IMG/VR virus record: IMGVR_UViG_3300017987_004445
Span: 1-60,010 of that record
Length of the DNA: 60,010 bases
Direction: 5' to 3' (one strand)
DNA from: a virus
In this document: positions 1-60,010 of the stretch, piece after piece
Layout: each line of letters starts with the position of its first letter
How positions within the stretch are numbered: position 1 is the stretch's first letter
The notes under the pieces: generated by a model
Databases searched by the model: none
Seen by the model: the letters and a program-made list of their open reading frames with translations, nothing else
Told to the model about the DNA's origin: nothing
Made by a program: the position numbers and the translations under genes

Positions 1-36
1 GTTTTTCTGCAATATGATAATGCGTGAAAAACAATA
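1..36. repeat. Left copy of 36-bp terminal overlap
   Basis: These 36 bases are identical to 59975-60010. A gene reads in frame across the join made by removing one copy, so this is best read as the overlap of a circular assembly of 59,974 bp and not as a biological repeat. Confidence 0.9.
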
Positions 37-98
37 AAGCACGTCGCAACAGCAACAACAGACCACAGGCACAGCCAAAAACGTTCTTCTCTATCCAT
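1..98 (-). CDS. 5' part of membrane-anchored small protein spanning the circular join
   Basis: The gene starts at ATG 96-98 behind a strong AAAGGAGG ribosome binding site, runs left to base 1, and continues from 59974 to a TAA at 59881-59883. The whole product is 63 residues. It begins MDREERFWLC, has one hydrophobic segment (about residues 8-28) and a polar C-terminal half with two cysteines. The form suggests a single-pass membrane protein with a small soluble tail. I do not recognise the family. It lies just downstream of the attC-like element at 149-206, so it occupies the last position of the cassette-like array, but I see no such element after it. The gene cannot be seen in a linear reading. 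Confidence 0.8.
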   Translation of the reverse strand, partial: MDREERFWLCLWSVVAVATCFIVFHALSYCRK

Positions 99-148
99 GA
101 TTCCTCCTTTGCGCCGAACTCAAGTAAAGTTCCTGCGCGGTTTATTTT

Positions 149-206
149 GGTTAACGTTCAGGGCTATACGATAGTGCGTAGCATTTTGTATAGCCTGTTG
201 TTAAAT
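149..206 (-). repeat. attC-like recombination site A (58 bp)
   Basis: On the minus strand this element runs from ATTTAAC to GTTAACC. Inside it, CAGGCTATAC (188-197) pairs with GTATAGCCCTG (159-169), leaving one bulged base, as extrahelical bases do in integron attC sites. It lies directly after the stop of the 219-479 gene. Its first four bases, ATTT, are the reverse complement of AAAT (531-528), which starts the same gene unit. This matches an integron cassette with its own attC. The GTTRRRY core is imperfect at one base. The alternative is a simple hairpin terminator, although there is no T tract. Confidence 0.6.
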
Positions 207-218
207 GTGCTACGCTAT

Positions 219-479
219 TCATTTACGCTCCCCAGTTTTGGCCGAATCCTTTTTTCTGTGGAGCGCCCTTGCTTCTTTCTCAATTCGCTTTTCTGCATCT
301 CGATTACATAACGAACATGAACCCCATTCAATATGACCAACATATTCCGTATCTCCAATTTTTACAACATGGCATCCTTCTTCTCTACCCATCATTAAAT
401 CACCCATTCCCATTGGGCCAAGCGAATGTCCACAAATAGGTTGCATTCGTAACGGCAAGAAAACTCGTTTTTGTTTCAT
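219..479 (-). CDS. Hypothetical protein, 86 aa (cassette-like gene 4)
   Basis: I place the start at ATG 477-479, where GAGGAG lies a few bases upstream; the frame stays open upstream to 521 but without a better site. The product begins MKQKRVFLPL, is basic and has four cysteines, including a CSLC pair near residue 58 that could bind a metal. I do not recognise a family. The gene sits in a unit bounded by AAAT at 531-528 and the attC-like site at 206-149, so it looks like the cargo of an integron-type cassette. It has no visible promoter of its own. Confidence 0.6.
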   Translation of the reverse strand: MKQKRVFLPLRMQPICGHSLGPMGMGDLMMGREEGCHVVKIGDTEYVGHIEWGSCSLCNRDAEKRIEKEARALHRKKDSAKTGERK

Positions 480-527
480 TTTTTCTCCTCGGCGCGACCT
501 CCCATAAACGAAAGAGGCCAAAATTGC

Positions 528-557
528 ATTTAACGTCAGGGCTACCTGGAGTTTGCC
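528..557 (-). repeat. Short attC-like element (30 bp)
   Basis: On the minus strand this element runs from GGCAAAC (557-551) to GTTAAAT (534-528), with a short CAGG/CCTG stem between them. It ends with a perfect GTTRRRY core, but it is only about half the size of the other sites and its left part overlaps the end of the 542-868 gene. It breaks the reciprocity rule: the unit begins ACCG while the element begins GGCA. It may be a deleted or hybrid attC site. Confidence 0.4.
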
Positions 558-868
558 ATTCGATTTAAAAATCCTTTACCTTTACAGTATGGACAATGTA
601 TATGACCCGCAACACCTCTACAGTGTTGGCAAATTTGGGCCGAGGCTTCCGAGCCAGGTAGCCCGCTGTTACCGGAAGCTTTTGGCGGTTCCTTAATGTG
701 TTCACGGCGATTTAGTTTTTCATCAACAGAAACAGCCCGATTTATTCTCTCTGTTAAATCCGAAGTAAAGCAACACCGACAAGGTTTTTTTTCGTTATCA
801 TCGTGCACCCCATAAACATTGCACCAATCTGCTATTTGTTCAACTACATCTGATAATGTTTCTATCAT
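542..868 (-). CDS. Small zinc-ribbon protein, 108 aa (cassette-like gene 3)
   Basis: The start ATG at 868 follows AGGAGG at good spacing. The product carries a CRCC cluster near residue 30 and a C-terminal C-x2-C...C-x2-C-x-G-x-G arrangement (CQHC, CPYC), which resembles the zinc-binding repeat of DnaJ proteins and of many small phage zinc ribbons. It probably binds one or two zinc ions; the partner is unknown. It is the third gene of the cassette-like array and lies between attC-like site B and the short element at 528-557. Its stop codon falls inside the short element, which may mean that the 3' end was remodelled. Confidence 0.7.
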   Translation of the reverse strand: MIETLSDVVEQIADWCNVYGVHDDNEKKPCRCCFTSDLTERINRAVSVDEKLNRREHIKEPPKASGNSGLPGSEASAQICQHCRGVAGHIHCPYCKGKGFLNRMANSR

Positions 869-908
869 AAGCCGTGAACCTCCTATTCATTTATGAGCCA
901 AAAATTTA

Positions 909-983
909 CGGTAACGGACTTGCAAGGGTGAAGCGCGAAGCGTTTGGGTGTAGCCCTGCGGAACCACCCTTGCGTAGTTAAGC
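909..983 (-). repeat. attC-like recombination site B (75 bp)
   Basis: On the minus strand the element starts GCTTAAC (983-977) and ends GTTACCG (915-909). GCAAGGGTG (973-965) pairs with CACCCTTGC (930-922). The stretch 912-979 is identical to 1286-1353 except for one base. The identity covers the AAC-to-GTT span, while the outer four-base flanks differ. The leading GCTT is the reverse complement of AAGC (1286-1283), the start of the same gene unit, as expected for an integron cassette. It overlaps the last bases of the 978-1247 gene. Confidence 0.7.
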
Positions 984-1247
984 GCATGTGTTTGCGTTCC
1001 TTAATTTATTTGGGGGCGATTTCAGTTTCGTAATTTTCAAAACACAGCACTTAGGTATTGTCATACGTCCCACCACTTGGTCGTTGCTATAACTTTGAAA
1101 AACGGTGATATATTTTTTATTATTCCTTTCTATAAATCCAACTGTACGAATTTGAACAGGAAGCATTGGTTGCATATCATCTATAAAATCCCAAGAGCTA
1201 CTACAACCCTTTGAATCTACCCAATCAATCACAATAAGCTGGTGCAT
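978..1247 (-). CDS. Hypothetical protein, 89 aa (cassette-like gene 2)
   Basis: The start is ATG 1245-1247, a short distance after a GGGGG stretch that may serve as a weak ribosome binding site. The product begins MHQLIVIDWV and has a compact alternating hydrophobic pattern that suggests a small all-beta or alpha/beta fold. I do not recognise a family. The gene fills one unit of the cassette-like array: it starts just inside the AAGC boundary left by site C and stops at site B. The reciprocal match of unit start and site B makes this the cleanest of the cassette-like units. Confidence 0.65.
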   Translation of the reverse strand: MHQLIVIDWVDSKGCSSSWDFIDDMQPMLPVQIRTVGFIERNNKKYITVFQSYSNDQVVGRMTIPKCCVLKITKLKSPPNKLRNANTCA

Positions 1248-1282
1248 TAAGCCCCCAAATCTAATTGATTAGCAAACATTGT

Positions 1283-1357
1283 GCTTAACGGACTTGCAAG
1301 GGTGAAGCGCGAAGCGTTTGGGTGTAGCCTTGCGGAACCACCCTTGCGTAGTTTGCC
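1283..1357 (-). repeat. attC-like recombination site C (75 bp)
   Basis: On the minus strand the element runs from GGCAAAC (1357-1351) to a perfect core GTTAAGC (1289-1283). The 9-bp arms lie at 1339-1347 and 1296-1304. It is the second copy of the 68-bp repeat (one mismatch to 912-979). The leading GGCA is the reverse complement of TGCC at 1727-1724, where a GTTTGCC core marks the likely start of the same unit. It follows the stop of the 1363-1677 gene by five bases. Confidence 0.7.
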
Positions 1358-1362
1358 GATAG

Positions 1363-1677
1363 TCACGCCGATTCCGATGTTGTTGCCAGCGGCATTTGGA
1401 TACCGTTTTTTGCGGCAAATTTTTCTGCATGAACGCGACAATAACAACGCTCTGCCCACGAAACACGGCCAGCGCGACCCGTAACATAGTCATAGGTGCA
1501 TCTAAATTCTGGTCGCAAGTCACAACCACGAACAGAGCAAGCATACCACTTGATATGCTCAGAATCGTTTTCGCGCACAGCCTTATCGTACCTACTTTGG
1601 TAATATTGCAATTTGTTTTCGCTGGCCGTGTAGAGTGGGCCACCCAAGTCGATATTGTGATTCCATGCTTTACCCAT
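1363..1677 (-). CDS. Cysteine-rich hypothetical protein, 104 aa (cassette-like gene 1)
   Basis: The start is ATG at 1677, behind TTTGGAGG; the frame stays open to 1689 but that start has no binding site. The product begins MGKAWNHNID and has cysteines spread over its C-terminal two thirds, including a CYC pair, so it may bind metal. I do not recognise the family. A longer overlapping frame (1269-1763) lacks a ribosome binding site and has a shadow-like composition, so I prefer this one. It is the first gene of the cassette-like array. Confidence 0.65.
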   Translation of the reverse strand: MGKAWNHNIDLGGPLYTASENKLQYYQSRYDKAVRENDSEHIKWYACSVRGCDLRPEFRCTYDYVTGRAGRVSWAERCYCRVHAEKFAAKNGIQMPLATTSESA

Positions 1678-1723
1678 GTTTTCCTCCAAATGCCGTTGGC
1701 ATAATTATTAAAGGCGTGATTTT

Positions 1724-1730
1724 GGCAAAC
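1724..1730 (-). other. GTTTGCC core: likely left border of the cassette-like array
   Basis: On the minus strand GTT|TGCC lies upstream of the 1363-1677 gene. TGCC is the reverse complement of the first four bases of site C (GGCA), so this looks like the entry point of the first cassette. There is no palindromic site before it, which would fit an attI-like or secondary insertion site. Confidence 0.45.
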
Positions 1731-1752
1731 TACTACCATTATGAACAACATC

Positions 1753-1944
1753 TTAACATACAATTCTTCGTTTGCGCCTTCTCTCCCAAGGAGTTAGCCT
1801 CTTCGGACATCCCTTGATTGAGTCTACAAGAACAACTCTATCTGCCGGACGCTCTGCATATAATCTTCCATCTTCAACCCATTTCCGGGCCGTACTTACG
1901 GAAACCTTGCGGAGCCTTGCCCATTGTGAAAGACGTAAAAGCAT
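1753..1944 (-). CDS. MerR/excisionase-type helix-turn-helix protein, 63 aa
   Basis: The start ATG at 1944 follows AAGGAAGG. The N-terminal half is a clear winged-helix pattern of the excisionase/MerR type: LSQWARLRKVSVSTARKW is followed by a GRL...VVLVD wing, and the C-terminus is very basic. Such proteins bind DNA as small architectural factors or regulators. No integrase is visible, so an excisionase role is not supported; control of the leftward operon is as likely. It directly follows the DUF551 gene (stop at 1945) and is the last gene before the cassette-like array. Confidence 0.75.
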   Translation of the reverse strand: MLLRLSQWARLRKVSVSTARKWVEDGRLYAERPADRVVLVDSIKGCPKRLTPWERRRKRRIVC

Positions 1945-2373
1945 CTATCCTTCCTTTGCCCGTGTGAGGGGGAGCCGACCAACCAACTCTGCGTTTTCCT
2001 TTTGTGCGACAGGGGAAGGCTCAAGCAACTTTTCTGCTTTATCCACAAGATCACCAATAGGGGTGCTGGTGTCGTATTCCTCATCGTTCCTGAACCTTTT
2101 TATAATTTCCCTCAAGACAGCCACCGCCTCTGCATTTTCCGACTGTGCGACAGGGGAAGGCGGTTTCGGAAGTTCCCTCCAGTGTGTAACGCCATTGTAA
2201 AAGCAATTGTTGCCTGCCCACAGTTTGTCGCTGTTAAAAAAGGCCCAAGCAACCGATCTGAGCCCATCGCTCGAAGTGAAGCATATCAGCTTTGTACCTA
2301 TCCCATCAGGCAAACTGTCCTTCACTGATACCCACTCCACCGCCTCTGCATTTTCCGGCGTTGCTTTCTCCAC
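1945..2373 (-). CDS. DUF551-containing protein, 142 aa
   Basis: The frame opens with GTG at 2373. The first 70 residues fit the DUF551 pattern (W.SV.D.LP, a central hydrophobic strand, then GVTHWRELP.PP), a small domain common in phages with unknown function. The rest contains a short motif three times (ENAEAV, SPVAQSENAEAV, SPVAQKENAELV). These copies are encoded by near-repeat DNA at about 1989-2021, 2132-2163 and 2342-2357 and probably act as linkers that expanded by slippage. The start is uncertain because no clear ribosome binding site precedes the GTG. Confidence 0.7.
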   Translation of the reverse strand: MEKATPENAEAVEWVSVKDSLPDGIGTKLICFTSSDGLRSVAWAFFNSDKLWAGNNCFYNGVTHWRELPKPPSPVAQSENAEAVAVLREIIKRFRNDEEYDTSTPIGDLVDKAEKLLEPSPVAQKENAELVGRLPLTRAKEG

Positions 2374-2384
2374 GGAAGGGGAGT

Positions 2385-2867
2385 TTAGTTTTTGTAATTT
2401 GATCCCTTTACTGATTTTACTAACCCTCCAATGTTTACGAGTGCTAGATTCGGCCGCTTCTCTAAATAATCTTTTAGAACCTGTATATCAAAGTCTATGT
2501 CACGGGCACCATTATAAAATCTTTCCAGGTTATGATACAGATATAGGTTAAAAACCTCTTGGTAGTCGATATTAAGTGGTTGAAGTAGTGGTTTTTGCTC
2601 AGTAAACGGGAACTGTGAGTGTTCGTAAAACTCAAAATACCGCTTGGATATAACCCGTTTCACCTTGATTTTTTTTTGTTTCCCTGATTCCTGATCTGTA
2701 ATCTCTTTGGTTCTTTCAGTGTGATAGTCCTTTCCCCATTGGCATTTACATACGTAGGATGATACATATGGCATAATATTTTTACCCATACCCTCCAAGC
2801 TGTACACGTTAATAAGACCCGTGTTGTTGCACAGCCTGCATACGTTAAAATCCTGCCACCAGCCCAT
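2385..2867 (-). CDS. Cysteine-motif protein, 160 aa, coupled to the DUF1376 gene
   Basis: The start ATG overlaps the stop of the upstream gene (TAATG at 2867), so translation is probably coupled. The first 45 residues hold C-x2-C-NNTG and CKC motifs that look like a zinc-binding module, followed by a charged middle and an aromatic-rich C-terminal half. I do not recognise the family. Position after a DUF1376 protein is where many phages place a helicase loader, but no Walker motif is present, so that role is not supported by sequence. Confidence 0.65.
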   Translation of the reverse strand: MGWWQDFNVCRLCNNTGLINVYSLEGMGKNIMPYVSSYVCKCQWGKDYHTERTKEITDQESGKQKKIKVKRVISKRYFEFYEHSQFPFTEQKPLLQPLNIDYQEVFNLYLYHNLERFYNGARDIDFDIQVLKDYLEKRPNLALVNIGGLVKSVKGSNYKN

Positions 2868-3532
2868 TATAAGTATCCTTTCGCTCGGGCTTCTTCTTCT
2901 GTTACGGTTTCAATCTCTTCTTCCTGCCTACCGCGCCCCTTGAAAGTGGTGTCGTTGTTTGCCCACCGCTTCAATCTTCTTTTAAGGTCCCAAGTCTTTT
3001 CCATCTGAAAGCGAACTTTGGTACGCGAGGGGTTGGGTTCAGTCCAATATTCAAAAAAGGCAGTAAGCATCTTCTCTGAATATTCTTTCTTAAATTCTAA
3101 GACTTTTCTTTTGAATATTTCTATTGCATCTTCTATTTCATTTGCTATTTCATCTTCAGCAGGATGTAACACTTCTGTACGTGCTTTTGTTTTTGTTTTG
3201 TTTTTCCTTGCTAAAGTTCTGATATCACTTATGTTAGAAACCTCTAAAAGACGCTCAGAGTAGTAACGGCCCTTATGTTTGCAACACTTTCCAAGCTCAA
3301 AAAAGGACAAAACTTCGGGCTTAATTTGCTCCCATTCTTGAGGTGAAACACGAGCATATACAGCAAGTACCTTATCATCCATTGGGAGGGTTGCTCTTGG
3401 CTCCTCTAACCAAGCTCTGCACAAGAGATACATATATGCTTTGATTACTTTACCAGAGGCCAGCTCAACCTTTCCCGATCCTAGCCAGTCCCTAACATAG
3501 AAAGAAAATGCGGGTGCTTTCATGTTATCCAT
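2867..3532 (-). CDS. DUF1376-like phage replication protein, 221 aa
   Basis: The N-terminal 95 residues (FSFYVRDWLGSG..., LLCRAW, then LA.YARVS..EW and FF..GK...RYY) match the DUF1376 pattern found in phage replication initiators, a winged-helix-like domain thought to bind origin DNA. The C-terminal half is charged, with a predicted coiled stretch. It is the first gene after the leftward promoter at 3659-3687. No strong Shine-Dalgarno sequence precedes ATG 3530-3532; the second ATG (codon 4) is an alternative. With no polymerase in the genome, it may recruit the host replisome. Confidence 0.7.
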   Translation of the reverse strand: MDNMKAPAFSFYVRDWLGSGKVELASGKVIKAYMYLLCRAWLEEPRATLPMDDKVLAVYARVSPQEWEQIKPEVLSFFELGKCCKHKGRYYSERLLEVSNISDIRTLARKNKTKTKARTEVLHPAEDEIANEIEDAIEIFKRKVLEFKKEYSEKMLTAFFEYWTEPNPSRTKVRFQMEKTWDLKRRLKRWANNDTTFKGRGRQEEEIETVTEEEARAKGYL

Positions 3533-3585
3533 AATAAATAACCAGTGGCCTATCCATATACCGTGTGCAATATATGAACAGACCG

Positions 3586-3602
3586 GCAGACGGTGAGTCT
3601 GC
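3586..3602. other. Small perfect hairpin in the leader of the 3652 transcript
   Basis: GCAGAC and GTCTGC form a 6-bp stem with a 5-base loop. It lies between the promoter at 3659-3687 and the start at 3532. A TTTT follows on the plus strand only, where no gene ends, so I treat it as a leader structure and not a terminator. Confidence 0.4.
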
Positions 3603-3658
3603 TTTTACTGGTATTCCTATATTCTGTTTCGGGATGCACACGTTTTGTTCACGATTAA

Positions 3659-3687
3659 AAGATAGTTAATGTGTTTCTACTTGTCAA
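3659..3687 (-). promoter_or_regulatory. Leftward sigma70-type promoter
   Basis: On the minus strand TTGACA (3687-3682), a 17-base spacer and TATCTT (3664-3659) predict a start near 3652, about 120 bases before the DUF1376 gene. It lies in the longest gap of the leftward block between the zinc-ribbon gene ending at 3778 and the gene starting at 3532. Confidence 0.7.
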
Positions 3688-3777
3688 GACCTTTATCCAT
3701 CCACCCCGATATAAACGACTGCACTGTACTTGGGTTCTTACTTACTATGGTATAGAGTTTATCTATCTGCTCAGATG

Positions 3778-3915
3778 TCAACTGCTTTTTTTCTTCCTCT
3801 CCCTCACATCCTTCTTCAAACACTTCGGGCACTTAGGATCTGGATAGCTGGACTTAAAGCGCCATCCGCAAGATTTACATACATATTTCCTACACTTAGG
3901 GCTGTATTTAGACAT
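3778..3915 (-). CDS. Tiny zinc-ribbon protein, 45 aa
   Basis: ATG at 3915 lies inside the last codons of the upstream nuclease gene (GATGTCTAA), with AGAGG just before it, so translation is coupled. The product begins MSKYSPKCRK and has C-x2-C and C-x2-C pairs (CKSC at 13-16, CPKC at 29-32) with a basic tail: a minimal zinc ribbon, perhaps nucleic-acid binding. It may be a detachable accessory to the nuclease upstream. Confidence 0.7.
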   Translation of the reverse strand: MSKYSPKCRKYVCKSCGWRFKSSYPDPKCPKCLKKDVRERKKKSS

Positions 3916-5821
3916 CCCAGCCTCTTTGTTTTATGAGGTCATTTCTTTGGTCTACCAGCTTCGCATAATATTGTTTCAATTCGGTCTTTGCGTTTTTAAC
4001 CTCATGCCACCATTCCGCCATTCTTTCTTTTGTTTTTGCATCATTTTCAAGCCATTCTTTGTATTCAATATATAAAGCCTCTTCTTGTGGAGGGGCTTCC
4101 TTGGGTTGGGATGTTTCAACTTTTGTTGAGTCTGCGTTTATGCGCTCATTAGTAAGAAATAGTAGATCCTCTTTTTCTGGATCGACATCTGGGAGATCAA
4201 GTAACACCTTTTCTGGGGCTATGTTTGCAACCTTCTGTATGTCTGCAAGCCTAAAATCTCCAGTGATATGTAAGATATAATGATTGCTTTTGGCCTGATT
4301 TCCCTTACTATCTTTAAAAACGGTTTCATGTTTATGCCTTTCAAGCGTTAGGGGAATCATATGGCATCTGCCGCATACAGCCTTTACATACCCCATGCAC
4401 GAATTAAGATTGACTATGGAATGATAGGACCCGGTGTTTATTTGCCATACGCCAACACCTGGGAGTTGTGGAATTAGAACATTCAAAGTTCCAACTTCGC
4501 TACATTCTTTGGCTTTATAGTAAGGGCATTCCTTGCCCGCGCATTTGACTTTTGGGTTGGGCTTATCCTCTATAACCTCTAATTCTTCGGTAAATTTTGG
4601 GTCACTGCAAATGGCCGTCTCGCCGTCTCCTTTGCATTTTAGAGAAGCACTTGAGCCATAGCGCTTGTAGAATTGCGGAAAGTCAATATCCGGGTTCCCT
4701 GTTGGAAGCATAAAATCAAAACGCTTTGGTTTTTCTCCATATAGCTTATGAAATTCTTGTATCATGCGCTGTCGCTCTTCTTCGTTTGGTGTTGCGGGGT
4801 CAAGGATGAAATAGTCAACTTCTTTTGGTCGTTCCTTGCCATTACCTGTTGGCACCTTGATTCCAAGCCTGATTTTGCCCAACCGGGGCAAGCGCTTGAT
4901 TTCAGACAATCCTTTTATAGCCATTTCTTCTTTCTCCTTTTCCTGTTTAAGGTATTTACCATATGGGCAGAATTCTGCTACCTCGCAATATTTTTGGCAG
5001 CGCAATCCATCCCAGTTTTCTTTTCTATTACAGGTTTGGTGCCAATATCCTTGTTTTAAAGCCTTTAAAAGACGCTCGCGTTTGTATTTGAAATACCACA
5101 GCACTTCGTCATCTGGGAGGATTGGTACGTCAAAATAGTATACGTTTCTAAAAACCCCTCGGCTTCTGGCTATGTATAGGCCACCATCTCTAACAATGGC
5201 TTGGATTTTTAATCTTTTAATCTTGCGCTGATGCTTCTTTTCCCATTCGATGCGATATTTGTTTAACTGATAAATCCATTCCCACATATCCACGGATTCT
5301 TCATTGCGCACCAAAACTTGTCGCATTCGCGGCTCACCCTTGCGCTTGCCGCTTTTATATATTTCTCCTGTGGGTTCTTGTTTGGTCGTAAATCCGAGCG
5401 CTTTTGCAACCTTGTATGAGCCCGATGTTTTGTAATCGGCCATGGTTGGAATACTGTCTTCGATTTCCACCACATCTGTAATCCCGGTTTCATCCACATC
5501 TGGTCCCTCGAAACGTTCTTCTAATGTTGAATATTCGTCTTCTGCTGATTCGAGGGCACCATGTCCTTTTGACCCCAACACACGAAAAGCAACATCTTGG
5601 GGAGAAATAGCATAATCCTTGGTGAGGCGCAAAAAAGCCAGCATTGTTCCGTTTATAAGTTGTGTTGTTGAGGGCTTACCTGTCCAAGGTCTTTCGCTTG
5701 CAGCCATTTGCAGATATGAGCGCGTGGCACAACGTTCACTCATACGGCAACCACCCTCTTTTAAGCATTCTGAAATTAAGATTCTCTCAGTGTCCGGGCA
5801 TATGAACCATTTGGTAGGCAT
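3908..5821 (-). CDS. Cas4/RecB-like Fe-S nuclease fused to a phiC31 gp3-like domain
   Basis: The 637-residue product has two halves. Residues 1-290 look like a PD-(D/E)XK nuclease of the Cas4/AddB kind: D116 in TDVVE, DYK at 129-131, then YQLNKY at 184-189 (the QxxxY motif). Cysteines at 8, 20, 25 and 31 and at 264, 275, 279 and 285 could hold an Fe-S cluster. From about residue 300 it follows the pattern of the phiC31 gp3 family (RLGKIRLG near the start, several CxxC pairs, then PGVGVWQI). In phiC31 gp3 is the recombination directionality factor, but no serine integrase is visible here. The fusion suggests a role in DNA processing during replication or recombination. ATG at 5821 overlaps the upstream stop. 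Confidence 0.7.
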   Translation of the reverse strand: MPTKWFICPDTERILISECLKEGGCRMSERCATRSYLQMAASERPWTGKPSTTQLINGTMLAFLRLTKDYAISPQDVAFRVLGSKGHGALESAEDEYSTLEERFEGPDVDETGITDVVEIEDSIPTMADYKTSGSYKVAKALGFTTKQEPTGEIYKSGKRKGEPRMRQVLVRNEESVDMWEWIYQLNKYRIEWEKKHQRKIKRLKIQAIVRDGGLYIARSRGVFRNVYYFDVPILPDDEVLWYFKYKRERLLKALKQGYWHQTCNRKENWDGLRCQKYCEVAEFCPYGKYLKQEKEKEEMAIKGLSEIKRLPRLGKIRLGIKVPTGNGKERPKEVDYFILDPATPNEEERQRMIQEFHKLYGEKPKRFDFMLPTGNPDIDFPQFYKRYGSSASLKCKGDGETAICSDPKFTEELEVIEDKPNPKVKCAGKECPYYKAKECSEVGTLNVLIPQLPGVGVWQINTGSYHSIVNLNSCMGYVKAVCGRCHMIPLTLERHKHETVFKDSKGNQAKSNHYILHITGDFRLADIQKVANIAPEKVLLDLPDVDPEKEDLLFLTNERINADSTKVETSQPKEAPPQEEALYIEYKEWLENDAKTKERMAEWWHEVKNAKTELKQYYAKLVDQRNDLIKQRGWDV

Positions 5822-6036
5822 TACAGTACTTTCTCCCCTTCTTTCCTAAGCTTAGATTCTACAACGAGCCGACCGGCTTCGGTGAGATAGCCCCAAAGAT
5901 TCAAGCCCTTAAGCGGCCCTTCTTCCACGGTAATAGAATGGATAATTGTCTCGTCTAAGACTTGCTCTTTCTCTTCAATGAGACGGTCGTATTTATGGGT
6001 GCAATTGATGGTAGCAACCAAATTGTATTCTTCCAC
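5821..6036 (-). CDS. Hypothetical protein, 71 aa
   Basis: GTG at 6034-6036 follows AGAGGAGG, an excellent binding site. The product is acidic, with a helical first half and a short beta-like segment (GLNLWGYL). It overlaps the start of the nuclease-gp3 fusion by one base and so is translated with it. I do not recognise a family; a regulator or partner of the nuclease is possible but not shown. Confidence 0.65.
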   Translation of the reverse strand: MEEYNLVATINCTHKYDRLIEEKEQVLDETIIHSITVEEGPLKGLNLWGYLTEAGRLVVESKLRKEGEKVL

Positions 6037-6054
6037 ACAACCTCCTCTGTAAGG

Positions 6055-6213
6055 TTATGAATAGGCGGGAAATTTATCAGCTTTTTTCTTTAGTCTCCAC
6101 TTCTTTTTCAGAAAATGTCTTTTGAAGCATGTAAATTTGTGATACCAACATATTCCATGGCTGATGGACTCGCCCAACTTTTCACCACACCAGGCGCAGG
6201 GGGGCTTATTCAC
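6055..6213 (-). CDS. Small zinc-finger protein, 52 aa
   Basis: GTG at 6213 overlaps the stop of the preceding gene and lies behind GGGGAGG. The product reads NKPPCAWCGE... with C-x2-C, then GICWYH and FTCF. This looks like a treble-clef or HNH-type zinc knuckle without evident catalytic residues. The C-terminus is strongly basic (KKKWRLKKK), which suggests nucleic-acid binding. Confidence 0.65.
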   Translation of the reverse strand: MNKPPCAWCGEKLGESISHGICWYHKFTCFKRHFLKKKWRLKKKADKFPAYS

Positions 6214-6371
6214 TGCACCTCCCCGTTTCCGTTGAGGGTATCGCCGTTGCCTTTTGCTGCTTGCAGGAGTAGTTTCTTACAGTCCGGGCACACCACTGGC
6301 TTAATGGTCTTATTAGCCAAGGGTTCCTCTTCCCCTACAATCTTTTTGCATCCGGAACACTGGAGGATCAT
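6210..6371 (-). CDS. Small zinc-ribbon protein, 53 aa
   Basis: ATG at 6371 starts a frame with CSGC at residues 5-8 and CPDC at 28-31, a classical two-knuckle zinc ribbon with a Gly/Asn-rich tail. AAGGAAAAG lies about 10 bases upstream, inside the end of the previous gene. It overlaps the next gene by four bases. One of several tandem zinc-ribbon genes here. Confidence 0.65.
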   Translation of the reverse strand: MILQCSGCKKIVGEEEPLANKTIKPVVCPDCKKLLLQAAKGNGDTLNGNGEVQ

Positions 6372-6374
6372 AGG

Positions 6375-6566
6375 TTATTTCTTTTCCTTATGGCTAAAAC
6401 CAAAATTAAGGACCTGCATACAAGAGCATTCTAAACAGGCACAAACACAAATATCGCTTTGTGATTTATGATAATCGCCAGTTTCGACAGTGAACTTGCC
6501 ACCTATTTCAACTAGTTTGGCTTGGTCGGTGTTGCCGCAACCAGGGCATTTGTAATCTTGGCTCAT
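6375..6566 (-). CDS. Zinc-ribbon protein, 63 aa
   Basis: ATG at 6566 follows AGGGAAGG. Residues 7-10 (CPGC) and a C-terminal CVCAC...CSC cluster give an array of cysteines typical of rubredoxin-like or RNA-polymerase-type ribbons. The function is unknown. It is the first of three consecutive zinc-ribbon genes with overlapping or nearly touching ends. Confidence 0.65.
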   Translation of the reverse strand: MSQDYKCPGCGNTDQAKLVEIGGKFTVETGDYHKSQSDICVCACLECSCMQVLNFGFSHKEKK

Positions 6567-6593
6567 TTCTTATCCTTCCCTCTTTCCATTTCC

Positions 6594-7121
6594 TTATTGT
6601 TGTTTTTCTTCTTTTTCTTTCTTCTTTTTTTCAGTTATTTCAACACCAAGCATGAAGGCTTCTATAATTTTAATGCCTAATGCTTGGAATCGTTTTTCTT
6701 GCTCTTCTATTAAACTGATGCTATGGGGATGTCTTATTGTAGTGCTACGTCCTTTTCTGTGTTTATGAGAGATATTATTAACGATTTCTCTTGTTCGGAC
6801 CATGGAGTGTAGCCATTCAATTTGGACGATAGAGTCGAGTAAGGCATATTTAATTTCTTCGAGAGTGCTAATCTTTTTATGCCGGATTTGCGTATAAATT
6901 CTTTTAGGGCTTCGTTTGTCATCCTGTCTCCTGTATCTATGCAACAAAAAATGGTGTTTTTTGCATAACCAGATGATAACGTGGGGTTTTGAATAATCTT
7001 CGTGGTGTCCATCTATTCTTTTTGTGGCCCCACAGATAACACATCGGCGTTCCCCAATGTAATGGGTAGACGCAAAACTGTAACCTTTTTGGCGGGCTCG
7101 GTCTTTGGTGACTTTATCCAC
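6594..7121 (-). CDS. HNH-like zinc protein with long overlapping C-terminal extension
   Basis: I choose GTG at 7119-7121, which sits at the predicted transcription start of the promoter at 7129-7157 and would be leaderless. Residues 20-60 carry CVICG...DGHHEDYSKP...WLCKKHH, a zinc fold common in phages and related to HNH nucleases, but I cannot confirm a full active site. The frame stays open to 6594 (175 residues) and runs through the helix-turn-helix gene at 6734-6922 in another frame. The C-terminal part may therefore be real overprinting, or the true protein may be shorter. A start at 7235 would add a hydrophobic stretch that looks non-coding. Confidence 0.5.
   Translation of the reverse strand: MDKVTKDRARQKGYSFASTHYIGERRCVICGATKRIDGHHEDYSKPHVIIWLCKKHHFLLHRYRRQDDKRSPKRIYTQIRHKKISTLEEIKYALLDSIVQIEWLHSMVRTREIVNNISHKHRKGRSTTIRHPHSISLIEEQEKRFQALGIKIIEAFMLGVEITEKKKKEKEEKQQ
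6734..6922 (-). CDS. Small helix-turn-helix regulator, 62 aa
   Basis: ATG at 6922 follows AGGAGACAGG. The product is nearly all a helix-turn-helix: LALSKKLNMPYSTLSSKL is the recognition module, followed by YTPWSEQEKSLIISLI. It resembles small Cro/repressor-like phage proteins. It lies close to the divergent promoters at 7129-7157 and 7381-7409 and could control both. It is nested in another frame of the 6594-7121 gene. Confidence 0.7.
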   Translation of the reverse strand: MTNEALKEFIRKSGIKRLALSKKLNMPYSTLSSKLNGYTPWSEQEKSLIISLINTEKDVALQ

Positions 7122-7128
7122 AACAATT

Positions 7129-7157
7129 AATATAAACACAAACACAACAAAAGTCAA
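7129..7157 (-). promoter_or_regulatory. Leftward sigma70-type promoter at the divergence point
   Basis: On the minus strand TTGACT (7157-7152), a 17-base spacer and TATATT (7134-7129) are seen. The predicted start falls near 7122, next to the GTG at 7121, so the first transcript may have no leader. It would serve the whole leftward block. Confidence 0.7.
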
Positions 7158-7264
7158 GCGTTTTTTTATGTAAAGCCAAATACTAATTTGATATGAATTA
7201 GCACAGATTAGTATTAAAAAACCCCAATGAACCATCCTGCAGAATGCTCATCGGGGCCAGAGGA

Positions 7265-7292
7265 GGCATCCAATGTAGAGGCATTGGGTGCC
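7265..7292. promoter_or_regulatory. Long hairpin between divergent promoters
   Basis: GGCATCCAATG and CATTGGGTGCC form an 11-base stem with one G:T pair and a 6-base loop. It sits between the two divergent promoters in the gene-free stretch 7122-7433. Neither side has a T tract. It could be an operator for the nearby helix-turn-helix protein or an RNA structure. I see nothing else in this gap besides the promoters. Confidence 0.5.
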
Positions 7293-7380
7293 AAGAAGAA
7301 TAGGTGTTTAAAGCGAGTCTACTGCTCCCCTCTAAGATAACACTATATTGGGTCATGGTCAAGATAAAATACTAAATGTA

Positions 7381-7409
7381 TTGACAAATCCATTTTTTTT
7401 TAGTATGTT
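7381..7409 (+). promoter_or_regulatory. Rightward sigma70-type promoter
   Basis: TTGACA (7381-7386), 17 bases and TATGTT (7404-7409) predict a start near 7416, some 18 bases before ATG 7434. It heads the rightward operon of packaging, glycan and structural genes. Confidence 0.7.
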
Positions 7410-7433
7410 CGTATATACATCTTCTCGAAACCC

Positions 7434-7802
7434 ATGAATAAAGACGAGCGTCGGGCCACAAAAGCAGAGTTTAATCGCTACAAGGCTGAAATAGAACGCC
7501 TTATAAAAAAGCTTGGCTTTGGTGATTGGGAATACCGGGTAATATTTGAAACGCCTTCAAATCCTAACCTCCGTGCATCTTTTGAATGCAATGACGCCCA
7601 CACTTTTGCTTATTTCTATTACAACCCCCTCCAATACAAGCCCGCCGATGGCCCTGGAAGGGTTGAGAAGACGGCAAGACACGAAATAGCGCACATGATT
7701 ACATCTCGATTGGATATGCTTGCCCATACACGTTTTTGCTCTCCAGATGAGATTGCCTTAGAAATGGAAAAAATTGCCACTATTTTGCAGAATGTGTTGT
7801 AA
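7434..7802 (+). CDS. Putative zinc metallopeptidase-like protein, 122 aa
   Basis: The product has HEIAH in the context TARHEIAHMITSRL (about residues 82-95), a zincin HExxH motif, and a later E (DEIALEMEK) that could be the third ligand. The N-terminal half is helical and basic. It resembles small SprT-like or phage-encoded metallopeptidase-fold proteins. It is the first gene behind the rightward promoter and is followed by a hairpin terminator. ATG 7434 has no clear Shine-Dalgarno sequence. Its role could be in host takeover; this is inference. Confidence 0.65.
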   Translation: MNKDERRATKAEFNRYKAEIERLIKKLGFGDWEYRVIFETPSNPNLRASFECNDAHTFAYFYYNPLQYKPADGPGRVEKTARHEIAHMITSRLDMLAHTRFCSPDEIALEMEKIATILQNVL

Positions 7803-7811
7803 TATACGCAA

Positions 7812-7839
7812 TGCCTCACCGAAATTAGTGGGGCACTTT
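7812..7839 (+). terminator. Hairpin after the metallopeptidase gene
   Basis: TGCCTCAC pairs with GTGGGGCA (one G:T) around an 8-base loop, followed by CTTTA. The T tract is short, so read-through into terS is likely. Confidence 0.45.
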
Positions 7840-7915
7840 ATATAACTCTGCCTATGTACGTTGTGATTGCCTTTGGAAAAAAACGTTATGTTAGAACTAA
7901 GAAAAGGCTAATTTC

Positions 7916-8617
7916 GTGACAGAAAAACAAATGGCTTTTATAAAGCATTATGTTCTTATTCGAAATGCCACACAAGCAGCTATAAAAGCAGGTTACAAAG
8001 AGAGAAGTGCTCCCGTCACGGCGCACAGATTATTGGATAAACCGGCTGTAAAGGCTGAGATAAGCAGGCGTATGAGGTTGGCTTTGCAGAAAAGTGATGT
8101 GGGTCTTGATCGCATTGTCAATGAACTTGCTAAAATTGCTTTTTATGACATAAAAAGCCATGTGGCACACATGAATGAGCATGGTGTCACATTTAAAGAA
8201 CTTAAAGACATTGATGGTAATGCCATTGCAAGCATAAACGAGAAGCTTCACAAAGATGGGATTGTATCTGTTGAGGTAAGGACTCATAGTAAAGTTGAAG
8301 CATTAAAGGCGCTTCTTAACCATTTTGGACAGATAAAGACCCCTACTGGGGCAAATATGAATTTGAATATAAATGTTGATGGAACTAAAACACCTGAAAC
8401 CGCTGCCAGAATCATTGCTTCGTATCGACAGTTATTACAAGGAGTTGTGCCAAGTGAGCAAGATGAGGTACAAGAATCCGGAGAAGTGGAAAGCCGGGTT
8501 GAATCAGATTTACCTCAAGGAGACGCAGAGGAGGCACAGTTTACTGTTGTCGATACAGAGGAAGAGGAAGCAGAAAGCGGTTTTGGATCTGGTGAGCCAG
8601 AGAGCACATCTGATTGA
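7916..8617 (+). CDS. terS: Terminase small subunit
   Basis: The first 150 residues follow the Terminase_2 pattern: TEKQMAFIKHYVLIRNATQAAIKAGY is the N-terminal helix-turn-helix that recognises packaging DNA, then A...LL..P.V...I and a helical oligomerisation region. The last 60 residues are very acidic. GTG at 7916 is the start; a possible 21-codon leader frame (7854-7919) ends on it. The end overlaps terL by 164 bases in another frame, a tight arrangement seen in packaging modules. The product would deliver genome DNA to TerL. Confidence 0.85.
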   Translation: MTEKQMAFIKHYVLIRNATQAAIKAGYKERSAPVTAHRLLDKPAVKAEISRRMRLALQKSDVGLDRIVNELAKIAFYDIKSHVAHMNEHGVTFKELKDIDGNAIASINEKLHKDGIVSVEVRTHSKVEALKALLNHFGQIKTPTGANMNLNINVDGTKTPETAARIIASYRQLLQGVVPSEQDEVQESGEVESRVESDLPQGDAEEAQFTVVDTEEEEAESGFGSGEPESTSD

Positions 8618-10748
8618 CTGGTTATGCGACTGGTGTTGGACATATGACCCAAGAAATAGCCCCTTGGGTTTGCCTACAACGCTACCATTTGTGCCATGGC
8701 CAAAGCAGGTTGAATATCTTGATTGGATACTTGACAGATATATTATGCAGAGTAATGGGCTTGTTGAAAAGAGTAGGGATGCTGGGGCTACATGGCTTTC
8801 TGTGGTTGTTATGGTTCATGAATGGCGCTGGAGCCCAGGGTTTGCTGGAGGAATTGGGTCTAATAAACTACTCAATGTTGACCAGAAAGACAATGTTGGT
8901 AGTATATTTGCAAAAATTAGACAGCTTTTGGAATATATGCCTGTTTGGTGGCTCCCAAAAGGCTTTGACCGCAAAAAACACGATAAAATTGGGAATCTTG
9001 TGAATCCTGAGCTTGGTACAAACATCATAGGCCAAGGTGGTGACGACATAGGCCGTGGTGATCGCCGGGCAATGTATCTTGTGGATGAGGCTGCGCATCT
9101 CGAACATCCTGAGAATGTGGATGCTGCCCTGTCTCAAACAACTACATGCCAGATAGACCTTTCGACTCCCAAAGGCATGAATCATTTTGGTAAAAAACGC
9201 CATTCCGGACGGATTGAAGTATTTACATTTAATTGGCGCCAGGACCCCCGTAAGGGCGAGGAGTGGTATAGTGAGCAAAAAGCATCACTGGATGCTGTGA
9301 TTTTAGCCCAAGAAGTTGATTGTAGCTATCATGCCTCTGTAGAAGGGGTCTTTGTGGACCCCAAGCATGTCCAGGCAGCTATTAATATGCCATTGGAGGC
9401 AGAAGGGCTGAAAAGTGCTGGTTTGGATGTGGCTGAAGGGGGTAAAAATCGTAGCTCTTTAGCAATCAGAACTGGGCCAATGGTTCGGGTAAGTAATTGG
9501 AATTATGAAAATGGTGTTGATTTGAGCCATCGTGCAATTGATGAATGCAATAAAGCAGGCGTAGATTACCTGAATTATGATAAAATTGGATGTGGATTTG
9601 CTGTTCGCAGTACATTAGAGCGTACTGAAATGCCCATGGACTTTGAGTGTTATGCCGTAAATGCTGGAGATGCAGCCAGTGACCGGGTTTATACCGAATT
9701 TGGGAACAAAAAGGGTAGTGATGTATTCATTAATGCGCGAGCGGAGTGGTGGTACTTATTTGCCAGACGCTTCGAAAAGACTTATGAGCACCGAAACGGG
9801 ATACGCAAACACGATGAAAGTGAGATGATTAGTATTGAAAACGATGGCAATTTTATAGCTCAAATCTCGGGTCCGAAGAAACTGCTTACAGAACATGGAA
9901 AGATCAAATGTGAGTCAAAAGAGAGCATGTTTAAACGCGGTATTGAAAGTCCGGATATGGCGGATGGTGCTATAATGGCGTTTATTCCCCAAGATGCTGG
10001 CAAAAGGCATCTTGTAGTCAAAAAGCCCATAATGGCCCCCCTATCCGTTGATTTCGCCAATTTGAATGAGCACGTTGTCTTATATTGTAGCCAATGGGTT
10101 GACAAAAGCCTGAAAACCGCATGCCTGCTAACGCTTTGGAATGCCGTGCGCGGGCACTTGTATGTCTTCTATGAGGCCCTGTTTGAGAATCCACGACCGG
10201 AGCTGGTGACGGTGATTTTGGGCAAAGCAATAAAGAAGTTCAGCAACAGCCGATACCGAAATTTACAGGAATTTGATTGGATAGGCAATGAGCTTATGTT
10301 TAAAAAGGGCGAAAATGACCTGAAAAATGCATACAGCAGGTACAATCAAGCCATTATGCCAAATCCTTTATACAATGACTATGGCTCGGTAGCTTTGCTT
10401 TCCAGGCTGATTCAAAGAAAGGCACTGTATTTAGATGAGCGCCATTGCGTGAATTTAGCCCAAGAGCTAAATACTTGGACCATGGTTGAGAACAAGCCCG
10501 AAGCCGGATACATGTCTGCTCGGGCTTTATGTAACTTAGTGTCGATGATATACGAGACCGGACGCATGGCCAAGCCAAAGCCTCTGAAGCCCTATTCCAA
10601 GGCAAAGATGGGATTTAATAAGGCTTTTGGAGAACTTGTGAAGCAGGGCTTGGATATCTTGCCAAATGAGCAATTGGAGGAGATGTTGGAGGGAGCTGAA
10701 GAGCAGGGAAAGCCCATGGATACTGGTGATAGAATGGGGTTATGGTGA
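8454..10748 (+). CDS. terL: Terminase large subunit with extra C-terminal domain
   Basis: TerL drives DNA into the prohead and cuts it. I choose GTG 8454 because AAGGAG lies nine bases upstream; ATG 8463 is close. The ATPase shows a variant Walker A (EKSRDAGATW, about residue 105) and Walker B (YLVDEAAH, about 208). The RNase H-fold nuclease begins with GLDVAEGG (about 322) and includes DMADGAIM (about 500). A standard TerL would end near residue 520, but this one continues to 764. The extra part looks like a second, diverged TerL nuclease tail (LAQELNTWTMVE near its end) with no obvious catalytic triad, followed by a basic and then acidic linker. Confidence 0.9.
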   Translation: MSKMRYKNPEKWKAGLNQIYLKETQRRHSLLLSIQRKRKQKAVLDLVSQRAHLIDWLCDWCWTYDPRNSPLGLPTTLPFVPWPKQVEYLDWILDRYIMQSNGLVEKSRDAGATWLSVVVMVHEWRWSPGFAGGIGSNKLLNVDQKDNVGSIFAKIRQLLEYMPVWWLPKGFDRKKHDKIGNLVNPELGTNIIGQGGDDIGRGDRRAMYLVDEAAHLEHPENVDAALSQTTTCQIDLSTPKGMNHFGKKRHSGRIEVFTFNWRQDPRKGEEWYSEQKASLDAVILAQEVDCSYHASVEGVFVDPKHVQAAINMPLEAEGLKSAGLDVAEGGKNRSSLAIRTGPMVRVSNWNYENGVDLSHRAIDECNKAGVDYLNYDKIGCGFAVRSTLERTEMPMDFECYAVNAGDAASDRVYTEFGNKKGSDVFINARAEWWYLFARRFEKTYEHRNGIRKHDESEMISIENDGNFIAQISGPKKLLTEHGKIKCESKESMFKRGIESPDMADGAIMAFIPQDAGKRHLVVKKPIMAPLSVDFANLNEHVVLYCSQWVDKSLKTACLLTLWNAVRGHLYVFYEALFENPRPELVTVILGKAIKKFSNSRYRNLQEFDWIGNELMFKKGENDLKNAYSRYNQAIMPNPLYNDYGSVALLSRLIQRKALYLDERHCVNLAQELNTWTMVENKPEAGYMSARALCNLVSMIYETGRMAKPKPLKPYSKAKMGFNKAFGELVKQGLDILPNEQLEEMLEGAEEQGKPMDTGDRMGLW

Positions 10749-10933
10749 ACCAGCATAATTTCAGGATGAAGCAAGAGGAATATATTTTTGTGCATAAGGT
10801 GTTCAAACGCCACAAGATGAAGCTATCGGCCTTCATACGAGACACACTCAAAGATACGGCTGTGAAGATGGATATTGAAGATAGGATAAATGGCAATGGA
10901 AGTGAAAGAGACGGCGTACACCCCACCGCATAG
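10742..10933 (+). CDS. Small basic protein, ribbon-helix-helix-like, 63 aa
   Basis: The start overlaps the terL stop (ATGGTGA), so translation is coupled. The central part (MKLSAFIRDTLKDTAVKM) has the helix spacing of CopG/Arc ribbon-helix-helix proteins, but the first strand is not clear. It may bind DNA. Function unknown. Confidence 0.5.
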   Translation: MVNQHNFRMKQEEYIFVHKVFKRHKMKLSAFIRDTLKDTAVKMDIEDRINGNGSERDGVHPTA

Positions 10934-10991
10934 GGGGAAAACACCACCCAAGCTATACGGATTCGCTCCCGTTGATTGGTAATTGGGAGGC

Positions 10992-11014
10992 CTGTAACCC
11001 TTCTGTAACCCTTC
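10992..11014. repeat. Tandem 11-bp repeat upstream of the small-gene operon
   Basis: CTGTAACCCTTC occurs twice with an 11-base period (10992-11003 and 11003-11014), one helical turn apart. It lies in the 128-base gap before the gene at 11062. It could be an operator; nothing in the sequence names the binder. Confidence 0.35.
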
Positions 11015-11061
11015 GGGGATAGCCGGAGCGGAGGGCCTTTAAATCTGGATAAGGAGGAGTT

Positions 11062-11328
11062 ATGGCAGGTCGTTATAAGCGCACGTTTGATGGAGATGCG
11101 ATGAACATATTTGCCATACCAGTGGGAAAATATATTATTAAATATCTGCCTGAGTGTTCTCGAAAGGGCCATGACCACACGGAATTCGCGCATGAAGAGG
11201 CTATAGGAGACATGAAATACAAAATATGTGGATGCAAGACATGCGTGGAAGAGGCTTTCGCTGATTTAAGACATGGCAAGGCGGAGACGCACAATATCAT
11301 CATTCGAGAGTATAATCAGGTGGAGTAG
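11062..11328 (+). CDS. Hypothetical protein, 88 aa
   Basis: ATG 11062 follows AAGGAGG. The product begins MAGRYKRTFD, has a CGCKTC motif near residue 57 and a histidine-rich middle (GHDHTEFAHEE), so metal binding is possible. I do not recognise a family. It starts a run of six small genes that overlap or nearly touch. Confidence 0.6.
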   Translation: MAGRYKRTFDGDAMNIFAIPVGKYIIKYLPECSRKGHDHTEFAHEEAIGDMKYKICGCKTCVEEAFADLRHGKAETHNIIIREYNQVE

Positions 11329-11333
11329 GGGAT

Positions 11334-11651
11334 ATGAAGTGTCGCCAATGTGGTTTCTGCTGCCACAACGTTACCCATATATGCCCCAACTCAACCGATA
11401 GCCTTGAATGGATAAGAGCTCGGGGCTGGGAAATCATTGATCGCAATGAAACCTTTATTTTGGTACTTATCCCGTCCGTATGCCGTCAGCTCAAGGGCAA
11501 TCACTGCAAATTACACAATACAGGCAAAAAACCGTATGTGTGCCGGGTATATCCTGATGCAGCAACCATACGTGATTACATGAACAAGACGCATTTAGAT
11601 TACCGTAAAGCTTTGGGGCCGAAGTGCCCATTTAGGAAGCTGGAGATATGA
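11334..11651 (+). CDS. YkgJ-like CxxCxxCC family protein, 105 aa
   Basis: The N-terminus CRQCGFCCHN and later HCKLHNTGKKPYVCRVYP match the CxxCxxCC zinc/iron-binding family (YkgJ; also called flagellin N-methylase-like). All eight expected cysteines seem present. Members are thought to chelate metal; the biochemical role is open. The stop overlaps the next start (ATGA). Confidence 0.75.
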   Translation: MKCRQCGFCCHNVTHICPNSTDSLEWIRARGWEIIDRNETFILVLIPSVCRQLKGNHCKLHNTGKKPYVCRVYPDAATIRDYMNKTHLDYRKALGPKCPFRKLEI

Positions 11652-11959
11652 CTAAGTTTCCTCCCATTGTGGATGCTTTGAAAGCGCAATTTGGGGATAG
11701 ATTGCCTGAAATTGAAGATTTTGTGTACACAGAATCCTCTGAATATTCTAAAATAAGAGGCGTTGGGATTGTTTTCAAAAATGGTTGGCGGCTTCTGATT
11801 CAAGGGGACGTTTATGGTTTAAAGGGGATGGACTACTTATCAGAGACAAAATTATCAAATAAGGTAATAGAAGAGGTTGGAAATTTTGTCCGGATGCCAC
11901 GCATGGACAGAATATGCAGGGAGAAGGAAGCCAATAAGAAAATAGAGGTGTATGTATAA
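11648..11959 (+). CDS. Hypothetical protein, 103 aa
   Basis: The start overlaps the preceding stop by four bases (ATGA). The product is a small alpha/beta protein without motifs that I recognise; FKNGWRLLIQGDVYG looks like a beta hairpin and the C-terminal 30 residues are basic and helical. Co-translation with the YkgJ-like protein suggests a linked role. Confidence 0.6.
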   Translation: MTKFPPIVDALKAQFGDRLPEIEDFVYTESSEYSKIRGVGIVFKNGWRLLIQGDVYGLKGMDYLSETKLSNKVIEEVGNFVRMPRMDRICREKEANKKIEVYV

Positions 11960-11965
11960 AAGATC

Positions 11966-12184
11966 ATGCCAAGCATAAACAAAATTCTTAATGCAATATT
12001 CGCTAAGAAAAAAGAGGGCGAACAGGAAGTAAGGGCTGTTGAGGCTGCTAAACGGGGTCTTACTACGACACAGCAATTCTTTCTTGATCGAAAGTATGGT
12101 GGAGTTCCCCGGGCAAGCAAAGCCTCTCGCAAGCTTACGCGGAATCGTATAAGGGATGAGTTTTGGAGAAAATTTACAAAGTAG
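11966..12184 (+). CDS. Small basic protein, 72 aa
   Basis: The product is very basic (many Lys/Arg in the last 35 residues) with no cysteines or hydrophobic segment, which is compatible with nucleic-acid binding. No family recognised. It overlaps the next gene by 22 bases in a different frame. Confidence 0.5.
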   Translation: MPSINKILNAIFAKKKEGEQEVRAVEAAKRGLTTTQQFFLDRKYGGVPRASKASRKLTRNRIRDEFWRKFTK

Positions 12185-12345
12185 GCTGGTGCCCGCGTTG
12201 TGGCAATATGTGTACCCACAAGATATATACCCAAAGTTGGTCTTGTTGCACTATATGTTGTAATCATCATATGTATTGGTCGCCAAAAATGCTTGATAAG
12301 ATAAGGGAAATCCAAGATTCTATATTTAAAACTGAGGAGGAGTGA
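12163..12345 (+). CDS. Small zinc-finger protein, 60 aa
   Basis: TTG 12163 is the likely start, inside the end of the previous gene. Motifs are CPRCGNMC at residues 10-17 and CCTICC at 28-33, a dense zinc-binding pattern, followed by a short helix. Its TGA overlaps the ATG of the GroES-like gene (TGATG). Function unknown. Confidence 0.6.
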   Translation: MEKIYKVGWCPRCGNMCTHKIYTQSWSCCTICCNHHMYWSPKMLDKIREIQDSIFKTEEE

Positions 12346-12797
12346 TGTTAGAGTCTGATATGTGCTACATCCGCGTTAGTCCTTTAAGCGACCAGCTTTT
12401 GGTGAGAGTTGCGGTAATGCCGGAAACTTTAGGTGGTATTGTAATACCTGCCACCAAGAAATACGATGAATTTTTCCGCCGCGCTAAGGTGTTGGCTATT
12501 GGTCCCGATGTTAAGGATTTGAAGGTTGGGGATATGATATATCTTCCGGCTCCTGCTGGTGCTGAAGTTGAGGTTTTGGCTGCAATGCGCGATACCAAGA
12601 AAGAATATGGGGGTGCATGTTTTTTGGTTCATCGCAAGGACTTGGCAGCTAAGATCGAATTTGTAGGAAAAGAGAATCTTAATGAGTCCAATGTTGTTGT
12701 GGGCTTGAGCGACCGCAAGCAGCAAATGCTTCAGAAAGAGAAGGTGGAGCACGTGCAGGGAGCAAAGACACGACAGGCATTGAATCTTAAAAATTAG
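12345..12797 (+). CDS. GroES-like co-chaperonin
   Basis: The product (150 aa from ATG 12345, behind GAGGAGG) follows the GroES fold: SPLSDQLLVRV at the start, GGIVIPATKK (the mobile loop that contacts GroEL), VLAIGPDVKDLKVGD, and FLVHRKDLAAKI at the end of the domain. Phages such as T4 (gp31) use such proteins to adapt host GroEL for capsid folding, which is the likely role here. About 40 extra charged residues follow the domain. It lies in the packaging operon, ahead of the structural genes. Confidence 0.85.
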   Translation: MLESDMCYIRVSPLSDQLLVRVAVMPETLGGIVIPATKKYDEFFRRAKVLAIGPDVKDLKVGDMIYLPAPAGAEVEVLAAMRDTKKEYGGACFLVHRKDLAAKIEFVGKENLNESNVVVGLSDRKQQMLQKEKVEHVQGAKTRQALNLKN

Positions 12798-12805
12798 GAG
12801 TTTAC

Positions 12806-13648
12806 ATGAAGTGTTTCCACCACAACGACCTCGATGGCTACTGCTCTGGGGCCATAGTTAAATTAGCCCATCCCGAATGCGAATGTTTTGAAATAAACTA
12901 TGATATTCCTTTTCCTCATGATAAGATTGAGAAGAACGAACAGGTATTCGTGGTGGATTACAGCTTTTCAGGCAAGGGCAACGATGATTTTAACAAGCTT
13001 TTAGCTAAAACCCAGTATGTGACTTGGATTGACCACCACAAAACATCTATTGAACAGCATCCTGACAAGGCCCATTTATCAGGTATTCGAGTTGATGATA
13101 AGCCCGCTGCTTGCGAATTGTGCTGGGAACACTTCTTCCCCGGGAGTGTCGTGCCCGTGGCTGTGAAGCTTTTGGGTGACTATGACACCTGGACCTTTGC
13201 GTATGGCACCAAAACAAAGGAATTTCAGGAGGGTATGAAGGTTTTAGACCATGGCCCCGAGGCTGAGGTTTGGAAGCATATTCTGAGCACGCAGCCAACT
13301 GTCAATGAGGTTATTGCCCGAATTAGGCATGACGGCATAGTGTGTCTTGTGTACAAAGAACAGAGATCCAAGGCGCTTATGCGTGCCATATCCTTTGCCA
13401 CGGAGTTTGAAGGGTACAAGGCCATTGCCTGTAATGTGGCACTGGCAAATAGTCAGATGTTTGACAGTGTATCCGAGGATTATGATATCATGCTACCTTT
13501 TTCGTTTAACGGATACATTTACACTGTAAGTATCTACACCTTGAAGCCTGATATTGATTGCTCGGAGATAGCCAAGAAATATGGTGGCGGCGGCCACAGG
13601 CAGGCTTCTGGGTTCCAGTGTGATAAATTGCCATTTGAGAGAACATGA
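12806..13648 (+). CDS. DHH/DHHA1 family phosphoesterase
   Basis: Catalytic motifs are complete: HHNDLDGYCSGA (residues 5-16), VVDYSF, WIDHHKT, LGDYDTW and the DHHA1 signature GGGGHRQASGF near the C-terminus. The family includes oligoribonuclease NrnA and cyclic-dinucleotide phosphodiesterases. It lacks RecJ-type extra domains, so cleavage of short RNAs, pAp or signalling nucleotides is more likely than long DNA. It overlaps the first glycan gene by four bases. It could supply nucleotides or remove a defence signal; both are inference. pAp removal would fit the sulfotransferases downstream. Confidence 0.85.
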   Translation: MKCFHHNDLDGYCSGAIVKLAHPECECFEINYDIPFPHDKIEKNEQVFVVDYSFSGKGNDDFNKLLAKTQYVTWIDHHKTSIEQHPDKAHLSGIRVDDKPAACELCWEHFFPGSVVPVAVKLLGDYDTWTFAYGTKTKEFQEGMKVLDHGPEAEVWKHILSTQPTVNEVIARIRHDGIVCLVYKEQRSKALMRAISFATEFEGYKAIACNVALANSQMFDSVSEDYDIMLPFSFNGYIYTVSIYTLKPDIDCSEIAKKYGGGGHRQASGFQCDKLPFERT

Positions 13649-14280
13649 AGACTCTACTTATTAAGCAACCAGCGGGCCTTGGTGATGTCTTTTATTGCCA
13701 GAAAATAGGTAAGGTTTTTGCCGAAGCTGGATGGAAAGTATATTGGCCAGTAATATCACAATACACTTGGCTTGAGAAGTATTTGCGCGGCCCTATAAAA
13801 TATGTGGATGCTCCGTGCCGGCCAGATAAGATTTTGGATCTTCAAAACGCATATCACATTTTAGGGAAAACGAAACCAGAGGAAATGCTACCGGCAAAGT
13901 ATGAGTTGGCTGAAATAGGATCATGGAATTGGGCACAGTATTTTGAGTTTGAGAAGCCAGTTGACCAAGAGCCAGTGCCAGAGGGGGAGTATGCACTAAT
14001 AAATCTTGGTTTTGCTAGCCCGCCCAACGAAGAAAAAGCTGCTGTGGACTGCATGACGCGCATGCCAAAGATATTTATTGAACACAGGCCCACGGTATTT
14101 CATTGGTGTGATGCAATAATGAATGCAGCGGAGTTACATTTTGTTGATACATGTTTTACATATTTAGCTGAAAAACTGCCAATAAAAGCCAAGCGCATGG
14201 TATTGTATCCACGAAAGCCATATCATGATCATGTAATTACAAAAGTTATTTGGAAAAGACCTTGGGAATACCGTGAATAA
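13645..14280 (+). CDS. GT-B/GT9-like glycosyltransferase, short form
   Basis: The first 60 residues (LLIKQPAGLGDVFYCQKIGK, then W.VYWPVISQYTWLEKYL) resemble the N-terminal Rossmann domain of heptosyltransferase-type (GT9) enzymes, and the end (AIMNAAELHFVDTCFTYLAEKL) resembles the donor-side segment of GT-B proteins. At 211 residues it is shorter than usual (about 330), so it may be a reduced transferase. It is the first gene of the glycan block and is translationally coupled at both ends. Confidence 0.55.
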   Translation: MKTLLIKQPAGLGDVFYCQKIGKVFAEAGWKVYWPVISQYTWLEKYLRGPIKYVDAPCRPDKILDLQNAYHILGKTKPEEMLPAKYELAEIGSWNWAQYFEFEKPVDQEPVPEGEYALINLGFASPPNEEKAAVDCMTRMPKIFIEHRPTVFHWCDAIMNAAELHFVDTCFTYLAEKLPIKAKRMVLYPRKPYHDHVITKVIWKRPWEYRE

Positions 14281-14872
14281 AATTGAAGGTAGAATATTAG
14301 TTTTTGGTGGTAATGGTGATATTGGTAAGCTTGTTCCTGGTATTAAAATTCCGCGTGAGCAGGTAAATGTAACGAACTACCTTGAAGTCAAGAGATGTAT
14401 ACACTCCCACCGTCCTTCTGCTGTTGTGGATTGTGCTGGTGTATCTTTCCCGCAACCAATAAAGTCGTGTAATGTTGGAAAATGGTGCAATGAAATAAAT
14501 ACAAATTTTATAGGCAGCTTTAATATTGCCAGTGCAAGTATTGAGAACGAGGTGTCTAAAATGGTTTTTATATCATCTTATGCGGGGTTGCATGGGAAAG
14601 CGAAGCGAAGTGGATATTGTGCATCAAAGGCTGGGGTTATCTCTCTTGTCCAGTCTATTGCTGAGGAAGGGCATGAGGTTTATTGTATAAGTCCTTCTCG
14701 TGTGGACACAAAGATGGTGGGGCCTCCGGAGAAGGGAGAGGATATGACAAAGCGGTTGCGCCCACAGGAAATAGTAGATTTGATAGGAGAATGCCTGAAT
14801 GGAGTGTATAAATCAGGGAGTAATATAGTAATACGCAAAAATGGAGATAAAACTGTAAAAGTGGTAATGTAG
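14273..14872 (+). CDS. Short-chain dehydrogenase/reductase
   Basis: VFGGNGDIG near the N-terminus is the NAD(P)-binding loop, with a later NTNFIGSFNIA and the catalytic SSYAGLHG...SGYCASKAG (Ser, Tyr, Lys). At 199 residues it is a compact classical SDR. It probably reduces or oxidises a sugar nucleotide or a related small molecule. GTG 14273 overlaps the previous gene by eight bases. Confidence 0.75.
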   Translation: MNKIEGRILVFGGNGDIGKLVPGIKIPREQVNVTNYLEVKRCIHSHRPSAVVDCAGVSFPQPIKSCNVGKWCNEINTNFIGSFNIASASIENEVSKMVFISSYAGLHGKAKRSGYCASKAGVISLVQSIAEEGHEVYCISPSRVDTKMVGPPEKGEDMTKRLRPQEIVDLIGECLNGVYKSGSNIVIRKNGDKTVKVVM

Positions 14873-14873
14873 G

Positions 14874-15842
14874 ATGAAATATCTAATTACTGGAATAACT
14901 GGTTTTGCTGGGCCTCATTTGGCCAGTTTATTGGTTTCTAAAGGCCATAAGGTATATGGCTTGGTTCGCTGTAGTAATGGTAGGCATCAGGATATCCGGG
15001 ATGTGGTTGAAGATGGAATATTTAAAGAGATTGAGTTCTTATATGGTGATTTAAATGATAAAGCCCAAATAAATAAAATTTTTCACGATCATCATTTCGA
15101 TGGTGCATTTCATTTAGCTGCTCAATCTCATCCCCCCACATCTTTTGTTAGCCCGATGGCAACTTACAAAGCTAATGTGATGGGTAGCATAAATTTAATT
15201 GAGTCCATAAAAAGGAATAATAGGGAATGTAAGGTAATGTTTTGTTCCACAAGTGAAGTTTATGGGGACACCATTAAGGAAGGACAACTAATAAAAGAAA
15301 CTGATAGAATTGGCCCCGCAAACCCCTATGGTGTATCAAAGGCTGATATTGATTTGTACATGCAAATGCTTATGCACAATAAAATGTTGAAAGGGTTTAT
15401 TACAAGGGCGTTTTCTCATACAGGGCCTCGGCGTGGTTGCAATTTTAGCATATCATCTGATGCGCACCAGCTTGCGGGAATGAAAGATGGCGAAACCCTG
15501 CTTGTTGGGAACTTGGGAACAATAAGAGTGGTAATGGATGTAAGGGATACAGTGAGAGCATACGCTTTACTGATGGAAACGGACCAATCTGAGGGTAAGA
15601 TCTTTAATATTTGCGGCGATACTCCGCGAAAAATGTCATATTTCACAGATGTTCTGATAGAATTAAGTGGATTACAGGATATAAAAATGGCCATAAATCC
15701 GAAGTTTTACAGATCAATTGACATCCACTATCAGCATGGAGACACTACGGCTCTAAAACAGGTAGTGGATTGGAAACCTGAGATAGATATTAAAACTACG
15801 TTATATGACTTGTTAGAGTATTGGAGGAAGAAAATTGGGTGA
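14874..15842 (+). CDS. GDP-mannose dehydratase / 6-deoxy-4-keto sugar reductase family
   Basis: An extended SDR with TGITGFAGPHL, YGDLND, STSEVYG and NPYGVSK (Tyr/Lys), followed by FSHTGPRRG and VMDVRDTVRAY. This layout is that of GDP-mannose 4,6-dehydratase (Gmd) and GDP-4-keto-6-deoxymannose reductase (Rmd). Length (322) is normal. It would make or use a 6-deoxyhexose nucleotide. CDP-glucose dehydratase is a less likely reading, yet relevant because RfbH- and RfbE-like enzymes lie downstream. Confidence 0.8.
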   Translation: MKYLITGITGFAGPHLASLLVSKGHKVYGLVRCSNGRHQDIRDVVEDGIFKEIEFLYGDLNDKAQINKIFHDHHFDGAFHLAAQSHPPTSFVSPMATYKANVMGSINLIESIKRNNRECKVMFCSTSEVYGDTIKEGQLIKETDRIGPANPYGVSKADIDLYMQMLMHNKMLKGFITRAFSHTGPRRGCNFSISSDAHQLAGMKDGETLLVGNLGTIRVVMDVRDTVRAYALLMETDQSEGKIFNICGDTPRKMSYFTDVLIELSGLQDIKMAINPKFYRSIDIHYQHGDTTALKQVVDWKPEIDIKTTLYDLLEYWRKKIG

Positions 15843-16440
15843 TTTAAATATTCATGACCTACAGGCTTATATAGATAAATATGGATGTAATATATTTATT
15901 GAGACAGGCACCGGTATTGGGGATGGTATTGCTCATGCGCTGAAGTACCCATTCGATTTCTTTTATTCCATAGAAATAAATAAGGAATTATATAAAAGGG
16001 CGTATGAGAAAATATATCCCAACAATAAAGTTGTCTTAATTAACAAACCTTCAATTGAAGGTCTACAGGCGGTCTTTGGTAATATCATATCTGAACATAC
16101 GTGTCTGTACTGGCTCGACGCACATTTCCCGGGTGCAGACTTTCAACTTGCTTCTTATAGTGATGAGATAGCACACAACCTCAAATATCCGCTTATTCAT
16201 GAGCTGAGGTTGATTCGCAATCGAAGGAAAGGGAAAAAAGATGTTTATATTATTGATGATCTTCAAATGATGGAAGAAGGCGAATATGAGCTTAAGATGA
16301 CAGATGAGTTTTTAGACAAGCATTTTCAGCGTGAGATAAGGCTGGAGATATCTCAGATGTTTAAAGATACGCATGATTTCAGAAAAGATAATCGGCATCA
16401 GGGGTTTTTGATTCTTACTCCTAAGCGTGAAGAGAACTAA
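15835..16440 (+). CDS. Methyltransferase-like protein, 201 aa
   Basis: IFIETGTGIGDGIAHAL is a motif I-like loop of class I SAM methyltransferases, followed by FFYSIEINKELY (acidic residue for ribose contact) and YWLDAHFPG. It resembles FkbM-type and other sugar-associated methyltransferases but is short. TTG 15835 lies behind GGAGG and overlaps the previous stop. It may methylate a sugar of the glycan built by this block. Confidence 0.6.
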   Translation: MGDLNIHDLQAYIDKYGCNIFIETGTGIGDGIAHALKYPFDFFYSIEINKELYKRAYEKIYPNNKVVLINKPSIEGLQAVFGNIISEHTCLYWLDAHFPGADFQLASYSDEIAHNLKYPLIHELRLIRNRRKGKKDVYIIDDLQMMEEGEYELKMTDEFLDKHFQREIRLEISQMFKDTHDFRKDNRHQGFLILTPKREEN

Positions 16441-17217
16441 ATGGAGAAGATAAGTGTAATAATTCAGGGTGAGGTATGGCCCAAGACGCTGGAAAATGCA
16501 GAATTTTATCTGCAAGAATTTCCGTTTGTTGACGATGTGGTTATTTCGTGTTGGGAACCTGATGCATATATTCCTTCAGCTCCTGGTGTAAAGGTGGTTA
16601 GAACAAGAAAATTTATACAAGTAGGGTACAGTAATTGCAATTATCAGTTAGTTAGCACAATAAATGGCCTGAAAGCGGCTAGGAATAGATTGTGTGTAAA
16701 AACACGATCAGACCAGCGTATAATATCTCTAGATAGAGTGTATGACCATGCCATGAGCCATGAAGTTGAACCCATACGCTATTTGGGCGGTGACATTAGG
16801 GAGTTTCCTGTATATTGTCTTGCATTACACAAGATATATCCATTCCACATGCAGGACCATCTTATATTTGGTGCCAAGCCGGACATGCTTAAGATATTTG
16901 ATATTCCATTGTATCCAGCTCGGACATTAGATCCAAACGGATTTGTTGGTTTTGGTAAGCAACCGAGGGAACCGATTTATATAGGGGCTTATTATTGTTC
17001 TTTATTTGATGCTCGGGTTAAGAAATTTATTGATAATTATGAAGAATATTTGTGTGACCCCAACCATCAGAAAAAGGAAGTTAAGGTTGTTGACTCCCAG
17101 ATAACAAGTAAGATTTTTCATCCGCTTCCGAGATTGGATATATATTGGGAAAAATTTAATAGCGCGTATTGGTTTGAACGCTATGAACAGTCTGGAGAAT
17201 GTTATTATGAAGCTTGA
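16441..17217 (+). CDS. WavE-family LPS-type glycosyltransferase
   Basis: The product follows the WavE pattern: SVIIQGEV at the start, VVISCWEPD (the I.S.W motif), then NYQLVSTINGLKAARNRLCVKTRSDQ with the K.R.D metal/nucleotide-binding stretch, and QDHLIFGAK. WavE proteins take part in LPS core or capsule synthesis in Vibrio and others. Length (258) is slightly short. It starts directly at the previous stop and overlaps the following kinase gene. Confidence 0.8.
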   Translation: MEKISVIIQGEVWPKTLENAEFYLQEFPFVDDVVISCWEPDAYIPSAPGVKVVRTRKFIQVGYSNCNYQLVSTINGLKAARNRLCVKTRSDQRIISLDRVYDHAMSHEVEPIRYLGGDIREFPVYCLALHKIYPFHMQDHLIFGAKPDMLKIFDIPLYPARTLDPNGFVGFGKQPREPIYIGAYYCSLFDARVKKFIDNYEEYLCDPNHQKKEVKVVDSQITSKIFHPLPRLDIYWEKFNSAYWFERYEQSGECYYEA

Positions 17218-17980
17218 AGGACGCGGAGGTAATAAAGTGCAGTTGTTGGTTAGAAAGACTTTTTCTTCTGAGTCTTTATGCCAATTGCAGGCCAACAAGA
17301 TGATAAAATTAAGAGAAATTGCCAATGAATGTGGTCTTTTCTATGTGCCTGAGATATACAAGATTGAAGGAAACTTTTACGAAATGGAGTATGTAGAAGG
17401 GCGCGAACTCAATGATACATATATGGAATATGAGCCAGAGCATTTGGGAGAAATATTGATTCGTATAATGAAGTCGATAGGAACATATAAGCAATCTGGT
17501 GAAGAGGGTATTTTGGATTATGTGGAAAAGCAAATGACGCAAGGTCACTGTAAGCATCTATGGGACAGGGAACAAGCGGTTAATTATTCGCGTATATTGG
17601 AACGGACTTGTAAATGGAGGTTTTCGCATGGAGATTTTACTTTTGACAATATAATAGATGACGGTAAGCGATTTACACTTATAGATTGTATTTCTCATGA
17701 AAATGGCGAAAGCTTGATTTGGGATGCTGTGAAGCTTTTACAGACCACAGCCATTAACTGGAATTCAATAAAGCATAATGGATTTGCGGGCAAGCGCACA
17801 TTTAAGATGGTTGCTTTAAACGAATATTTTGTAAATAAATTCAGTCCACTTTTTGGCCCGAATATTTTAAAGCTGTATTTTAAATATATACTGTGTATGG
17901 TTGCTGGCTTTACCAATCAGGCTTTACTTTTAAACTATGCTAAAAAATCTGAAGCAGGGCTCTTGGAATTGGTATTATGA
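17207..17980 (+). CDS. APH-fold phosphotransferase (choline/sugar kinase-like)
   Basis: Residues near 140 read SHGDFTFDNIIDD and then LIDC: the Brenner-type HGDxxxxN and metal-binding D of aminoglycoside/choline kinases. ATG 17207 is preferred because GGAG lies nine bases upstream; the frame is open from 17174. Substrates could be a sugar or choline/ethanolamine, which would fit a phospho-decorated glycan. It overlaps the KdsC-like gene by four bases. Confidence 0.7.
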   Translation: MKLEGRGGNKVQLLVRKTFSSESLCQLQANKMIKLREIANECGLFYVPEIYKIEGNFYEMEYVEGRELNDTYMEYEPEHLGEILIRIMKSIGTYKQSGEEGILDYVEKQMTQGHCKHLWDREQAVNYSRILERTCKWRFSHGDFTFDNIIDDGKRFTLIDCISHENGESLIWDAVKLLQTTAINWNSIKHNGFAGKRTFKMVALNEYFVNKFSPLFGPNILKLYFKYILCMVAGFTNQALLLNYAKKSEAGLLELVL

Positions 17981-18519
17981 TTAAGTTGTTGATAGTTGAT
18001 GTTGATGGGGTGATGACAAATGGCAAGAAGTATTTTGCCAGAGACGGGGAGGTTGTAGCCAAAGGATTTTGTGATAAAGATTGGACAGCAATAAAGAGAT
18101 TTAAATCTATTGGGGTGGATGTTGTGTTGCTGACTGGTGATGCGTACAATGCTTGGATACTGGACAAAAGAGCTATTGATGTTGTTGTTAATAGAGGCGA
18201 TGGCAAGCACAGGGATAAAGCCCTTTATTTAAGTGAGATTTGTGATCGTTTCTGCGTTCGCATTGAGCAAATTGCTTATGTGGGTGATGACTTTTATGAT
18301 ATATCTATTATGAAACTTGTGGGATATGCTTATTGCCCAAAGGATTCAATCGATATGGTGAAACATTGTGAGAATGTCAGGATATTAGGATATAATGGAG
18401 GGGACAATTTTTTGTCGCATTTATTTGAGCATTTGGAATCTTGTGGCTTGATTCCGCGTAAATCGTATGATGAGATATCGGTGAAAATGTACGAACTTGA
18501 CGAGAAAGAGGTATTTTGA
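17977..18519 (+). CDS. KdsC-like HAD phosphatase
   Basis: DVDGVMTNG (nucleophile D8, acid/base D10), LLTGD (motif II) and YVGDDFYDISIMK (motif IV) are intact, and the small cap-less form of 180 residues matches KDO-8-phosphate phosphatase and the related phosphatases of sialic-acid-like and heptose pathways. It probably dephosphorylates a 2-keto or phospho-sugar made in this block. It directly precedes the nucleotidyltransferase-RpiB fusion, so the two likely act on one sugar. Confidence 0.85.
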   Translation: MIKLLIVDVDGVMTNGKKYFARDGEVVAKGFCDKDWTAIKRFKSIGVDVVLLTGDAYNAWILDKRAIDVVVNRGDGKHRDKALYLSEICDRFCVRIEQIAYVGDDFYDISIMKLVGYAYCPKDSIDMVKHCENVRILGYNGGDNFLSHLFEHLESCGLIPRKSYDEISVKMYELDEKEVF

Positions 18520-19685
18520 AGAAGTATAACTTGCTGTTGCCTATCGCTGGTAGGGCTCAAAGATTTGTTGATGCTGGATACACGATGCCAAAACCATTGA
18601 TAATGACCGGATATAAACACATGATAGACTGGTCATTGCAGTGTATAAATATTGAGGAATGTCATCTAATATTTATAGTAAGGTTAGAGCATGTATATAA
18701 TTTTGGGATTGATGAAATATTGAGGCAAAAATACGGTTCTGATATTGAAGTATTGACTGTTGATAAAATTACTGGTGGCGCAGCAGAGACGTGTTTGTAT
18801 GCAAAACCTGTCTTGGATGAAAATTTACCTCTTGCAATCTACACACCTGATGTTTGGTTTGATCCTCATTTTTCGATTGATATGGTTGGGGATGAAGCTG
18901 GTTTTTTGCTAACCTTTTTAGCCAATAATCCAGCCCATAGCTATTCATTGTTAGACAATGATAAGAAAATACTAAAGGTTGCAGAAAAAGAAGTCATTTC
19001 TGAACATGCAAATATTGGCTTGTATTACTTTAAAAGTGCTTCTCTGTTTATAAGATATGCAGAGAAAATGATTAATGAAGGCATAAAGAGCAAAAGCGAA
19101 TATTATGTGGCCCCAATATATAACATGATGATAACTGATGGGCATCTTGTTAGGGGATTGGATGTACAGACAGTACATGTTCTAGGAACCCCAGAGGCTC
19201 ATGGCTTCTTTTGTAAGAGGGTATTATGCAAGTTTGGGGATAAACCTCTTGCCATATCTTGCGACCATTCAGGATATGAATTTAAGGCTTTAGCTCTTAG
19301 AATATTGGAAAACAACGGGATTAAATTTATAGATGTAGGCACATACATGGATCGACCGTGTGATTATTACGATTATGTCAGCCAATGTGCTGATTTAATG
19401 AGATCTGGTTCTTGTGATTATTCCATCTCTTTTTGCCGGACAGGACAGGGAGTGAATATTTGCGCTAATAAATTTAGCGGCATAACGTCTGCTTTAGTCT
19501 TTGATGAATACACTGCTGAATATGCTATAAAACATAATTGTGCAAATCATTTTGCCATACCTACAAAGTACGTTAATGCAGAGATATTTAACAAAATGGT
19601 GGGCTTGTGGAAGAGAATTGGTTTTGAAGGCGGTCGTCATTTTACGAGAATAAGCAAATACGATGTTCATATCACAAACACATAA
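18516..19685 (+). CDS. Sugar nucleotidyltransferase fused to RpiB-type isomerase
   Basis: Residues 1-235 form a nucleotidyltransferase of the RmlA/GlmU kind (PIAGRAQRF at 9-17, PKPLI at 25-29, YTPDVWFD with the metal Asp at about 109-116). Residues 245-389 are a whole RpiB/LacAB isomerase: SCDHSGYEFK, DVGTY, FCRTGQGVNICANK, TAEYAIKHNCAN and GGRHFTRI. The catalytic Cys (307) is kept, but the usual CGTG reads CRTG. One polypeptide may thus isomerise a phospho-sugar and charge it to a nucleotide, with the KdsC-like phosphatase just upstream. I know of no common family with this order. A frame shift joining two genes is not suggested, as the frame is open throughout. Confidence 0.85.
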   Translation: MKKYNLLLPIAGRAQRFVDAGYTMPKPLIMTGYKHMIDWSLQCINIEECHLIFIVRLEHVYNFGIDEILRQKYGSDIEVLTVDKITGGAAETCLYAKPVLDENLPLAIYTPDVWFDPHFSIDMVGDEAGFLLTFLANNPAHSYSLLDNDKKILKVAEKEVISEHANIGLYYFKSASLFIRYAEKMINEGIKSKSEYYVAPIYNMMITDGHLVRGLDVQTVHVLGTPEAHGFFCKRVLCKFGDKPLAISCDHSGYEFKALALRILENNGIKFIDVGTYMDRPCDYYDYVSQCADLMRSGSCDYSISFCRTGQGVNICANKFSGITSALVFDEYTAEYAIKHNCANHFAIPTKYVNAEIFNKMVGLWKRIGFEGGRHFTRISKYDVHITNT

Positions 19686-20250
19686 GTTGGTTTTTGTCCA
19701 TATACCAAAAACTGGAGGCTGCTCTATTTTTTATCAATTGAAGGAACTGCTTGGTGAGAGAGAGTATCCGGCCCCCAAGCCTGATATATTTCACATGACT
19801 ATATCTGATTTACGGGGTCTTTTCCCAGAAGTATCTTCGTATTTTAAATTTACTATAGTAAGACATCCTCTTAGCAGATTTGTATCCACGTATAATTACT
19901 TGGCCAAATTGCCAGAGCGTAAATGGTGGAATACTTACCAAAAGAGAAGAAAGGATACCACTGATATGTTTGCTGAGGTTGATTTAGGCGATGTGATGTG
20001 GATGCCTCAGTATAAGTTTGTTAGAGGTGGTTATGACTCCAGAGATGGGGTGGATTATATTGGTAAATTTGAGGATTATAGTGGAGCTATAAAGCATGTT
20101 AATTCTGAAAAGGATTTGAATCTTGACCCAGAAGTTGTTATAAATAAAACCGCAAAGGCCAATAAGTTGGACTTGCCCATGGATAATGTTCGTGAATTTG
20201 TATGGGCGGTCTACAAGAAGGATTTTGAGATGTTTGATTATAGACTATAG
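19663..20250 (+). CDS. Sulfotransferase family 2-like enzyme
   Basis: VHIPKTGG at residues 12-19 is the PAPS 5'-phosphosulfate loop and IVRHPLSRFVS (about 65-75) the 3'-phosphate loop of carbohydrate sulfotransferases. At 195 residues it is compact but complete. It would transfer sulfate from PAPS to a sugar of the glycan. It overlaps the preceding gene by 23 bases. PAPS-making enzymes are not seen, so the host must supply the donor. Confidence 0.8.
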   Translation: MFISQTHKLVFVHIPKTGGCSIFYQLKELLGEREYPAPKPDIFHMTISDLRGLFPEVSSYFKFTIVRHPLSRFVSTYNYLAKLPERKWWNTYQKRRKDTTDMFAEVDLGDVMWMPQYKFVRGGYDSRDGVDYIGKFEDYSGAIKHVNSEKDLNLDPEVVINKTAKANKLDLPMDNVREFVWAVYKKDFEMFDYRL

Positions 20251-20269
20251 ATTTAGGAGGATGAGATCA

Positions 20270-20863
20270 ATGCTGTCAATACTAATTCCTACTACTGTTA
20301 AGCGCGTAGGGACTTATTGCCCGGATTTGGTACGCTATATCAATAACCAAATTGTTGCTTGTGGGGCCGAAAAGAGAATAGACCTTTTTTGGCTTGGGGA
20401 TAATTACAACATGACGGTAGGCGAGAAGAGGAATAAGCTTCTTGGCTTGGCCAATCGTAAGTATTTGGTGTTTATAGATGATGATGACTGTGTTGATAAA
20501 GATTATGTGAAAGAGATAATGAAAGCTACTATGAAAACTGATAGCGATGTAATAGTATTTGATTGCATAACCAGAGCAGATGGCAAAAACCGCACATTAT
20601 CTAAGTACGGTAAGGATTTTTTCCCATATCAGCAATACGTGGACGATAAGGGAGAAAGACAGTGGAGGGGGTTGGTGGCTCATACTATGGTATGGAAGAC
20701 CGAGATTGCAAAGAGGCATATGTTCCCTGAAAAGAATTATGAGGAAGATATTGAGTGGGCAAAGAAAGCGAATGCAGATATATCTACCGAATATCGAATA
20801 GAAAAGGTTTTGTACTTTTATAGATTTAATAGTCAAGTTTCAGAAACGAGATATGGCCAGTAA
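20270..20863 (+). CDS. GT2-type glycosyltransferase
   Basis: A GT-A fold enzyme: MLSILIPTT at the start, YLVFIDDDDCVDKDY (the D-D-D metal/nucleotide motif, about 65-80) and YEEDIEW (the ED motif) in the second half. ATG 20270 is chosen because AGGAGG lies nine bases upstream, though the frame is open from 20186. Length is 197 residues. The donor sugar cannot be told from sequence. Confidence 0.75.
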   Translation: MLSILIPTTVKRVGTYCPDLVRYINNQIVACGAEKRIDLFWLGDNYNMTVGEKRNKLLGLANRKYLVFIDDDDCVDKDYVKEIMKATMKTDSDVIVFDCITRADGKNRTLSKYGKDFFPYQQYVDDKGERQWRGLVAHTMVWKTEIAKRHMFPEKNYEEDIEWAKKANADISTEYRIEKVLYFYRFNSQVSETRYGQ

Positions 20864-21819
20864 TGGGGAAGGTTTTGTTCTTGAATATGGCTTGGGATGC
20901 TGCTGGTTGTAGCATTCTCCAATGTAAGGCCATAAATCAACATACGAATTGGCAAGCTCGGCATTTTCGTGCTGTTCCAACATTTGGTTATGATACAGAC
21001 ATCACGCCTGAAAATTATGATAGGGATGAATTTCAGGTGTTGATGGGAAACATGGATGTGATTGAATGGTGTTCTGCTGATTATACATATAATAGCAAAC
21101 ATGATTTCGGCTTTAATTTGTGGGATGTGGCAAAAAATAAAATTAACATCTTTCATGATTACAACTCGTTCCCAGGCCATTGGCAGGATCGGGCATCTGT
21201 TAAAGATTATTGGAACAGAAAGGATGTTCATAAATTTGATGCCATTTTTAGCAGTATTCCTCAAGCTGTATATATTTACAAGGATTGTGTTTATATCCCA
21301 GATGTTGTCGATGAACGTTCTTCTGAATACATACCTGATGAATTTAGAGATTTTTCCGAGGTTCGCTTGGGGCATTGGCCCACTGGTGGTGGTAACAATA
21401 AAAACACCATGGAATTAAGAGAAGCCATAAAAAGAGAACCTGTGAATTATGATATTCCTGCTGGAACCATATCTCATGCAGATGTGTTGACGGCAAAAAG
21501 GGGTGTAAACATAGGATTTGATGCATTGTGGAGGGGTTTTCATGGCATGACAACAATAGAGAATATGGCTTTGGGAATCCCTACAATGTGCAATATAGAT
21601 GATTTTTTCTGGGATGTTTTCTGGGAATGTTTTGAGACGGATAAGAAGCCATTTGAGGATGTGAAGAATATTGATGGTATTGCTGCATGCTTAAAAAAAT
21701 ATAGGAATGACACAGAATCTCTTCGTAGACGGGCTTTAGAAGTTAGGTCGTTTATGGAAAATTATTGGTCTTTTAAAAATGTTGCAGTTAGAATAGTAGG
21801 GGAGTACGAAAAGATATGA
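20863..21819 (+). CDS. GT-B (GT4-like) glycosyltransferase
   Basis: The second half has VNIGFDALWRGFHGMTTIENMALGIPTMC, the typical C-terminal donor-binding region of GT4-like enzymes with the E...E-like pair in GMTTIENMALG. The first half is divergent, with aromatic-rich stretches. ATG overlaps the previous stop (TAATG). A role in adding a sugar to the glycan fits the neighbours. Confidence 0.65.
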   Translation: MGKVLFLNMAWDAAGCSILQCKAINQHTNWQARHFRAVPTFGYDTDITPENYDRDEFQVLMGNMDVIEWCSADYTYNSKHDFGFNLWDVAKNKINIFHDYNSFPGHWQDRASVKDYWNRKDVHKFDAIFSSIPQAVYIYKDCVYIPDVVDERSSEYIPDEFRDFSEVRLGHWPTGGGNNKNTMELREAIKREPVNYDIPAGTISHADVLTAKRGVNIGFDALWRGFHGMTTIENMALGIPTMCNIDDFFWDVFWECFETDKKPFEDVKNIDGIAACLKKYRNDTESLRRRALEVRSFMENYWSFKNVAVRIVGEYEKI

Positions 21820-22880
21820 AGTTTTTAATCACTGGGGGTGCTGGTTTTGTCGGTGCAAATCTTGCATTGTATTTTGCTGAACGTGACCATCAGGTATTGT
21901 GCTTGGATAATTTAGCGCGGAGAGGATCAGAGCTTAACCTACCTCTATTTAAGGAAAAGAAGATTGGGTTTGTACATGGAGATATTAGGAATCCAGAGGA
22001 TTTACCAAAAGAGAAATTTGATTATGTTTTTGAATGTTCCGCCCAACCATCAGCAATTGATGGCTATGATAATCCAATATTCGATTTCACAAACAATACC
22101 GTAGGTCTCCTAAATGTCTTAGAATATGCTAGAAAGAATGACTCTGCGATTATATTCTGGAGTACGAACAAGGTTTATAGTGGAGACAGGGTAAATGCTA
22201 TCCCGTTTAGAGAATATGAAACACGATGCTCTTGGGATTCATCTGTTTATGTTGATAGTGATGAATTAAAAGGCTTTTCATATGACCATGGCATATCTGA
22301 GCGATTTTCTATAGATGGAGACCAGCATTCCATTTATGGTATGTCTAAGGCCATGGCTGATCTCGCGTGCCAAGAGTATTTTGATGCATTTGGGCTACGG
22401 ACAGTTGTAAATAGGTTTTCATGTTTGGCAGGTGCAAGACAGTGGGGTAAGTGTGCCCAGGGATGGGTGGCTTGGTGGGCAATTGCCGCGCATCTCGGTT
22501 ATCCAGTAAAATACATAGGGTGGGGCGGAAAACAGGTGCGCGATGTTTTATTCATTGATGATATATGTAGGCTTGTAGAATTGCAAACGCAAAAAATAGA
22601 TGTGGCATCTGGTAAGGTTTTTAATATTGGTGGCAGTTACATGAATACTCTTTCGTTGATTGAAGCCACAATGCTTATGGAGAAGATGTTTGGTAAAAAA
22701 ATGGATGTTAGTGAGGTTAAGGAAGCGAGAAAAGCTGACCATTTGATCTACATATCAGATATACGTAAAGCAAATAGGTTACTGGGGTGGGAACCAAAAA
22801 TTGGGATTAAAGAAGGTTATGAAAGTATAATGCGCTGGGTAAGGAACAATGAAAATGTTTTGAGGGGGTTATATGAATAA
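21816..22880 (+). CDS. rfbE: CDP-tyvelose/paratose 2-epimerase-like (RfbE-like) SDR
   Basis: The product follows RfbE closely in order: TGGAGFVGANLA (7-18), HGDIRNPEDL, STNKVYSGD with YETR after it, YGMSK (174-178), then QGWVAWW, GKQVRDVLFIDD and FNIGGSYMNTLSLIE. RfbE interconverts CDP-paratose and CDP-tyvelose in Salmonella and Yersinia O-antigens. An RfbH-like enzyme lies 1.8 kb downstream, so a 3,6-dideoxyhexose product is plausible. A related 2-epimerase with another substrate cannot be excluded. Confidence 0.8.
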   Translation: MKFLITGGAGFVGANLALYFAERDHQVLCLDNLARRGSELNLPLFKEKKIGFVHGDIRNPEDLPKEKFDYVFECSAQPSAIDGYDNPIFDFTNNTVGLLNVLEYARKNDSAIIFWSTNKVYSGDRVNAIPFREYETRCSWDSSVYVDSDELKGFSYDHGISERFSIDGDQHSIYGMSKAMADLACQEYFDAFGLRTVVNRFSCLAGARQWGKCAQGWVAWWAIAAHLGYPVKYIGWGGKQVRDVLFIDDICRLVELQTQKIDVASGKVFNIGGSYMNTLSLIEATMLMEKMFGKKMDVSEVKEARKADHLIYISDIRKANRLLGWEPKIGIKEGYESIMRWVRNNENVLRGLYE

Positions 22881-23664
22881 TGCTTATACGTTGATATGGA
22901 GCTTTCGAAATCGACTTGAACAGTTAAGCAAATCCATACAAACCGCTGATAGTACGGTCCCAAAACATGTAGATTTTTGCTTGGTTGATGCTGCTTCAAA
23001 CCCAAAAATGCTCAACTCCTTGAAGTCAATTTGCCAAAGTATATCTGAGCGCAATATAAGTATATGCGAATCCATGTACAGAAGTTCCTTGTCTGAAGCG
23101 TGGAATCTTGGTATGATGCTGACACCTAATCGCTATGTGATGTTTTCGAGCAGTGATGTGGTGTTTAATAAAAGTCAATGGTTCACTGTTTTAGTAGATC
23201 AATTGAAACAGGGAGAAAAATACATTCTTCTCCAAAATCATGCTGTATTCGCGCTTGACAAGGCCATTATCCCGGAGATAGGCTGGTTTGATGAAAGGTT
23301 TGGTATTGGTGCACATTTGGATACGGATTACATGATACGCGCAAGTGAAGCCGGAATTTCAGTAAAATTGCTACCAAATGATGGTTATTATGTACATGAT
23401 GAGGAAAATATATCCTATGTGGAAAGAGTCAAGGATTTAGATCCTGATAGGTTGCCTATAGGTAATTATGAAAATGAAAAATATTTTATGAAGAAATGGC
23501 AGTCCAGTTGGTTGGGTTGGGAGAAATTGAAAGGGACTGGTATGGATTTGCCGCACCCACCTACAAATATTAGCGTATGTAAACGGGGCCTATGCGATAT
23601 TGACCCGCATCCTATATACACTGAAAAAATCGCCAGGGATCTTAAATGCGAAAAGAATACGTAA
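22873..23664 (+). CDS. GT2-like glycosyltransferase, 263 aa
   Basis: A GT-A-type protein: TLIWSFRNR at the start, FCLVDAASNPKML, YVMFSSSDVVFNKSQW (the metal motif position, here SSD instead of DxD) and GWFDERFGIGAHLDTDYMIRA in the second half. Without a clear DxD the activity is less certain. It overlaps both neighbours. Confidence 0.65.
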   Translation: MNNAYTLIWSFRNRLEQLSKSIQTADSTVPKHVDFCLVDAASNPKMLNSLKSICQSISERNISICESMYRSSLSEAWNLGMMLTPNRYVMFSSSDVVFNKSQWFTVLVDQLKQGEKYILLQNHAVFALDKAIIPEIGWFDERFGIGAHLDTDYMIRASEAGISVKLLPNDGYYVHDEENISYVERVKDLDPDRLPIGNYENEKYFMKKWQSSWLGWEKLKGTGMDLPHPPTNISVCKRGLCDIDPHPIYTEKIARDLKCEKNT

Positions 23665-24314
23665 TACTCACAACTGGAAGATGTGCTTCAGAGTTACTTG
23701 TGGCAATGCTAAAACAGGTGGACCACATTGTCAGCTATCCTGAGATATTCATTGGTTTGAACCCGTCTATCAACGAAAGGGATAAATTAGATGAGATATT
23801 GAACAGAATCAGACGAGAGGCTGGTGGTAAAGATATTTCATACAAGATTAATGGTGGCCAAGTTAAAAAACATCAGGCTTATTTACTGAATGGACAGAAT
23901 GTGAAGGTGATATTTTTGTATAGGAAGAAAATTTTCGATATCGCAATTTCGATTTATTTGGCATCTCTTACAAAATGTTGGGGAGATTATGCAGAACGTG
24001 TGAAAAATGGAACTGTTGTTGATGAAAATAAAATTAATAAGGCAATGATAGGAATCAGAAACCAAATGGATGGTTTCAAGAAGATGATAATAGAGTCTGG
24101 GAGGCCAGTGTTGAAGCTTGTTTATCCAGACTATATTACCAATCAAGTAGAATTAATGAAATACGTGGATTGGCATAAGCATTTTGGGTTGCCTCCAGGT
24201 GGCAGGAAACCTTGGGCAACTAAGCAATCTGGGCCAGCATTGTATGCCAAGATAGACAATTATCTCGAATTGAAAGAAAGGTTTGGAAAAGAAGAGTGGG
24301 ATTGGAATGCTTAG
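23646..24314 (+). CDS. Sulfotransferase-like protein, 222 aa
   Basis: ILTTGRCASELLVAML (residues 7-22) is a PAPS loop of the Stf0/sulfotransferase kind, followed by YPEIF and VIFLYRKKIFDIAISIYLA (3'-phosphate loop region, about 88-107). It is the second sulfotransferase of the block. It overlaps the preceding glycosyltransferase by 19 bases. Acceptor unknown. Confidence 0.7.
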   Translation: MRKEYVILTTGRCASELLVAMLKQVDHIVSYPEIFIGLNPSINERDKLDEILNRIRREAGGKDISYKINGGQVKKHQAYLLNGQNVKVIFLYRKKIFDIAISIYLASLTKCWGDYAERVKNGTVVDENKINKAMIGIRNQMDGFKKMIIESGRPVLKLVYPDYITNQVELMKYVDWHKHFGLPPGGRKPWATKQSGPALYAKIDNYLELKERFGKEEWDWNA

Positions 24315-24546
24315 TATAGGTGATATCGTAGAAAAATTGGTGATTGAAAATATTAAAATTGCTCATTTGAAGCAACAATTGTCTACCTTATCTGAAGGTA
24401 GCGCGGAATATTCGGTGATATATACCAAAATGATGGTTTTGAATAAAAACCGGAGTGTGATTATTGCGGCGTTGGATGAAAAGGTTGAAAGGGTTGCCAG
24501 TGGCAGAGAAAAAAACAGGCTGCTTGAAATTATCAAAACTTATTGA
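24307..24546 (+). CDS. Small helical protein, 79 aa (DUF4254-like N-terminus)
   Basis: ATG 24307 is chosen; the frame is open from 24283. The start IGDIVEKLVIENIKIAHLK resembles the first helix of small proteins (DUF4254-like) that often occur next to glycosyltransferases. It may be the first half of a split version, with the gene at 24500-24724 as the second. No enzyme motif is seen. Confidence 0.5.
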   Translation: MLSIGDIVEKLVIENIKIAHLKQQLSTLSEGSAEYSVIYTKMMVLNKNRSVIIAALDEKVERVASGREKNRLLEIIKTY

Positions 24547-24724
24547 GGGACTTGTGATTGATTGGATGGAATGGAATCAATCACACTCACGAGCTATCAA
24601 TTCTGAAGTTGACATCAATGTGCGGGATATTTCTGCCAGAAGGTGTGAGCAGATAGTTAATAACAGGTATAACACGATAAATGCAATTGATTTGAATATG
24701 GAGGCAGCTTTACATGCCAAGTAA
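24500..24724 (+). CDS. Small helical protein, 74 aa (partner of the 24307 gene)
   Basis: GTG 24500 lies behind AAAGG and overlaps the previous gene by 47 bases in another frame. The product reads IEGLVIDWMEWNQSHSRAIN, helical and mixed in charge. Together with the gene before it, it matches the size of one small protein of glycan clusters, so an ancient frameshift split is possible. Its stop overlaps the RfbH-like gene and its end carries the GGAGG for that start. Confidence 0.5.
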   Translation: MAEKKTGCLKLSKLIEGLVIDWMEWNQSHSRAINSEVDINVRDISARRCEQIVNNRYNTINAIDLNMEAALHAK

Positions 24725-26009
24725 AGAGCTTGAGAATTCCATAAAATATCTTCTTGCAACATGGAGTAAAGAGCGGGCCGAAGAAGTTGAGCTGATGTCT
24801 AAAATACGATACAGTGGTATCAGTTTTGGAGTCGAGGAATACACAAATCTCATGGATGCCTTATTCACTGATTGGTGGTCCGGTGGCCAGTATACAATAA
24901 AAGCTGAGCGTGCAGTTGCTGAAATGTGCCAGAGAAACCATGCCCTGTTGTTTAACAGCGGCAGCACGGCAAATCTTGCGCTCATGCTTGCTGCTAGGGA
25001 GCTTTATTTTAAGGATGGGGATAAAGTGCTGACATTGGCATGTGGTTTCCCTACCACTGTAAACCCGATTATTCATGCTGGCTTAACCCCTGTTTTTGCA
25101 GACGTGTCCTTATCTGATCTGAGCTTGAATCCGGATCTATTGAATTCTGTTGAAGATGTGCGTGGCATATTTATTCCCCATACTCTCGGTTTTTATGGTG
25201 ATATAGATGCACTATTAGACAAAGCCCGAGAGAAGGGTATTTATGTGTTTTATGATGCTTGTGATGCATACGGAACTTATTATAAGGGAAAGCCTGTAAC
25301 TCATTATGGGAAGGCTGCAACCCTAAGTTTTTATGTTGCCCACCATCTCTCTTGCGGGGAAGGTGGGGGAGTTGTAACAAATGACAATAAGCTTTATACA
25401 GTGATGCGTGGTATACGTAATTGGGGAAGATATTGTAGCTCTCCTGAGTGTTGTGTGCGCTCCATTGATCCTGAAAGCTTTTGCCCACCAACTAAATACA
25501 CTACGGACAGTGAAGTTCCTGATGATTATATGGTGAATTATCAGTTTGAGTGGATGGGCTACAATCTGAAGCCATTGGAGATTCAAGCAGCAATTTTATT
25601 GGCTCAGATTCCAAAGCTGCAAAGATACAACAAAACACGTATAGAAAATTATAACCATTTGAATGCGCAAATGAAACTGTATGAGGATACTTTTTTTACA
25701 TGGACAATTCCCTCGGATGTTTCACCTTTTAGTTATCCATTTATTATCTCGCCAAAAGCCAAGTTCAAGCGCAAGCATTTATTGGATTTTCTGAGAAGGA
25801 ATAAAATAGAAGCGAGAATGATATTTGGAGGAAACCTACTTCGGCATCCGGCATATGGTAGGTACAAAAACTGTGCCTGTCAAGCTCTATCTAATTCTGA
25901 TGCGATCATAGAGCGAGGGATGATGCTTGGGTGTTCCCATGTAATAAGTCGTAAATCCATGGAATATGTATGTGATAAAATAACGGAGTTCATGAAAACC
26001 TATGAATAA
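24714..26009 (+). CDS. rfbH: RfbH-like CDP-4-keto-6-deoxyglucose 3-dehydrase (DegT family)
   Basis: A DegT/DnrJ-type PLP enzyme. NSGSTANL, ACGFPTTVNPI, DACDAYGTYY and SFYVAHHLSCGEGGG match RfbH (E1), where the PLP lysine is replaced by His (here H210/H211) and the enzyme dehydrates instead of transferring an amino group. Cysteines 241, 246, 247 and 257 lie where E1 binds its [2Fe-2S] cluster. E1 removes the C3 hydroxyl in 3,6-dideoxyhexose synthesis and needs a reductase (E3), which I do not see. Together with the RfbE-like epimerase this points to a tyvelose- or paratose-like sugar. The start follows GGAGG. Confidence 0.85.
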   Translation: MPSKELENSIKYLLATWSKERAEEVELMSKIRYSGISFGVEEYTNLMDALFTDWWSGGQYTIKAERAVAEMCQRNHALLFNSGSTANLALMLAARELYFKDGDKVLTLACGFPTTVNPIIHAGLTPVFADVSLSDLSLNPDLLNSVEDVRGIFIPHTLGFYGDIDALLDKAREKGIYVFYDACDAYGTYYKGKPVTHYGKAATLSFYVAHHLSCGEGGGVVTNDNKLYTVMRGIRNWGRYCSSPECCVRSIDPESFCPPTKYTTDSEVPDDYMVNYQFEWMGYNLKPLEIQAAILLAQIPKLQRYNKTRIENYNHLNAQMKLYEDTFFTWTIPSDVSPFSYPFIISPKAKFKRKHLLDFLRRNKIEARMIFGGNLLRHPAYGRYKNCACQALSNSDAIIERGMMLGCSHVISRKSMEYVCDKITEFMKTYE

Positions 26010-26952
26010 GAATTCGTATACTGCTGCCAGCACATTTCCGTCTAAGATATTTTGTCAGGACGGTTTGATTAAAAAGATTAGAAATCATCAAATCCCGCCA
26101 ATTCATATCCAGGTGAATCCTACAAACGTCTGCAATATGAATTGCAGCTATTGTAGTTGTGCGAAAAGGGATAAAACCCTACAAATTTCTTATGATAAAT
26201 TAACTGCAATTACTCATAAATTTGTACAGCTTGGCGCAAAGGCCGTGACTATAACAGGGGGCGGAGAGCCCTTATGCTATCCAAAAATAGGAGACTACAT
26301 CGTTAATACCGCAAGGACTGTGGATGTGGCTCTTACAACCAATGGCCTTCTGCTACATAAGATGAAAAAACGGACGATTGAAAAATTGATGTGGTGCAGG
26401 ATCTCATTAAGTAATGAGCATAGGTTACATTTTAGCCAGTTAGAACAGGTTGTAAACATTCCAATTGATTGGTCTTTTAGTTATGTTCTTACTAGTGATA
26501 TGCGGCAAATACATTCGTTGATTGGTGCTATACGGTTTGCAAATGAGCATAACTTTACTCATATTAGAGTAGTGGATGATATTATCAAGAATGGGAATGT
26601 TATGGCGGATGTTAGAAAAAGAGCGGAGGCAGTTGTTGATTGTTCTAGGGTTATCTGGCAGGGTCGCAAAAAATATGCTAAAGGCCACAAACGGTGCCTG
26701 TTGAGCCTTTTAAAACCCAATATCACCCCAGAAGGCTTTCTCGTAGGTTGTTGTGGCATACAGTTTGCCAGCAAGCCTGCTATGCTCGATTGGCCACGAT
26801 TTTATTCAATGGGTGATAATATTGATAGAATATATAAAGAACAGCAGTTTTTTGATGGCAGCTCTTGTGAAGTGTGCTATTACAGCGAATACAATAATGT
26901 TCTTAATTCTATTTGGGATGCAGATAACCTCCAACATAAGGCGTTTTTATGA
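26002..26952 (+). CDS. Radical SAM enzyme
   Basis: CNMNCSYC at residues 44-51 is the CxxxCxxC [4Fe-4S] motif, followed by ITGGGEPL and ALTTNGLLL of the radical SAM barrel. The C-terminal end (GCCGIQF..., SSCEVCYYSEY) has extra cysteines like SPASM/twitch domains. It could modify a sugar or a peptide. Within a glycan block a sugar dehydratase or epimerase role is plausible but not shown. It overlaps both neighbours by a few bases. Confidence 0.8.
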   Translation: MNKNSYTAASTFPSKIFCQDGLIKKIRNHQIPPIHIQVNPTNVCNMNCSYCSCAKRDKTLQISYDKLTAITHKFVQLGAKAVTITGGGEPLCYPKIGDYIVNTARTVDVALTTNGLLLHKMKKRTIEKLMWCRISLSNEHRLHFSQLEQVVNIPIDWSFSYVLTSDMRQIHSLIGAIRFANEHNFTHIRVVDDIIKNGNVMADVRKRAEAVVDCSRVIWQGRKKYAKGHKRCLLSLLKPNITPEGFLVGCCGIQFASKPAMLDWPRFYSMGDNIDRIYKEQQFFDGSSCEVCYYSEYNNVLNSIWDADNLQHKAFL

Positions 26953-27815
26953 GATATTCATTTATTATTCCGTATTATAATAGGCCAAATGAACTCTGGA
27001 ATACCATGTTGTCTTATCGACATTGGTACAGTAGGCGCGATGATATTGAGATTTTGGTTATTGAGGATTTAGCCAATAACCAGAATGAAAAATATCATGA
27101 TGAATTAATAGATGTGTTGTATGCTTATGGGGATCTGCATTGGATACATTTATTGTCCGAGTATAAAAATCAGCGCAATCCCGTAAGGCATCGGAATTAT
27201 GCTGCGAAGTTGGCAAAAGGGAAGGTGTTGATGCTCACAAACCCTGAATGTTATCACAGGAACAATATTCTTGAAGGGATAGACAAAGTGTTCACTGTTG
27301 GTTCTTCAAAGAAGCGTATAGGATATTTGCCTGAAAAATTTGGCCCAGATCATCCACAATGGAATGTGCCGAGTTTCCAACAGAAGTATAAGAGCCTACA
27401 ACATAGTGAGAATTTCGACCCATACGTTGTATGTGCATGCGAAAATTGTAGGTTAAGCCAAAAACGTTTTGATGATTTTGAGCTTATGAATAAAGACCCC
27501 ATAAGAGAAGCATGGTATCAACATTCTGCCCACAACAATCGGAGGCTTCATTGGTGTAGCTTTATATCGGCTGATAATTACAAGCAAATTGGTGGTTTTG
27601 ATGAAGCGTACTCAAATTTTGTGGGATATGATGATGATGATTTTCGGGAGACGGTTTTGAAGAATGGTATAAATATTATTACACGTGATGATTTGGTTGT
27701 AGCTCATATCAAACATAGCGTGCAACACCATGACGGGACTATGCCATTATCCGAAAAAGGGCTTGCGTATTTTAACAGTAAATGGCCACACGCCAAAATG
27801 ATAATGTATAGATGA
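26949..27815 (+). CDS. GT2 glycosyltransferase, GalNAc-transferase/chondroitin-synthase-like
   Basis: SFIIPYYNRPNELW is the typical GT2 start, LAKGKVLMLTNPEC covers the DxD position (here TNPE), and GGFDEAYSNFVGYDDDDF is the glycosyltransferase 7C-like motif of chondroitin synthases and GalNAc transferases. A CxxC pair (CACENC) lies in the middle. Length 288. Probably elongates the glycan. Confidence 0.75.
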   Translation: MRYSFIIPYYNRPNELWNTMLSYRHWYSRRDDIEILVIEDLANNQNEKYHDELIDVLYAYGDLHWIHLLSEYKNQRNPVRHRNYAAKLAKGKVLMLTNPECYHRNNILEGIDKVFTVGSSKKRIGYLPEKFGPDHPQWNVPSFQQKYKSLQHSENFDPYVVCACENCRLSQKRFDDFELMNKDPIREAWYQHSAHNNRRLHWCSFISADNYKQIGGFDEAYSNFVGYDDDDFRETVLKNGINIITRDDLVVAHIKHSVQHHDGTMPLSEKGLAYFNSKWPHAKMIMYR

Positions 27816-28756
27816 TGGAAAAAAGAGATAACTGGTTTGTGAATTATCAGGAGATTCCTGAATTGGGGATAAAAGGCTCTAGGTTGTTGGGCAACCGTTT
27901 GGCGTTTTACGATGAAAGCGACTTTAAGAATGCTTCGGTATTGGATGTGGGGTGCAATATAGGACAAATGGTTTTTCAGGCGCAGAAATGGGGAGCTGCA
28001 AAGGTTATGGGTGTCGAATATGACAAGACTGCATATAAAAAAGCCCTTGAAATAAAGGATCGTTTAGGATGCCAAGTGGATTTTATCTTTGATGATGCCG
28101 AGAATCCGATGTTTTGGAATAAAGTAAAACCTGTGGATGTATGTCTATTTCTCTCTCTAATAGACACAAAAGAGCTTGATGTTCCGTACTCTATACTGAG
28201 TAAAGCTTGTATGAAAACCAACAAAGTGATGTATTTTGAAGGGCACGGTGCCAATGTAAATTCTATAAGCAAATATATGAATGACTTGTTTTATTATACT
28301 GATTTTTCAGAGATAGTGTATCGGGGCCAGTCTGATGGGAGGCCATTCATAAGAGCTGCAAGAAGAGTACTTGGCATGGATGCCTTTATAAAGAGTGTAT
28401 TGGAGTCGAAGGCCAAAAGGATTGCTGTTGTGGGAAAAGCTATGGTCGGTAAAACTCGGCTGAGAACTCGTCTTGAAGAAGTGGGCGGATGTCATCACAC
28501 AATAATAGATGACCTGCTTATAGGGTATAAAAAATTTTATGGGGGTGATTTTCATGACAGCATAGAGAAATTGAACAAAGAGTCAGATTGGATACTTTTT
28601 GATTATCGGGCATTGAAATATGCGGAACAGGTTGATGCTCTTTATCAGGTAATTGATGATGATATTGGGGGACAGCGCATTAATGAAGCGGATTGGATAC
28701 GAAGTTCACCATTTAAAACAGGAATTCTTACTGAGTTTTATACCGTGAAGTTGTGA
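27812..28756 (+). CDS. SAM methyltransferase fused to P-loop NTPase/kinase domain
   Basis: Residues 40-120 are a class I methyltransferase (VLDVGCNIGQ, motif I; VMGVEYDKTAY; DDAENPMF). After about residue 200 comes RIAVVGKAMVGKTRLRTRLEE with a Walker A (GKAMVGKT, 208-215) and a short P-loop kinase-like remainder (HTIIDDLLIGY). The two domains are in one frame of 314 residues. It might methylate and phosphorylate the same acceptor, such as a glycan end cap. The kinase half lacks a clear lid and could be regulatory. Confidence 0.7.
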   Translation: MMEKRDNWFVNYQEIPELGIKGSRLLGNRLAFYDESDFKNASVLDVGCNIGQMVFQAQKWGAAKVMGVEYDKTAYKKALEIKDRLGCQVDFIFDDAENPMFWNKVKPVDVCLFLSLIDTKELDVPYSILSKACMKTNKVMYFEGHGANVNSISKYMNDLFYYTDFSEIVYRGQSDGRPFIRAARRVLGMDAFIKSVLESKAKRIAVVGKAMVGKTRLRTRLEEVGGCHHTIIDDLLIGYKKFYGGDFHDSIEKLNKESDWILFDYRALKYAEQVDALYQVIDDDIGGQRINEADWIRSSPFKTGILTEFYTVKL

Positions 28757-29550
28757 AAACACCGTTTATCATACTGACCAAAGAACGCCCGAAAATGTTT
28801 ATGGCCATGGTTGAGTCTATATGGCAGCGCACGGACCCGGAATCGTATAACCTAATTATTTGTGACAACGGCAGCAGTCAAACTGAGATGAAGCGAATAC
28901 TTGATTCCCTTGAGAAAAAGGGTGTTACTGTAATACGCAATAAAGGCAATTATCTATTTGAAGGCTTGAACTCAGGTTTACAGAAGATAAGGCAAAGCCA
29001 ATCAAAATATTTTATTATGAGCGACCCCGACATTAAGCTATGCGCTGATATGCCTAGGGACTGGATTGCTATGTTTGCTAAGATATTGGACAGGTCAAAC
29101 TATCCCAAAGTTGGATGTGCTTTGGATATTTCTTTTGATCTCAATTCAAAATATAGACATAAAATTCATAAGGTGGAAAAAGGCTATTGGACAAAAGAAA
29201 TGTCTTTTGATTGGCTGGATGCACCATGTTATGAGGCAATGATAGACACTACTCTTGCTATGTATAGGAGAGATACTTATAAGTGCTGGAGCACAGGAGA
29301 ATTGGAATTTGGGAAGGGTAAGGGAATTAACCGAGATGGCTGGATTAATATGGAATACAACAAGAAATATGGGCCATTGCCACTAAGGGTTGCAGGTAAA
29401 TATACGTGTGAACACCTTGGGTGGTGGTTAGATCCACAATATTTGACTGATCTAAAGTATTACTATTACTTTTCGCGGGGGCCTGAGATATCATCGTGTC
29501 TGGCAAATTACAGAAATTTAATTGAAGAGGAATTAGGTGTTCGGATATGA
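28753..29550 (+). CDS. GT2 glycosyltransferase, 265 aa
   Basis: GTG 28753 overlaps the previous stop. The product has FIILTKERPKMF, LIICDNGSS and YFIMSDPDIKLC (DxD at about 95-97) of the GT-A fold. The later part is less typical. It probably adds a sugar residue. Confidence 0.7.
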   Translation: MKTPFIILTKERPKMFMAMVESIWQRTDPESYNLIICDNGSSQTEMKRILDSLEKKGVTVIRNKGNYLFEGLNSGLQKIRQSQSKYFIMSDPDIKLCADMPRDWIAMFAKILDRSNYPKVGCALDISFDLNSKYRHKIHKVEKGYWTKEMSFDWLDAPCYEAMIDTTLAMYRRDTYKCWSTGELEFGKGKGINRDGWINMEYNKKYGPLPLRVAGKYTCEHLGWWLDPQYLTDLKYYYYFSRGPEISSCLANYRNLIEEELGVRI

Positions 29551-30236
29551 AAGACCTATGCGTAGTAGCGTTTGTATCTGGTGAATACGAGATATTGGCT
29601 CCTATGTGGAGATACTGCATTGAAAAGGAGTATCCAGAATATGATGTGATGATTGAGCATAGGCTTTCTTGCGATGGTCTTCCACCAGATGGCTTGTTTA
29701 CCGCGGCATTGAGGTTTCTGGAAGATATTAGGGATGGGCACAAATATTATCTAATTACTGATGTGGATATTTTGATTTTTAGGGAAAAATGGCCCATATT
29801 ACAGGAGCATCTTGATAGAATGAATGATAATGGCTTACAGTGCTATTCTAATTGTAGGCCGGTTAAGGAAGAAAAGAGGATGCAGGGAGTGCATTTTTGC
29901 ACAGATAAATGGTTTGAAAGAACCTTGGAGGCTAGACGTGTTTGGTTTGAGTTTCTTCAGAAATGCCCGAAATTAAGCAAGGGATTTGATGAAAAAATGC
30001 TTTATAAAATTGTAATTGATAGTTGTTTGCCTGAGCCTCCCGTGGCTTCTACATTTAATAGTATCCATGGCATACATTTGGGTGCATGGAGAACCCAGCC
30101 AAAACGAAGATTAAATGGAGACGAGACATTAGTGTGGGCAGATCTGAAAAAGGATGAAAGATTTATGAACCTCTTCGGCGACGCAGCAAAGCGCTTGCCT
30201 TACCTTAGAGCTTTTTACAATATGACAGAAGGATAG
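29547..30236 (+). CDS. Probable GT-A-type glycosyltransferase, 229 aa
   Basis: The product begins MKDLCVVAFVSGEY and has HKYYLITDVDILIF (DVD at about 73-75), a DxD motif at the end of a hydrophobic strand as in GT-A enzymes. HGIHLGAWR in the second half could hold the metal-binding His. Family not recognised. It is the last gene of the glycan block. Confidence 0.55.
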   Translation: MKDLCVVAFVSGEYEILAPMWRYCIEKEYPEYDVMIEHRLSCDGLPPDGLFTAALRFLEDIRDGHKYYLITDVDILIFREKWPILQEHLDRMNDNGLQCYSNCRPVKEEKRMQGVHFCTDKWFERTLEARRVWFEFLQKCPKLSKGFDEKMLYKIVIDSCLPEPPVASTFNSIHGIHLGAWRTQPKRRLNGDETLVWADLKKDERFMNLFGDAAKRLPYLRAFYNMTEG

Positions 30237-30331
30237 GTGACATTATGGCAGATGCACCAAGAACAGCTCACAGCTTATCAGAAATTGGGGCTGGGGCATT
30301 ATCCCGCAAAGCATATCCAAAAGGAGGTAGT

Positions 30332-30478
30332 ATGGCATGCAATACACCCGGCAAGAAAATACGCTCAAAAGGAAAGGGGCGTGGTTTGGCGATTGGCAAT
30401 GGCCAAGGCCCCATTGGGGTTCCAGTTGGTGTTAAGAACATGAATGTGCGCCAACCCATACAGAAGAAAAAGAAGTAA
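30332..30478 (+). CDS. Small Gly/Lys-rich protein, 48 aa
   Basis: ATG 30332 follows AAGGAGG by four bases; an earlier start at 30245 would give 77 residues but has a weaker site. The product is basic, Gly-rich and ends in a Lys run, like small DNA- or virion-associated phage proteins. It is followed by the promoter at 30492. Confidence 0.55.
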   Translation: MACNTPGKKIRSKGKGRGLAIGNGQGPIGVPVGVKNMNVRQPIQKKKK

Positions 30479-30491
30479 AAAACAGAAAAAC

Positions 30492-30520
30492 TTGGTTTTT
30501 TAAAAAAATGAGTGTATATT
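30492..30520 (+). promoter_or_regulatory. Rightward sigma70-type promoter ahead of the structural genes
   Basis: TTGGTT (30492-30497), a 17-base spacer and TATATT (30515-30520) predict a start near 30527. It lies directly before the terminator-like hairpin at 30548, so the transcript may be attenuated. Confidence 0.6.
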
Positions 30521-30547
30521 ATATATATAGGCACGCTTTTTTGAAGG

Positions 30548-30584
30548 AAAGGGCTTAAGCTCTGTTGTGGCTTAGGCCCTTTTT
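30548..30584 (+). terminator. Rho-independent terminator-like hairpin 1
   Basis: AAAGGGC-TTAAGC pairs with GCTTAG-GCCCTTT around a 9-base loop and runs into a T tract. It stands about 20 bases after the predicted start of the 30492 promoter and three bases before ATG 30588, so it looks like a leader attenuator. Confidence 0.65.
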
Positions 30585-30587
30585 GTT

Positions 30588-30869
30588 ATGGATATCGGGA
30601 GCTATATAGCCAAGCACAAATTCAAGGAAATTGTGTGTGGGAATGCTACTGTTAAATATAATAAGGTTACTGGAAATCAATTTCGTTGGGTGTGCTCGCA
30701 TTGGCTTGGGTATATACAAATCGATACCGAGAATGTAGCACAGTTTTATTGTAGTGACTGTGACCTCGTACATACGTATGCGGTTGATGCCAACGGAGTA
30801 GTGACACGTAAAAAATCCAAAAACAAAAGGAGAATAGGGACAAGCGAAGAAATAGCTATAATGGGGTAG
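30588..30869 (+). CDS. Hypothetical protein with Cys pairs, 93 aa
   Basis: The product begins MDIGSYIAKH and has WVCSHW and FYCSDCDLVH, a possible zinc site, then a basic C-terminus. ATG follows a T-rich tract with no Shine-Dalgarno sequence, the same arrangement as the portal start 350 bases downstream. No family recognised. Confidence 0.55.
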   Translation: MDIGSYIAKHKFKEIVCGNATVKYNKVTGNQFRWVCSHWLGYIQIDTENVAQFYCSDCDLVHTYAVDANGVVTRKKSKNKRRIGTSEEIAIMG

Positions 30870-30896
30870 GATAGACCTGCTCTAAAATATTGGATG

Positions 30897-30938
30897 GGAA
30901 GGGCTTAAGTCCAAAGGTGTGGCTTGAGCCCTTTTTTT
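30897..30938 (+). terminator. Rho-independent terminator-like hairpin 2
   Basis: GGGCTTAAG pairs with CTTGAGCCC (one G:T) around a 13-base loop and is followed by seven T. It closely resembles hairpin 1 in sequence, and it ends five bases before the portal ATG. Confidence 0.7.
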
Positions 30939-30942
30939 ATTT

Positions 30943-33021
30943 ATGGATGCAACTCCTTTAATTAAATCTGCCAAACGTGCGCCATTTTCTGATGAAGTGG
31001 CTCGTTACCATTCCAATTGGACTCGGGTAAGCAGCTACTTCAGGCTCATGCTGGATTCCAACTCGGAGAATTGGCGGTTTTATTGGGCCAAAAATCCTGA
31101 GAAAGGCTTTGGCCAGTGGCCATTATCGGCAATCTCGCGCATGGCCCAACAGGGCAGATCCCTTGTCCAATACAATCTCACTCGGCCCACAGTTGATGCC
31201 ATAGCCGCGCTTCTGCTTCAGATGCCTGTTGACCCCGAATTTGCGCTTGTAAATGGGGATTATGACCCATTGGTTGAGAAAATCAAGAAAATCATGTATT
31301 CGGACAAAGAGCTTTGCAACTGGAAAATGGCGGAAATGGAGATGACAACTCAGGGGCTCGTGGGCTTTGCCTGTCTACGCATTGGCATTTCTGATGAATT
31401 TGACCCACTTGGCAACATTGCCCTGTATAGCGAACTCCCAGGTAGCGTATTACCTGACCCATTTTGGAAAACCCGCATATCCAAAGACTGCAAACGCTGC
31501 TGGAAGGAGACATGGTTTACAATAGATGACATTATTGAGGAATATCCAGAGTTTGAGGACCGGCTAAAGGCTAAAAAGGCGCAGTTGAAGCATGAGGGTA
31601 CGCGATATGGGGCAAATTCCGGCATAAACACATACAATGTCACCGAAGATACATGGGGATCTCTCTATCGCGTCATTGAAGAATATGAGATGGTAACGGT
31701 TAAGAAGAACAAGGAATTCGCGTATTCTGAGGAAATGGGCGAAGTAGAGATTCCGGAGATGGATGAGATGGATAAGATTGGGTGGCTGAATGAAAATGTC
31801 CCTGACTGGCACCCTGACCTTGTATATACAAAGCCAACCACTCAGAAGATTTGCTATGTACATACAATTTGCCCAAGCCTTATTCCGGACAAGCTCCTTG
31901 AAGATGGTCCGATAGAGATACAAATTGGCAGGCTGCCATTCATGTGGTGGGCAGCAAGCATGGCTCATGGCGAGTTTAGCTCCATTGTGGATGCCGTAAA
32001 AGACATGCAGATGGATATAAATTACACGTCTGCAATGATTAAGCACAAAATGCAGGTTGAGGGCGGCGGGGGCTCGCAGTTTGTTGACCCGAGTAAGTTC
32101 AAATCCCATACTGATTATCTTAACTTTTGTAGATACAGAGGCCATCCAACCAAGAATTTCAATGTAAAACCAGGGGTATTGGACACATCGACTCCTGCTA
32201 GGCCCGTACAGCAATCTCAATTCCCCCAGGAATTGTATACACATCTCAATACCATCATAGACAAGATTTGGCCCCACACTTCGAAAGTTACGCCTTCCAC
32301 GGTAGGCCAGACAGAGCAAAACAATCAGACATCGGGTAGGCTGTACGAATTGCTTAAGATGCAGAGCGATAGGCTGTTGTACACGATCGTTCATGGGCGC
32401 AGGTTGTTTTATAATGATGTGTTCGAGGCGTATTTCATGCTGGCTGTGCAGTTGTATTCAAATGAGGACCTGGAGCGCAGCTTCTCTTATAACAAAGAAA
32501 AGATTGTTCTGAACAAGCGATTGCCCATTGGTGAGGGTCGAGAAGTCGTTGTGGATCAGGTTTCTCGGCTTAAGAAAGAGCGCGTAAAAGTCATTATCTC
32601 CGACAAGCAGGAAAGCCCTACGGAGAAGATGGATAATGTCAGCATCCTTTCTGAGTTTTATCAAAGAGTTGCCAAAAATCAACCACTTACGGCGGCTGTC
32701 GTAAACATGGAAACAGTTAAAAACATTGAGCAATTCAGCGATGAATCCAAAAGGCTTATTGAGGATGCCACAAAGCTGGAGATGGAGCTTGTGCGTTCTG
32801 GTATGGAATTGCAGATAGCCACAAATAGGGCTCAGTTAATGCAAATGCAATCCGGGGTGCCATCGCAAGGCAATGAGGAAATGGCGCTCCCTGCACAGAC
32901 AGGTGAAGAGGTGCCTGCTGCTGGCGCCAAACAGCTTGGAGCCCCTAAAGAAACGATGCTAACACCCCCACCCGGGGACATCATAAACACTTTATCGCCT
33001 TCACCCGAGGGCGGGAGGTAA
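30943..33021 (+). CDS. Portal protein, P22/podovirus type
   Basis: At 692 residues it has the size of the podovirus P22-like portal. It begins MDATPLIKSAKRAPF and has an N-terminal wing with YNLTRPTVDAIAALLLQMPV, a central stem-like HGEFSSIVDAVKDMQMDINY and a C-terminal helical, acidic and proline-rich tail that would form the barrel. It sits at the head of the structural block, right before the scaffold. It would form the dodecameric ring through which DNA enters. ATG 30943 has no ribosome binding site but follows a terminator-like hairpin. Confidence 0.8.
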   Translation: MDATPLIKSAKRAPFSDEVARYHSNWTRVSSYFRLMLDSNSENWRFYWAKNPEKGFGQWPLSAISRMAQQGRSLVQYNLTRPTVDAIAALLLQMPVDPEFALVNGDYDPLVEKIKKIMYSDKELCNWKMAEMEMTTQGLVGFACLRIGISDEFDPLGNIALYSELPGSVLPDPFWKTRISKDCKRCWKETWFTIDDIIEEYPEFEDRLKAKKAQLKHEGTRYGANSGINTYNVTEDTWGSLYRVIEEYEMVTVKKNKEFAYSEEMGEVEIPEMDEMDKIGWLNENVPDWHPDLVYTKPTTQKICYVHTICPSLIPDKLLEDGPIEIQIGRLPFMWWAASMAHGEFSSIVDAVKDMQMDINYTSAMIKHKMQVEGGGGSQFVDPSKFKSHTDYLNFCRYRGHPTKNFNVKPGVLDTSTPARPVQQSQFPQELYTHLNTIIDKIWPHTSKVTPSTVGQTEQNNQTSGRLYELLKMQSDRLLYTIVHGRRLFYNDVFEAYFMLAVQLYSNEDLERSFSYNKEKIVLNKRLPIGEGREVVVDQVSRLKKERVKVIISDKQESPTEKMDNVSILSEFYQRVAKNQPLTAAVVNMETVKNIEQFSDESKRLIEDATKLEMELVRSGMELQIATNRAQLMQMQSGVPSQGNEEMALPAQTGEEVPAAGAKQLGAPKETMLTPPPGDIINTLSPSPEGGR

Positions 33022-33023
33022 AA

Positions 33024-34433
33024 ATGGAAGACCATAAGGTCAAAGCCGAAGAGAAGGAAACGGCAGTGAAAACGTTCGCTACTACTGAAGATGCTATTGA
33101 GGCATTGAAGGCGAACCCAGAGCTTAGGGATGAATATCTCAAAGATCCGGATGCGTTTATCAAAAAATACTCTGCCAATCCCGAGGAGAAAGAAGGGGAT
33201 GTAGACCCTGAGACTGATCCTCCTGATAAGGAGGAAAAAGTTGAGGAACCCCCTGAACTGTTTGAGGGAAAGATAGAGCGTAGCAAATTTGGGAATTACG
33301 GGAAAAACGCCAAGGATTTGAGTGAGGCGGTTGAAAAGCTTTTAAAAGGCAAGCAGGAAAACGATGACACCATTGAATTTCTGCGGAACAAGAAAGTGCC
33401 TGAGCTTACGGATGAAAATACGAAGCTCAAAAGTGAAAATCTCTCATTCAAAAAGCAGCTTAAGGAATATAAGAAACAGAAGGCTGCTCCTCCACCAGAG
33501 GAGTTTAAGCTGGAAGATGTTCAAATTCCAGAACTGTCCGATGACATCGATTTTCTAACTGATGAAGGCCGTGCAAAATTCAAGGAATTTGCGTCTGCAT
33601 TGCCGAAGATCAAAGCCAATATGGATGCGCTTGCTAAAAGGAATACCGACTTGGAGGCTTCTCTAAAAGAAGTTGGAACAAGAGTCGAAAAAACCGATGA
33701 GCGTACTGCCACATCTGAGGCCGAAGCTTTACAGCGCAAGGCCATAGATAAGGAATTTGGCGAGATTGATTTGGTTAGAAAGAAGGATGTGTATAAGGAT
33801 GTTTTTGGCGAATCCCCGAGGCCCACAAAGCAGATTGAGGATGACTACATTGAGTTTGCCACAGAGCTTGGAAAAGCCAATGGCATAGCTGATCCTATGC
33901 CTGACGGCAACATTGCTCCCGAGGTGATACAACTTATAAACAGGTACTTGGATGAAAAGTCCGAGGAAGGTGCCAAGTTAAGGGAAACCGCTAAAATAAA
34001 GGCCCCTGATGATCTTGGTGACCTGTTTACTACGTATGAAATTCGAAAGCTCCGTTTTCGAGACGTGGTTGGGCCTGAAGGCAAAACAGTGCGTACTCCT
34101 GTTCTTAGCTTTGAAGATGCTACGAAGCTTTATTTGGCAGATCCAGATAAACAGACTGAAGTGAAATACAAGGCGCGAAAAGCTGCCTTGGAAGCAAAGG
34201 AAAGGGCGTTGGACAACAGGCGCGGTCATGCCAAAGAGACCAAGCCTGGAGTCGGCTCTAAACAGGAAATAAATATCTCACAGCAAGCGGCTCAGGAATT
34301 GATTGTGAAAGCAGTCAAAAAGACGGCCACGCCGGAAGAATTAACGATAGTTAATAAAATTATCGATGATTTAAAGGCTGCTGGTCACGAGCGCGATGCT
34401 GCTGAGATAGAACATGTTATCAAAAGTGATTAG
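33024..34433 (+). CDS. Scaffold-type protein, 469 aa
   Basis: ATG follows GGGAGG. The protein is very charged, with long coiled-coil-like stretches (around residues 105-160 and 190-250), no cysteine and a C-terminal helical, basic part. This is typical of scaffolding proteins that lie between portal and major capsid genes. Position and composition support the call; there is no signature motif. Confidence 0.7.
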   Translation: MEDHKVKAEEKETAVKTFATTEDAIEALKANPELRDEYLKDPDAFIKKYSANPEEKEGDVDPETDPPDKEEKVEEPPELFEGKIERSKFGNYGKNAKDLSEAVEKLLKGKQENDDTIEFLRNKKVPELTDENTKLKSENLSFKKQLKEYKKQKAAPPPEEFKLEDVQIPELSDDIDFLTDEGRAKFKEFASALPKIKANMDALAKRNTDLEASLKEVGTRVEKTDERTATSEAEALQRKAIDKEFGEIDLVRKKDVYKDVFGESPRPTKQIEDDYIEFATELGKANGIADPMPDGNIAPEVIQLINRYLDEKSEEGAKLRETAKIKAPDDLGDLFTTYEIRKLRFRDVVGPEGKTVRTPVLSFEDATKLYLADPDKQTEVKYKARKAALEAKERALDNRRGHAKETKPGVGSKQEINISQQAAQELIVKAVKKTATPEELTIVNKIIDDLKAAGHERDAAEIEHVIKSD

Positions 34434-34442
34434 GAGCAGAAA

Positions 34443-35822
34443 ATGACTAATTATATTCCAGGAACCGCAAGTAGCCTAAGTGGCTTAGATGCTGCTGCGT
34501 TATCGCGTACTGCTTGGAGTTCGAAGGCCAAGGAGGATTTGGTAAGAGATTCCATATTCTCCGCAAAAGACCTTATGACCAAGTACACGGTAGTCGGTGG
34601 CGAAGTCGTTATCGATCAGCCCGGTATGGTACTCGATGTGACCAATGTAGGCAAAGCCGCTCAAGGTGGGGGGAACAGTGTCTATGTAGCCCTTAGAACA
34701 CCCCTCCAAGACGCACCCCAAGAAGGTACTGGTGAAGATCAGCTTGGGAATGAAGACGAAGTGGGCTACAAGTATTGCAGATTGTACTACAACGAAATTA
34801 AAAAGTCGGTGAAGTACGACAACTACGGCTACAACGCCAACGATTTGGAATACCTTGGCCATAAGGCGGCGTACTCGCGTCATCTTGCGAGGTTCTGGAG
34901 TGAATGGCGTGATTTCCGTTTTCACCAAGCAGCCATGTTCACTTATGCCCAGGAACTAATTCATGCTCCCGTGTCTCTGACGCAGGCGCTGAATAAAAAC
35001 TGGGGCATTGTGAACTATGACTCCAGCAATTTCCCTACATGGGACCCCGATACCCTTACCTACACGGCTGGCGCAGTGGATTCTCTTGGGTATTACTCAA
35101 GTGAATACTACAGCGGCGCTGCAACATTTGTTGAAAATCTTGCAGCCGCAATGCTGGCGGGTTCGGGTACTGGCGCGACCCCTCTTTCGGGTTTGAATGT
35201 TGACTCTCTTGCCATCATTCATGACTGGGTGGATGATGAAATAGTTGTTGAGCCTTTCAAGCTCGATAAGGTCGATTCCCAAATCTTCACTGCTGCAAAC
35301 AAGGTGTACAATTGGATGAAGAATCCAAGCAACACCGGCAGTATTGCCGCGTATTGGCAGAACGTGAAAGATTACATCACGGAAGATCGAATGAAGCTTC
35401 CTGGTGAAATAGGGAGAATATTTGATTCGTGGGTCGTGGTGAAAGACCCGAGGGCCGCAACGCTGACAGTTGGCGGGTCTTCGGGTTCCTACACGTTGAC
35501 TCCCGGATATATCCGTCCGGGTAACAACGACGATCGAAACAAGTCCGTATGGGCGAATACGTCAGGTGCGACGAATTATGTATTTGACGTGTGTATGGTC
35601 TTGGGTGCAAATGCTTATGGTATTTACACCCGCGATGAGCTTATGATGGACCTGTTCGAAACCACGGAATACCGGAAGCGTGAAGGTCGCGGTTCGTATC
35701 TGGGTGAAGGCATCCAGCTTGTTCCATATGATAACGGGACAACATCTGCCACTTCCCAAATACAGCGCGGTTCCTGCATGGTTCCAGTGCCCAGAAATGC
35801 AGTAGGCACAATCGCTACATAG
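34443..35822 (+). CDS. Major capsid protein (HK97-fold, DUF4043/N4 gp56-like)
   Basis: Position after the scaffold, a strong GGAG site and a hairpin after the stop fit the major capsid gene. The first 20 residues are Ser/Ala-rich; a stretch GNEDEVGYKYCRLYYNEI then WSEWRDFRFHQ resembles the central part of DUF4043-type capsid proteins. DPRAATLTVGG near residue 330 is the kind of loop seen in HK97-fold P-domains. It would form the icosahedral shell. The family is assigned by context more than by motif. Confidence 0.7.
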   Translation: MTNYIPGTASSLSGLDAAALSRTAWSSKAKEDLVRDSIFSAKDLMTKYTVVGGEVVIDQPGMVLDVTNVGKAAQGGGNSVYVALRTPLQDAPQEGTGEDQLGNEDEVGYKYCRLYYNEIKKSVKYDNYGYNANDLEYLGHKAAYSRHLARFWSEWRDFRFHQAAMFTYAQELIHAPVSLTQALNKNWGIVNYDSSNFPTWDPDTLTYTAGAVDSLGYYSSEYYSGAATFVENLAAAMLAGSGTGATPLSGLNVDSLAIIHDWVDDEIVVEPFKLDKVDSQIFTAANKVYNWMKNPSNTGSIAAYWQNVKDYITEDRMKLPGEIGRIFDSWVVVKDPRAATLTVGGSSGSYTLTPGYIRPGNNDDRNKSVWANTSGATNYVFDVCMVLGANAYGIYTRDELMMDLFETTEYRKREGRGSYLGEGIQLVPYDNGTTSATSQIQRGSCMVPVPRNAVGTIAT

Positions 35823-35840
35823 TGGGCGGTTGAGCAATGA

Positions 35841-35865
35841 GGGGGAAGGGAGATGCCCTTCCCCC
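35841..35865 (+). terminator. Strong hairpin after the major capsid gene
   Basis: GGGGGAAGGG pairs with CCCTTCCCCC around a 5-base loop. There is no T tract, so it may stabilise the capsid mRNA end or slow transcription more than stop it. Confidence 0.55.
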
Positions 35866-35894
35866 TGTAAATATTAAGTCCAAAGGAGGACAAA

Positions 35895-36797
35895 ATGCCG
35901 GTAGGCAGAATGCCAGTGGGGAACCTTCCTGATTTGGAGGAAAGTCAGTACAATGCCCTTAATGCGGGTATTGATCTGTTTCAGTGCGTATGGCCCGGAA
36001 GAATCAAATACGACAAAAGCGTAAGTGGTTTTTTCGATTGCAAGGTTGAAGACGTGACGGATAACGAGCGTGGCAGACAACGCTATAGCAGAAAGTGGTT
36101 GACGGGACCCGATGCCGCAATCTGGTTTGAGAGAAGCAAACTCAAGAAAGAAATAGGTATTGCATGGATACCGGATGATGCTTTTTGGCATAACCGTATT
36201 GTGTTCATGGACAATCAACACCTAAAGGCCATGATAGCTCAGTTGAGACAGCATGATGGAAATATTCTTAGTGGCGCAGATGTTCTGCTTGAGCTTGATT
36301 GTCTTGAAAAGGAGCTAAAAACACTAACACCTATCTACAAATTGATTGTCAATGGTAGGGAAAACGACTACTTCTTTTCCGAGAAAGAAGCCAAGGACAC
36401 GATGAAGATTGTCAAGTTCAAGCCTGGCGTGAATCGTGAAACGGGCTTGCCGACAATGGTGGAGATTCGTGGAAAGAAGTTTGAGATAAAAAAAGATTTC
36501 CGACTGTCATACAAAAAGGAGATTGAGGAACTCAAGCGCAGGCAGCTTAAAATGCAGAGGAAATTTGGCTGGACCGAATGTGATGAGTTCATGAAGGAGA
36601 TAAAGCCAAAAGTTATAAAGCGTGCAGAGGAAATTCGCGCGGAAGGAATGAGTGGGGAAATTCCTACTCAAGTTGGTATTTCTCCGCAACAGCTTGTCGC
36701 TGCACTGGCTGAACTAAATAGTGAGGATTTGGAAAAAGTGACTGCAAAGCTTTTGGGCAAAAAGCGAAAAGGTAAAGAGCCAATAGCGGCGAATTGA
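35895..36797 (+). CDS. Hypothetical structural-region protein, 300 aa
   Basis: ATG follows AAAGGAGG. The product begins MPVGRMPVGN; the middle is mixed alpha/beta and residues 150-250 are rich in Lys/Glu helices. No family recognised. Between major capsid and connector genes it may be a minor capsid or decoration protein. Confidence 0.6.
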   Translation: MPVGRMPVGNLPDLEESQYNALNAGIDLFQCVWPGRIKYDKSVSGFFDCKVEDVTDNERGRQRYSRKWLTGPDAAIWFERSKLKKEIGIAWIPDDAFWHNRIVFMDNQHLKAMIAQLRQHDGNILSGADVLLELDCLEKELKTLTPIYKLIVNGRENDYFFSEKEAKDTMKIVKFKPGVNRETGLPTMVEIRGKKFEIKKDFRLSYKKEIEELKRRQLKMQRKFGWTECDEFMKEIKPKVIKRAEEIRAEGMSGEIPTQVGISPQQLVAALAELNSEDLEKVTAKLLGKKRKGKEPIAAN

Positions 36798-36804
36798 GGT
36801 AGAT

Positions 36805-37530
36805 ATGAGCACTAAATCTCTTATTGATTACATTAAACCACGTGCTAAAGGCTGGAGCCGTAATTCAATCCTGTCCCTCATTCAAGAGGGGCAGGACATG
36901 TTTTTTGATTACGATTCGGCTTACATGCATTTTGTCTCTACCGACAATAAGGGATATCCGCCGTATTTGTTGACAACTGCCGATACCTATCGTTACAACG
37001 TCGTGAGCGCCAATCTGAGTGCAACTCTGACCAAAACCATTGGTGGAACGGATTATGATGTGCGATGCCGGGAAGTGGTTAGGGTTTTGGTTGACACGTC
37101 TGTTGACTATGATTACAATCGCACGTGGGTTGGGGAACCGTTTGTGTGGACATTCAGCAATCCATATCGCACCGACACTGACCGCACGATGATGGCGCAG
37201 ATACCTATTAATCAGAGTCCGGCATTGGAAGATACAAGTGCTTATATTGAGTTTTTGGAGGACCCGGGGACTTCTACTGAGATTTATTTTATAGATTTTT
37301 TGTGGGAGCCCCCGCGTCTCACCGCTGAGACCATTCCCCTTGTCGTGCCTAAATTGTATGAGATAGCTTTGAGGGATTATGTAATTGGCACAATTCAATT
37401 GGATGAGAATGGTAAGCAAAGCGACAGGCTTACAAAATTTGAGCAATATTGGATACCCAAGTTCAGAACTGAGGTTATTGCCAATACCCCGGGTTTTTCC
37501 ACAACGGATGCTGAAATAAGGCAATTCTAA
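36805..37530 (+). CDS. Probable head-tail connector protein, 241 aa
   Basis: The first 40 residues (TKSLIDYIKPRAKGWSRNSI) are helical and could form the adaptor helices seen in P22 gp4-like connectors. The rest is beta-rich with a YVIGTIQLDEN segment. Position after capsid and before the nozzle-like protein fits a head-tail adaptor or completion protein. Assignment is by position. Confidence 0.55.
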   Translation: MSTKSLIDYIKPRAKGWSRNSILSLIQEGQDMFFDYDSAYMHFVSTDNKGYPPYLLTTADTYRYNVVSANLSATLTKTIGGTDYDVRCREVVRVLVDTSVDYDYNRTWVGEPFVWTFSNPYRTDTDRTMMAQIPINQSPALEDTSAYIEFLEDPGTSTEIYFIDFLWEPPRLTAETIPLVVPKLYEIALRDYVIGTIQLDENGKQSDRLTKFEQYWIPKFRTEVIANTPGFSTTDAEIRQF

Positions 37531-37532
37531 TC

Positions 37533-40112
37533 ATGAGAAATTTTGCACCTCAGACAGTGCAGTTCAATGAAAGAGCTGTAGGTCGAAGGCAGGGTGATTT
37601 TGACGGCGCTCCCGACTTTGGTGCTGGTGCGTTCAAGGACTTGCATGGAAGTGCTGTTCCTGCTAATGGCGTGCATCATAGTGAGAATTACAAGATATTT
37701 AATAAAAGATGTATCCCGCGTGACGGCACTCAGAAGTGGAGTGATACCCTGATTCCGAGCCTGAGAACCGGATATTCGGTCACAAAAAGCGGATATATTG
37801 TAACGGCTACAGTTGGTGCCAATTTTACGGTTGCCGATGTTGGCCGTTATATCAGATATGACGATGGAGCATTTGAGCGCATTGCCGCTGTTATAGATAC
37901 TACGCATGTTAGAGTTGAGGGCACAACCACTCATGCGGCTTCTACGGCTGCTGCGATATATGATAAGCCCAATGGCCATGAATTTCACTGGCGAAGACGC
38001 AAAATTGTTCTACACATTGGCGCGAGGCTGTTTGTTTCCAATACCGTAAACATCTATTCCTGGCAGCAGGCTTATCATGTAGGCACGACCGCGCTTTCAA
38101 ATAACCCCTCGATTTTTGAAGAGCGCGGGGATTGGATGTTCATTTTTAATTCCAACGGCATTTTTAAGATAAATCTCAATACCGATGACTACGTGTATTT
38201 CAAAACAAATTGTGATGTGCCCACGACTTTGATTACTGAAACAGCAGAAGACAAATACGCTTCAACTCCTCTGATTTACGGACGAAGATACAACTATGCA
38301 ATGGAGAGATTAACGGGAACGGACGTAACGAGACAGGCTACGGACAGCGATGTTACAGTAGAGCAGATTAGCGGCCCATGCTTTCCCAATGCCGATTTTA
38401 GGGATTACGGCGAAGTGTATACCGCGAGGCCGGTTGGTGACGGCAGCACATATTATGGCGTACTGACAGGCGGGTCCCTGGGTGCTAATTACGATACGGC
38501 TGCGGAATGGGCTGCGATAAATGATGGTGTTTTTGCCATTACCATAAACAGCACTGCGGTAAATGTTGAGTGTGATTTTAGCAAATGCGTGAGTATGGCA
38601 GATGTTGCTCAGGTGATCCAAGATGCTTTAAGGCAATATTTTTCAGAGGTGACGTGTGTATACGTCACGGACCATTTCGTAATTACATCTCCCACAGAAG
38701 ACGGAACAATAGGATACACGAGTGTTGGCGCTGGTGGTACGGACATAGGCGCTACGGCAATGAGCTGTGAAAGCGGAACTGGGACGCTTACGACCCCTGG
38801 ATATACGGCGGAAAGCACTATTGGAACCCTTACTTATCCCTCTGAAAACGGGCCTTGGACGCATTACAAAATAAATTGTACGCTGGATATTGGAGATAAT
38901 GGAGTTGACCCGAATACTGGTGAGGGCAACAACAAAGAGCTGTATATTTACAACAGGAGTCATCCCGTTGCCAAAGCCTTTGTTGCCAAGATTGAGTCCA
39001 ATGTTATCATAGCGAGTTCTGGAGCATTTGAGCAGACAGATGAAGGTGATACGTTTAAATTCCAGGACGGCACTGAGGTTACGATAGTTTCTTATACGGA
39101 TTCTACTCATGTGACCTGTTCTAATGCTGATGTGGCGGAACAGCCTGCGTGTCTCGGTGGTGGTGATGTAATGACCGCAAGTCAAAACGGGACTACGGTG
39201 ACAAGAACGGCTGGGCATACATTTGCTGCTGGAGATGTGGGAAAGATGCTTTTTTGGGGGAACGGCCAGATTACTGTGATCACTGCTTATACCAACGCAA
39301 ATTCGGTTGAGGCCACACCTCCTGCGGGCGCGGCATTCATACCAAATTGCGGCCTTACTTTAGACCCTGTTTCCAGAACATATCGAGATCGGGTGCGGGA
39401 CGAAACGCTCAGGCCTCGGGCTGCTGGCCTGTCACTCAAAAACAGATATCATTCGGCTATGCCTGATTGTGATGTTGGCAGTATTTGCGGAGGAATCATA
39501 ATTGGAGCAGTAAGGGGGTTGGAAAAAATCTATTACAGCCAAATACCGGAAGGGGATTTGGCTTATGCAGGATTTTATGACAGTTACAAGCAGGAAGCGA
39601 TTTTTAAGGACAGAATAGAGTGTTTTGCCAAATACAGAGATGATTTGGCTATTATTCAACGAAATCGAACAGATAGCGTGCCCATAAACACCTTTGCCAC
39701 CGACACCAGAAAATCTGTTGGTGAGGAAATACTTATACTTGCGGGGCAGAATGTTGTTGATGAGGAATTAGGATGCAAGGATTTTGGGCTTTTGAGGAAA
39801 ATAGGAAGAGATTTGTTTGAAATGATAAATCAGGATAGTGGTCTTAGACAGCTTGGATACAATGGTGGCCAATTACAATATAGCGACAACCTGGCAAAAA
39901 ACAGATATCACAAGGAATTCCAGAGGTTTATTGATGGGACCGGGACCAGCAGCTATGACCCGATTAATGGATATATGTGCTGGGCCTTTTACGAAGACAG
40001 CACAACTACTTTGGATTTGGGAGGAGTTTATCACTTGATAGATACACCTGATATTGGTGATGAATACGAAGACACTGACGATGAGGGTGATGAATATAGG
40101 GAGGTCATGTAA
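37533..40112 (+). CDS. Probable tail nozzle/hub protein, 859 aa
   Basis: A long beta-rich protein: short hydrophobic strands, many Gly/Thr/Asp turns and two repeats of a GxxFTxxDVGKxxxxxxG type (TVGANFTVADVGRYI and AGHTFAAGDVGKMLF). N-terminal MRNFAPQTVQFNERAV and the following QRGDFDG-like part resemble the start of T7 gp12/P22 gp10-type nozzle proteins. It would extend the portal-connector channel. The assignment rests on context and composition. Confidence 0.55.
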   Translation: MRNFAPQTVQFNERAVGRRQGDFDGAPDFGAGAFKDLHGSAVPANGVHHSENYKIFNKRCIPRDGTQKWSDTLIPSLRTGYSVTKSGYIVTATVGANFTVADVGRYIRYDDGAFERIAAVIDTTHVRVEGTTTHAASTAAAIYDKPNGHEFHWRRRKIVLHIGARLFVSNTVNIYSWQQAYHVGTTALSNNPSIFEERGDWMFIFNSNGIFKINLNTDDYVYFKTNCDVPTTLITETAEDKYASTPLIYGRRYNYAMERLTGTDVTRQATDSDVTVEQISGPCFPNADFRDYGEVYTARPVGDGSTYYGVLTGGSLGANYDTAAEWAAINDGVFAITINSTAVNVECDFSKCVSMADVAQVIQDALRQYFSEVTCVYVTDHFVITSPTEDGTIGYTSVGAGGTDIGATAMSCESGTGTLTTPGYTAESTIGTLTYPSENGPWTHYKINCTLDIGDNGVDPNTGEGNNKELYIYNRSHPVAKAFVAKIESNVIIASSGAFEQTDEGDTFKFQDGTEVTIVSYTDSTHVTCSNADVAEQPACLGGGDVMTASQNGTTVTRTAGHTFAAGDVGKMLFWGNGQITVITAYTNANSVEATPPAGAAFIPNCGLTLDPVSRTYRDRVRDETLRPRAAGLSLKNRYHSAMPDCDVGSICGGIIIGAVRGLEKIYYSQIPEGDLAYAGFYDSYKQEAIFKDRIECFAKYRDDLAIIQRNRTDSVPINTFATDTRKSVGEEILILAGQNVVDEELGCKDFGLLRKIGRDLFEMINQDSGLRQLGYNGGQLQYSDNLAKNRYHKEFQRFIDGTGTSSYDPINGYMCWAFYEDSTTTLDLGGVYHLIDTPDIGDEYEDTDDEGDEYREVM

Positions 40113-41140
40113 TGGCAGAAATTGAATGTATGATTAGTGTCTATGAGGATACTACGGCTAATTTGGCTCTTGCTCTTACGGCTCGGGTTGCGGAAACCAC
40201 TTATGGCAGGGTTTTGTGGTATGACACTACATTGGATTCTTTGGTGTATATCAGGAGTGGCGCGACTGCTGCTGATTATCGTTATCCTCTCACATTAGAC
40301 AACAACTACGATTCCACTACTCAAATTCGGCGTTTGACCATGAACACTGCGGGTTGGATTGGGCTCGGGAATGCTGCTGCAAGGGTTGTCTTTACTGATG
40401 CGGCCACGGATTCCATTGAGATGGAGGATTGCGCGTTTCATTTCAATCCCGACAACGACGACTTTGATTTTAGACTCGATGGAGACAACAACGACAATGT
40501 TTTTTATTTGGATGCGGGAAACGACAGGATTGGGGTGGGTATATCCACACCGGATACTTTGTTGCATCTATGGAATGCCACGGCGGGCGCGGTAGCTGCC
40601 ACTGCTGGCAGTATATTGACTATAGAAAACAACAGTAGCGCCTATATTCAGTTTTTAACAACAGCAAGTGATGCACAGGGTATCTATTTTGGGGATGCCG
40701 CCTCTGCAACCGCTGCATATATTCTCTACAACCACGGTACTGGCAATTTGGCGTTGTATGCTGAAGATGACATTTATTTGTATGCGGCTGGAGCCACAAG
40801 CAATTACATCCACCTTGAGGAGGCAAGCGACAACTGCTACGTGGGTGGCATGTATTTTACCGTGGACAACACCAATGGAGATGGGCCAACACAAACGGCG
40901 ATGGCAAATTTTTTACAAAACAACGCAACCTTTGCCAAATCCGTTATGTTGCTTGAGCAGGCCGATGAAGACCAGCCTATTTTTGATTTTGATACCAACA
41001 ATCTCACAACTGATGATGTTACGTGGTCAAGTGATCACGTGGGTTCTGCAAATATTGGTGCAATTTTGGTGAGATATCGTGGTGCAGCCGGGGCATGGCT
41101 AGAGGGAAGAGTAAGAATATACAGTAATGATACGGCTTAA
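40112..41140 (+). CDS. Tail fibre-like beta-helix protein, 342 aa
   Basis: ATG follows GGGAGG and overlaps the previous stop (TAATG). The product is rich in Asp/Asn/Gly/Thr with a FYLDAGNDRIGVGISTPDTLLHLW segment, a motif frequent in phage fibre and baseplate proteins that form trimeric beta-helices. It lacks cysteine-rich or enzymatic motifs. A receptor-binding or fibre role is likely. Confidence 0.65.
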   Translation: MAEIECMISVYEDTTANLALALTARVAETTYGRVLWYDTTLDSLVYIRSGATAADYRYPLTLDNNYDSTTQIRRLTMNTAGWIGLGNAAARVVFTDAATDSIEMEDCAFHFNPDNDDFDFRLDGDNNDNVFYLDAGNDRIGVGISTPDTLLHLWNATAGAVAATAGSILTIENNSSAYIQFLTTASDAQGIYFGDAASATAAYILYNHGTGNLALYAEDDIYLYAAGATSNYIHLEEASDNCYVGGMYFTVDNTNGDGPTQTAMANFLQNNATFAKSVMLLEQADEDQPIFDFDTNNLTTDDVTWSSDHVGSANIGAILVRYRGAAGAWLEGRVRIYSNDTA

Positions 41141-41171
41141 CACAAAAAGCCCTTAAGGGCAAGGAGGTTTT

Positions 41172-41642
41172 ATGTCTAACTACACAACAATAACTCTTTC
41201 TGATGCTAACATCTCGATTCAAGGGAAGCCCTTGGCTAAAGAAAGAGAGAAAGAGATCAAAAGACAGAAGATGCTTAAATCCAGTGATAGCGATATTACT
41301 CAGGACGACATAGAATCTTTTGTTGAAGGAGCCATACCCTCCAAAAGGGAAGCGGAAAAGACGCTTTTGGTTGAGCTTGTTTCTGTCCAGCTTAAATCTG
41401 CAAAGATAAGCAAGTACAACAAACTATGTGATCTTGCCGCACAGATTGAAGATGCTGACGACAAGGTGGAAATTGACAATGAGGATTTGCAGGATTTACG
41501 GGAAGCCTTTGAAAAAACAGCGGAAGGCAAAGACGGTAAAGGCAGGCCCATTGGATGGAGGTATTGCCGTGAGCTGTTGAAGCAGATAGAGAAACCCAAA
41601 GAGGAAGAAAAACCAAAGGATGCCGACAACAAAGACAAATAA
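41172..41642 (+). CDS. Charged structural-region protein, 156 aa
   Basis: ATG follows AAGGAGG, next to the palindrome GCCCTTAAGGGC. The product is highly charged and helical, with a basic then acidic C-terminus, and has no family that I recognise. It sits between two fibre-region genes and might act as a fibre assembly or connector component. Confidence 0.55.
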   Translation: MSNYTTITLSDANISIQGKPLAKEREKEIKRQKMLKSSDSDITQDDIESFVEGAIPSKREAEKTLLVELVSVQLKSAKISKYNKLCDLAAQIEDADDKVEIDNEDLQDLREAFEKTAEGKDGKGRPIGWRYCRELLKQIEKPKEEEKPKDADNKDK

Positions 41643-42708
41643 AAGCTACAGGCATGGCGTATATCCCGAAGACCAGGGTGTAGGGATAATAGAGAATACG
41701 GGTACTGCATGGGTAAAACCCTGGAGCCGTGTTGGTGGGCTTACTATTCAGGACAGCAAAGGCGAGATAAGCACGCTTATTCTCGATTTTGCCAGTGGGT
41801 ATTATTACAACATCACGACCAGAGACGGCCCATACGGAAGCGGGATAGAGGCTGCGGTCAAGGACAAGATGACCACGGCCGGAGCAGGGGGAACCAATGT
41901 GGCTTCGAGTATTACTCTGCGCGAGGATCGGGCATCCCTTGAGGCCAATACCTTACGGGATAAAATCACACATGTTTATCTTCGGCCCAAAAGTGAAGCA
42001 GATGGATATGATGCGGACTTGGAGGTTGACCTGGATATCTATGTTGACGGGGAGCCTACTACGGCAAGTGCCCATGCGGAAGACATCCCCCTGAATGGCG
42101 ATATTGCATATGATAAGGTTGTCGAGGGCCATCGGCTTCAGCGCAAAATAAGCACTAATTTGGGCAAGCACTTATTGGTTGGCATAGACGTTGAAGAGGT
42201 ATCTAGAGATATTCCGGCGGAGCCCGCTGATTTGGAGTTGACTGAAGACGATTATCAGGAAGAATTTGCTGAACCCGATCTCTGGGCCGTATTAAACAGT
42301 GTCGGGAATACGATTAACAGGGTTACGGGTTCAGCAATTAGTATAACATATACGGCTGCAACCGGTCCCGATGATCAGACTTCGGGTATGACAATAGCTG
42401 CGGCAACAACCTTAAGTAGTACCACGTTGACCGGAAGTGGGACCTTGCTGATTTGGCACAATGGGGCAATAACTGTAACCATAGGCGGAGTGGCAATCGT
42501 CTTAACAACTCATGATACTTCCGGTAGCTGGACACTTTCTTATGCAAACACTTTGACGGCAAGCGGAAGCTTGGTGATAACACCTACGACTACAGCCATA
42601 ATTTCTGATATTAGAACATATGATAGTGCGATTACTGCGGCGGCGCGTGGGTATTATTATGACGATGTTGTGGATAATGATGGTGGAATAATGATTCCGA
42701 GGGACTAA
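41620..42708 (+). CDS. Structural-region protein, 362 aa
   Basis: The start overlaps the previous gene by 23 bases; AAAGG lies just before ATG. Residues 40-100 contain beta-type segments (STLILDFASGYYYNITT), and the last 120 are Thr/Ser/Gly-rich, like a beta-sandwich repeat. It resembles tail or fibre base proteins by composition only. A role linking nozzle and fibre is possible. Confidence 0.5.
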   Translation: MPTTKTNKSYRHGVYPEDQGVGIIENTGTAWVKPWSRVGGLTIQDSKGEISTLILDFASGYYYNITTRDGPYGSGIEAAVKDKMTTAGAGGTNVASSITLREDRASLEANTLRDKITHVYLRPKSEADGYDADLEVDLDIYVDGEPTTASAHAEDIPLNGDIAYDKVVEGHRLQRKISTNLGKHLLVGIDVEEVSRDIPAEPADLELTEDDYQEEFAEPDLWAVLNSVGNTINRVTGSAISITYTAATGPDDQTSGMTIAAATTLSSTTLTGSGTLLIWHNGAITVTIGGVAIVLTTHDTSGSWTLSYANTLTASGSLVITPTTTAIISDIRTYDSAITAAARGYYYDDVVDNDGGIMIPRD

Positions 42709-45569
42709 TGAATATTACGGATTCCAAAGCCCCGGTTGACACGAAGATGGCCATAGACCAGTTGTGGGCTGACCGCAATCGGACTTTTGCTACTTTGGAG
42801 CAGCTCAAGATAGATGGCGGCAGAGAAAGCATGCGAGACCTCTTTAGCGTTAGCCCGCCTTTGACTTATGAGCAGAAGAAAGGCGTTTTGGGGTTGGCCT
42901 ATACCAATAATCTCAGGCTTAAAAATGATCGGCTAGATACCATACAAGACATTACCAAAACTTCCATTCCACAATTCCGGGGCTTGACCCTTACCACCAA
43001 GGGAACGGCCTTGGATTGTACGCTTACAATAACTGGTGGCGAGGCCAAAGATGCTATCATAAACTTTAATTCTGATGAAGGTGACGATGATGCCGACCAT
43101 TGGAGATTGAGGTGTCAAGCAGCGGATATAATGTCTTTTGAAGAATATTCTACTGGGGCATGGACAACTATTATCGAGATAGAGGATACTGGGATACAGT
43201 TAATCGATGGCAGTGACGGGAGCCCAAGCTATTCGTTTATAAATGATACTGATACTGGAATGTATCATGAGGCTGCCAATACCATAGGCTTTGCCTGTAA
43301 TGGAGGCTTGGTTCTGACAATTAGCAACACGGCAATTACTTTTGTTGGCATAGATTTAGACTTGGATGGAAACGATCTTATTCTGGATGCGGATGGGGAC
43401 AGTTATCTGCATGCTTCTGCTGACGATGTGGTTGATTTTGTGCTGGCAACGGCAACCGGAGAGCTTGGAATTACCATTAACGGAGCAGAAGACTTTACAT
43501 TTACAGCCAATAGTTTTAACGTACTTGCTGGCTCTTATATAACAATGGGAGATGATACTTGGATAGGTCTTGCTGTTGCTGGCGGTAGAATAGTTTTCGA
43601 TTCAACACCAGCAACAGACGATATAAGTTTTTTGGATTGTTATGTTGGCATAGGTACAAATGCACCAACACGACATCTTCAGTTATACGATTCTGGCACT
43701 GGAACGGTTGTAGCTGAGTTTACAAATGCTACAACGGGGGCAACACAAAACGATGGCGCGATTGTTGGTATTGACAGTAATGAGGCGGCTTTGTTTTGGC
43801 AGTATGAAAACGACTACATGTATTTTGGCACGAACAATACCGAAAGATTTAGAATTCATGCTGATGGGGATGCCAGTTTTGTTGGAGATTTTATAATTGG
43901 GGCCGCTGCCGGAACCAATCCGGCCTCGATGCTCGAAATCTACGATGCTACAGCCCATCCGGTATTGACCATTACGGCGGCACATGCAACAGCGTATGAC
44001 CCACAAATCCAATTCCGAACCGACGACCCGCCTGCAGTAAAATGGTCGCTGGGTGTTGATGGAACTGATGACAATTTTGTGATAGACTACGACACTGGCG
44101 TAGGTGCGGCTGCGCCTAGCTTGGAGATTAATACATCACAGAATTTTGGGATAAATAAGGCACCGGAGACAACTGGAAAATTTTCTGTAGGTGGAGCACT
44201 TCATTGCCACAAAGAATCGAATGCGTTTGACACTACTTCCAATTATACCGCTTTTGTGATAGGGGAATTGGATGGGGCAAGTGCCAACAATGGTGGTTTA
44301 TATGCTATTGGAAGATATGATAGAACTACAGAGCCCTTTACTGCGCTTTGCGGCTGGGATAGCGGAACATGGCGTGTGTTATACTTTGGGGGTGGTGGCT
44401 GGCAAGTACCTGATGCAAATTTTACACGATTTTACAGTGCCGCTGTTTATAACGAAACCAACAATGCTGGCATTGAAAGAATGCGAGTTGAGGCTGATGG
44501 TCATGTTATTATCGGTGTTGGTAATGTTGCAATCAATAATGTGCAAGGTAAAAAACTTCAGGTAGTTGATGATGCAGATGCGGCTGGATTGAACGAAGTG
44601 CTATGGTTAAGCGGGGGAAGTAACGCGGCTAATTCTGGGCCATCTATTGTTTTCCATGACTATTATGGGAACAACAATTATCCCACCTGGCAGCTTGCAG
44701 AGATCGGGGCCGTGTATCAAGGGTCTGCGTGGCGGGGGGATTTGCTTTTTATCACTAACGATGGCACAAACGCTACGAGTGTAACAGAAAAATGGCGTAT
44801 TACATACGATGGCCACCTACAGGCAAATTATGATGATGACTGGGTTTACGTTGGCGCTGGGCCAGACGCTGGAATGACATATTGCTCGGCTGGTGGTGGT
44901 CAGCAGAACATGGTATTTGACAGCCAGGTTGCGGGATCAGGAGACTTTTCCTTTATCAACGGAGATATGAAAATAGGAGGAGCCAATACCGATAACCCCG
45001 CTCATCGATTGCATGTTGTTGCCTCCGTGGCTTATGTTGCAACATTTGAAAGTACACTTGATGATGCAACTATTGGCCCAATAGTGAGATTGTATAGAGA
45101 GCGCACAGGGGCAGATAATGACGTGATAGGGTGCCTGGAATTTACCGGAAAGGATGATGGTGGCGGCACAGAGAATTATGGACGTTTTTTTGTAGAAATA
45201 GATGACGCTTCGGCAGGCACTGAGGACAGTAGCTTTCATTGGCAGACACGTGCAGGTGGGGCAGACAATGAGGCAATGTATTTGACCAGCACAGGTGCGC
45301 TGTACGTGGATGATGATGGGCCTGGTGTAAATGTTGCCGTTGTGGAAAGGTATGATGATCATAATGACCCCAAGGAATTGCAACGAATAGTGAGTGACTT
45401 AGACAGGCAGCGTGGTGTTGATTTAGGGATCTATGAAAAACGAAATGGGAGATATAAGAGAAACGTGAGAGCGTTTGAGAACCTTCTTGCTGGTGGCGTG
45501 TATCAACTTTACCAGAAAATCAATGAGATGCAGAACAGAATAGAGCAATTGGAGGCACAAATCGCATGA
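42708..45569 (+). CDS. Large tail fibre protein, 953 aa
   Basis: The body (about residues 80-850) is a long run of short Asp/Gly/Asn/Thr-rich strands with repeated forms such as GDDTWIGLAVAGGRIVF, YVGIGTNAPTRHLQLYDSG and FRIHADGDASF, characteristic of trimeric beta-fibres. The last 60 residues (RNGRYKRNVRAFENLL... then NEMQNRIEQLEAQIA) form a coiled coil. N-terminal 60 residues differ and probably attach to the tail. It would carry host receptor binding. ATG overlaps the previous stop. Confidence 0.75.
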   Translation: MNITDSKAPVDTKMAIDQLWADRNRTFATLEQLKIDGGRESMRDLFSVSPPLTYEQKKGVLGLAYTNNLRLKNDRLDTIQDITKTSIPQFRGLTLTTKGTALDCTLTITGGEAKDAIINFNSDEGDDDADHWRLRCQAADIMSFEEYSTGAWTTIIEIEDTGIQLIDGSDGSPSYSFINDTDTGMYHEAANTIGFACNGGLVLTISNTAITFVGIDLDLDGNDLILDADGDSYLHASADDVVDFVLATATGELGITINGAEDFTFTANSFNVLAGSYITMGDDTWIGLAVAGGRIVFDSTPATDDISFLDCYVGIGTNAPTRHLQLYDSGTGTVVAEFTNATTGATQNDGAIVGIDSNEAALFWQYENDYMYFGTNNTERFRIHADGDASFVGDFIIGAAAGTNPASMLEIYDATAHPVLTITAAHATAYDPQIQFRTDDPPAVKWSLGVDGTDDNFVIDYDTGVGAAAPSLEINTSQNFGINKAPETTGKFSVGGALHCHKESNAFDTTSNYTAFVIGELDGASANNGGLYAIGRYDRTTEPFTALCGWDSGTWRVLYFGGGGWQVPDANFTRFYSAAVYNETNNAGIERMRVEADGHVIIGVGNVAINNVQGKKLQVVDDADAAGLNEVLWLSGGSNAANSGPSIVFHDYYGNNNYPTWQLAEIGAVYQGSAWRGDLLFITNDGTNATSVTEKWRITYDGHLQANYDDDWVYVGAGPDAGMTYCSAGGGQQNMVFDSQVAGSGDFSFINGDMKIGGANTDNPAHRLHVVASVAYVATFESTLDDATIGPIVRLYRERTGADNDVIGCLEFTGKDDGGGTENYGRFFVEIDDASAGTEDSSFHWQTRAGGADNEAMYLTSTGALYVDDDGPGVNVAVVERYDDHNDPKELQRIVSDLDRQRGVDLGIYEKRNGRYKRNVRAFENLLAGGVYQLYQKINEMQNRIEQLEAQIA

Positions 45570-45826
45570 AAGCCCGACAACAGACCCCAGCGGAAACCAA
45601 AGAGTTTTATTTTGGTAGAATTTTAATTGATGGGCTCCAGGTGACTTTCCAAAAGGGGGAATTCGGCAACTACGTGCACGAACTGACCGAGGCACAGTAT
45701 GGCAAACTCTGTACCCAGATTCGCGCCCTTGCAAATAGCGATCCTGATATCGTGGCAGACTCGCTTGAGATGCCAACATATCAGGACCTTTACGATAAAT
45801 TACATCCGTCTGAATTACAGGAGTAG
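45566..45826 (+). CDS. Small hypothetical protein, 86 aa
   Basis: Overlaps the fibre stop by four bases (ATGA), so coupled to it. The product is a small alpha/beta protein without recognised motif. A fibre chaperone or adaptor is possible by position only. Confidence 0.55.
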   Translation: MKARQQTPAETKEFYFGRILIDGLQVTFQKGEFGNYVHELTEAQYGKLCTQIRALANSDPDIVADSLEMPTYQDLYDKLHPSELQE

Positions 45827-45832
45827 GATATT

Positions 45833-48385
45833 ATGAATCAACCATCATGGGCTAAAAGATACAAGCAGCAGATGGGTTTGGGGTTAAGAATTAATGGTGG
45901 CATGCAGCCCATTGCATATACGGGAACAGGAGATGATAATAGGGTGCAACCAAATAAGCCCGTTATGATGGTGTCTACGCAAAAAGGTAAGCGCATGCTG
46001 CATGAAGGTGAGGGATTGATATCTAAGCCAAATGGCAGCTTTAAGGTTGTCCCCCAAAAGGAACTTATTGAGATAGAGAAAAAGAATAAAATGCCGGGAT
46101 TTCAGTATGGGGGGACATTTAAATTCAGCTCTGGAGATACGGAAAAGCCGTTGCGGACAGAGCCAATTCAAAACAGCTTTAATTTTAGTCCGGACAAATT
46201 ATCCAAAGAAACAGAGGCTAACAGACAGGCAAGTGCTGATATAAAAGCCAATACCGTAGCCCGCACACCTGCCGAGATAGCGGCCAAAGGAGCCATGATG
46301 GCGGATAGAGCACCTGCCTTTCAGCCCATAGCCCGCACAGATGCCGAGATAGCTGCCAAGGGGGCTATGATGGCGGATAGAGCACCTGCCTTTCAGCCCA
46401 TAGCTCGCACAGATGCCGAGATAGCGGCCAAAGAAGCCATGATGGCGGACAAGCCATTAAGTGCCTTCCAGCCCATAGCCCGCACACCTGCCGAGATAGC
46501 GGCAAAAGAGGCTATGATGGCAGATAAAACCCCGATACAAACATCTACTACGACTACTGCCGACACCACGACTGGGGCTGAGGTTGATGTGGAAGATACT
46601 GATCGCATGGAGCGTATGACTGCGAAAATGGAGGAGTTTACAGACCCCGAAAGCCCTGTTTATAAGAAGATAGCCAATATTGCCTTTGGGCAATTAGATC
46701 CAAGACTACAGACAAACATGACATTGACGGCTATGCAGATTGCTCAAAACCCGAATTTAACTGAAGGTCAAAAGCGTGTGGCCATGGCTCAGGCTTTGAG
46801 AGATGCGGGCATAGCCCAAAGCGAATTGGCGGCGGATATGGCAGGAAAGGCCATGGACAGTATTAGGGCCGCAATAGGTGAAACCTTTGGTATGGCTCAG
46901 GATTTGGGCTCTTATAAATGGGACAAGGGTTTGGAAAAAGCCAGCATAATGTTGCAATCAGGTGACATTCAGGGATATGCAGACCAATTGAGTAAGAATT
47001 TTGGCATTAATGTGGACGTATCAAAACTCCAGGATGAGCAAAATAATCAAACCTACAACACTGGGCTTGCTAATTTAACTGCCAACATCGGTTCGAACAT
47101 TGGGTTTGACGACCCGAGCACACAGAATATCCTAAAATCTATTGCAGAATCTCAGGGCATATCTGATGCAGATTATGACAGTTGGGCGCGTGAGTTTTAT
47201 GATGATGTTGCCACTGCGTCGAGTAGGGAATGGCAACTTTATGGCACGATGAATGATGATCAGCTTTCGAATATTTTTAGGACTGCGGACACGCCCGAGG
47301 GCTGGACATTGGATAGTTTTGAATGGGGAGGCAAAACCGGAAGAGCGGCAGCTCTTGCTTTTCTAACAAAGTTGGATATGACTGGCGGCATTGGCGCTGA
47401 TGGAGAGATTGACTATGACATGCTGGAAAAGCTTTGGGATAGCGGCACAACCGAAGCCGGAACGACTGCTGAAGGTGAGGATATAATTGCAACTGCTGCA
47501 AATGGCACACAGATAACGGTTAATACGTTTACAGATGATTACGTACCCAAGAAAATTGGCAACGAATACTGGATAAGAACCGCTGATGGCAAGGCCATGC
47601 TTGAATCCGAGTATTTGGATAGCCCCAATTACGAGTCTGATGCACGGTTTATTGGCAAAGAAAACGGTGAGCGCGTTTCCATAGGCGAGAGAGAATGGAA
47701 AAAGGATGAGCGCGGCATATGGTCTGAAGTTGAGCCATTGTCGTTTGATGCCGATATTGACGATGCCTTTGGCAAGGAGGCCAAAGATATTATAGCCGAG
47801 GGCGAGACACATCCTGATTATTGGGATGTGGTAAACGCTCAGGCTACCGAAGATGTTTGGAGCACTTCTGCTGACACCGTTCTTGCCCGGGGCCGTGATG
47901 CCGATCCCACTCTTTATGATAAAGTTTACGAAAAGCGCGTGAAGCAGCTTGAAGATGATCCCGAAAGCATACAGGCGGACAAGATCATGGAAGATGGACG
48001 TGATGCGAACCCGGATATGTTTGATGTTGTGGCCAAAGCAAGGGCTACGGAATATTCGGGTACTCAAGTTGGTATGAAACCACCTTCTATTGTAGGTGAT
48101 GATGGGAAATGGCAAGCATTGAAGCCTGGGGATTATGTTACATTTAATGCTGATGTACAAAGAGAATGGGAAGGAGAAACAACTTCAGGTGCTCCTATTA
48201 AGGCTGGAACATATAAACTCGTAAGGGGTGACAGCCCCGAAGTACAGGCAGGGATTAGAGCTGCGATGGAAGCGAAAGGATATAGCAAAGAAGAAATTGA
48301 GAATGATCTTAAAGGTGCCAAGACTAGGTATTTTTATGAACCATTAGAAGGCGGCGATTATGTCTGGGCAGGATATCAAAGATAA
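45833..48385 (+). CDS. Virion internal-like protein with tandem repeats, 850 aa
   Basis: ATG follows AGGAG. After a basic N-terminus that includes an MLHEGEGLISKPNG segment, residues about 143-233 hold four near-copies of a 24-25 residue unit with the core TPAEIAAK.AMMAD. The middle is helical (Ala/Gln/Asp-rich) and the C-terminus (about 750-850) is more structured. The absence of a tape measure gene and the order fibre, this gene, two helical genes, giant protein suggest an internal or ejection protein. I do not recognise the family. Confidence 0.6.
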   Translation: MNQPSWAKRYKQQMGLGLRINGGMQPIAYTGTGDDNRVQPNKPVMMVSTQKGKRMLHEGEGLISKPNGSFKVVPQKELIEIEKKNKMPGFQYGGTFKFSSGDTEKPLRTEPIQNSFNFSPDKLSKETEANRQASADIKANTVARTPAEIAAKGAMMADRAPAFQPIARTDAEIAAKGAMMADRAPAFQPIARTDAEIAAKEAMMADKPLSAFQPIARTPAEIAAKEAMMADKTPIQTSTTTTADTTTGAEVDVEDTDRMERMTAKMEEFTDPESPVYKKIANIAFGQLDPRLQTNMTLTAMQIAQNPNLTEGQKRVAMAQALRDAGIAQSELAADMAGKAMDSIRAAIGETFGMAQDLGSYKWDKGLEKASIMLQSGDIQGYADQLSKNFGINVDVSKLQDEQNNQTYNTGLANLTANIGSNIGFDDPSTQNILKSIAESQGISDADYDSWAREFYDDVATASSREWQLYGTMNDDQLSNIFRTADTPEGWTLDSFEWGGKTGRAAALAFLTKLDMTGGIGADGEIDYDMLEKLWDSGTTEAGTTAEGEDIIATAANGTQITVNTFTDDYVPKKIGNEYWIRTADGKAMLESEYLDSPNYESDARFIGKENGERVSIGEREWKKDERGIWSEVEPLSFDADIDDAFGKEAKDIIAEGETHPDYWDVVNAQATEDVWSTSADTVLARGRDADPTLYDKVYEKRVKQLEDDPESIQADKIMEDGRDANPDMFDVVAKARATEYSGTQVGMKPPSIVGDDGKWQALKPGDYVTFNADVQREWEGETTSGAPIKAGTYKLVRGDSPEVQAGIRAAMEAKGYSKEEIENDLKGAKTRYFYEPLEGGDYVWAGYQR
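46259..46531 (+). repeat. Four tandem coding repeats of 72-75 bp
   Basis: Units begin at 46259, 46331, 46403 and 46478 (spacing 72, 72 and 75 bases; the last unit is shorter). They encode the repeated Ala-rich segment of the 850-residue protein. The first two are nearly identical, so the array may have changed recently by slippage. Confidence 0.85.
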
Positions 48386-48397
48386 AGGAGATTAATT

Positions 48398-48826
48398 ATG
48401 GTTCCAGCAGTGGCAGCAGCTCTTATTTCTGGAGGAATCCAAGGTGGGACTTCTCTAATTTCTGGTCTTATGCAATACTTTGCGGCGAATAAACAACTTG
48501 AGGCACAACGCGAAACAAATCAACAGCTTCTTAGGCAGGCAGCGATAGAACGAGGTATACAACAGGAACAGTTTGGTGAGACCATGGGACTACAGCGAGA
48601 ACAGTTGGCTTTATCTGAAGCTGCCCAGAAAGCCGACATAAAAATGGGCAAACGTCAGCAAGCATTTCTTGAGAAGAAGTATACTGATGAACAGAAAAGA
48701 CAAGATGCGGCATTAAAATATGATAAGATGATGAATCTTGCCAATAACATCAAAACCTATTTTGGTGAGAATCCTGCTTTCAGGCTTCGTCTGCAAGAAG
48801 TTCAGGGATTAAGGAGGGCAGCGTAA
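48398..48826 (+). CDS. Probable ejection-type small virion protein, 142 aa
   Basis: ATG follows AAAGGAG. The N-terminal 28 residues are hydrophobic and Gly-rich (AAALISGGIQGGTSLISGLM), followed by a long Gln/Glu/Arg coiled-coil stretch. This is the form of podovirus ejection proteins (P22 gp7-like, T7 gp14-like) that enter the host membrane. It is coupled to the next gene. Confidence 0.6.
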   Translation: MVPAVAAALISGGIQGGTSLISGLMQYFAANKQLEAQRETNQQLLRQAAIERGIQQEQFGETMGLQREQLALSEAAQKADIKMGKRQQAFLEKKYTDEQKRQDAALKYDKMMNLANNIKTYFGENPAFRLRLQEVQGLRRAA

Positions 48827-49956
48827 TGCCTATACCAGCTTTAAGAACACCGGATGTGGGAGCACCTATTCAGGCTATGGCCCAAACAGTTGAAAAGATT
48901 GGTGGGGTTGCAGCCCAGTCTTTTGAGAATTATTTCAATATCCAGAATACAGCGGAATCTAGGAAAAAGTTTGCTAGCAAACTCAGAAATGATGTTGCGC
49001 AAATGATGGGTAAAAGCCCTGAAGATATAAAATATTTCCAAAAATACAATTTTGATAATTTGTCTAAGGCTGATTTAGAAAATATGGCTGCCGCCGTGAA
49101 TGAGTTTGGGAAGCGCTATCAATGGGAACGACAGCTTGACGAGACAGATCGGACTCAGGTACGCAAGACCGGGCCTGAGTATTTGAGTGATTATTATACA
49201 TTTAATGTTGAGAAGGATACGCTTGACCCAAACCTTAAAAAGTATAGAACTGAGGGAGCTGTTCAGAGTGCGATTGATTTGTGGCAACAGGCCAAAAAGC
49301 CGCCCAAAAGTTTTGAGGAAGCGGCTCAGTTGTTGCCTCCGGACCTTGCAAATAATCAGGCCGTGCGACGTGCAATGCAGGATAGGTTTAGAAGCGAAAG
49401 CGAATTGGAACTTTCGAGGCAAAGGGCACGGCAGGAAAGCAGTGCCATGGACCCCAAGGAAATGGCCAAAACCCAACGCGCTGATTTTATCAAGCTTGGG
49501 GAAATGATAAAAAAGGCTGAAGCTGAAATACCAGATGATTATGTAAAGCGCACTGATCCTGATAAATACTATAAGGCATGGGATCGTGTGGGTAAGCTTA
49601 AAATGGCTTCGGATTTGGTTGCTGATAAGAAGAACCCTCTGGGTATTGTTCAGGCCATACAGAAGGCAGACAAGGAATATGTGGCACCTCCACGTGCTTC
49701 TCAACCTATTCAAACCCAAAAAGAGAAAACCGAAGACGGAACATTTAAAAATGCGGCCAAGGGTATTATACAGGGAATAGCTTCTGGATTTATAGGGCAA
49801 AGACCACAATCAAAAACCGAGACTCCGGCTTCTCCTGCTCCGGAATACACTATCTCGGGCCAGAAAATTCCAGCAGATACAACCGTAACACCACTTGATA
49901 AGCAGATTAATATTATCATCGACCAATGGAAAAAGGAAGGGAAGATACTTGGCTAA
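48826..49956 (+). CDS. Helical internal virion protein, 376 aa
   Basis: ATG follows AAGGAGGG and overlaps the previous stop. The protein is helical and charged (Lys/Glu/Gln), with a Gly-rich hydrophobic stretch near residue 312 (AAKGIIQGIASGFIG). By order and composition it may be a second ejection protein. No family recognised. Confidence 0.55.
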   Translation: MPIPALRTPDVGAPIQAMAQTVEKIGGVAAQSFENYFNIQNTAESRKKFASKLRNDVAQMMGKSPEDIKYFQKYNFDNLSKADLENMAAAVNEFGKRYQWERQLDETDRTQVRKTGPEYLSDYYTFNVEKDTLDPNLKKYRTEGAVQSAIDLWQQAKKPPKSFEEAAQLLPPDLANNQAVRRAMQDRFRSESELELSRQRARQESSAMDPKEMAKTQRADFIKLGEMIKKAEAEIPDDYVKRTDPDKYYKAWDRVGKLKMASDLVADKKNPLGIVQAIQKADKEYVAPPRASQPIQTQKEKTEDGTFKNAAKGIIQGIASGFIGQRPQSKTETPASPAPEYTISGQKIPADTTVTPLDKQINIIIDQWKKEGKILG

Positions 49957-52900
49957 TTATGATGAATTGTTTGCAGAAATATCTCAGCCCACCGCTACCG
50001 TTTTTGATGAGATTCGCAAAACCAAGGCCGGTGAGCCTTCTTCCTTAATACGCTCTCAGCCTATTGGTGGTGATTACTATCAGGCTTCACAGGAAGCTGT
50101 GACGGCTAAAACAATAACCGAGGCAGTGGCCCGGGAGAGATTGAAGGCCAAGGGCGTAGCGGAATTACCTGCTGAAACTGCTGATTATGATAACTTATTT
50201 GATGAGATAAGCCAGCCTGTACCTACCCCAGAGGAAGAAACCTCAAACATTTTAAGTGAGTTGAAGAAGGCCTTTAGTCGTGGCGAAAAGGACCGTATTG
50301 TAAATGAAATGTACGCCCAAGAAATGGAGGGGTCGAGGCCAAAGGGTGAAGCTCTTGCGTTTAAAAGGAAACTTGAAAAGCTTGAAAGGGAAGACCCTGT
50401 AGAAGCCAACAATTTTCTCACAAAAGGCTTGACTGGTTTTGCAAGAATGACTCCGATGTTGCTCAAGGGTATTTATGAGGGTCAGAAGTACGGAATGGGT
50501 GGTGCGGGTGCTGGGGCAACTGCCGCTTTAGTTGCCGGTCAAGCTGGGCCACAGATAGTCACCCCGGAGGAAGTTGTCACGGTTCCGGTTGCTGCTGCCA
50601 CGGGCTATGCTCTTGGGCAAGGCTTTGGCCAAACAAATTATTGGAGAAGACAAGGTGCCGCAGAAGTTTTTTCGGAATTGACAGAAAAAGGTGTGGACGC
50701 AAAGACAGCTCGTTTGATAGGAGAAGCTGCTGGCGTACCATATGCACTTATAGAGCAAGCCCAATTTTTGCGTGCCGTTCCAGGTTTTAAGAATCTCAAG
50801 AATTTGTTTACAAAAAGTCTTATTAGAAATGCTTTACGTCTTGCAAAAGAACGCGGAATTGATGTTGCAGAACAGACATTACAAGAAGGGTTGCAAAAGG
50901 TAATCACGGAAACAGGTGTTGAGATTGCGGATTATATTGAGGGCACAAAAGGCACTAAAGACGTTAAAGACTCGGCAAAAAACGTGCTAAAACAGGGTGT
51001 ACAGGAAATGAAGGATGTGTTGCCGACGATGACGGTAATGCTTGGCCCAAAAACTTTGACGCAAGCTGCTGCAACTCCATATATGACAAAACAGATACAA
51101 AAGGAAGAGCAGGGGAAAACTGAAGAAGGGGTTAAGCCCAAAATAACCCCGGAAGAGCCTGAAGCTTTTGGCAAAGCCGCTCTCGAAGATGTTTTGAAGG
51201 AACCCACGGCAGGGGAATTGGAGAAGGTTGAGGATGTCTATAAAGGTGAAGAGGGGCCTGTTATTGATGAAGGGGTTGAGAAGGTAGAAGAAAAGGTTGA
51301 GCCTTCCGTGCCTCCTGAAATTGTTGATCCCGTGAAGGCTATTGATGCTGAAATGCAAGTAGCTGAGACAGACCGTGAAAGAAGATTATTGCAGGAAAAG
51401 AAGGAAAACGTTGTTGATGATTTATTTAATGAACCAGGGGCTATGGCATATAGCAACAAGGAAGGCCAAAAGAGCCTAAAGAAATTGGATGAGGCCAATA
51501 TCCCGTATACTTATGGCCGCATTGATATTGAGGGAATGAATACTGCAAATACCCACTATGGGAGTCATGGTGAGGCTGATGTGGCTATGAGAAAAATAAT
51601 AGGGCAGAATGTCATAAAAGATATAGTGGATGCCGGAGGTATTGTATTTAAGGGTGGTAAGGCTGATGAAGTTAAGTTTGCTATCCCAAACATGAGCGTT
51701 GAAGATGTGAATGCATTAATGGAGCGTGCACAGGACAAGGGCGTAGAAGCCAGGGACAGGGAAGGAATAGGTGGATTAACGCATCAAAAATACAATATCA
51801 AGAATTATGGTGCTTTGGATATTACATACGCAGTTGTAGAGGGGCAGCCCGGTAAATACGGGGAAATGGATCGTGAGGCTGACAAGTGGGAAGGTTTCAT
51901 GAAGGCCCGAAAACTTGACATTGCCGGAAAAAAATATAGATTAAGAGGTAGGGAGCTAAATAATGTCGTTCGAAGCATCATTAGAAAGGCTAGGGCTGTC
52001 GGTAAATTCGACCCCGAGGCAATTAATAGAGCACTTGGCGAAGGACAGTTCGGACCCGAGGCTACAGAAGGCCGCCCAGGAACACCTCAAAGAGTATCCG
52101 GAAAAAAGCCCACCCGCAAAGGCTTAAGTCTCACACAGAGAGAAACGGCCTCAGTTTCAAAGCAAATGTTCCAAGAAGGAAGATTTGCCGATGAAGCAAA
52201 TACTGAGCGCGTAAAAGCCGAGGAACTTTTTACCAAATTCCGCAATCGCAAATTCACTGTAGGGGGTGTTGAGCATACCATATATCGATCTGGGACGAAA
52301 ATTGAAGTACGGCCAGACAATGCCCCTTCTTACAAGATTGAGCTTGATGATGAGGTTTGGACAGATCCCGTAGAACGGATTGAAAAACCACAAAAAGAGA
52401 CTGAGATTGAAAAGAAGCCTAAAAAGCCCATTTCAGAAGATGAAGTTCCTTTTGCCAAAGAGCCGCCCAAACCCTCTGAAAAGGCCGTAGAGGCCCCTAC
52501 AAAGGCCAAACCCCCTAAAGTTGAACCCAAGCCCCCAGCTCCTGCTGCAAAGCCTTCTGAAGCGCTTAAACAGACCCCTATCACAAAAGAAGCTGTAAAA
52601 GAGGAGTTTAGCCGTCAAATAAAGGCTGTTCATAAGAAAGCCAGGGGCAAAATTCGGGATGTGCGGGTATCTGAATACCACGTCATTCGCAACAAGCAGG
52701 GCAAGCCCATGAGGACTGGCAATCTTGAGCAAGAGGGTGCCTTGGCTCATATTGACGAAAGCCCTACTGGGGATGTTACAATTACCATAAGCCCGCGCGT
52801 GTCTCAGGAAGATTTGGCTTGGGCAATATCGCACGAAATAGGCCATTTTGGATTAGCCCGCGTTATTCGATCCCGGCCAAAGCTTGGGAAACAGCTTGAC

Positions 52901-55900
52901 ACCCTGTATAAAATTGATAAAGACACTGATTTTGTTAAGAAATTACGGGAAACATACAGGAATGTTTCCGAAGATGCCTTTTTGGAGGAGTGGGCTTTGG
53001 CACGCCTTGGACAAATGGGCAACCTCGACCAGCTCAGTAAACGCGAACAGGGTATTGTAAAGAACCTTGTGCGGATAGTTAAAGAATTCTATGCCGAGAT
53101 TCAGGCAAAATTGAAAGGGGAAGCCAGATCCCCCAACATGGATAAGGTTTTGCGTGGCCTTGTTAGGGAGATGGGCAAGGAAAGGATAGCCAAGGTGTCG
53201 AAGGGGGCTAAGGAAGTCCAGAGGTTCGCCAAGAAGCCTCCCAAGGGCTATACATCTTTGGAGGTGGAGCATGCAAAGGATCAGCCCAAGACCGCGCCTA
53301 TTCCAAAGCTTACACCACAACAGAAGGCGGAGAAGCGCATATTTGATGAACAGGGTAAGGTTACGGAAAAGACATTTGACCGCATGGTGCGCATGATTCA
53401 GGACAGGTTTTACCGTCTCAAGGTTCTGCAAACGGCAAAAACAGGTGATAAACTAAGCGAGAAAGAGAACGCCTATTTACAGCAGGAGATAATGCACAGC
53501 AAGGCAGAGGCCGCTTTAGATGCTTTGATGAGTGACCACATTAAGCCATTGGAAAAAAAGCTCCAGGCTTCGGGTTTGACTCTTGATGAATTTGAGTCAT
53601 ACTTATACGCCAAACACGCGCGTGAACGCAATGAAACTATTAGGGAGCGTGATCCCAAAAATGATGCGGGTTCGGGCATGACGGACGCTGATGCTGATGC
53701 CATTCTTAAGGAATTCGACAATTTAAAACTCACAAAAACCCTTGAAAACTTGGCACAGCATGTATATGACATGAACGACCGCGCACTCTCTAAGAAGCTG
53801 GAAGCCGGATTGTTAAGTAAAGACCAGGTTAAGGGGTTCAAGAAGTGGAAATATTATGTGCCTTTGCGTGGGATAGGCGAACCCGAGACGGATAAAGTTG
53901 CCGCTAGACAGAAGGGTCGTGGATTTGATATAAGAGGCAAGCAAATAACCGCTGCTTTGGGTCGCAGAACCAAGGCACATAATTTGCTTGCCAACACTCT
54001 TGCTCAGGCAAATCTTGCGATTGTGGACTCTAATCGCAATAAAGTTGCTCAGGCTTTTCTTAATTTCGTGAAGAATAATCCTGATGAAAACCTTTGGACC
54101 GTAGACAAGCCCATTACCAAGCGACGTTTGAATAAATCTACAGGTGAAGTTGAAACCTATGAAACTGCCGCGCCTTTTACTTTAGAGGACATTCAAAAAC
54201 ACGGTCATCCCATGCGCGTTAAAGTGAATGGTGAAGAGAGTGTAATACTAATCAAGGACCCGGCGCTTGCAAAGGCCATGCTTAATTTAGACGCTGATAA
54301 AAGCGGTAAATTGCTTCATACTCTGGCCACGGCAAATCGATGGCTGGCAATGGTTAATACTTCATTGGTGCCGGAATTCATGCTGGCAAATTTCACACGT
54401 GATTTACAAACTGCGATGGTGAATATGGGTGGTGAATATTCGGCAAGCACTGCTAAAGATATAGGGAAGAAGATTTTCCCGGCAATGCGGGGTACGTGGC
54501 AGGCAATGCACGGCAAAACCGATACCGAATATGCGAAGTGGTATAATGAATTTGTGAATGCTGGTGGTAAGGTCGGTTTTTTTGCAATGAAGAACGTTGA
54601 AACGATCCAGAAAGATTTAATGAGGGAAGTCAGCGTTTTAAAGGGTGGCAAGAAGGCTGTTGCTATCAAAACCTATAGGGCGGTTATGGGCACCGTGAAT
54701 GATTTAAATGCAGCGGTTGAAAACGCAACGCGCTTAGCAACCTATATAACCATGCGAGAACAGGGTTTGAGCAAGTCCAAAGCCGCGAGCGTAGCTAAAA
54801 ATGTTACGGTAAATTTTAATCGTAAGGGGGAGATGGGGGGATTGGTAAATGGATTGTATTTATTTGCCAATGCCAGCATACAGGGTACTGCAAGAATATT
54901 TAAGGCTTTGGGTAATCCGCGCGTTCAAAAAATTGTTGGCGGGATTGCATTAGGTTCTTTTTCTTTGGCTCAATACAACCGCTGGGCTGGCGGCAAGGAT
55001 GACGATGACGAAGATTATTATGATAAAATTCCTAACTGGATAAAGCAAAACAATATCGTGATTATGTGGCCCGGAAGCAAAGGCGCTTATGTAAGGGTTC
55101 CGGTGCCTTATGGTTACAATATATTCTATGCCGCTGGACAAGCCGCTGATGTGGCTATTAAACAGAAAAAGCCGCTTGAAGGCGCGATGATGGTGGCAGG
55201 TGCCTTTGGAGACGCTTTCAACCCCTTGGGTGTGGCCCCTACAGCAATACAAACGTTTACACCATCGCAAGCCAGGTGGTTGGTGGATTTGTCAATCAAT
55301 AAAAATTTCTTTGGCGCTCCCATCAAAAAAGAGCAGAAGTATGGTCCTGAAATGGCTCAGAGTTTTTTGGCGTTCAAGCGCACAAGCGAATTAAGCAAAA
55401 AAATAGCACAGAGCATAACGACTATGCTTGGCGGTGGCAAATATGAGCCTGCGTTGGCTGGCACGCCTTTTGAAGATATTGCAAATTTAAGCCCCGATCA
55501 AATGGATTACGTGTTTAAATATGCTACTGGCGGCATGGGCCGCACATTTGGGCAGTTGATAGACATTGGTGCCAAACTCGGTACGGGTAAGGCTTCACGT
55601 ATTCAATCAAACAAGATTCCGTTTGTGCGTAGGTTCTATGGAAAAGTTGATACGTACCAAGACACTCAGGAGATGTGGAAGAGGTTGGACAAGATTGAAA
55701 TGAAGCGTGCGCAGTATGAGCATTTAAAACAGACCGATATACCACGTGCATATGAATATTATAGTAAAAACAAGCCGATATTGCTATTTACCGAAAAAGT
55801 GAACAACCCCAAAACAGGTAGAAAAATTCTACGCATTAATCAGAAATTGAAAAGGTTTTATGATTTACGCGAACAAAGGGAGAAATTTGATAGTTTAGGC

Positions 55901-55999
55901 GATGCTAAAACAGTTGATTATCTTGATAAGGAAATAAATGGATTTGTTAAGAGGTTTAATGCAGAATATGATTACATGGTAAAAGGTGGTGGCTCATGA
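49949..55999 (+). CDS. Giant polyvalent virion protein (GGDEF-like, zincin, LPD38-like), 2016 aa
   Basis: TTG 49949 lies after AAGGAAGGGAAG and overlaps the previous stop. N-terminal motif YDELFAEISQP recurs as YDNLFDEISQP. A Gly/Ala-rich membrane-like region lies at about 169-230. Residues about 520-640 look like a GGDEF-type nucleotidyl-cyclase fold (DIEGMNTANTHYG, then FKGGKADEVKFAIP) with the catalytic signature altered. HEIGH at 962-966 is a zinc-peptidase motif. Further on, YLYAKHARERN and, at about 1460-1800, NTSLVPEFMLANFTRDLQ resemble large-polyvalent-protein domains (LPD38 type). Such proteins are packed in the virion and injected with DNA to act early in the host. Confidence 0.75.
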   Translation: MANYDELFAEISQPTATVFDEIRKTKAGEPSSLIRSQPIGGDYYQASQEAVTAKTITEAVARERLKAKGVAELPAETADYDNLFDEISQPVPTPEEETSNILSELKKAFSRGEKDRIVNEMYAQEMEGSRPKGEALAFKRKLEKLEREDPVEANNFLTKGLTGFARMTPMLLKGIYEGQKYGMGGAGAGATAALVAGQAGPQIVTPEEVVTVPVAAATGYALGQGFGQTNYWRRQGAAEVFSELTEKGVDAKTARLIGEAAGVPYALIEQAQFLRAVPGFKNLKNLFTKSLIRNALRLAKERGIDVAEQTLQEGLQKVITETGVEIADYIEGTKGTKDVKDSAKNVLKQGVQEMKDVLPTMTVMLGPKTLTQAAATPYMTKQIQKEEQGKTEEGVKPKITPEEPEAFGKAALEDVLKEPTAGELEKVEDVYKGEEGPVIDEGVEKVEEKVEPSVPPEIVDPVKAIDAEMQVAETDRERRLLQEKKENVVDDLFNEPGAMAYSNKEGQKSLKKLDEANIPYTYGRIDIEGMNTANTHYGSHGEADVAMRKIIGQNVIKDIVDAGGIVFKGGKADEVKFAIPNMSVEDVNALMERAQDKGVEARDREGIGGLTHQKYNIKNYGALDITYAVVEGQPGKYGEMDREADKWEGFMKARKLDIAGKKYRLRGRELNNVVRSIIRKARAVGKFDPEAINRALGEGQFGPEATEGRPGTPQRVSGKKPTRKGLSLTQRETASVSKQMFQEGRFADEANTERVKAEELFTKFRNRKFTVGGVEHTIYRSGTKIEVRPDNAPSYKIELDDEVWTDPVERIEKPQKETEIEKKPKKPISEDEVPFAKEPPKPSEKAVEAPTKAKPPKVEPKPPAPAAKPSEALKQTPITKEAVKEEFSRQIKAVHKKARGKIRDVRVSEYHVIRNKQGKPMRTGNLEQEGALAHIDESPTGDVTITISPRVSQEDLAWAISHEIGHFGLARVIRSRPKLGKQLDTLYKIDKDTDFVKKLRETYRNVSEDAFLEEWALARLGQMGNLDQLSKREQGIVKNLVRIVKEFYAEIQAKLKGEARSPNMDKVLRGLVREMGKERIAKVSKGAKEVQRFAKKPPKGYTSLEVEHAKDQPKTAPIPKLTPQQKAEKRIFDEQGKVTEKTFDRMVRMIQDRFYRLKVLQTAKTGDKLSEKENAYLQQEIMHSKAEAALDALMSDHIKPLEKKLQASGLTLDEFESYLYAKHARERNETIRERDPKNDAGSGMTDADADAILKEFDNLKLTKTLENLAQHVYDMNDRALSKKLEAGLLSKDQVKGFKKWKYYVPLRGIGEPETDKVAARQKGRGFDIRGKQITAALGRRTKAHNLLANTLAQANLAIVDSNRNKVAQAFLNFVKNNPDENLWTVDKPITKRRLNKSTGEVETYETAAPFTLEDIQKHGHPMRVKVNGEESVILIKDPALAKAMLNLDADKSGKLLHTLATANRWLAMVNTSLVPEFMLANFTRDLQTAMVNMGGEYSASTAKDIGKKIFPAMRGTWQAMHGKTDTEYAKWYNEFVNAGGKVGFFAMKNVETIQKDLMREVSVLKGGKKAVAIKTYRAVMGTVNDLNAAVENATRLATYITMREQGLSKSKAASVAKNVTVNFNRKGEMGGLVNGLYLFANASIQGTARIFKALGNPRVQKIVGGIALGSFSLAQYNRWAGGKDDDDEDYYDKIPNWIKQNNIVIMWPGSKGAYVRVPVPYGYNIFYAAGQAADVAIKQKKPLEGAMMVAGAFGDAFNPLGVAPTAIQTFTPSQARWLVDLSINKNFFGAPIKKEQKYGPEMAQSFLAFKRTSELSKKIAQSITTMLGGGKYEPALAGTPFEDIANLSPDQMDYVFKYATGGMGRTFGQLIDIGAKLGTGKASRIQSNKIPFVRRFYGKVDTYQDTQEMWKRLDKIEMKRAQYEHLKQTDIPRAYEYYSKNKPILLFTEKVNNPKTGRKILRINQKLKRFYDLREQREKFDSLGDAKTVDYLDKEINGFVKRFNAEYDYMVKGGGS

Positions 56000-56244
56000 A
56001 CGGTAATGAAATAAATATCCTCAAGGAGATACATGCTGACGTGAAGGAGCTGTTAAGGTTTCAGGCTACTACTGAACAGAGGTTAAAGACGGGCAGTGAA
56101 AAATTTGGAGATCATGAAAGCAGGGTTCGTAAGCTCGAAAGCCGCGAGTGTCCTATATATAAAGGGCCTCGTGGGTGGATTGTCTATGGCATGATAACCA
56201 TAGGCTTTGTAATATTAGGTCTTTTAAAATATGCGAGTACATAA
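55996..56244 (+). CDS. Holin-like protein with coiled coil and one C-terminal TM segment, 82 aa
   Basis: Residues 1-55 are a charged coiled coil and residues 59-79 (GWIVYGMITIGFVILGLL) a membrane segment. This layout matches XhlA-type proteins found next to endolysins. It overlaps the giant gene by four bases and the amidase by one base (TAATG), so it is likely part of the lysis unit. Confidence 0.65.
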   Translation: MNGNEINILKEIHADVKELLRFQATTEQRLKTGSEKFGDHESRVRKLESRECPIYKGPRGWIVYGMITIGFVILGLLKYAST

Positions 56245-56789
56245 TGGATAAACGAAAAAATACAAACAGAATCATTTTTCATCACAGCAAGTCCCCTGAT
56301 GTTCCGATAGAGACTATAAAGAAATGGCATACCGATAAGCCTCCAAAAGGAAAGGGCTGGGAAGATATTGGCTATCATTTTGTAATCAGGGCCGATGGTG
56401 TTATAGAGACCGGCAGGCCGCTGGAAATGATTGGGGCTCATGCAAAAGGCAGAAACAAGGACAGTATAGGCGTGTGTTTGACTGGAGATTTTAACAAAGA
56501 GTCCCCAACTGGTTTTCAACTCGAATCCTCCAAGGCATTGTATTATTCTGAATGCAAGAAGTATGGGAAGAATTTAGCGGTTGAATTTCACACCCCACTA
56601 AGCCAGGAGTTTCCGTGTCCAGGCGAGAAACTGGAGAGGATAGCTTTTATTACTTCATTAAGGAAAACCCTGGTTCCCAAGGAGGAGAGTAAGCCGATGC
56701 CCAAGAAGTCTTTGATATGGGAAGTCGTAGAGCGCGTTGTGCTGCGAGTTGTAGAATGGCTGGTGGCTCGGTTGCCTAAGCGGAAATAG
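56244..56789 (+). CDS. N-acetylmuramoyl-L-alanine amidase (endolysin)
   Basis: The product (181 aa from ATG 56244) has the Amidase_2/PGRP fold of T7 lysozyme: IIFHHSKSP (zinc His 13/14), GYHFVIRADG, GVCLTGDFN, FHTPLSQEFPCPG (His 116 and Cys 125 as further ligands). The last 30 residues are an amphipathic basic helix. It would cut the peptidoglycan amide bond at the end of infection. It is the last rightward gene, next to the leftward block. Confidence 0.85.
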   Translation: MDKRKNTNRIIFHHSKSPDVPIETIKKWHTDKPPKGKGWEDIGYHFVIRADGVIETGRPLEMIGAHAKGRNKDSIGVCLTGDFNKESPTGFQLESSKALYYSECKKYGKNLAVEFHTPLSQEFPCPGEKLERIAFITSLRKTLVPKEESKPMPKKSLIWEVVERVVLRVVEWLVARLPKRK

Positions 56790-56814
56790 GGGGCAGCGTA
56801 ACCACCCTTTTGGT

Positions 56815-57231
56815 CTATGGTGCCACGATCACCTTTTTGGCGTTCTTGGGTTTGGTTGCAAACTTGGTGAATTTGCTTACCCCTCGCCATACATACCACG
56901 CCCGGAATCTGCTCATGCCATCTTCGCGGCAGACATCCCGTAGACGCTGGTTGATTGTCTTGAACCAATCCTCGCTGAGCTTCTTCATCCGAAGAAGTTG
57001 GTAAAATGCGTCGTGTTCCAGGCTCCCGCGCATGAAGCTTTTGGTATCGATCGTCGGGCCAGATGGACCATCCCATGCGTATCCTTTTTTGATCCTAAGC
57101 GTCCCGTCTGGAAGCAACGTGATGTACTCTGTGGTGATGGTTTCATTTTTTGGCACAACATTGGTCTTTGCCTCATAATCCTGTGCCAGTTGATATTTGT
57201 ATCCCTTTTTGTAGAAAATCTGAGCGTCCAT
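56815..57231 (-). CDS. DUF1353 family protein, 138 aa
   Basis: ATG at 57231 lies behind GGAGG; the frame stays open to 57246. KGYAWDGPSGPTID followed by SFMRGSLEHDAFYQL is the DUF1353 signature, a family common in phage lysis and tail regions with unknown function (metallohydrolase-like histidines). It is convergent with the amidase gene. Confidence 0.8.
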   Translation of the reverse strand: MDAQIFYKKGYKYQLAQDYEAKTNVVPKNETITTEYITLLPDGTLRIKKGYAWDGPSGPTIDTKSFMRGSLEHDAFYQLLRMKKLSEDWFKTINQRLRDVCREDGMSRFRAWYVWRGVSKFTKFATKPKNAKKVIVAP

Positions 57232-57259
57232 CAAATCCACCTCCAATATCCTTCCTCCT

Positions 57260-57454
57260 TTATTTCGGGCAAATCACCTTTATATCTTTTCGTCCATCTT
57301 CAGTGACAACCGTATCTGCAACATAGCATGAATCATGGAATTCTGCATTCTCAAAAAACTCATCAGGTGGCATGTTTTTGGCTATATCCGCTGGAATGAA
57401 ATAGACGTGGGAACAATTGAGAAAGAATAGGGCCACAAAAATTTTCCAATTCAT
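57260..57454 (-). CDS. Small exported protein, 64 aa (possible spanin-like)
   Basis: ATG at 57454 lies after GGAG and overlaps the stop of the upstream membrane gene. The first 19 residues (MNWKIFVALFFLNCSHVYF) are a signal-peptide-like hydrophobic stretch, followed by a soluble acidic domain with two cysteines. There is no good lipobox. Overlap with a two-TM protein suggests a lysis pair, but this is inference. Confidence 0.6.
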   Translation of the reverse strand: MNWKIFVALFFLNCSHVYFIPADIAKNMPPDEFFENAEFHDSCYVADTVVTEDGRKDIKVICPK

Positions 57455-57627
57455 GATCTTATTCTCCGAAAATTCCACAACCACAATAAAAATAGTAGAG
57501 CAAAGGTGCAAATTGCAAACATGCACAAAGCAACCAGGACAAGTGAAGGATATGCTGTTATTCGGTAGCAAAGCCATAAATATACGGCAAACATCAGATC
57601 GAGAAAGCTGTTGATGGCTGTGATCAT
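57451..57627 (-). CDS. Small membrane protein, two TM segments, 58 aa
   Basis: ATG at 57627 is preferred; the frame is open to 57678, but the extra N-terminal part would be encoded by the IS-like hairpin at 57647-57666. Two hydrophobic segments are separated by a short loop, and the C-terminus is basic (RRIRS). This is a holin-like layout. No strong Shine-Dalgarno sequence is seen before 57627. Confidence 0.55.
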   Translation of the reverse strand: MITAINSFLDLMFAVYLWLCYRITAYPSLVLVALCMFAICTFALLFLLWLWNFRRIRS

Positions 57628-57644
57628 GATAAATTCGGCGAGGA

Positions 57645-57777
57645 AACCCGTGGCTTCAGCCATGGGAGGAATCGCCATTCCTTTCGCAAAAAGTTCTTGA
57701 CAACCACCAAATTGTTAGTTGTGCTTCGCATAATTAGCCCTTGGAATCCCACTGCTTTAGCGGTGGGAGGATGTCAA
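57645..57777 (+). mobile_element. IS200/IS605-type end relic (PATE-like MITE)
   Basis: The second hairpin (57747-57768, TCCCACTGC-TTTA-GCGGTGGGA) is followed by GGATGTCAA ending at 57777, the form of IS200/IS605 right ends and TnpB omega-RNA 3' ends. A similar hairpin (57647-57666, GTGGC-TTCA-GCCAT) precedes it, with a TTGACA...TTAGTTGTG segment between that resembles left ends. No transposase or tnpB is present, so it would be a non-autonomous remnant. It touches the 5' region of the gene at 57451. Confidence 0.55.
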
Positions 57778-57783
57778 TTCGTG

Positions 57784-58143
57784 CTATGGTATATTTTCAA
57801 CTACACTCCACACACAGCTAGGCTTCCCGCCTGCCTTGCATACCCTGAGAACAGGCTTACCCTTGGGGTCTTCTGCACTGGGCGGTTCTCTCAGCCTTTT
57901 AACCAATTCCAATTTTTCTAGTTCCGGCAACCTTCTGGAAACCATATATCTGTCAACATCGAAATGCCAAGCAAGTTCTTTAGCGGTTGCCCAAGGGTGC
58001 TTTCTCACCATCTCATAGACCTCTTCTCGCTGTCTTTTGATAGAGGACTTGGCTTCCTGCTCTGCGATATGGCTTGAGTCTGGGTCCTGCTTCCTGCTGG
58101 CGGCAATATCCACATCGAACAGTGAGGTTTGGATAAAAGTCAT
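57784..58143 (-). CDS. Winged-helix DNA-binding protein, 119 aa
   Basis: ATG at 58143 overlaps the stop of the nuclease gene (ATGA). Residues 45-85 (ATAKELAWHFDVDRYMVSRRLPELEKLELV) form a winged helix-turn-helix as in MarR/LexA-type regulators, and the last 30 residues are a basic wing and tail. It may regulate the leftward genes. The gene's 3' end abuts the IS-like relic. Confidence 0.7.
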   Translation of the reverse strand: MTFIQTSLFDVDIAASRKQDPDSSHIAEQEAKSSIKRQREEVYEMVRKHPWATAKELAWHFDVDRYMVSRRLPELEKLELVKRLREPPSAEDPKGKPVLRVCKAGGKPSCVWSVVENIP

Positions 58144-58574
58144 ATTATTGTTCTTTCTGCCAATCCACAATATTCTGATAATACTTTTTTGGCTTCATCA
58201 AAACTATAACAAACCCTACATGCCCAACCCACTTTTTGTAGATTATCCAACCATTCTTTTTGGCTTTGCTGCAATCTGCCTTTTTCGGATTTTAATTCAA
58301 GTGCAAGGCCCAGATAAGCTCCTTTGGGATAGGGTAATAGTAGATCTGGCACACCCGGTTTTACTCCCATTCTCTTAAGTTTCTGAGCCACTGCGGAAAA
58401 GCGTATTCCCAGCCTATTGACCTGGGGCTTTCGTTCTTCACCATTTGGTGAATGAAAAAGCATTTTAAGACATGGATAGTTTTGCTCATTATGAAAAGCC
58501 CATTGAATAAGCTGCATTTGAATTGCTGCTTCTGGTACAAAACTACTGAAAGGTGAATGATATCTACGTGCCAT
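58140..58574 (-). CDS. VRR-NUC domain nuclease, 144 aa
   Basis: ATG at 58574 overlaps the end of the upstream small gene. The pattern QLIQWAF, then LKRMGVKPGVPDLLL, LALELKSEKGRL and Q..WLDNLQKVGW is that of the VRR-NUC family, a PD-(D/E)XK-fold nuclease group (FAN1 and phage relatives); PDLLL and ELK are the catalytic D and E-x-K. It probably cuts branched or recombination DNA of the phage. Confidence 0.8.
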   Translation of the reverse strand: MARRYHSPFSSFVPEAAIQMQLIQWAFHNEQNYPCLKMLFHSPNGEERKPQVNRLGIRFSAVAQKLKRMGVKPGVPDLLLPYPKGAYLGLALELKSEKGRLQQSQKEWLDNLQKVGWACRVCYSFDEAKKVLSEYCGLAERTII

Positions 58575-58707
58575 TTGTTTTATGTTCCGATTTAACCTTA
58601 TCCCAGACCCTTTTAGCTTCTTTAACGAAATCTTCAAACTTTACTCCCTGTTGGATGAGGTATTTGAATAGCGTTTCGAGTATCTTGGTCGTGTGGTACG
58701 TGTTCAC
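58564..58707 (-). CDS. Small helical protein, 47 aa
   Basis: GTG at 58705-58707 lies after GGAGAG, which is inside the end of the upstream gene. The product begins MNTYHTTKIL and is helical (FEDFVKEAKRVWDKVK). It overlaps the nuclease start. Unrecognised; perhaps a partner of the VRR-NUC protein. Confidence 0.6.
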   Translation of the reverse strand: MNTYHTTKILETLFKYLIQQGVKFEDFVKEAKRVWDKVKSEHKTNGT

Positions 58708-59496
58708 CTATTCTCTCCAATTTATTGACTTGATAGATGCAACACGCAACCATTTTAGTATCATCTCCTCAAGGATTTTCTGCGCCTTCTTTGCGTCCGG
58801 GTGCGCTGGCAGTGGTGATTTCACGTAGGCTTCCTGCGCAAGATGAAATAGTCGGTCAGCCTCTTTCTTCACCTGTCCCAACGTCCACTTGCCCGCCTTA
58901 ATCTCCCTTAGCTCATCAGCATCTTTACGGTAAACCTGGAGTTCGCCGTCACCCAGATATTCGATGCCCATACGCAGTAACCTGACAAGGTGTGAGGCGT
59001 TTTTTACATCATAACCGTAACGCTCGACCAGTTCTTTGCGTTTTGCGCCCATGTACCCGTTAAAGGAATAATGGGCCATGCGATGCAGTTGCCCGTGTGC
59101 GTAACCGATGAATGAATGGTAGGCTTGCTTTGAAACAAACATGTCGCGGTTTGCGAGCAGAATTTTTCCAGGCTCAGACACATGGATGTAATGATTTGGG
59201 TTGAGCCACAAGAGCCCCAGCACGTTAGGGTTTTGCTTAAGGAGTAACCGCACGTATTTCCGAAGCTCGTAGGTCACAATATCCCATTCGTCCTGCTTAT
59301 AAACCTTTTGTTCAAAGCGCTGGAGCCCCACATAACAGGATTGCGGCCCGAATGCCACCCCCATCATGTCAATGTCATCAATGGAATCTGGGTTATTCTT
59401 CGGCGTGTGTGTGCCATGCGAGGTCGACCCCATATACCCTAAGAGGAACGTTCCTTCTGGCACCATTTCTTTTGCCACATAGTCTGCGAATTTCAC
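58708..59496 (-). CDS. RlaP-like predicted nucleotidyltransferase, 262 aa
   Basis: GYMGSTSHGTHTP and SIDDIDMMGVAFGP match the GSxxxGT...D-x-D-xxG core of the Pol-beta-type nucleotidyltransferase RlaP family (PF10127). The rest is helical, with charged Lys/Glu. GTG at 59496 follows GAGGAGG. It might repair or tag nucleic acid ends; RlaP enzymes in phages are poorly understood. Confidence 0.75.
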   Translation of the reverse strand: MKFADYVAKEMVPEGTFLLGYMGSTSHGTHTPKNNPDSIDDIDMMGVAFGPQSCYVGLQRFEQKVYKQDEWDIVTYELRKYVRLLLKQNPNVLGLLWLNPNHYIHVSEPGKILLANRDMFVSKQAYHSFIGYAHGQLHRMAHYSFNGYMGAKRKELVERYGYDVKNASHLVRLLRMGIEYLGDGELQVYRKDADELREIKAGKWTLGQVKKEADRLFHLAQEAYVKSPLPAHPDAKKAQKILEEMILKWLRVASIKSINWRE

Positions 59497-59627
59497 CTAA
59501 ACACCTCCTCTACTTTTTTACCCGTGTGCATCTTCCCTACCGGCGGCGTGCACCCCACACGGAACAGGCAGAAGAGAAAGCAGCAGAAGAAGAATATCAG
59601 GCCGAGGGTGTTGAGGGTACGGTTCAT
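59493..59627 (-). CDS. Small lipoprotein, 44 aa
   Basis: ATG at 59627 follows AAGGAGG. The N-terminus is a hydrophobic signal (about residues 7-25) ending in VGC at 24-26, a lipobox-like site with Cys 26, followed by a short basic tail. It resembles small outer-membrane spanin subunits, which points to a Gram-negative host. It overlaps the nucleotidyltransferase start. Confidence 0.65.
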   Translation of the reverse strand: MNRTLNTLGLIFFFCCFLFCLFRVGCTPPVGKMHTGKKVEEVFR

Positions 59628-59642
59628 GAGCCTCCTTGTTGG

Positions 59643-59747
59643 TTATAGGTATTGGCCTGAGTCGGGGGCCCCTTTTTCTTTCTCGGCAATAGCACAGCGG
59701 ATTTCTTCAAGCTTCTCTATGAGTTTTTGGAATTGTTCTTCTGTCAT
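59643..59747 (-). CDS. Tiny helical protein, 34 aa
   Basis: ATG at 59747 follows AGGAG. The product (MTEEQFQKLIEKLEEIRCAI...) is one amphipathic helix with a short tail. Very small, but the strong ribosome binding site and packing between genes support it. Confidence 0.5.
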   Translation of the reverse strand: MTEEQFQKLIEKLEEIRCAIAEKEKGAPDSGQYL

Positions 59748-59759
59748 ATTTTTTTCTCC

Positions 59760-59900
59760 TTATTGAGCTTTTCCTTTTTCATTCTCGACATCCCCATACC
59801 ACGACATACATCCTTTTTTTTCAATTTCATCCAATACTTTTGAAAACTTATCATATCCATCATCTTCCTTCGCGCATTCCTTATTTATCTTTCGGCGCAT
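59760..59900 (-). CDS. Small charged protein, 46 aa
   Basis: ATG at 59900 lies inside the 3' end of the junction gene. The product is acidic and Lys-rich, with two cysteines and an MSWYGDVENE segment. The ribosome binding site is weak. Its tail carries the AGGAG for the next gene. Confidence 0.45.
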   Translation of the reverse strand: MRRKINKECAKEDDGYDKFSKVLDEIEKKGCMSWYGDVENEKGKAQ

Positions 59901-60010
59901 CTTTTACCCAATAAACACAGGATGTACCGCGAAGGGTTGATTGCGTGTATCCATTTTTAACCATTAACTCGTTTGTTTTTCTGCAATATGATAATGCGTG
60001 AAAAACAATA
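59881..60010 (-). CDS. 3' part of the gene spanning the circular join
   Basis: This frame continues from ATG 96-98 across the join (bases 59975-60010 repeat 1-36) and ends at TAA 59881-59883. This part supplies the polar C-terminal half of the 63-residue membrane-anchored protein. Confidence 0.8.
   Translation of the reverse strand, partial: IVFHALSYCRKTNELMVKNGYTQSTLRGTSCVYWVKDAPKDK
59975..60010. repeat. Right copy of 36-bp terminal overlap
   Basis: Exact repeat of bases 1-36. Removing one copy closes the genome at 59,974 bp and completes the junction gene. Confidence 0.9.

What the first reader, a model, noticed from the sequence alone, without database searches (positions are those of the whole stretch)
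149..1730. An integron-type gene-cassette array inside a phage genome
Seen: four small leftward genes are each followed by a palindromic element whose outer bases are AAC and GTT (149-206, 528-557, 909-983, 1283-1357). Elements B and C are identical, apart from one base, across the AAC-to-GTT span but differ outside it. Unit starts and element starts match as reverse complements: TGCC (1727-1724) with GGCA of site C; AAGC (1286-1283) with GCTT of site B; AAAT (531-528) with ATTT of site A. Known: in integrons the cassette begins with RRRY after GTT, and its own attC begins with the complementary RYYY. Three of four testable units obey this; chance for each is about 1 in 256. Inferred: cassettes were captured from an integron, possibly of the host. 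Cargo in phages could spread or trap cassettes. No integrase is present.
Basis: partly seen in the sequence, partly recalled or inferred. Interest (0 to 1): 0.93.

Follow-up and report, generated by a model that had tools for sequence, protein, structure and literature searches.

The report
Divergent integron cassette array in phage
A complete virus (bacteriophage) genome from a metagenome carries four small genes packaged as movable integron cassettes, with a clear boundary signature although their recombination sites are too unusual for the attC models built here to recognise.

Summary
Four small leftward genes each end in a foldable AAC...GTT element. With that correction all four units, not three, begin and end with complementary four-base boxes (TGCC/GGCA, AAGC/GCTT, ACCG/CGGT, AAAT/ATTT). 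The match runs across units (4/4), never within a site (0/4): the signature of integron cassettes that move as circles. A blind scan finds a chain of three linked units; 200 shuffles and about 1 Mb of control DNA never exceed one at the main threshold, whereas DNA beside integron integrases does. All four sites share the attC-typical C before GTT.

Two covariance models built here (34 and 147 attC sites) nevertheless miss the sites (best 9 bits), and B and C lack the usual extrahelical base: a non-canonical array. The genome has no integrase. One cassette gene belongs to a small phage protein family, so simple capture of host genes is not established. Integrase-less arrays in phages were described in 2023 (PMC9892861); the site type is the new variant. 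In passing I found phage genomes that encode their own IntI with attC arrays.

The parts
149..206 (-). attC-like site A (core 153-202, boxes ATTT / AACC); end of the array
   Evidence: best covariance-model hit of the first 3 kb but only 8.6-9.0 bits
528..674 (-). attC-like site A' (core 532-670, boxes CGGT / AAAT), overlapping the 3' end of the cassette 2 ORF
   Evidence: 11-bp perfect arms, geometry scan; flanks complete unit 3
909..983 (-). attC-like site B (core 913-979, boxes GCTT / ACCG)
1283..1357 (-). attC-like site C (core 1287-1353, boxes GGCA / AAGC), core one base different from B
1724..1730 (-). half-site D, GTT-TGCC: first cassette boundary, probable attI- or attG-like entry point (base before GTT is A, not C)
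   Evidence: sequence; TGCC complements GGCA of site C
1289..1729 (-). cassette 4 (nearest D), gene 1363-1677, 104 aa, no family found
   Evidence: boundary boxes TGCC/GGCA
915..1288 (-). cassette 3, gene 978-1247, 89 aa, small phage protein family
   Evidence: boxes AAGC/GCTT; phrog_25889 E=7e-4; profile of phage homologues E=2.5e-12
534..914 (-). cassette 2, gene 542-868, 108 aa, CxxC zinc-ribbon-like C-terminus encoded within site A'
   Evidence: boxes ACCG/CGGT
155..533 (-). cassette 1, gene 219-479, 86 aa, no family found
   Evidence: boxes AAAT/ATTT

Best explanation
149-1730 is an array of four integron-type gene cassettes without an integrase (a CALIN) in a closed-circular tailed-phage genome, with attC sites of a divergent type. 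Shown: each unit holds one gene in the same direction, ends in a foldable AAC...GTT site, and carries complementary 4-base boxes at its two ends, so that each unit closed into a circle would rebuild a 7-bp R stem. Inferred: the cassettes were inserted between two phage genes by an IntI-type tyrosine recombinase acting on the folded + strand and cutting G|TT, supplied in trans by the host or a co-infecting phage; site D was the original attI- or attG-like entry point; the genes are read from the surrounding leftward phage operon.
For: Cross-unit box complementarity 4/4, wrong pairings 0/12, within-site 0/4. Blind chain test positive here, negative in shuffles and control DNA, positive beside IntI genes. 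All four sites read CGTT on the - strand like canonical attC, which fixes the gene-sense orientation. With own boxes restored the sites fold with R stem, unpaired spacer and L stem; the + strand is the more stable in A, B and C. One gene per unit, all in one direction, each preceded by a purine-rich ribosome-binding-site-like stretch. Precedent: phage-borne attC sites recombine with IntI1 (PMC9892861).
Against: Two attC covariance models that work on controls do not recognise the sites. B and C lack the extrahelical base called absolutely conserved in PMC2727003. Two of four unit boxes (TGCC, ACCG) break RRRY, though about half of comparable units beside IntI genes do so too. No integrase in the genome and no source integron found.
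Confidence: 0.82

Rival explanations
1. Relic array: once canonical attC cassettes captured from a host integron, now decayed so that models no longer see the sites and no recombinase uses them.
For: No model hit; no integrase; site A keeps a weak 9-bit resemblance.
Against: Perfect 9-11 bp arms and 4/4 perfect boxes, B and C cores 66/67 identical: random decay would break arms and boxes before erasing the model match.
Confidence: 0.1
2. A different folded-site recombination system, not IntI, that happens to use 7-bp boxes with a GTT core.
For: Sites fall outside both attC models and B/C lack the extrahelical base.
Against: AAC/GTT core, C before GTT, four-base variable box and unpaired spacers all coincide with IntI sites.
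Confidence: 0.06
3. Plain repeated hairpins: terminators, REP-like or other palindromic repeats downstream of unrelated genes, box matches by chance.
For: Hairpins lie after genes; B and C are copies of one sequence.
Against: Boxes match across units and not within sites; no T-run, and no terminator-like match on the gene strand at the sites; p about 6e-10; chains absent from shuffles and controls.
Confidence: 0.02

Closest known systems
CALINs (attC clusters lacking an integrase) in virulent phages, e.g. Tetrasphaera phage TJE1 (Qi et al. 2023, PMC9892861)
   Same: Integrase-less array of single-gene cassettes in one direction inside a tailed-phage genome
   Different: TJE1 sites are recognised by the attC model (31-37 bits); the window's are not (at most 9 bits)
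Sedentary chromosomal integrons with homogeneous attC sites (Vibrio type)
   Same: Near-identical site cores (B and C) behind different genes, differing only in their boxes
   Different: No intI or attI, four cassettes only, and A and A' are of other sequence
Phage-encoded integrons found here (L048, L145 and relatives)
   Same: Cassettes in phages; short left and longer right spacer in several sites
   Different: They carry their own IntI, their sites score 16-42 bits, and in L048 the genes run opposite to the site orientation; no shared genes with the window except two weak matches

Membership tests
Integron cassette array (CALIN) | Complementary R'' and R' boxes at the two ends of each cassette | tested here: met
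   4/4 units, 0/12 wrong pairings; chain test
Integron cassette array (CALIN) | Two or more attC sites recognised by an attC covariance model | tested here: not met
   No hit with R1 or R2; filters off, A 8.6-9.0 bits, B 3.3 bits. The published IntegronFinder and HattCI models were not available here
Integron cassette array (CALIN) | AAC...GTT core with an imperfect palindrome and unpaired central spacer | tested here: met
   All four sites
Integron cassette array (CALIN) | GTTRRRY consensus box | tested here: inconclusive
   Two of four unit starts fit (AAGC, AAAT), TGCC and ACCG do not; 30 of 63 units beside IntI genes fit strictly
Integron cassette array (CALIN) | Extrahelical base in the L'' arm | tested here: not met
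   None in the 9-bp stems of B and C; A has one, on the other arm
Integron cassette array (CALIN) | Conserved C before GTT on the gene-sense strand | tested here: met
   4/4 sites
Integron cassette array (CALIN) | Usually one ORF per cassette, genes co-oriented | tested here: met
   Four ORFs on the - strand, one per unit
Integron cassette array (CALIN) | Recombination by an IntI | not testable with these tools
   Needs a bench assay
Complete integron | intI gene | tested here: not met
   No IntI match in G000

The most novel reading that the evidence does not exclude
Tailed phages keep small phage genes in cassette form and exchange them through an unrecognised, divergent class of attC sites served by an integrase supplied in trans, so that integron-like shuffling is a native route of phage gene exchange that attC searches miss.
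Probability: 0.25. Interest if true: 0.85.

Novelty: new variant of a known kind. Interest (0 to 1): 0.52.

Why it matters
Surveys of integron cassettes in viruses rely on attC models. This array is invisible to the two models built here, yet its cassette boundaries are clear from the paired boxes alone. If that holds elsewhere, phage-borne cassettes are undercounted and a boundary test that needs no site model could reveal them. It also bears on whether phages merely carry host cassettes or run genes of their own as cassettes.

Tried and rejected
The 68-bp repeat and its two arms in viral and genome collections: nothing. DNA of 1-4000 in phages and plasmids: nothing at E 1e-5; cassette proteins there: nothing at E 0.01; cassettes 3 and 4 in viral contigs: nothing. 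Rfam at gathering scores: no hit. Terminator and REP readings rejected because the boxes pair across units. A relative of the structural module, a 98-kb IMG/VR phage (G001), has no chain of units and no attC hit, but it is too distant (42% portal identity) to count as the empty site. Similarity of the sites to 1.8 Mb of integron loci: only chance-level matches. Host assignment failed: no tRNA, no host-linked match found.

Full report
What is there. The window is one complete IMG/VR virus record with a 36-base direct terminal repeat and a reading frame that continues across the junction. It is a tailed phage: terminase subunits, portal, amidase. Its closest structural relatives found are two IMG/VR contigs at 42-43% portal identity. 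At 149-1730, four leftward genes of 86-108 aa are each followed by an AAC...GTT hairpin, and a half-site GTT-TGCC stands at the upstream end.

A geometry scan that ignored the flanks placed the second element at 528-674, with perfect 11-bp arms, instead of the 30-base hairpin at 528-557. Its outer left box is then CGGT, the complement of ACCG with which that unit starts. All four units therefore obey the rule, not three.

Why it is more than chance. The unit starts are TGCC, AAGC, ACCG and AAAT; the unit ends are GGCA, GCTT, CGGT and ATTT. Only the true pairing matches (4/4; 0/12 otherwise), and no site's own two boxes match each other (0/4). The match stops after 4, 4, 4 and 5 bases. The rate for random GTT/AAC pairs in this genome is 0.005. 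A blind scan for hairpins linked by such boxes gives a chain of three in the window and at most one in 200 dinucleotide shuffles; it gives 1 unit in 802 kb downstream of IntI genes, but 75 units with chains up to six in 442 kb upstream of IntI genes, where real arrays lie. In a control set of about 1 Mb the longest chain is one at stem thresholds 12, 14 and 16; at threshold 10 the controls reach three once, against four in the window.

What it works like. In integrons a cassette is a circle cut at G|TT; each circle has a site with a complete 7-bp R stem, and insertion into an array splits that stem between neighbours (established knowledge of integrons; background in PMC2727003 and PMC9892861). 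The window shows this pattern in every unit. All four sites read CGTT on the - strand, matching the nearly invariant C of canonical sites, so the + strand would be the bottom strand and the genes have the usual orientation. Folding with each cassette's own boxes restored gives the 7-bp R stem, unpaired spacer and L stem in A, B and C, the + strand being more stable by 0.8-1.6 kcal/mol; A' forms the same outer stem but with the - strand slightly more stable. The array sits between two co-directed phage genes, so expression from the phage operon is a reasonable inference.

Where it fails the family test. I built an attC covariance model from 34 sites taken next to IntI genes and from class 1 integrons. 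It finds 59 matches in 15 records, including three sites in phage TJE1 as in the published account; extended to 147 sites, it still finds sites almost only upstream of IntI on the expected strand. Neither model finds the window's sites. With filters off, A is the best hit in its 3 kb but only at 8.6-9.0 bits, and B appears at 3.3 bits. B and C lack the extrahelical base of the L'' arm, described as absolutely conserved (PMC2727003). So the array works like an integron cassette array, but its sites are not canonical attC sites. Decay is a poor explanation because arms and boxes are intact.

Origin. No integrase lies in the genome. The repeat was not found in any collection searched, so a host source is not shown. 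Cassette 3 encodes a member of a small protein family of Komagataeibacter and Pelagibacter phages: phrog_25889 at 7e-4, and a profile built from those phage proteins finds only this ORF, at 2.5e-12 (the profile members were found with the same query, so the value is optimistic). At least one cassette is therefore of phage type. The G+C content of the array equals that of the genome.

Context and side discovery. Qi et al. 2023 found 17 integrase-less arrays in 10,705 phage genomes and showed that five of six tested sites recombine with IntI1 (PMC9892861), so the kind is known. While looking for an integrase I found IMG/VR phage contigs with their own IntI of 387-388 aa, a viral-only clade in the tree made here (support 100/100). 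In the two best examined, IntI lies upstream of terminase and portal genes and beside attC sites with DNA-methyltransferase genes among them (L048; L145). They suggest that cassette systems can be native to phages and that a co-infecting phage is a possible source of integrase; none is shown to act on the window's sites.

Verdict. A real integron-type cassette array in a phage, with divergent sites: a new variant of a known kind, of moderate interest. The mechanism beyond the boundary signature is inferred.

Noticed in passing
L048 309-5020, L145 98-11309; also L043-L047 and L146-L158: IMG/VR phage contigs encode their own IntI-type integrase (387-388 aa in the core group, viral-only clade) beside attC sites and upstream of terminase and portal genes: complete integrons that look native to phage genomes. 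In L048 the genes run opposite to the attC orientation.
   Followed up: partly
window 12342-30236: Large block of sugar-nucleotide and surface-polysaccharide genes (GDP-mannose dehydratase-like, WavE, DegT aminotransferase, glycosyltransferases, radical SAM) next to a chaperonin-10-like gene at 12342-12797, inside the phage.
   Followed up: no
window 57645-57775: Two stable hairpins (CCCGTGGCTTCAGCCATGGG, CCCACTGCTTTAGCGGTGGG; fold z = -3.5) that resemble the end palindromes of IS200/IS605-type elements from memory; no transposase looked for.
   Followed up: no
window 3908-5821: 637-aa protein with a Gp3-like domain (PF18897, recombination directionality factor-like, E = 1.7e-48).
   Followed up: no
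window 1980-2364: Imperfect 28-39 base direct repeats inside the DUF551 gene 1945-2373.
   Followed up: no
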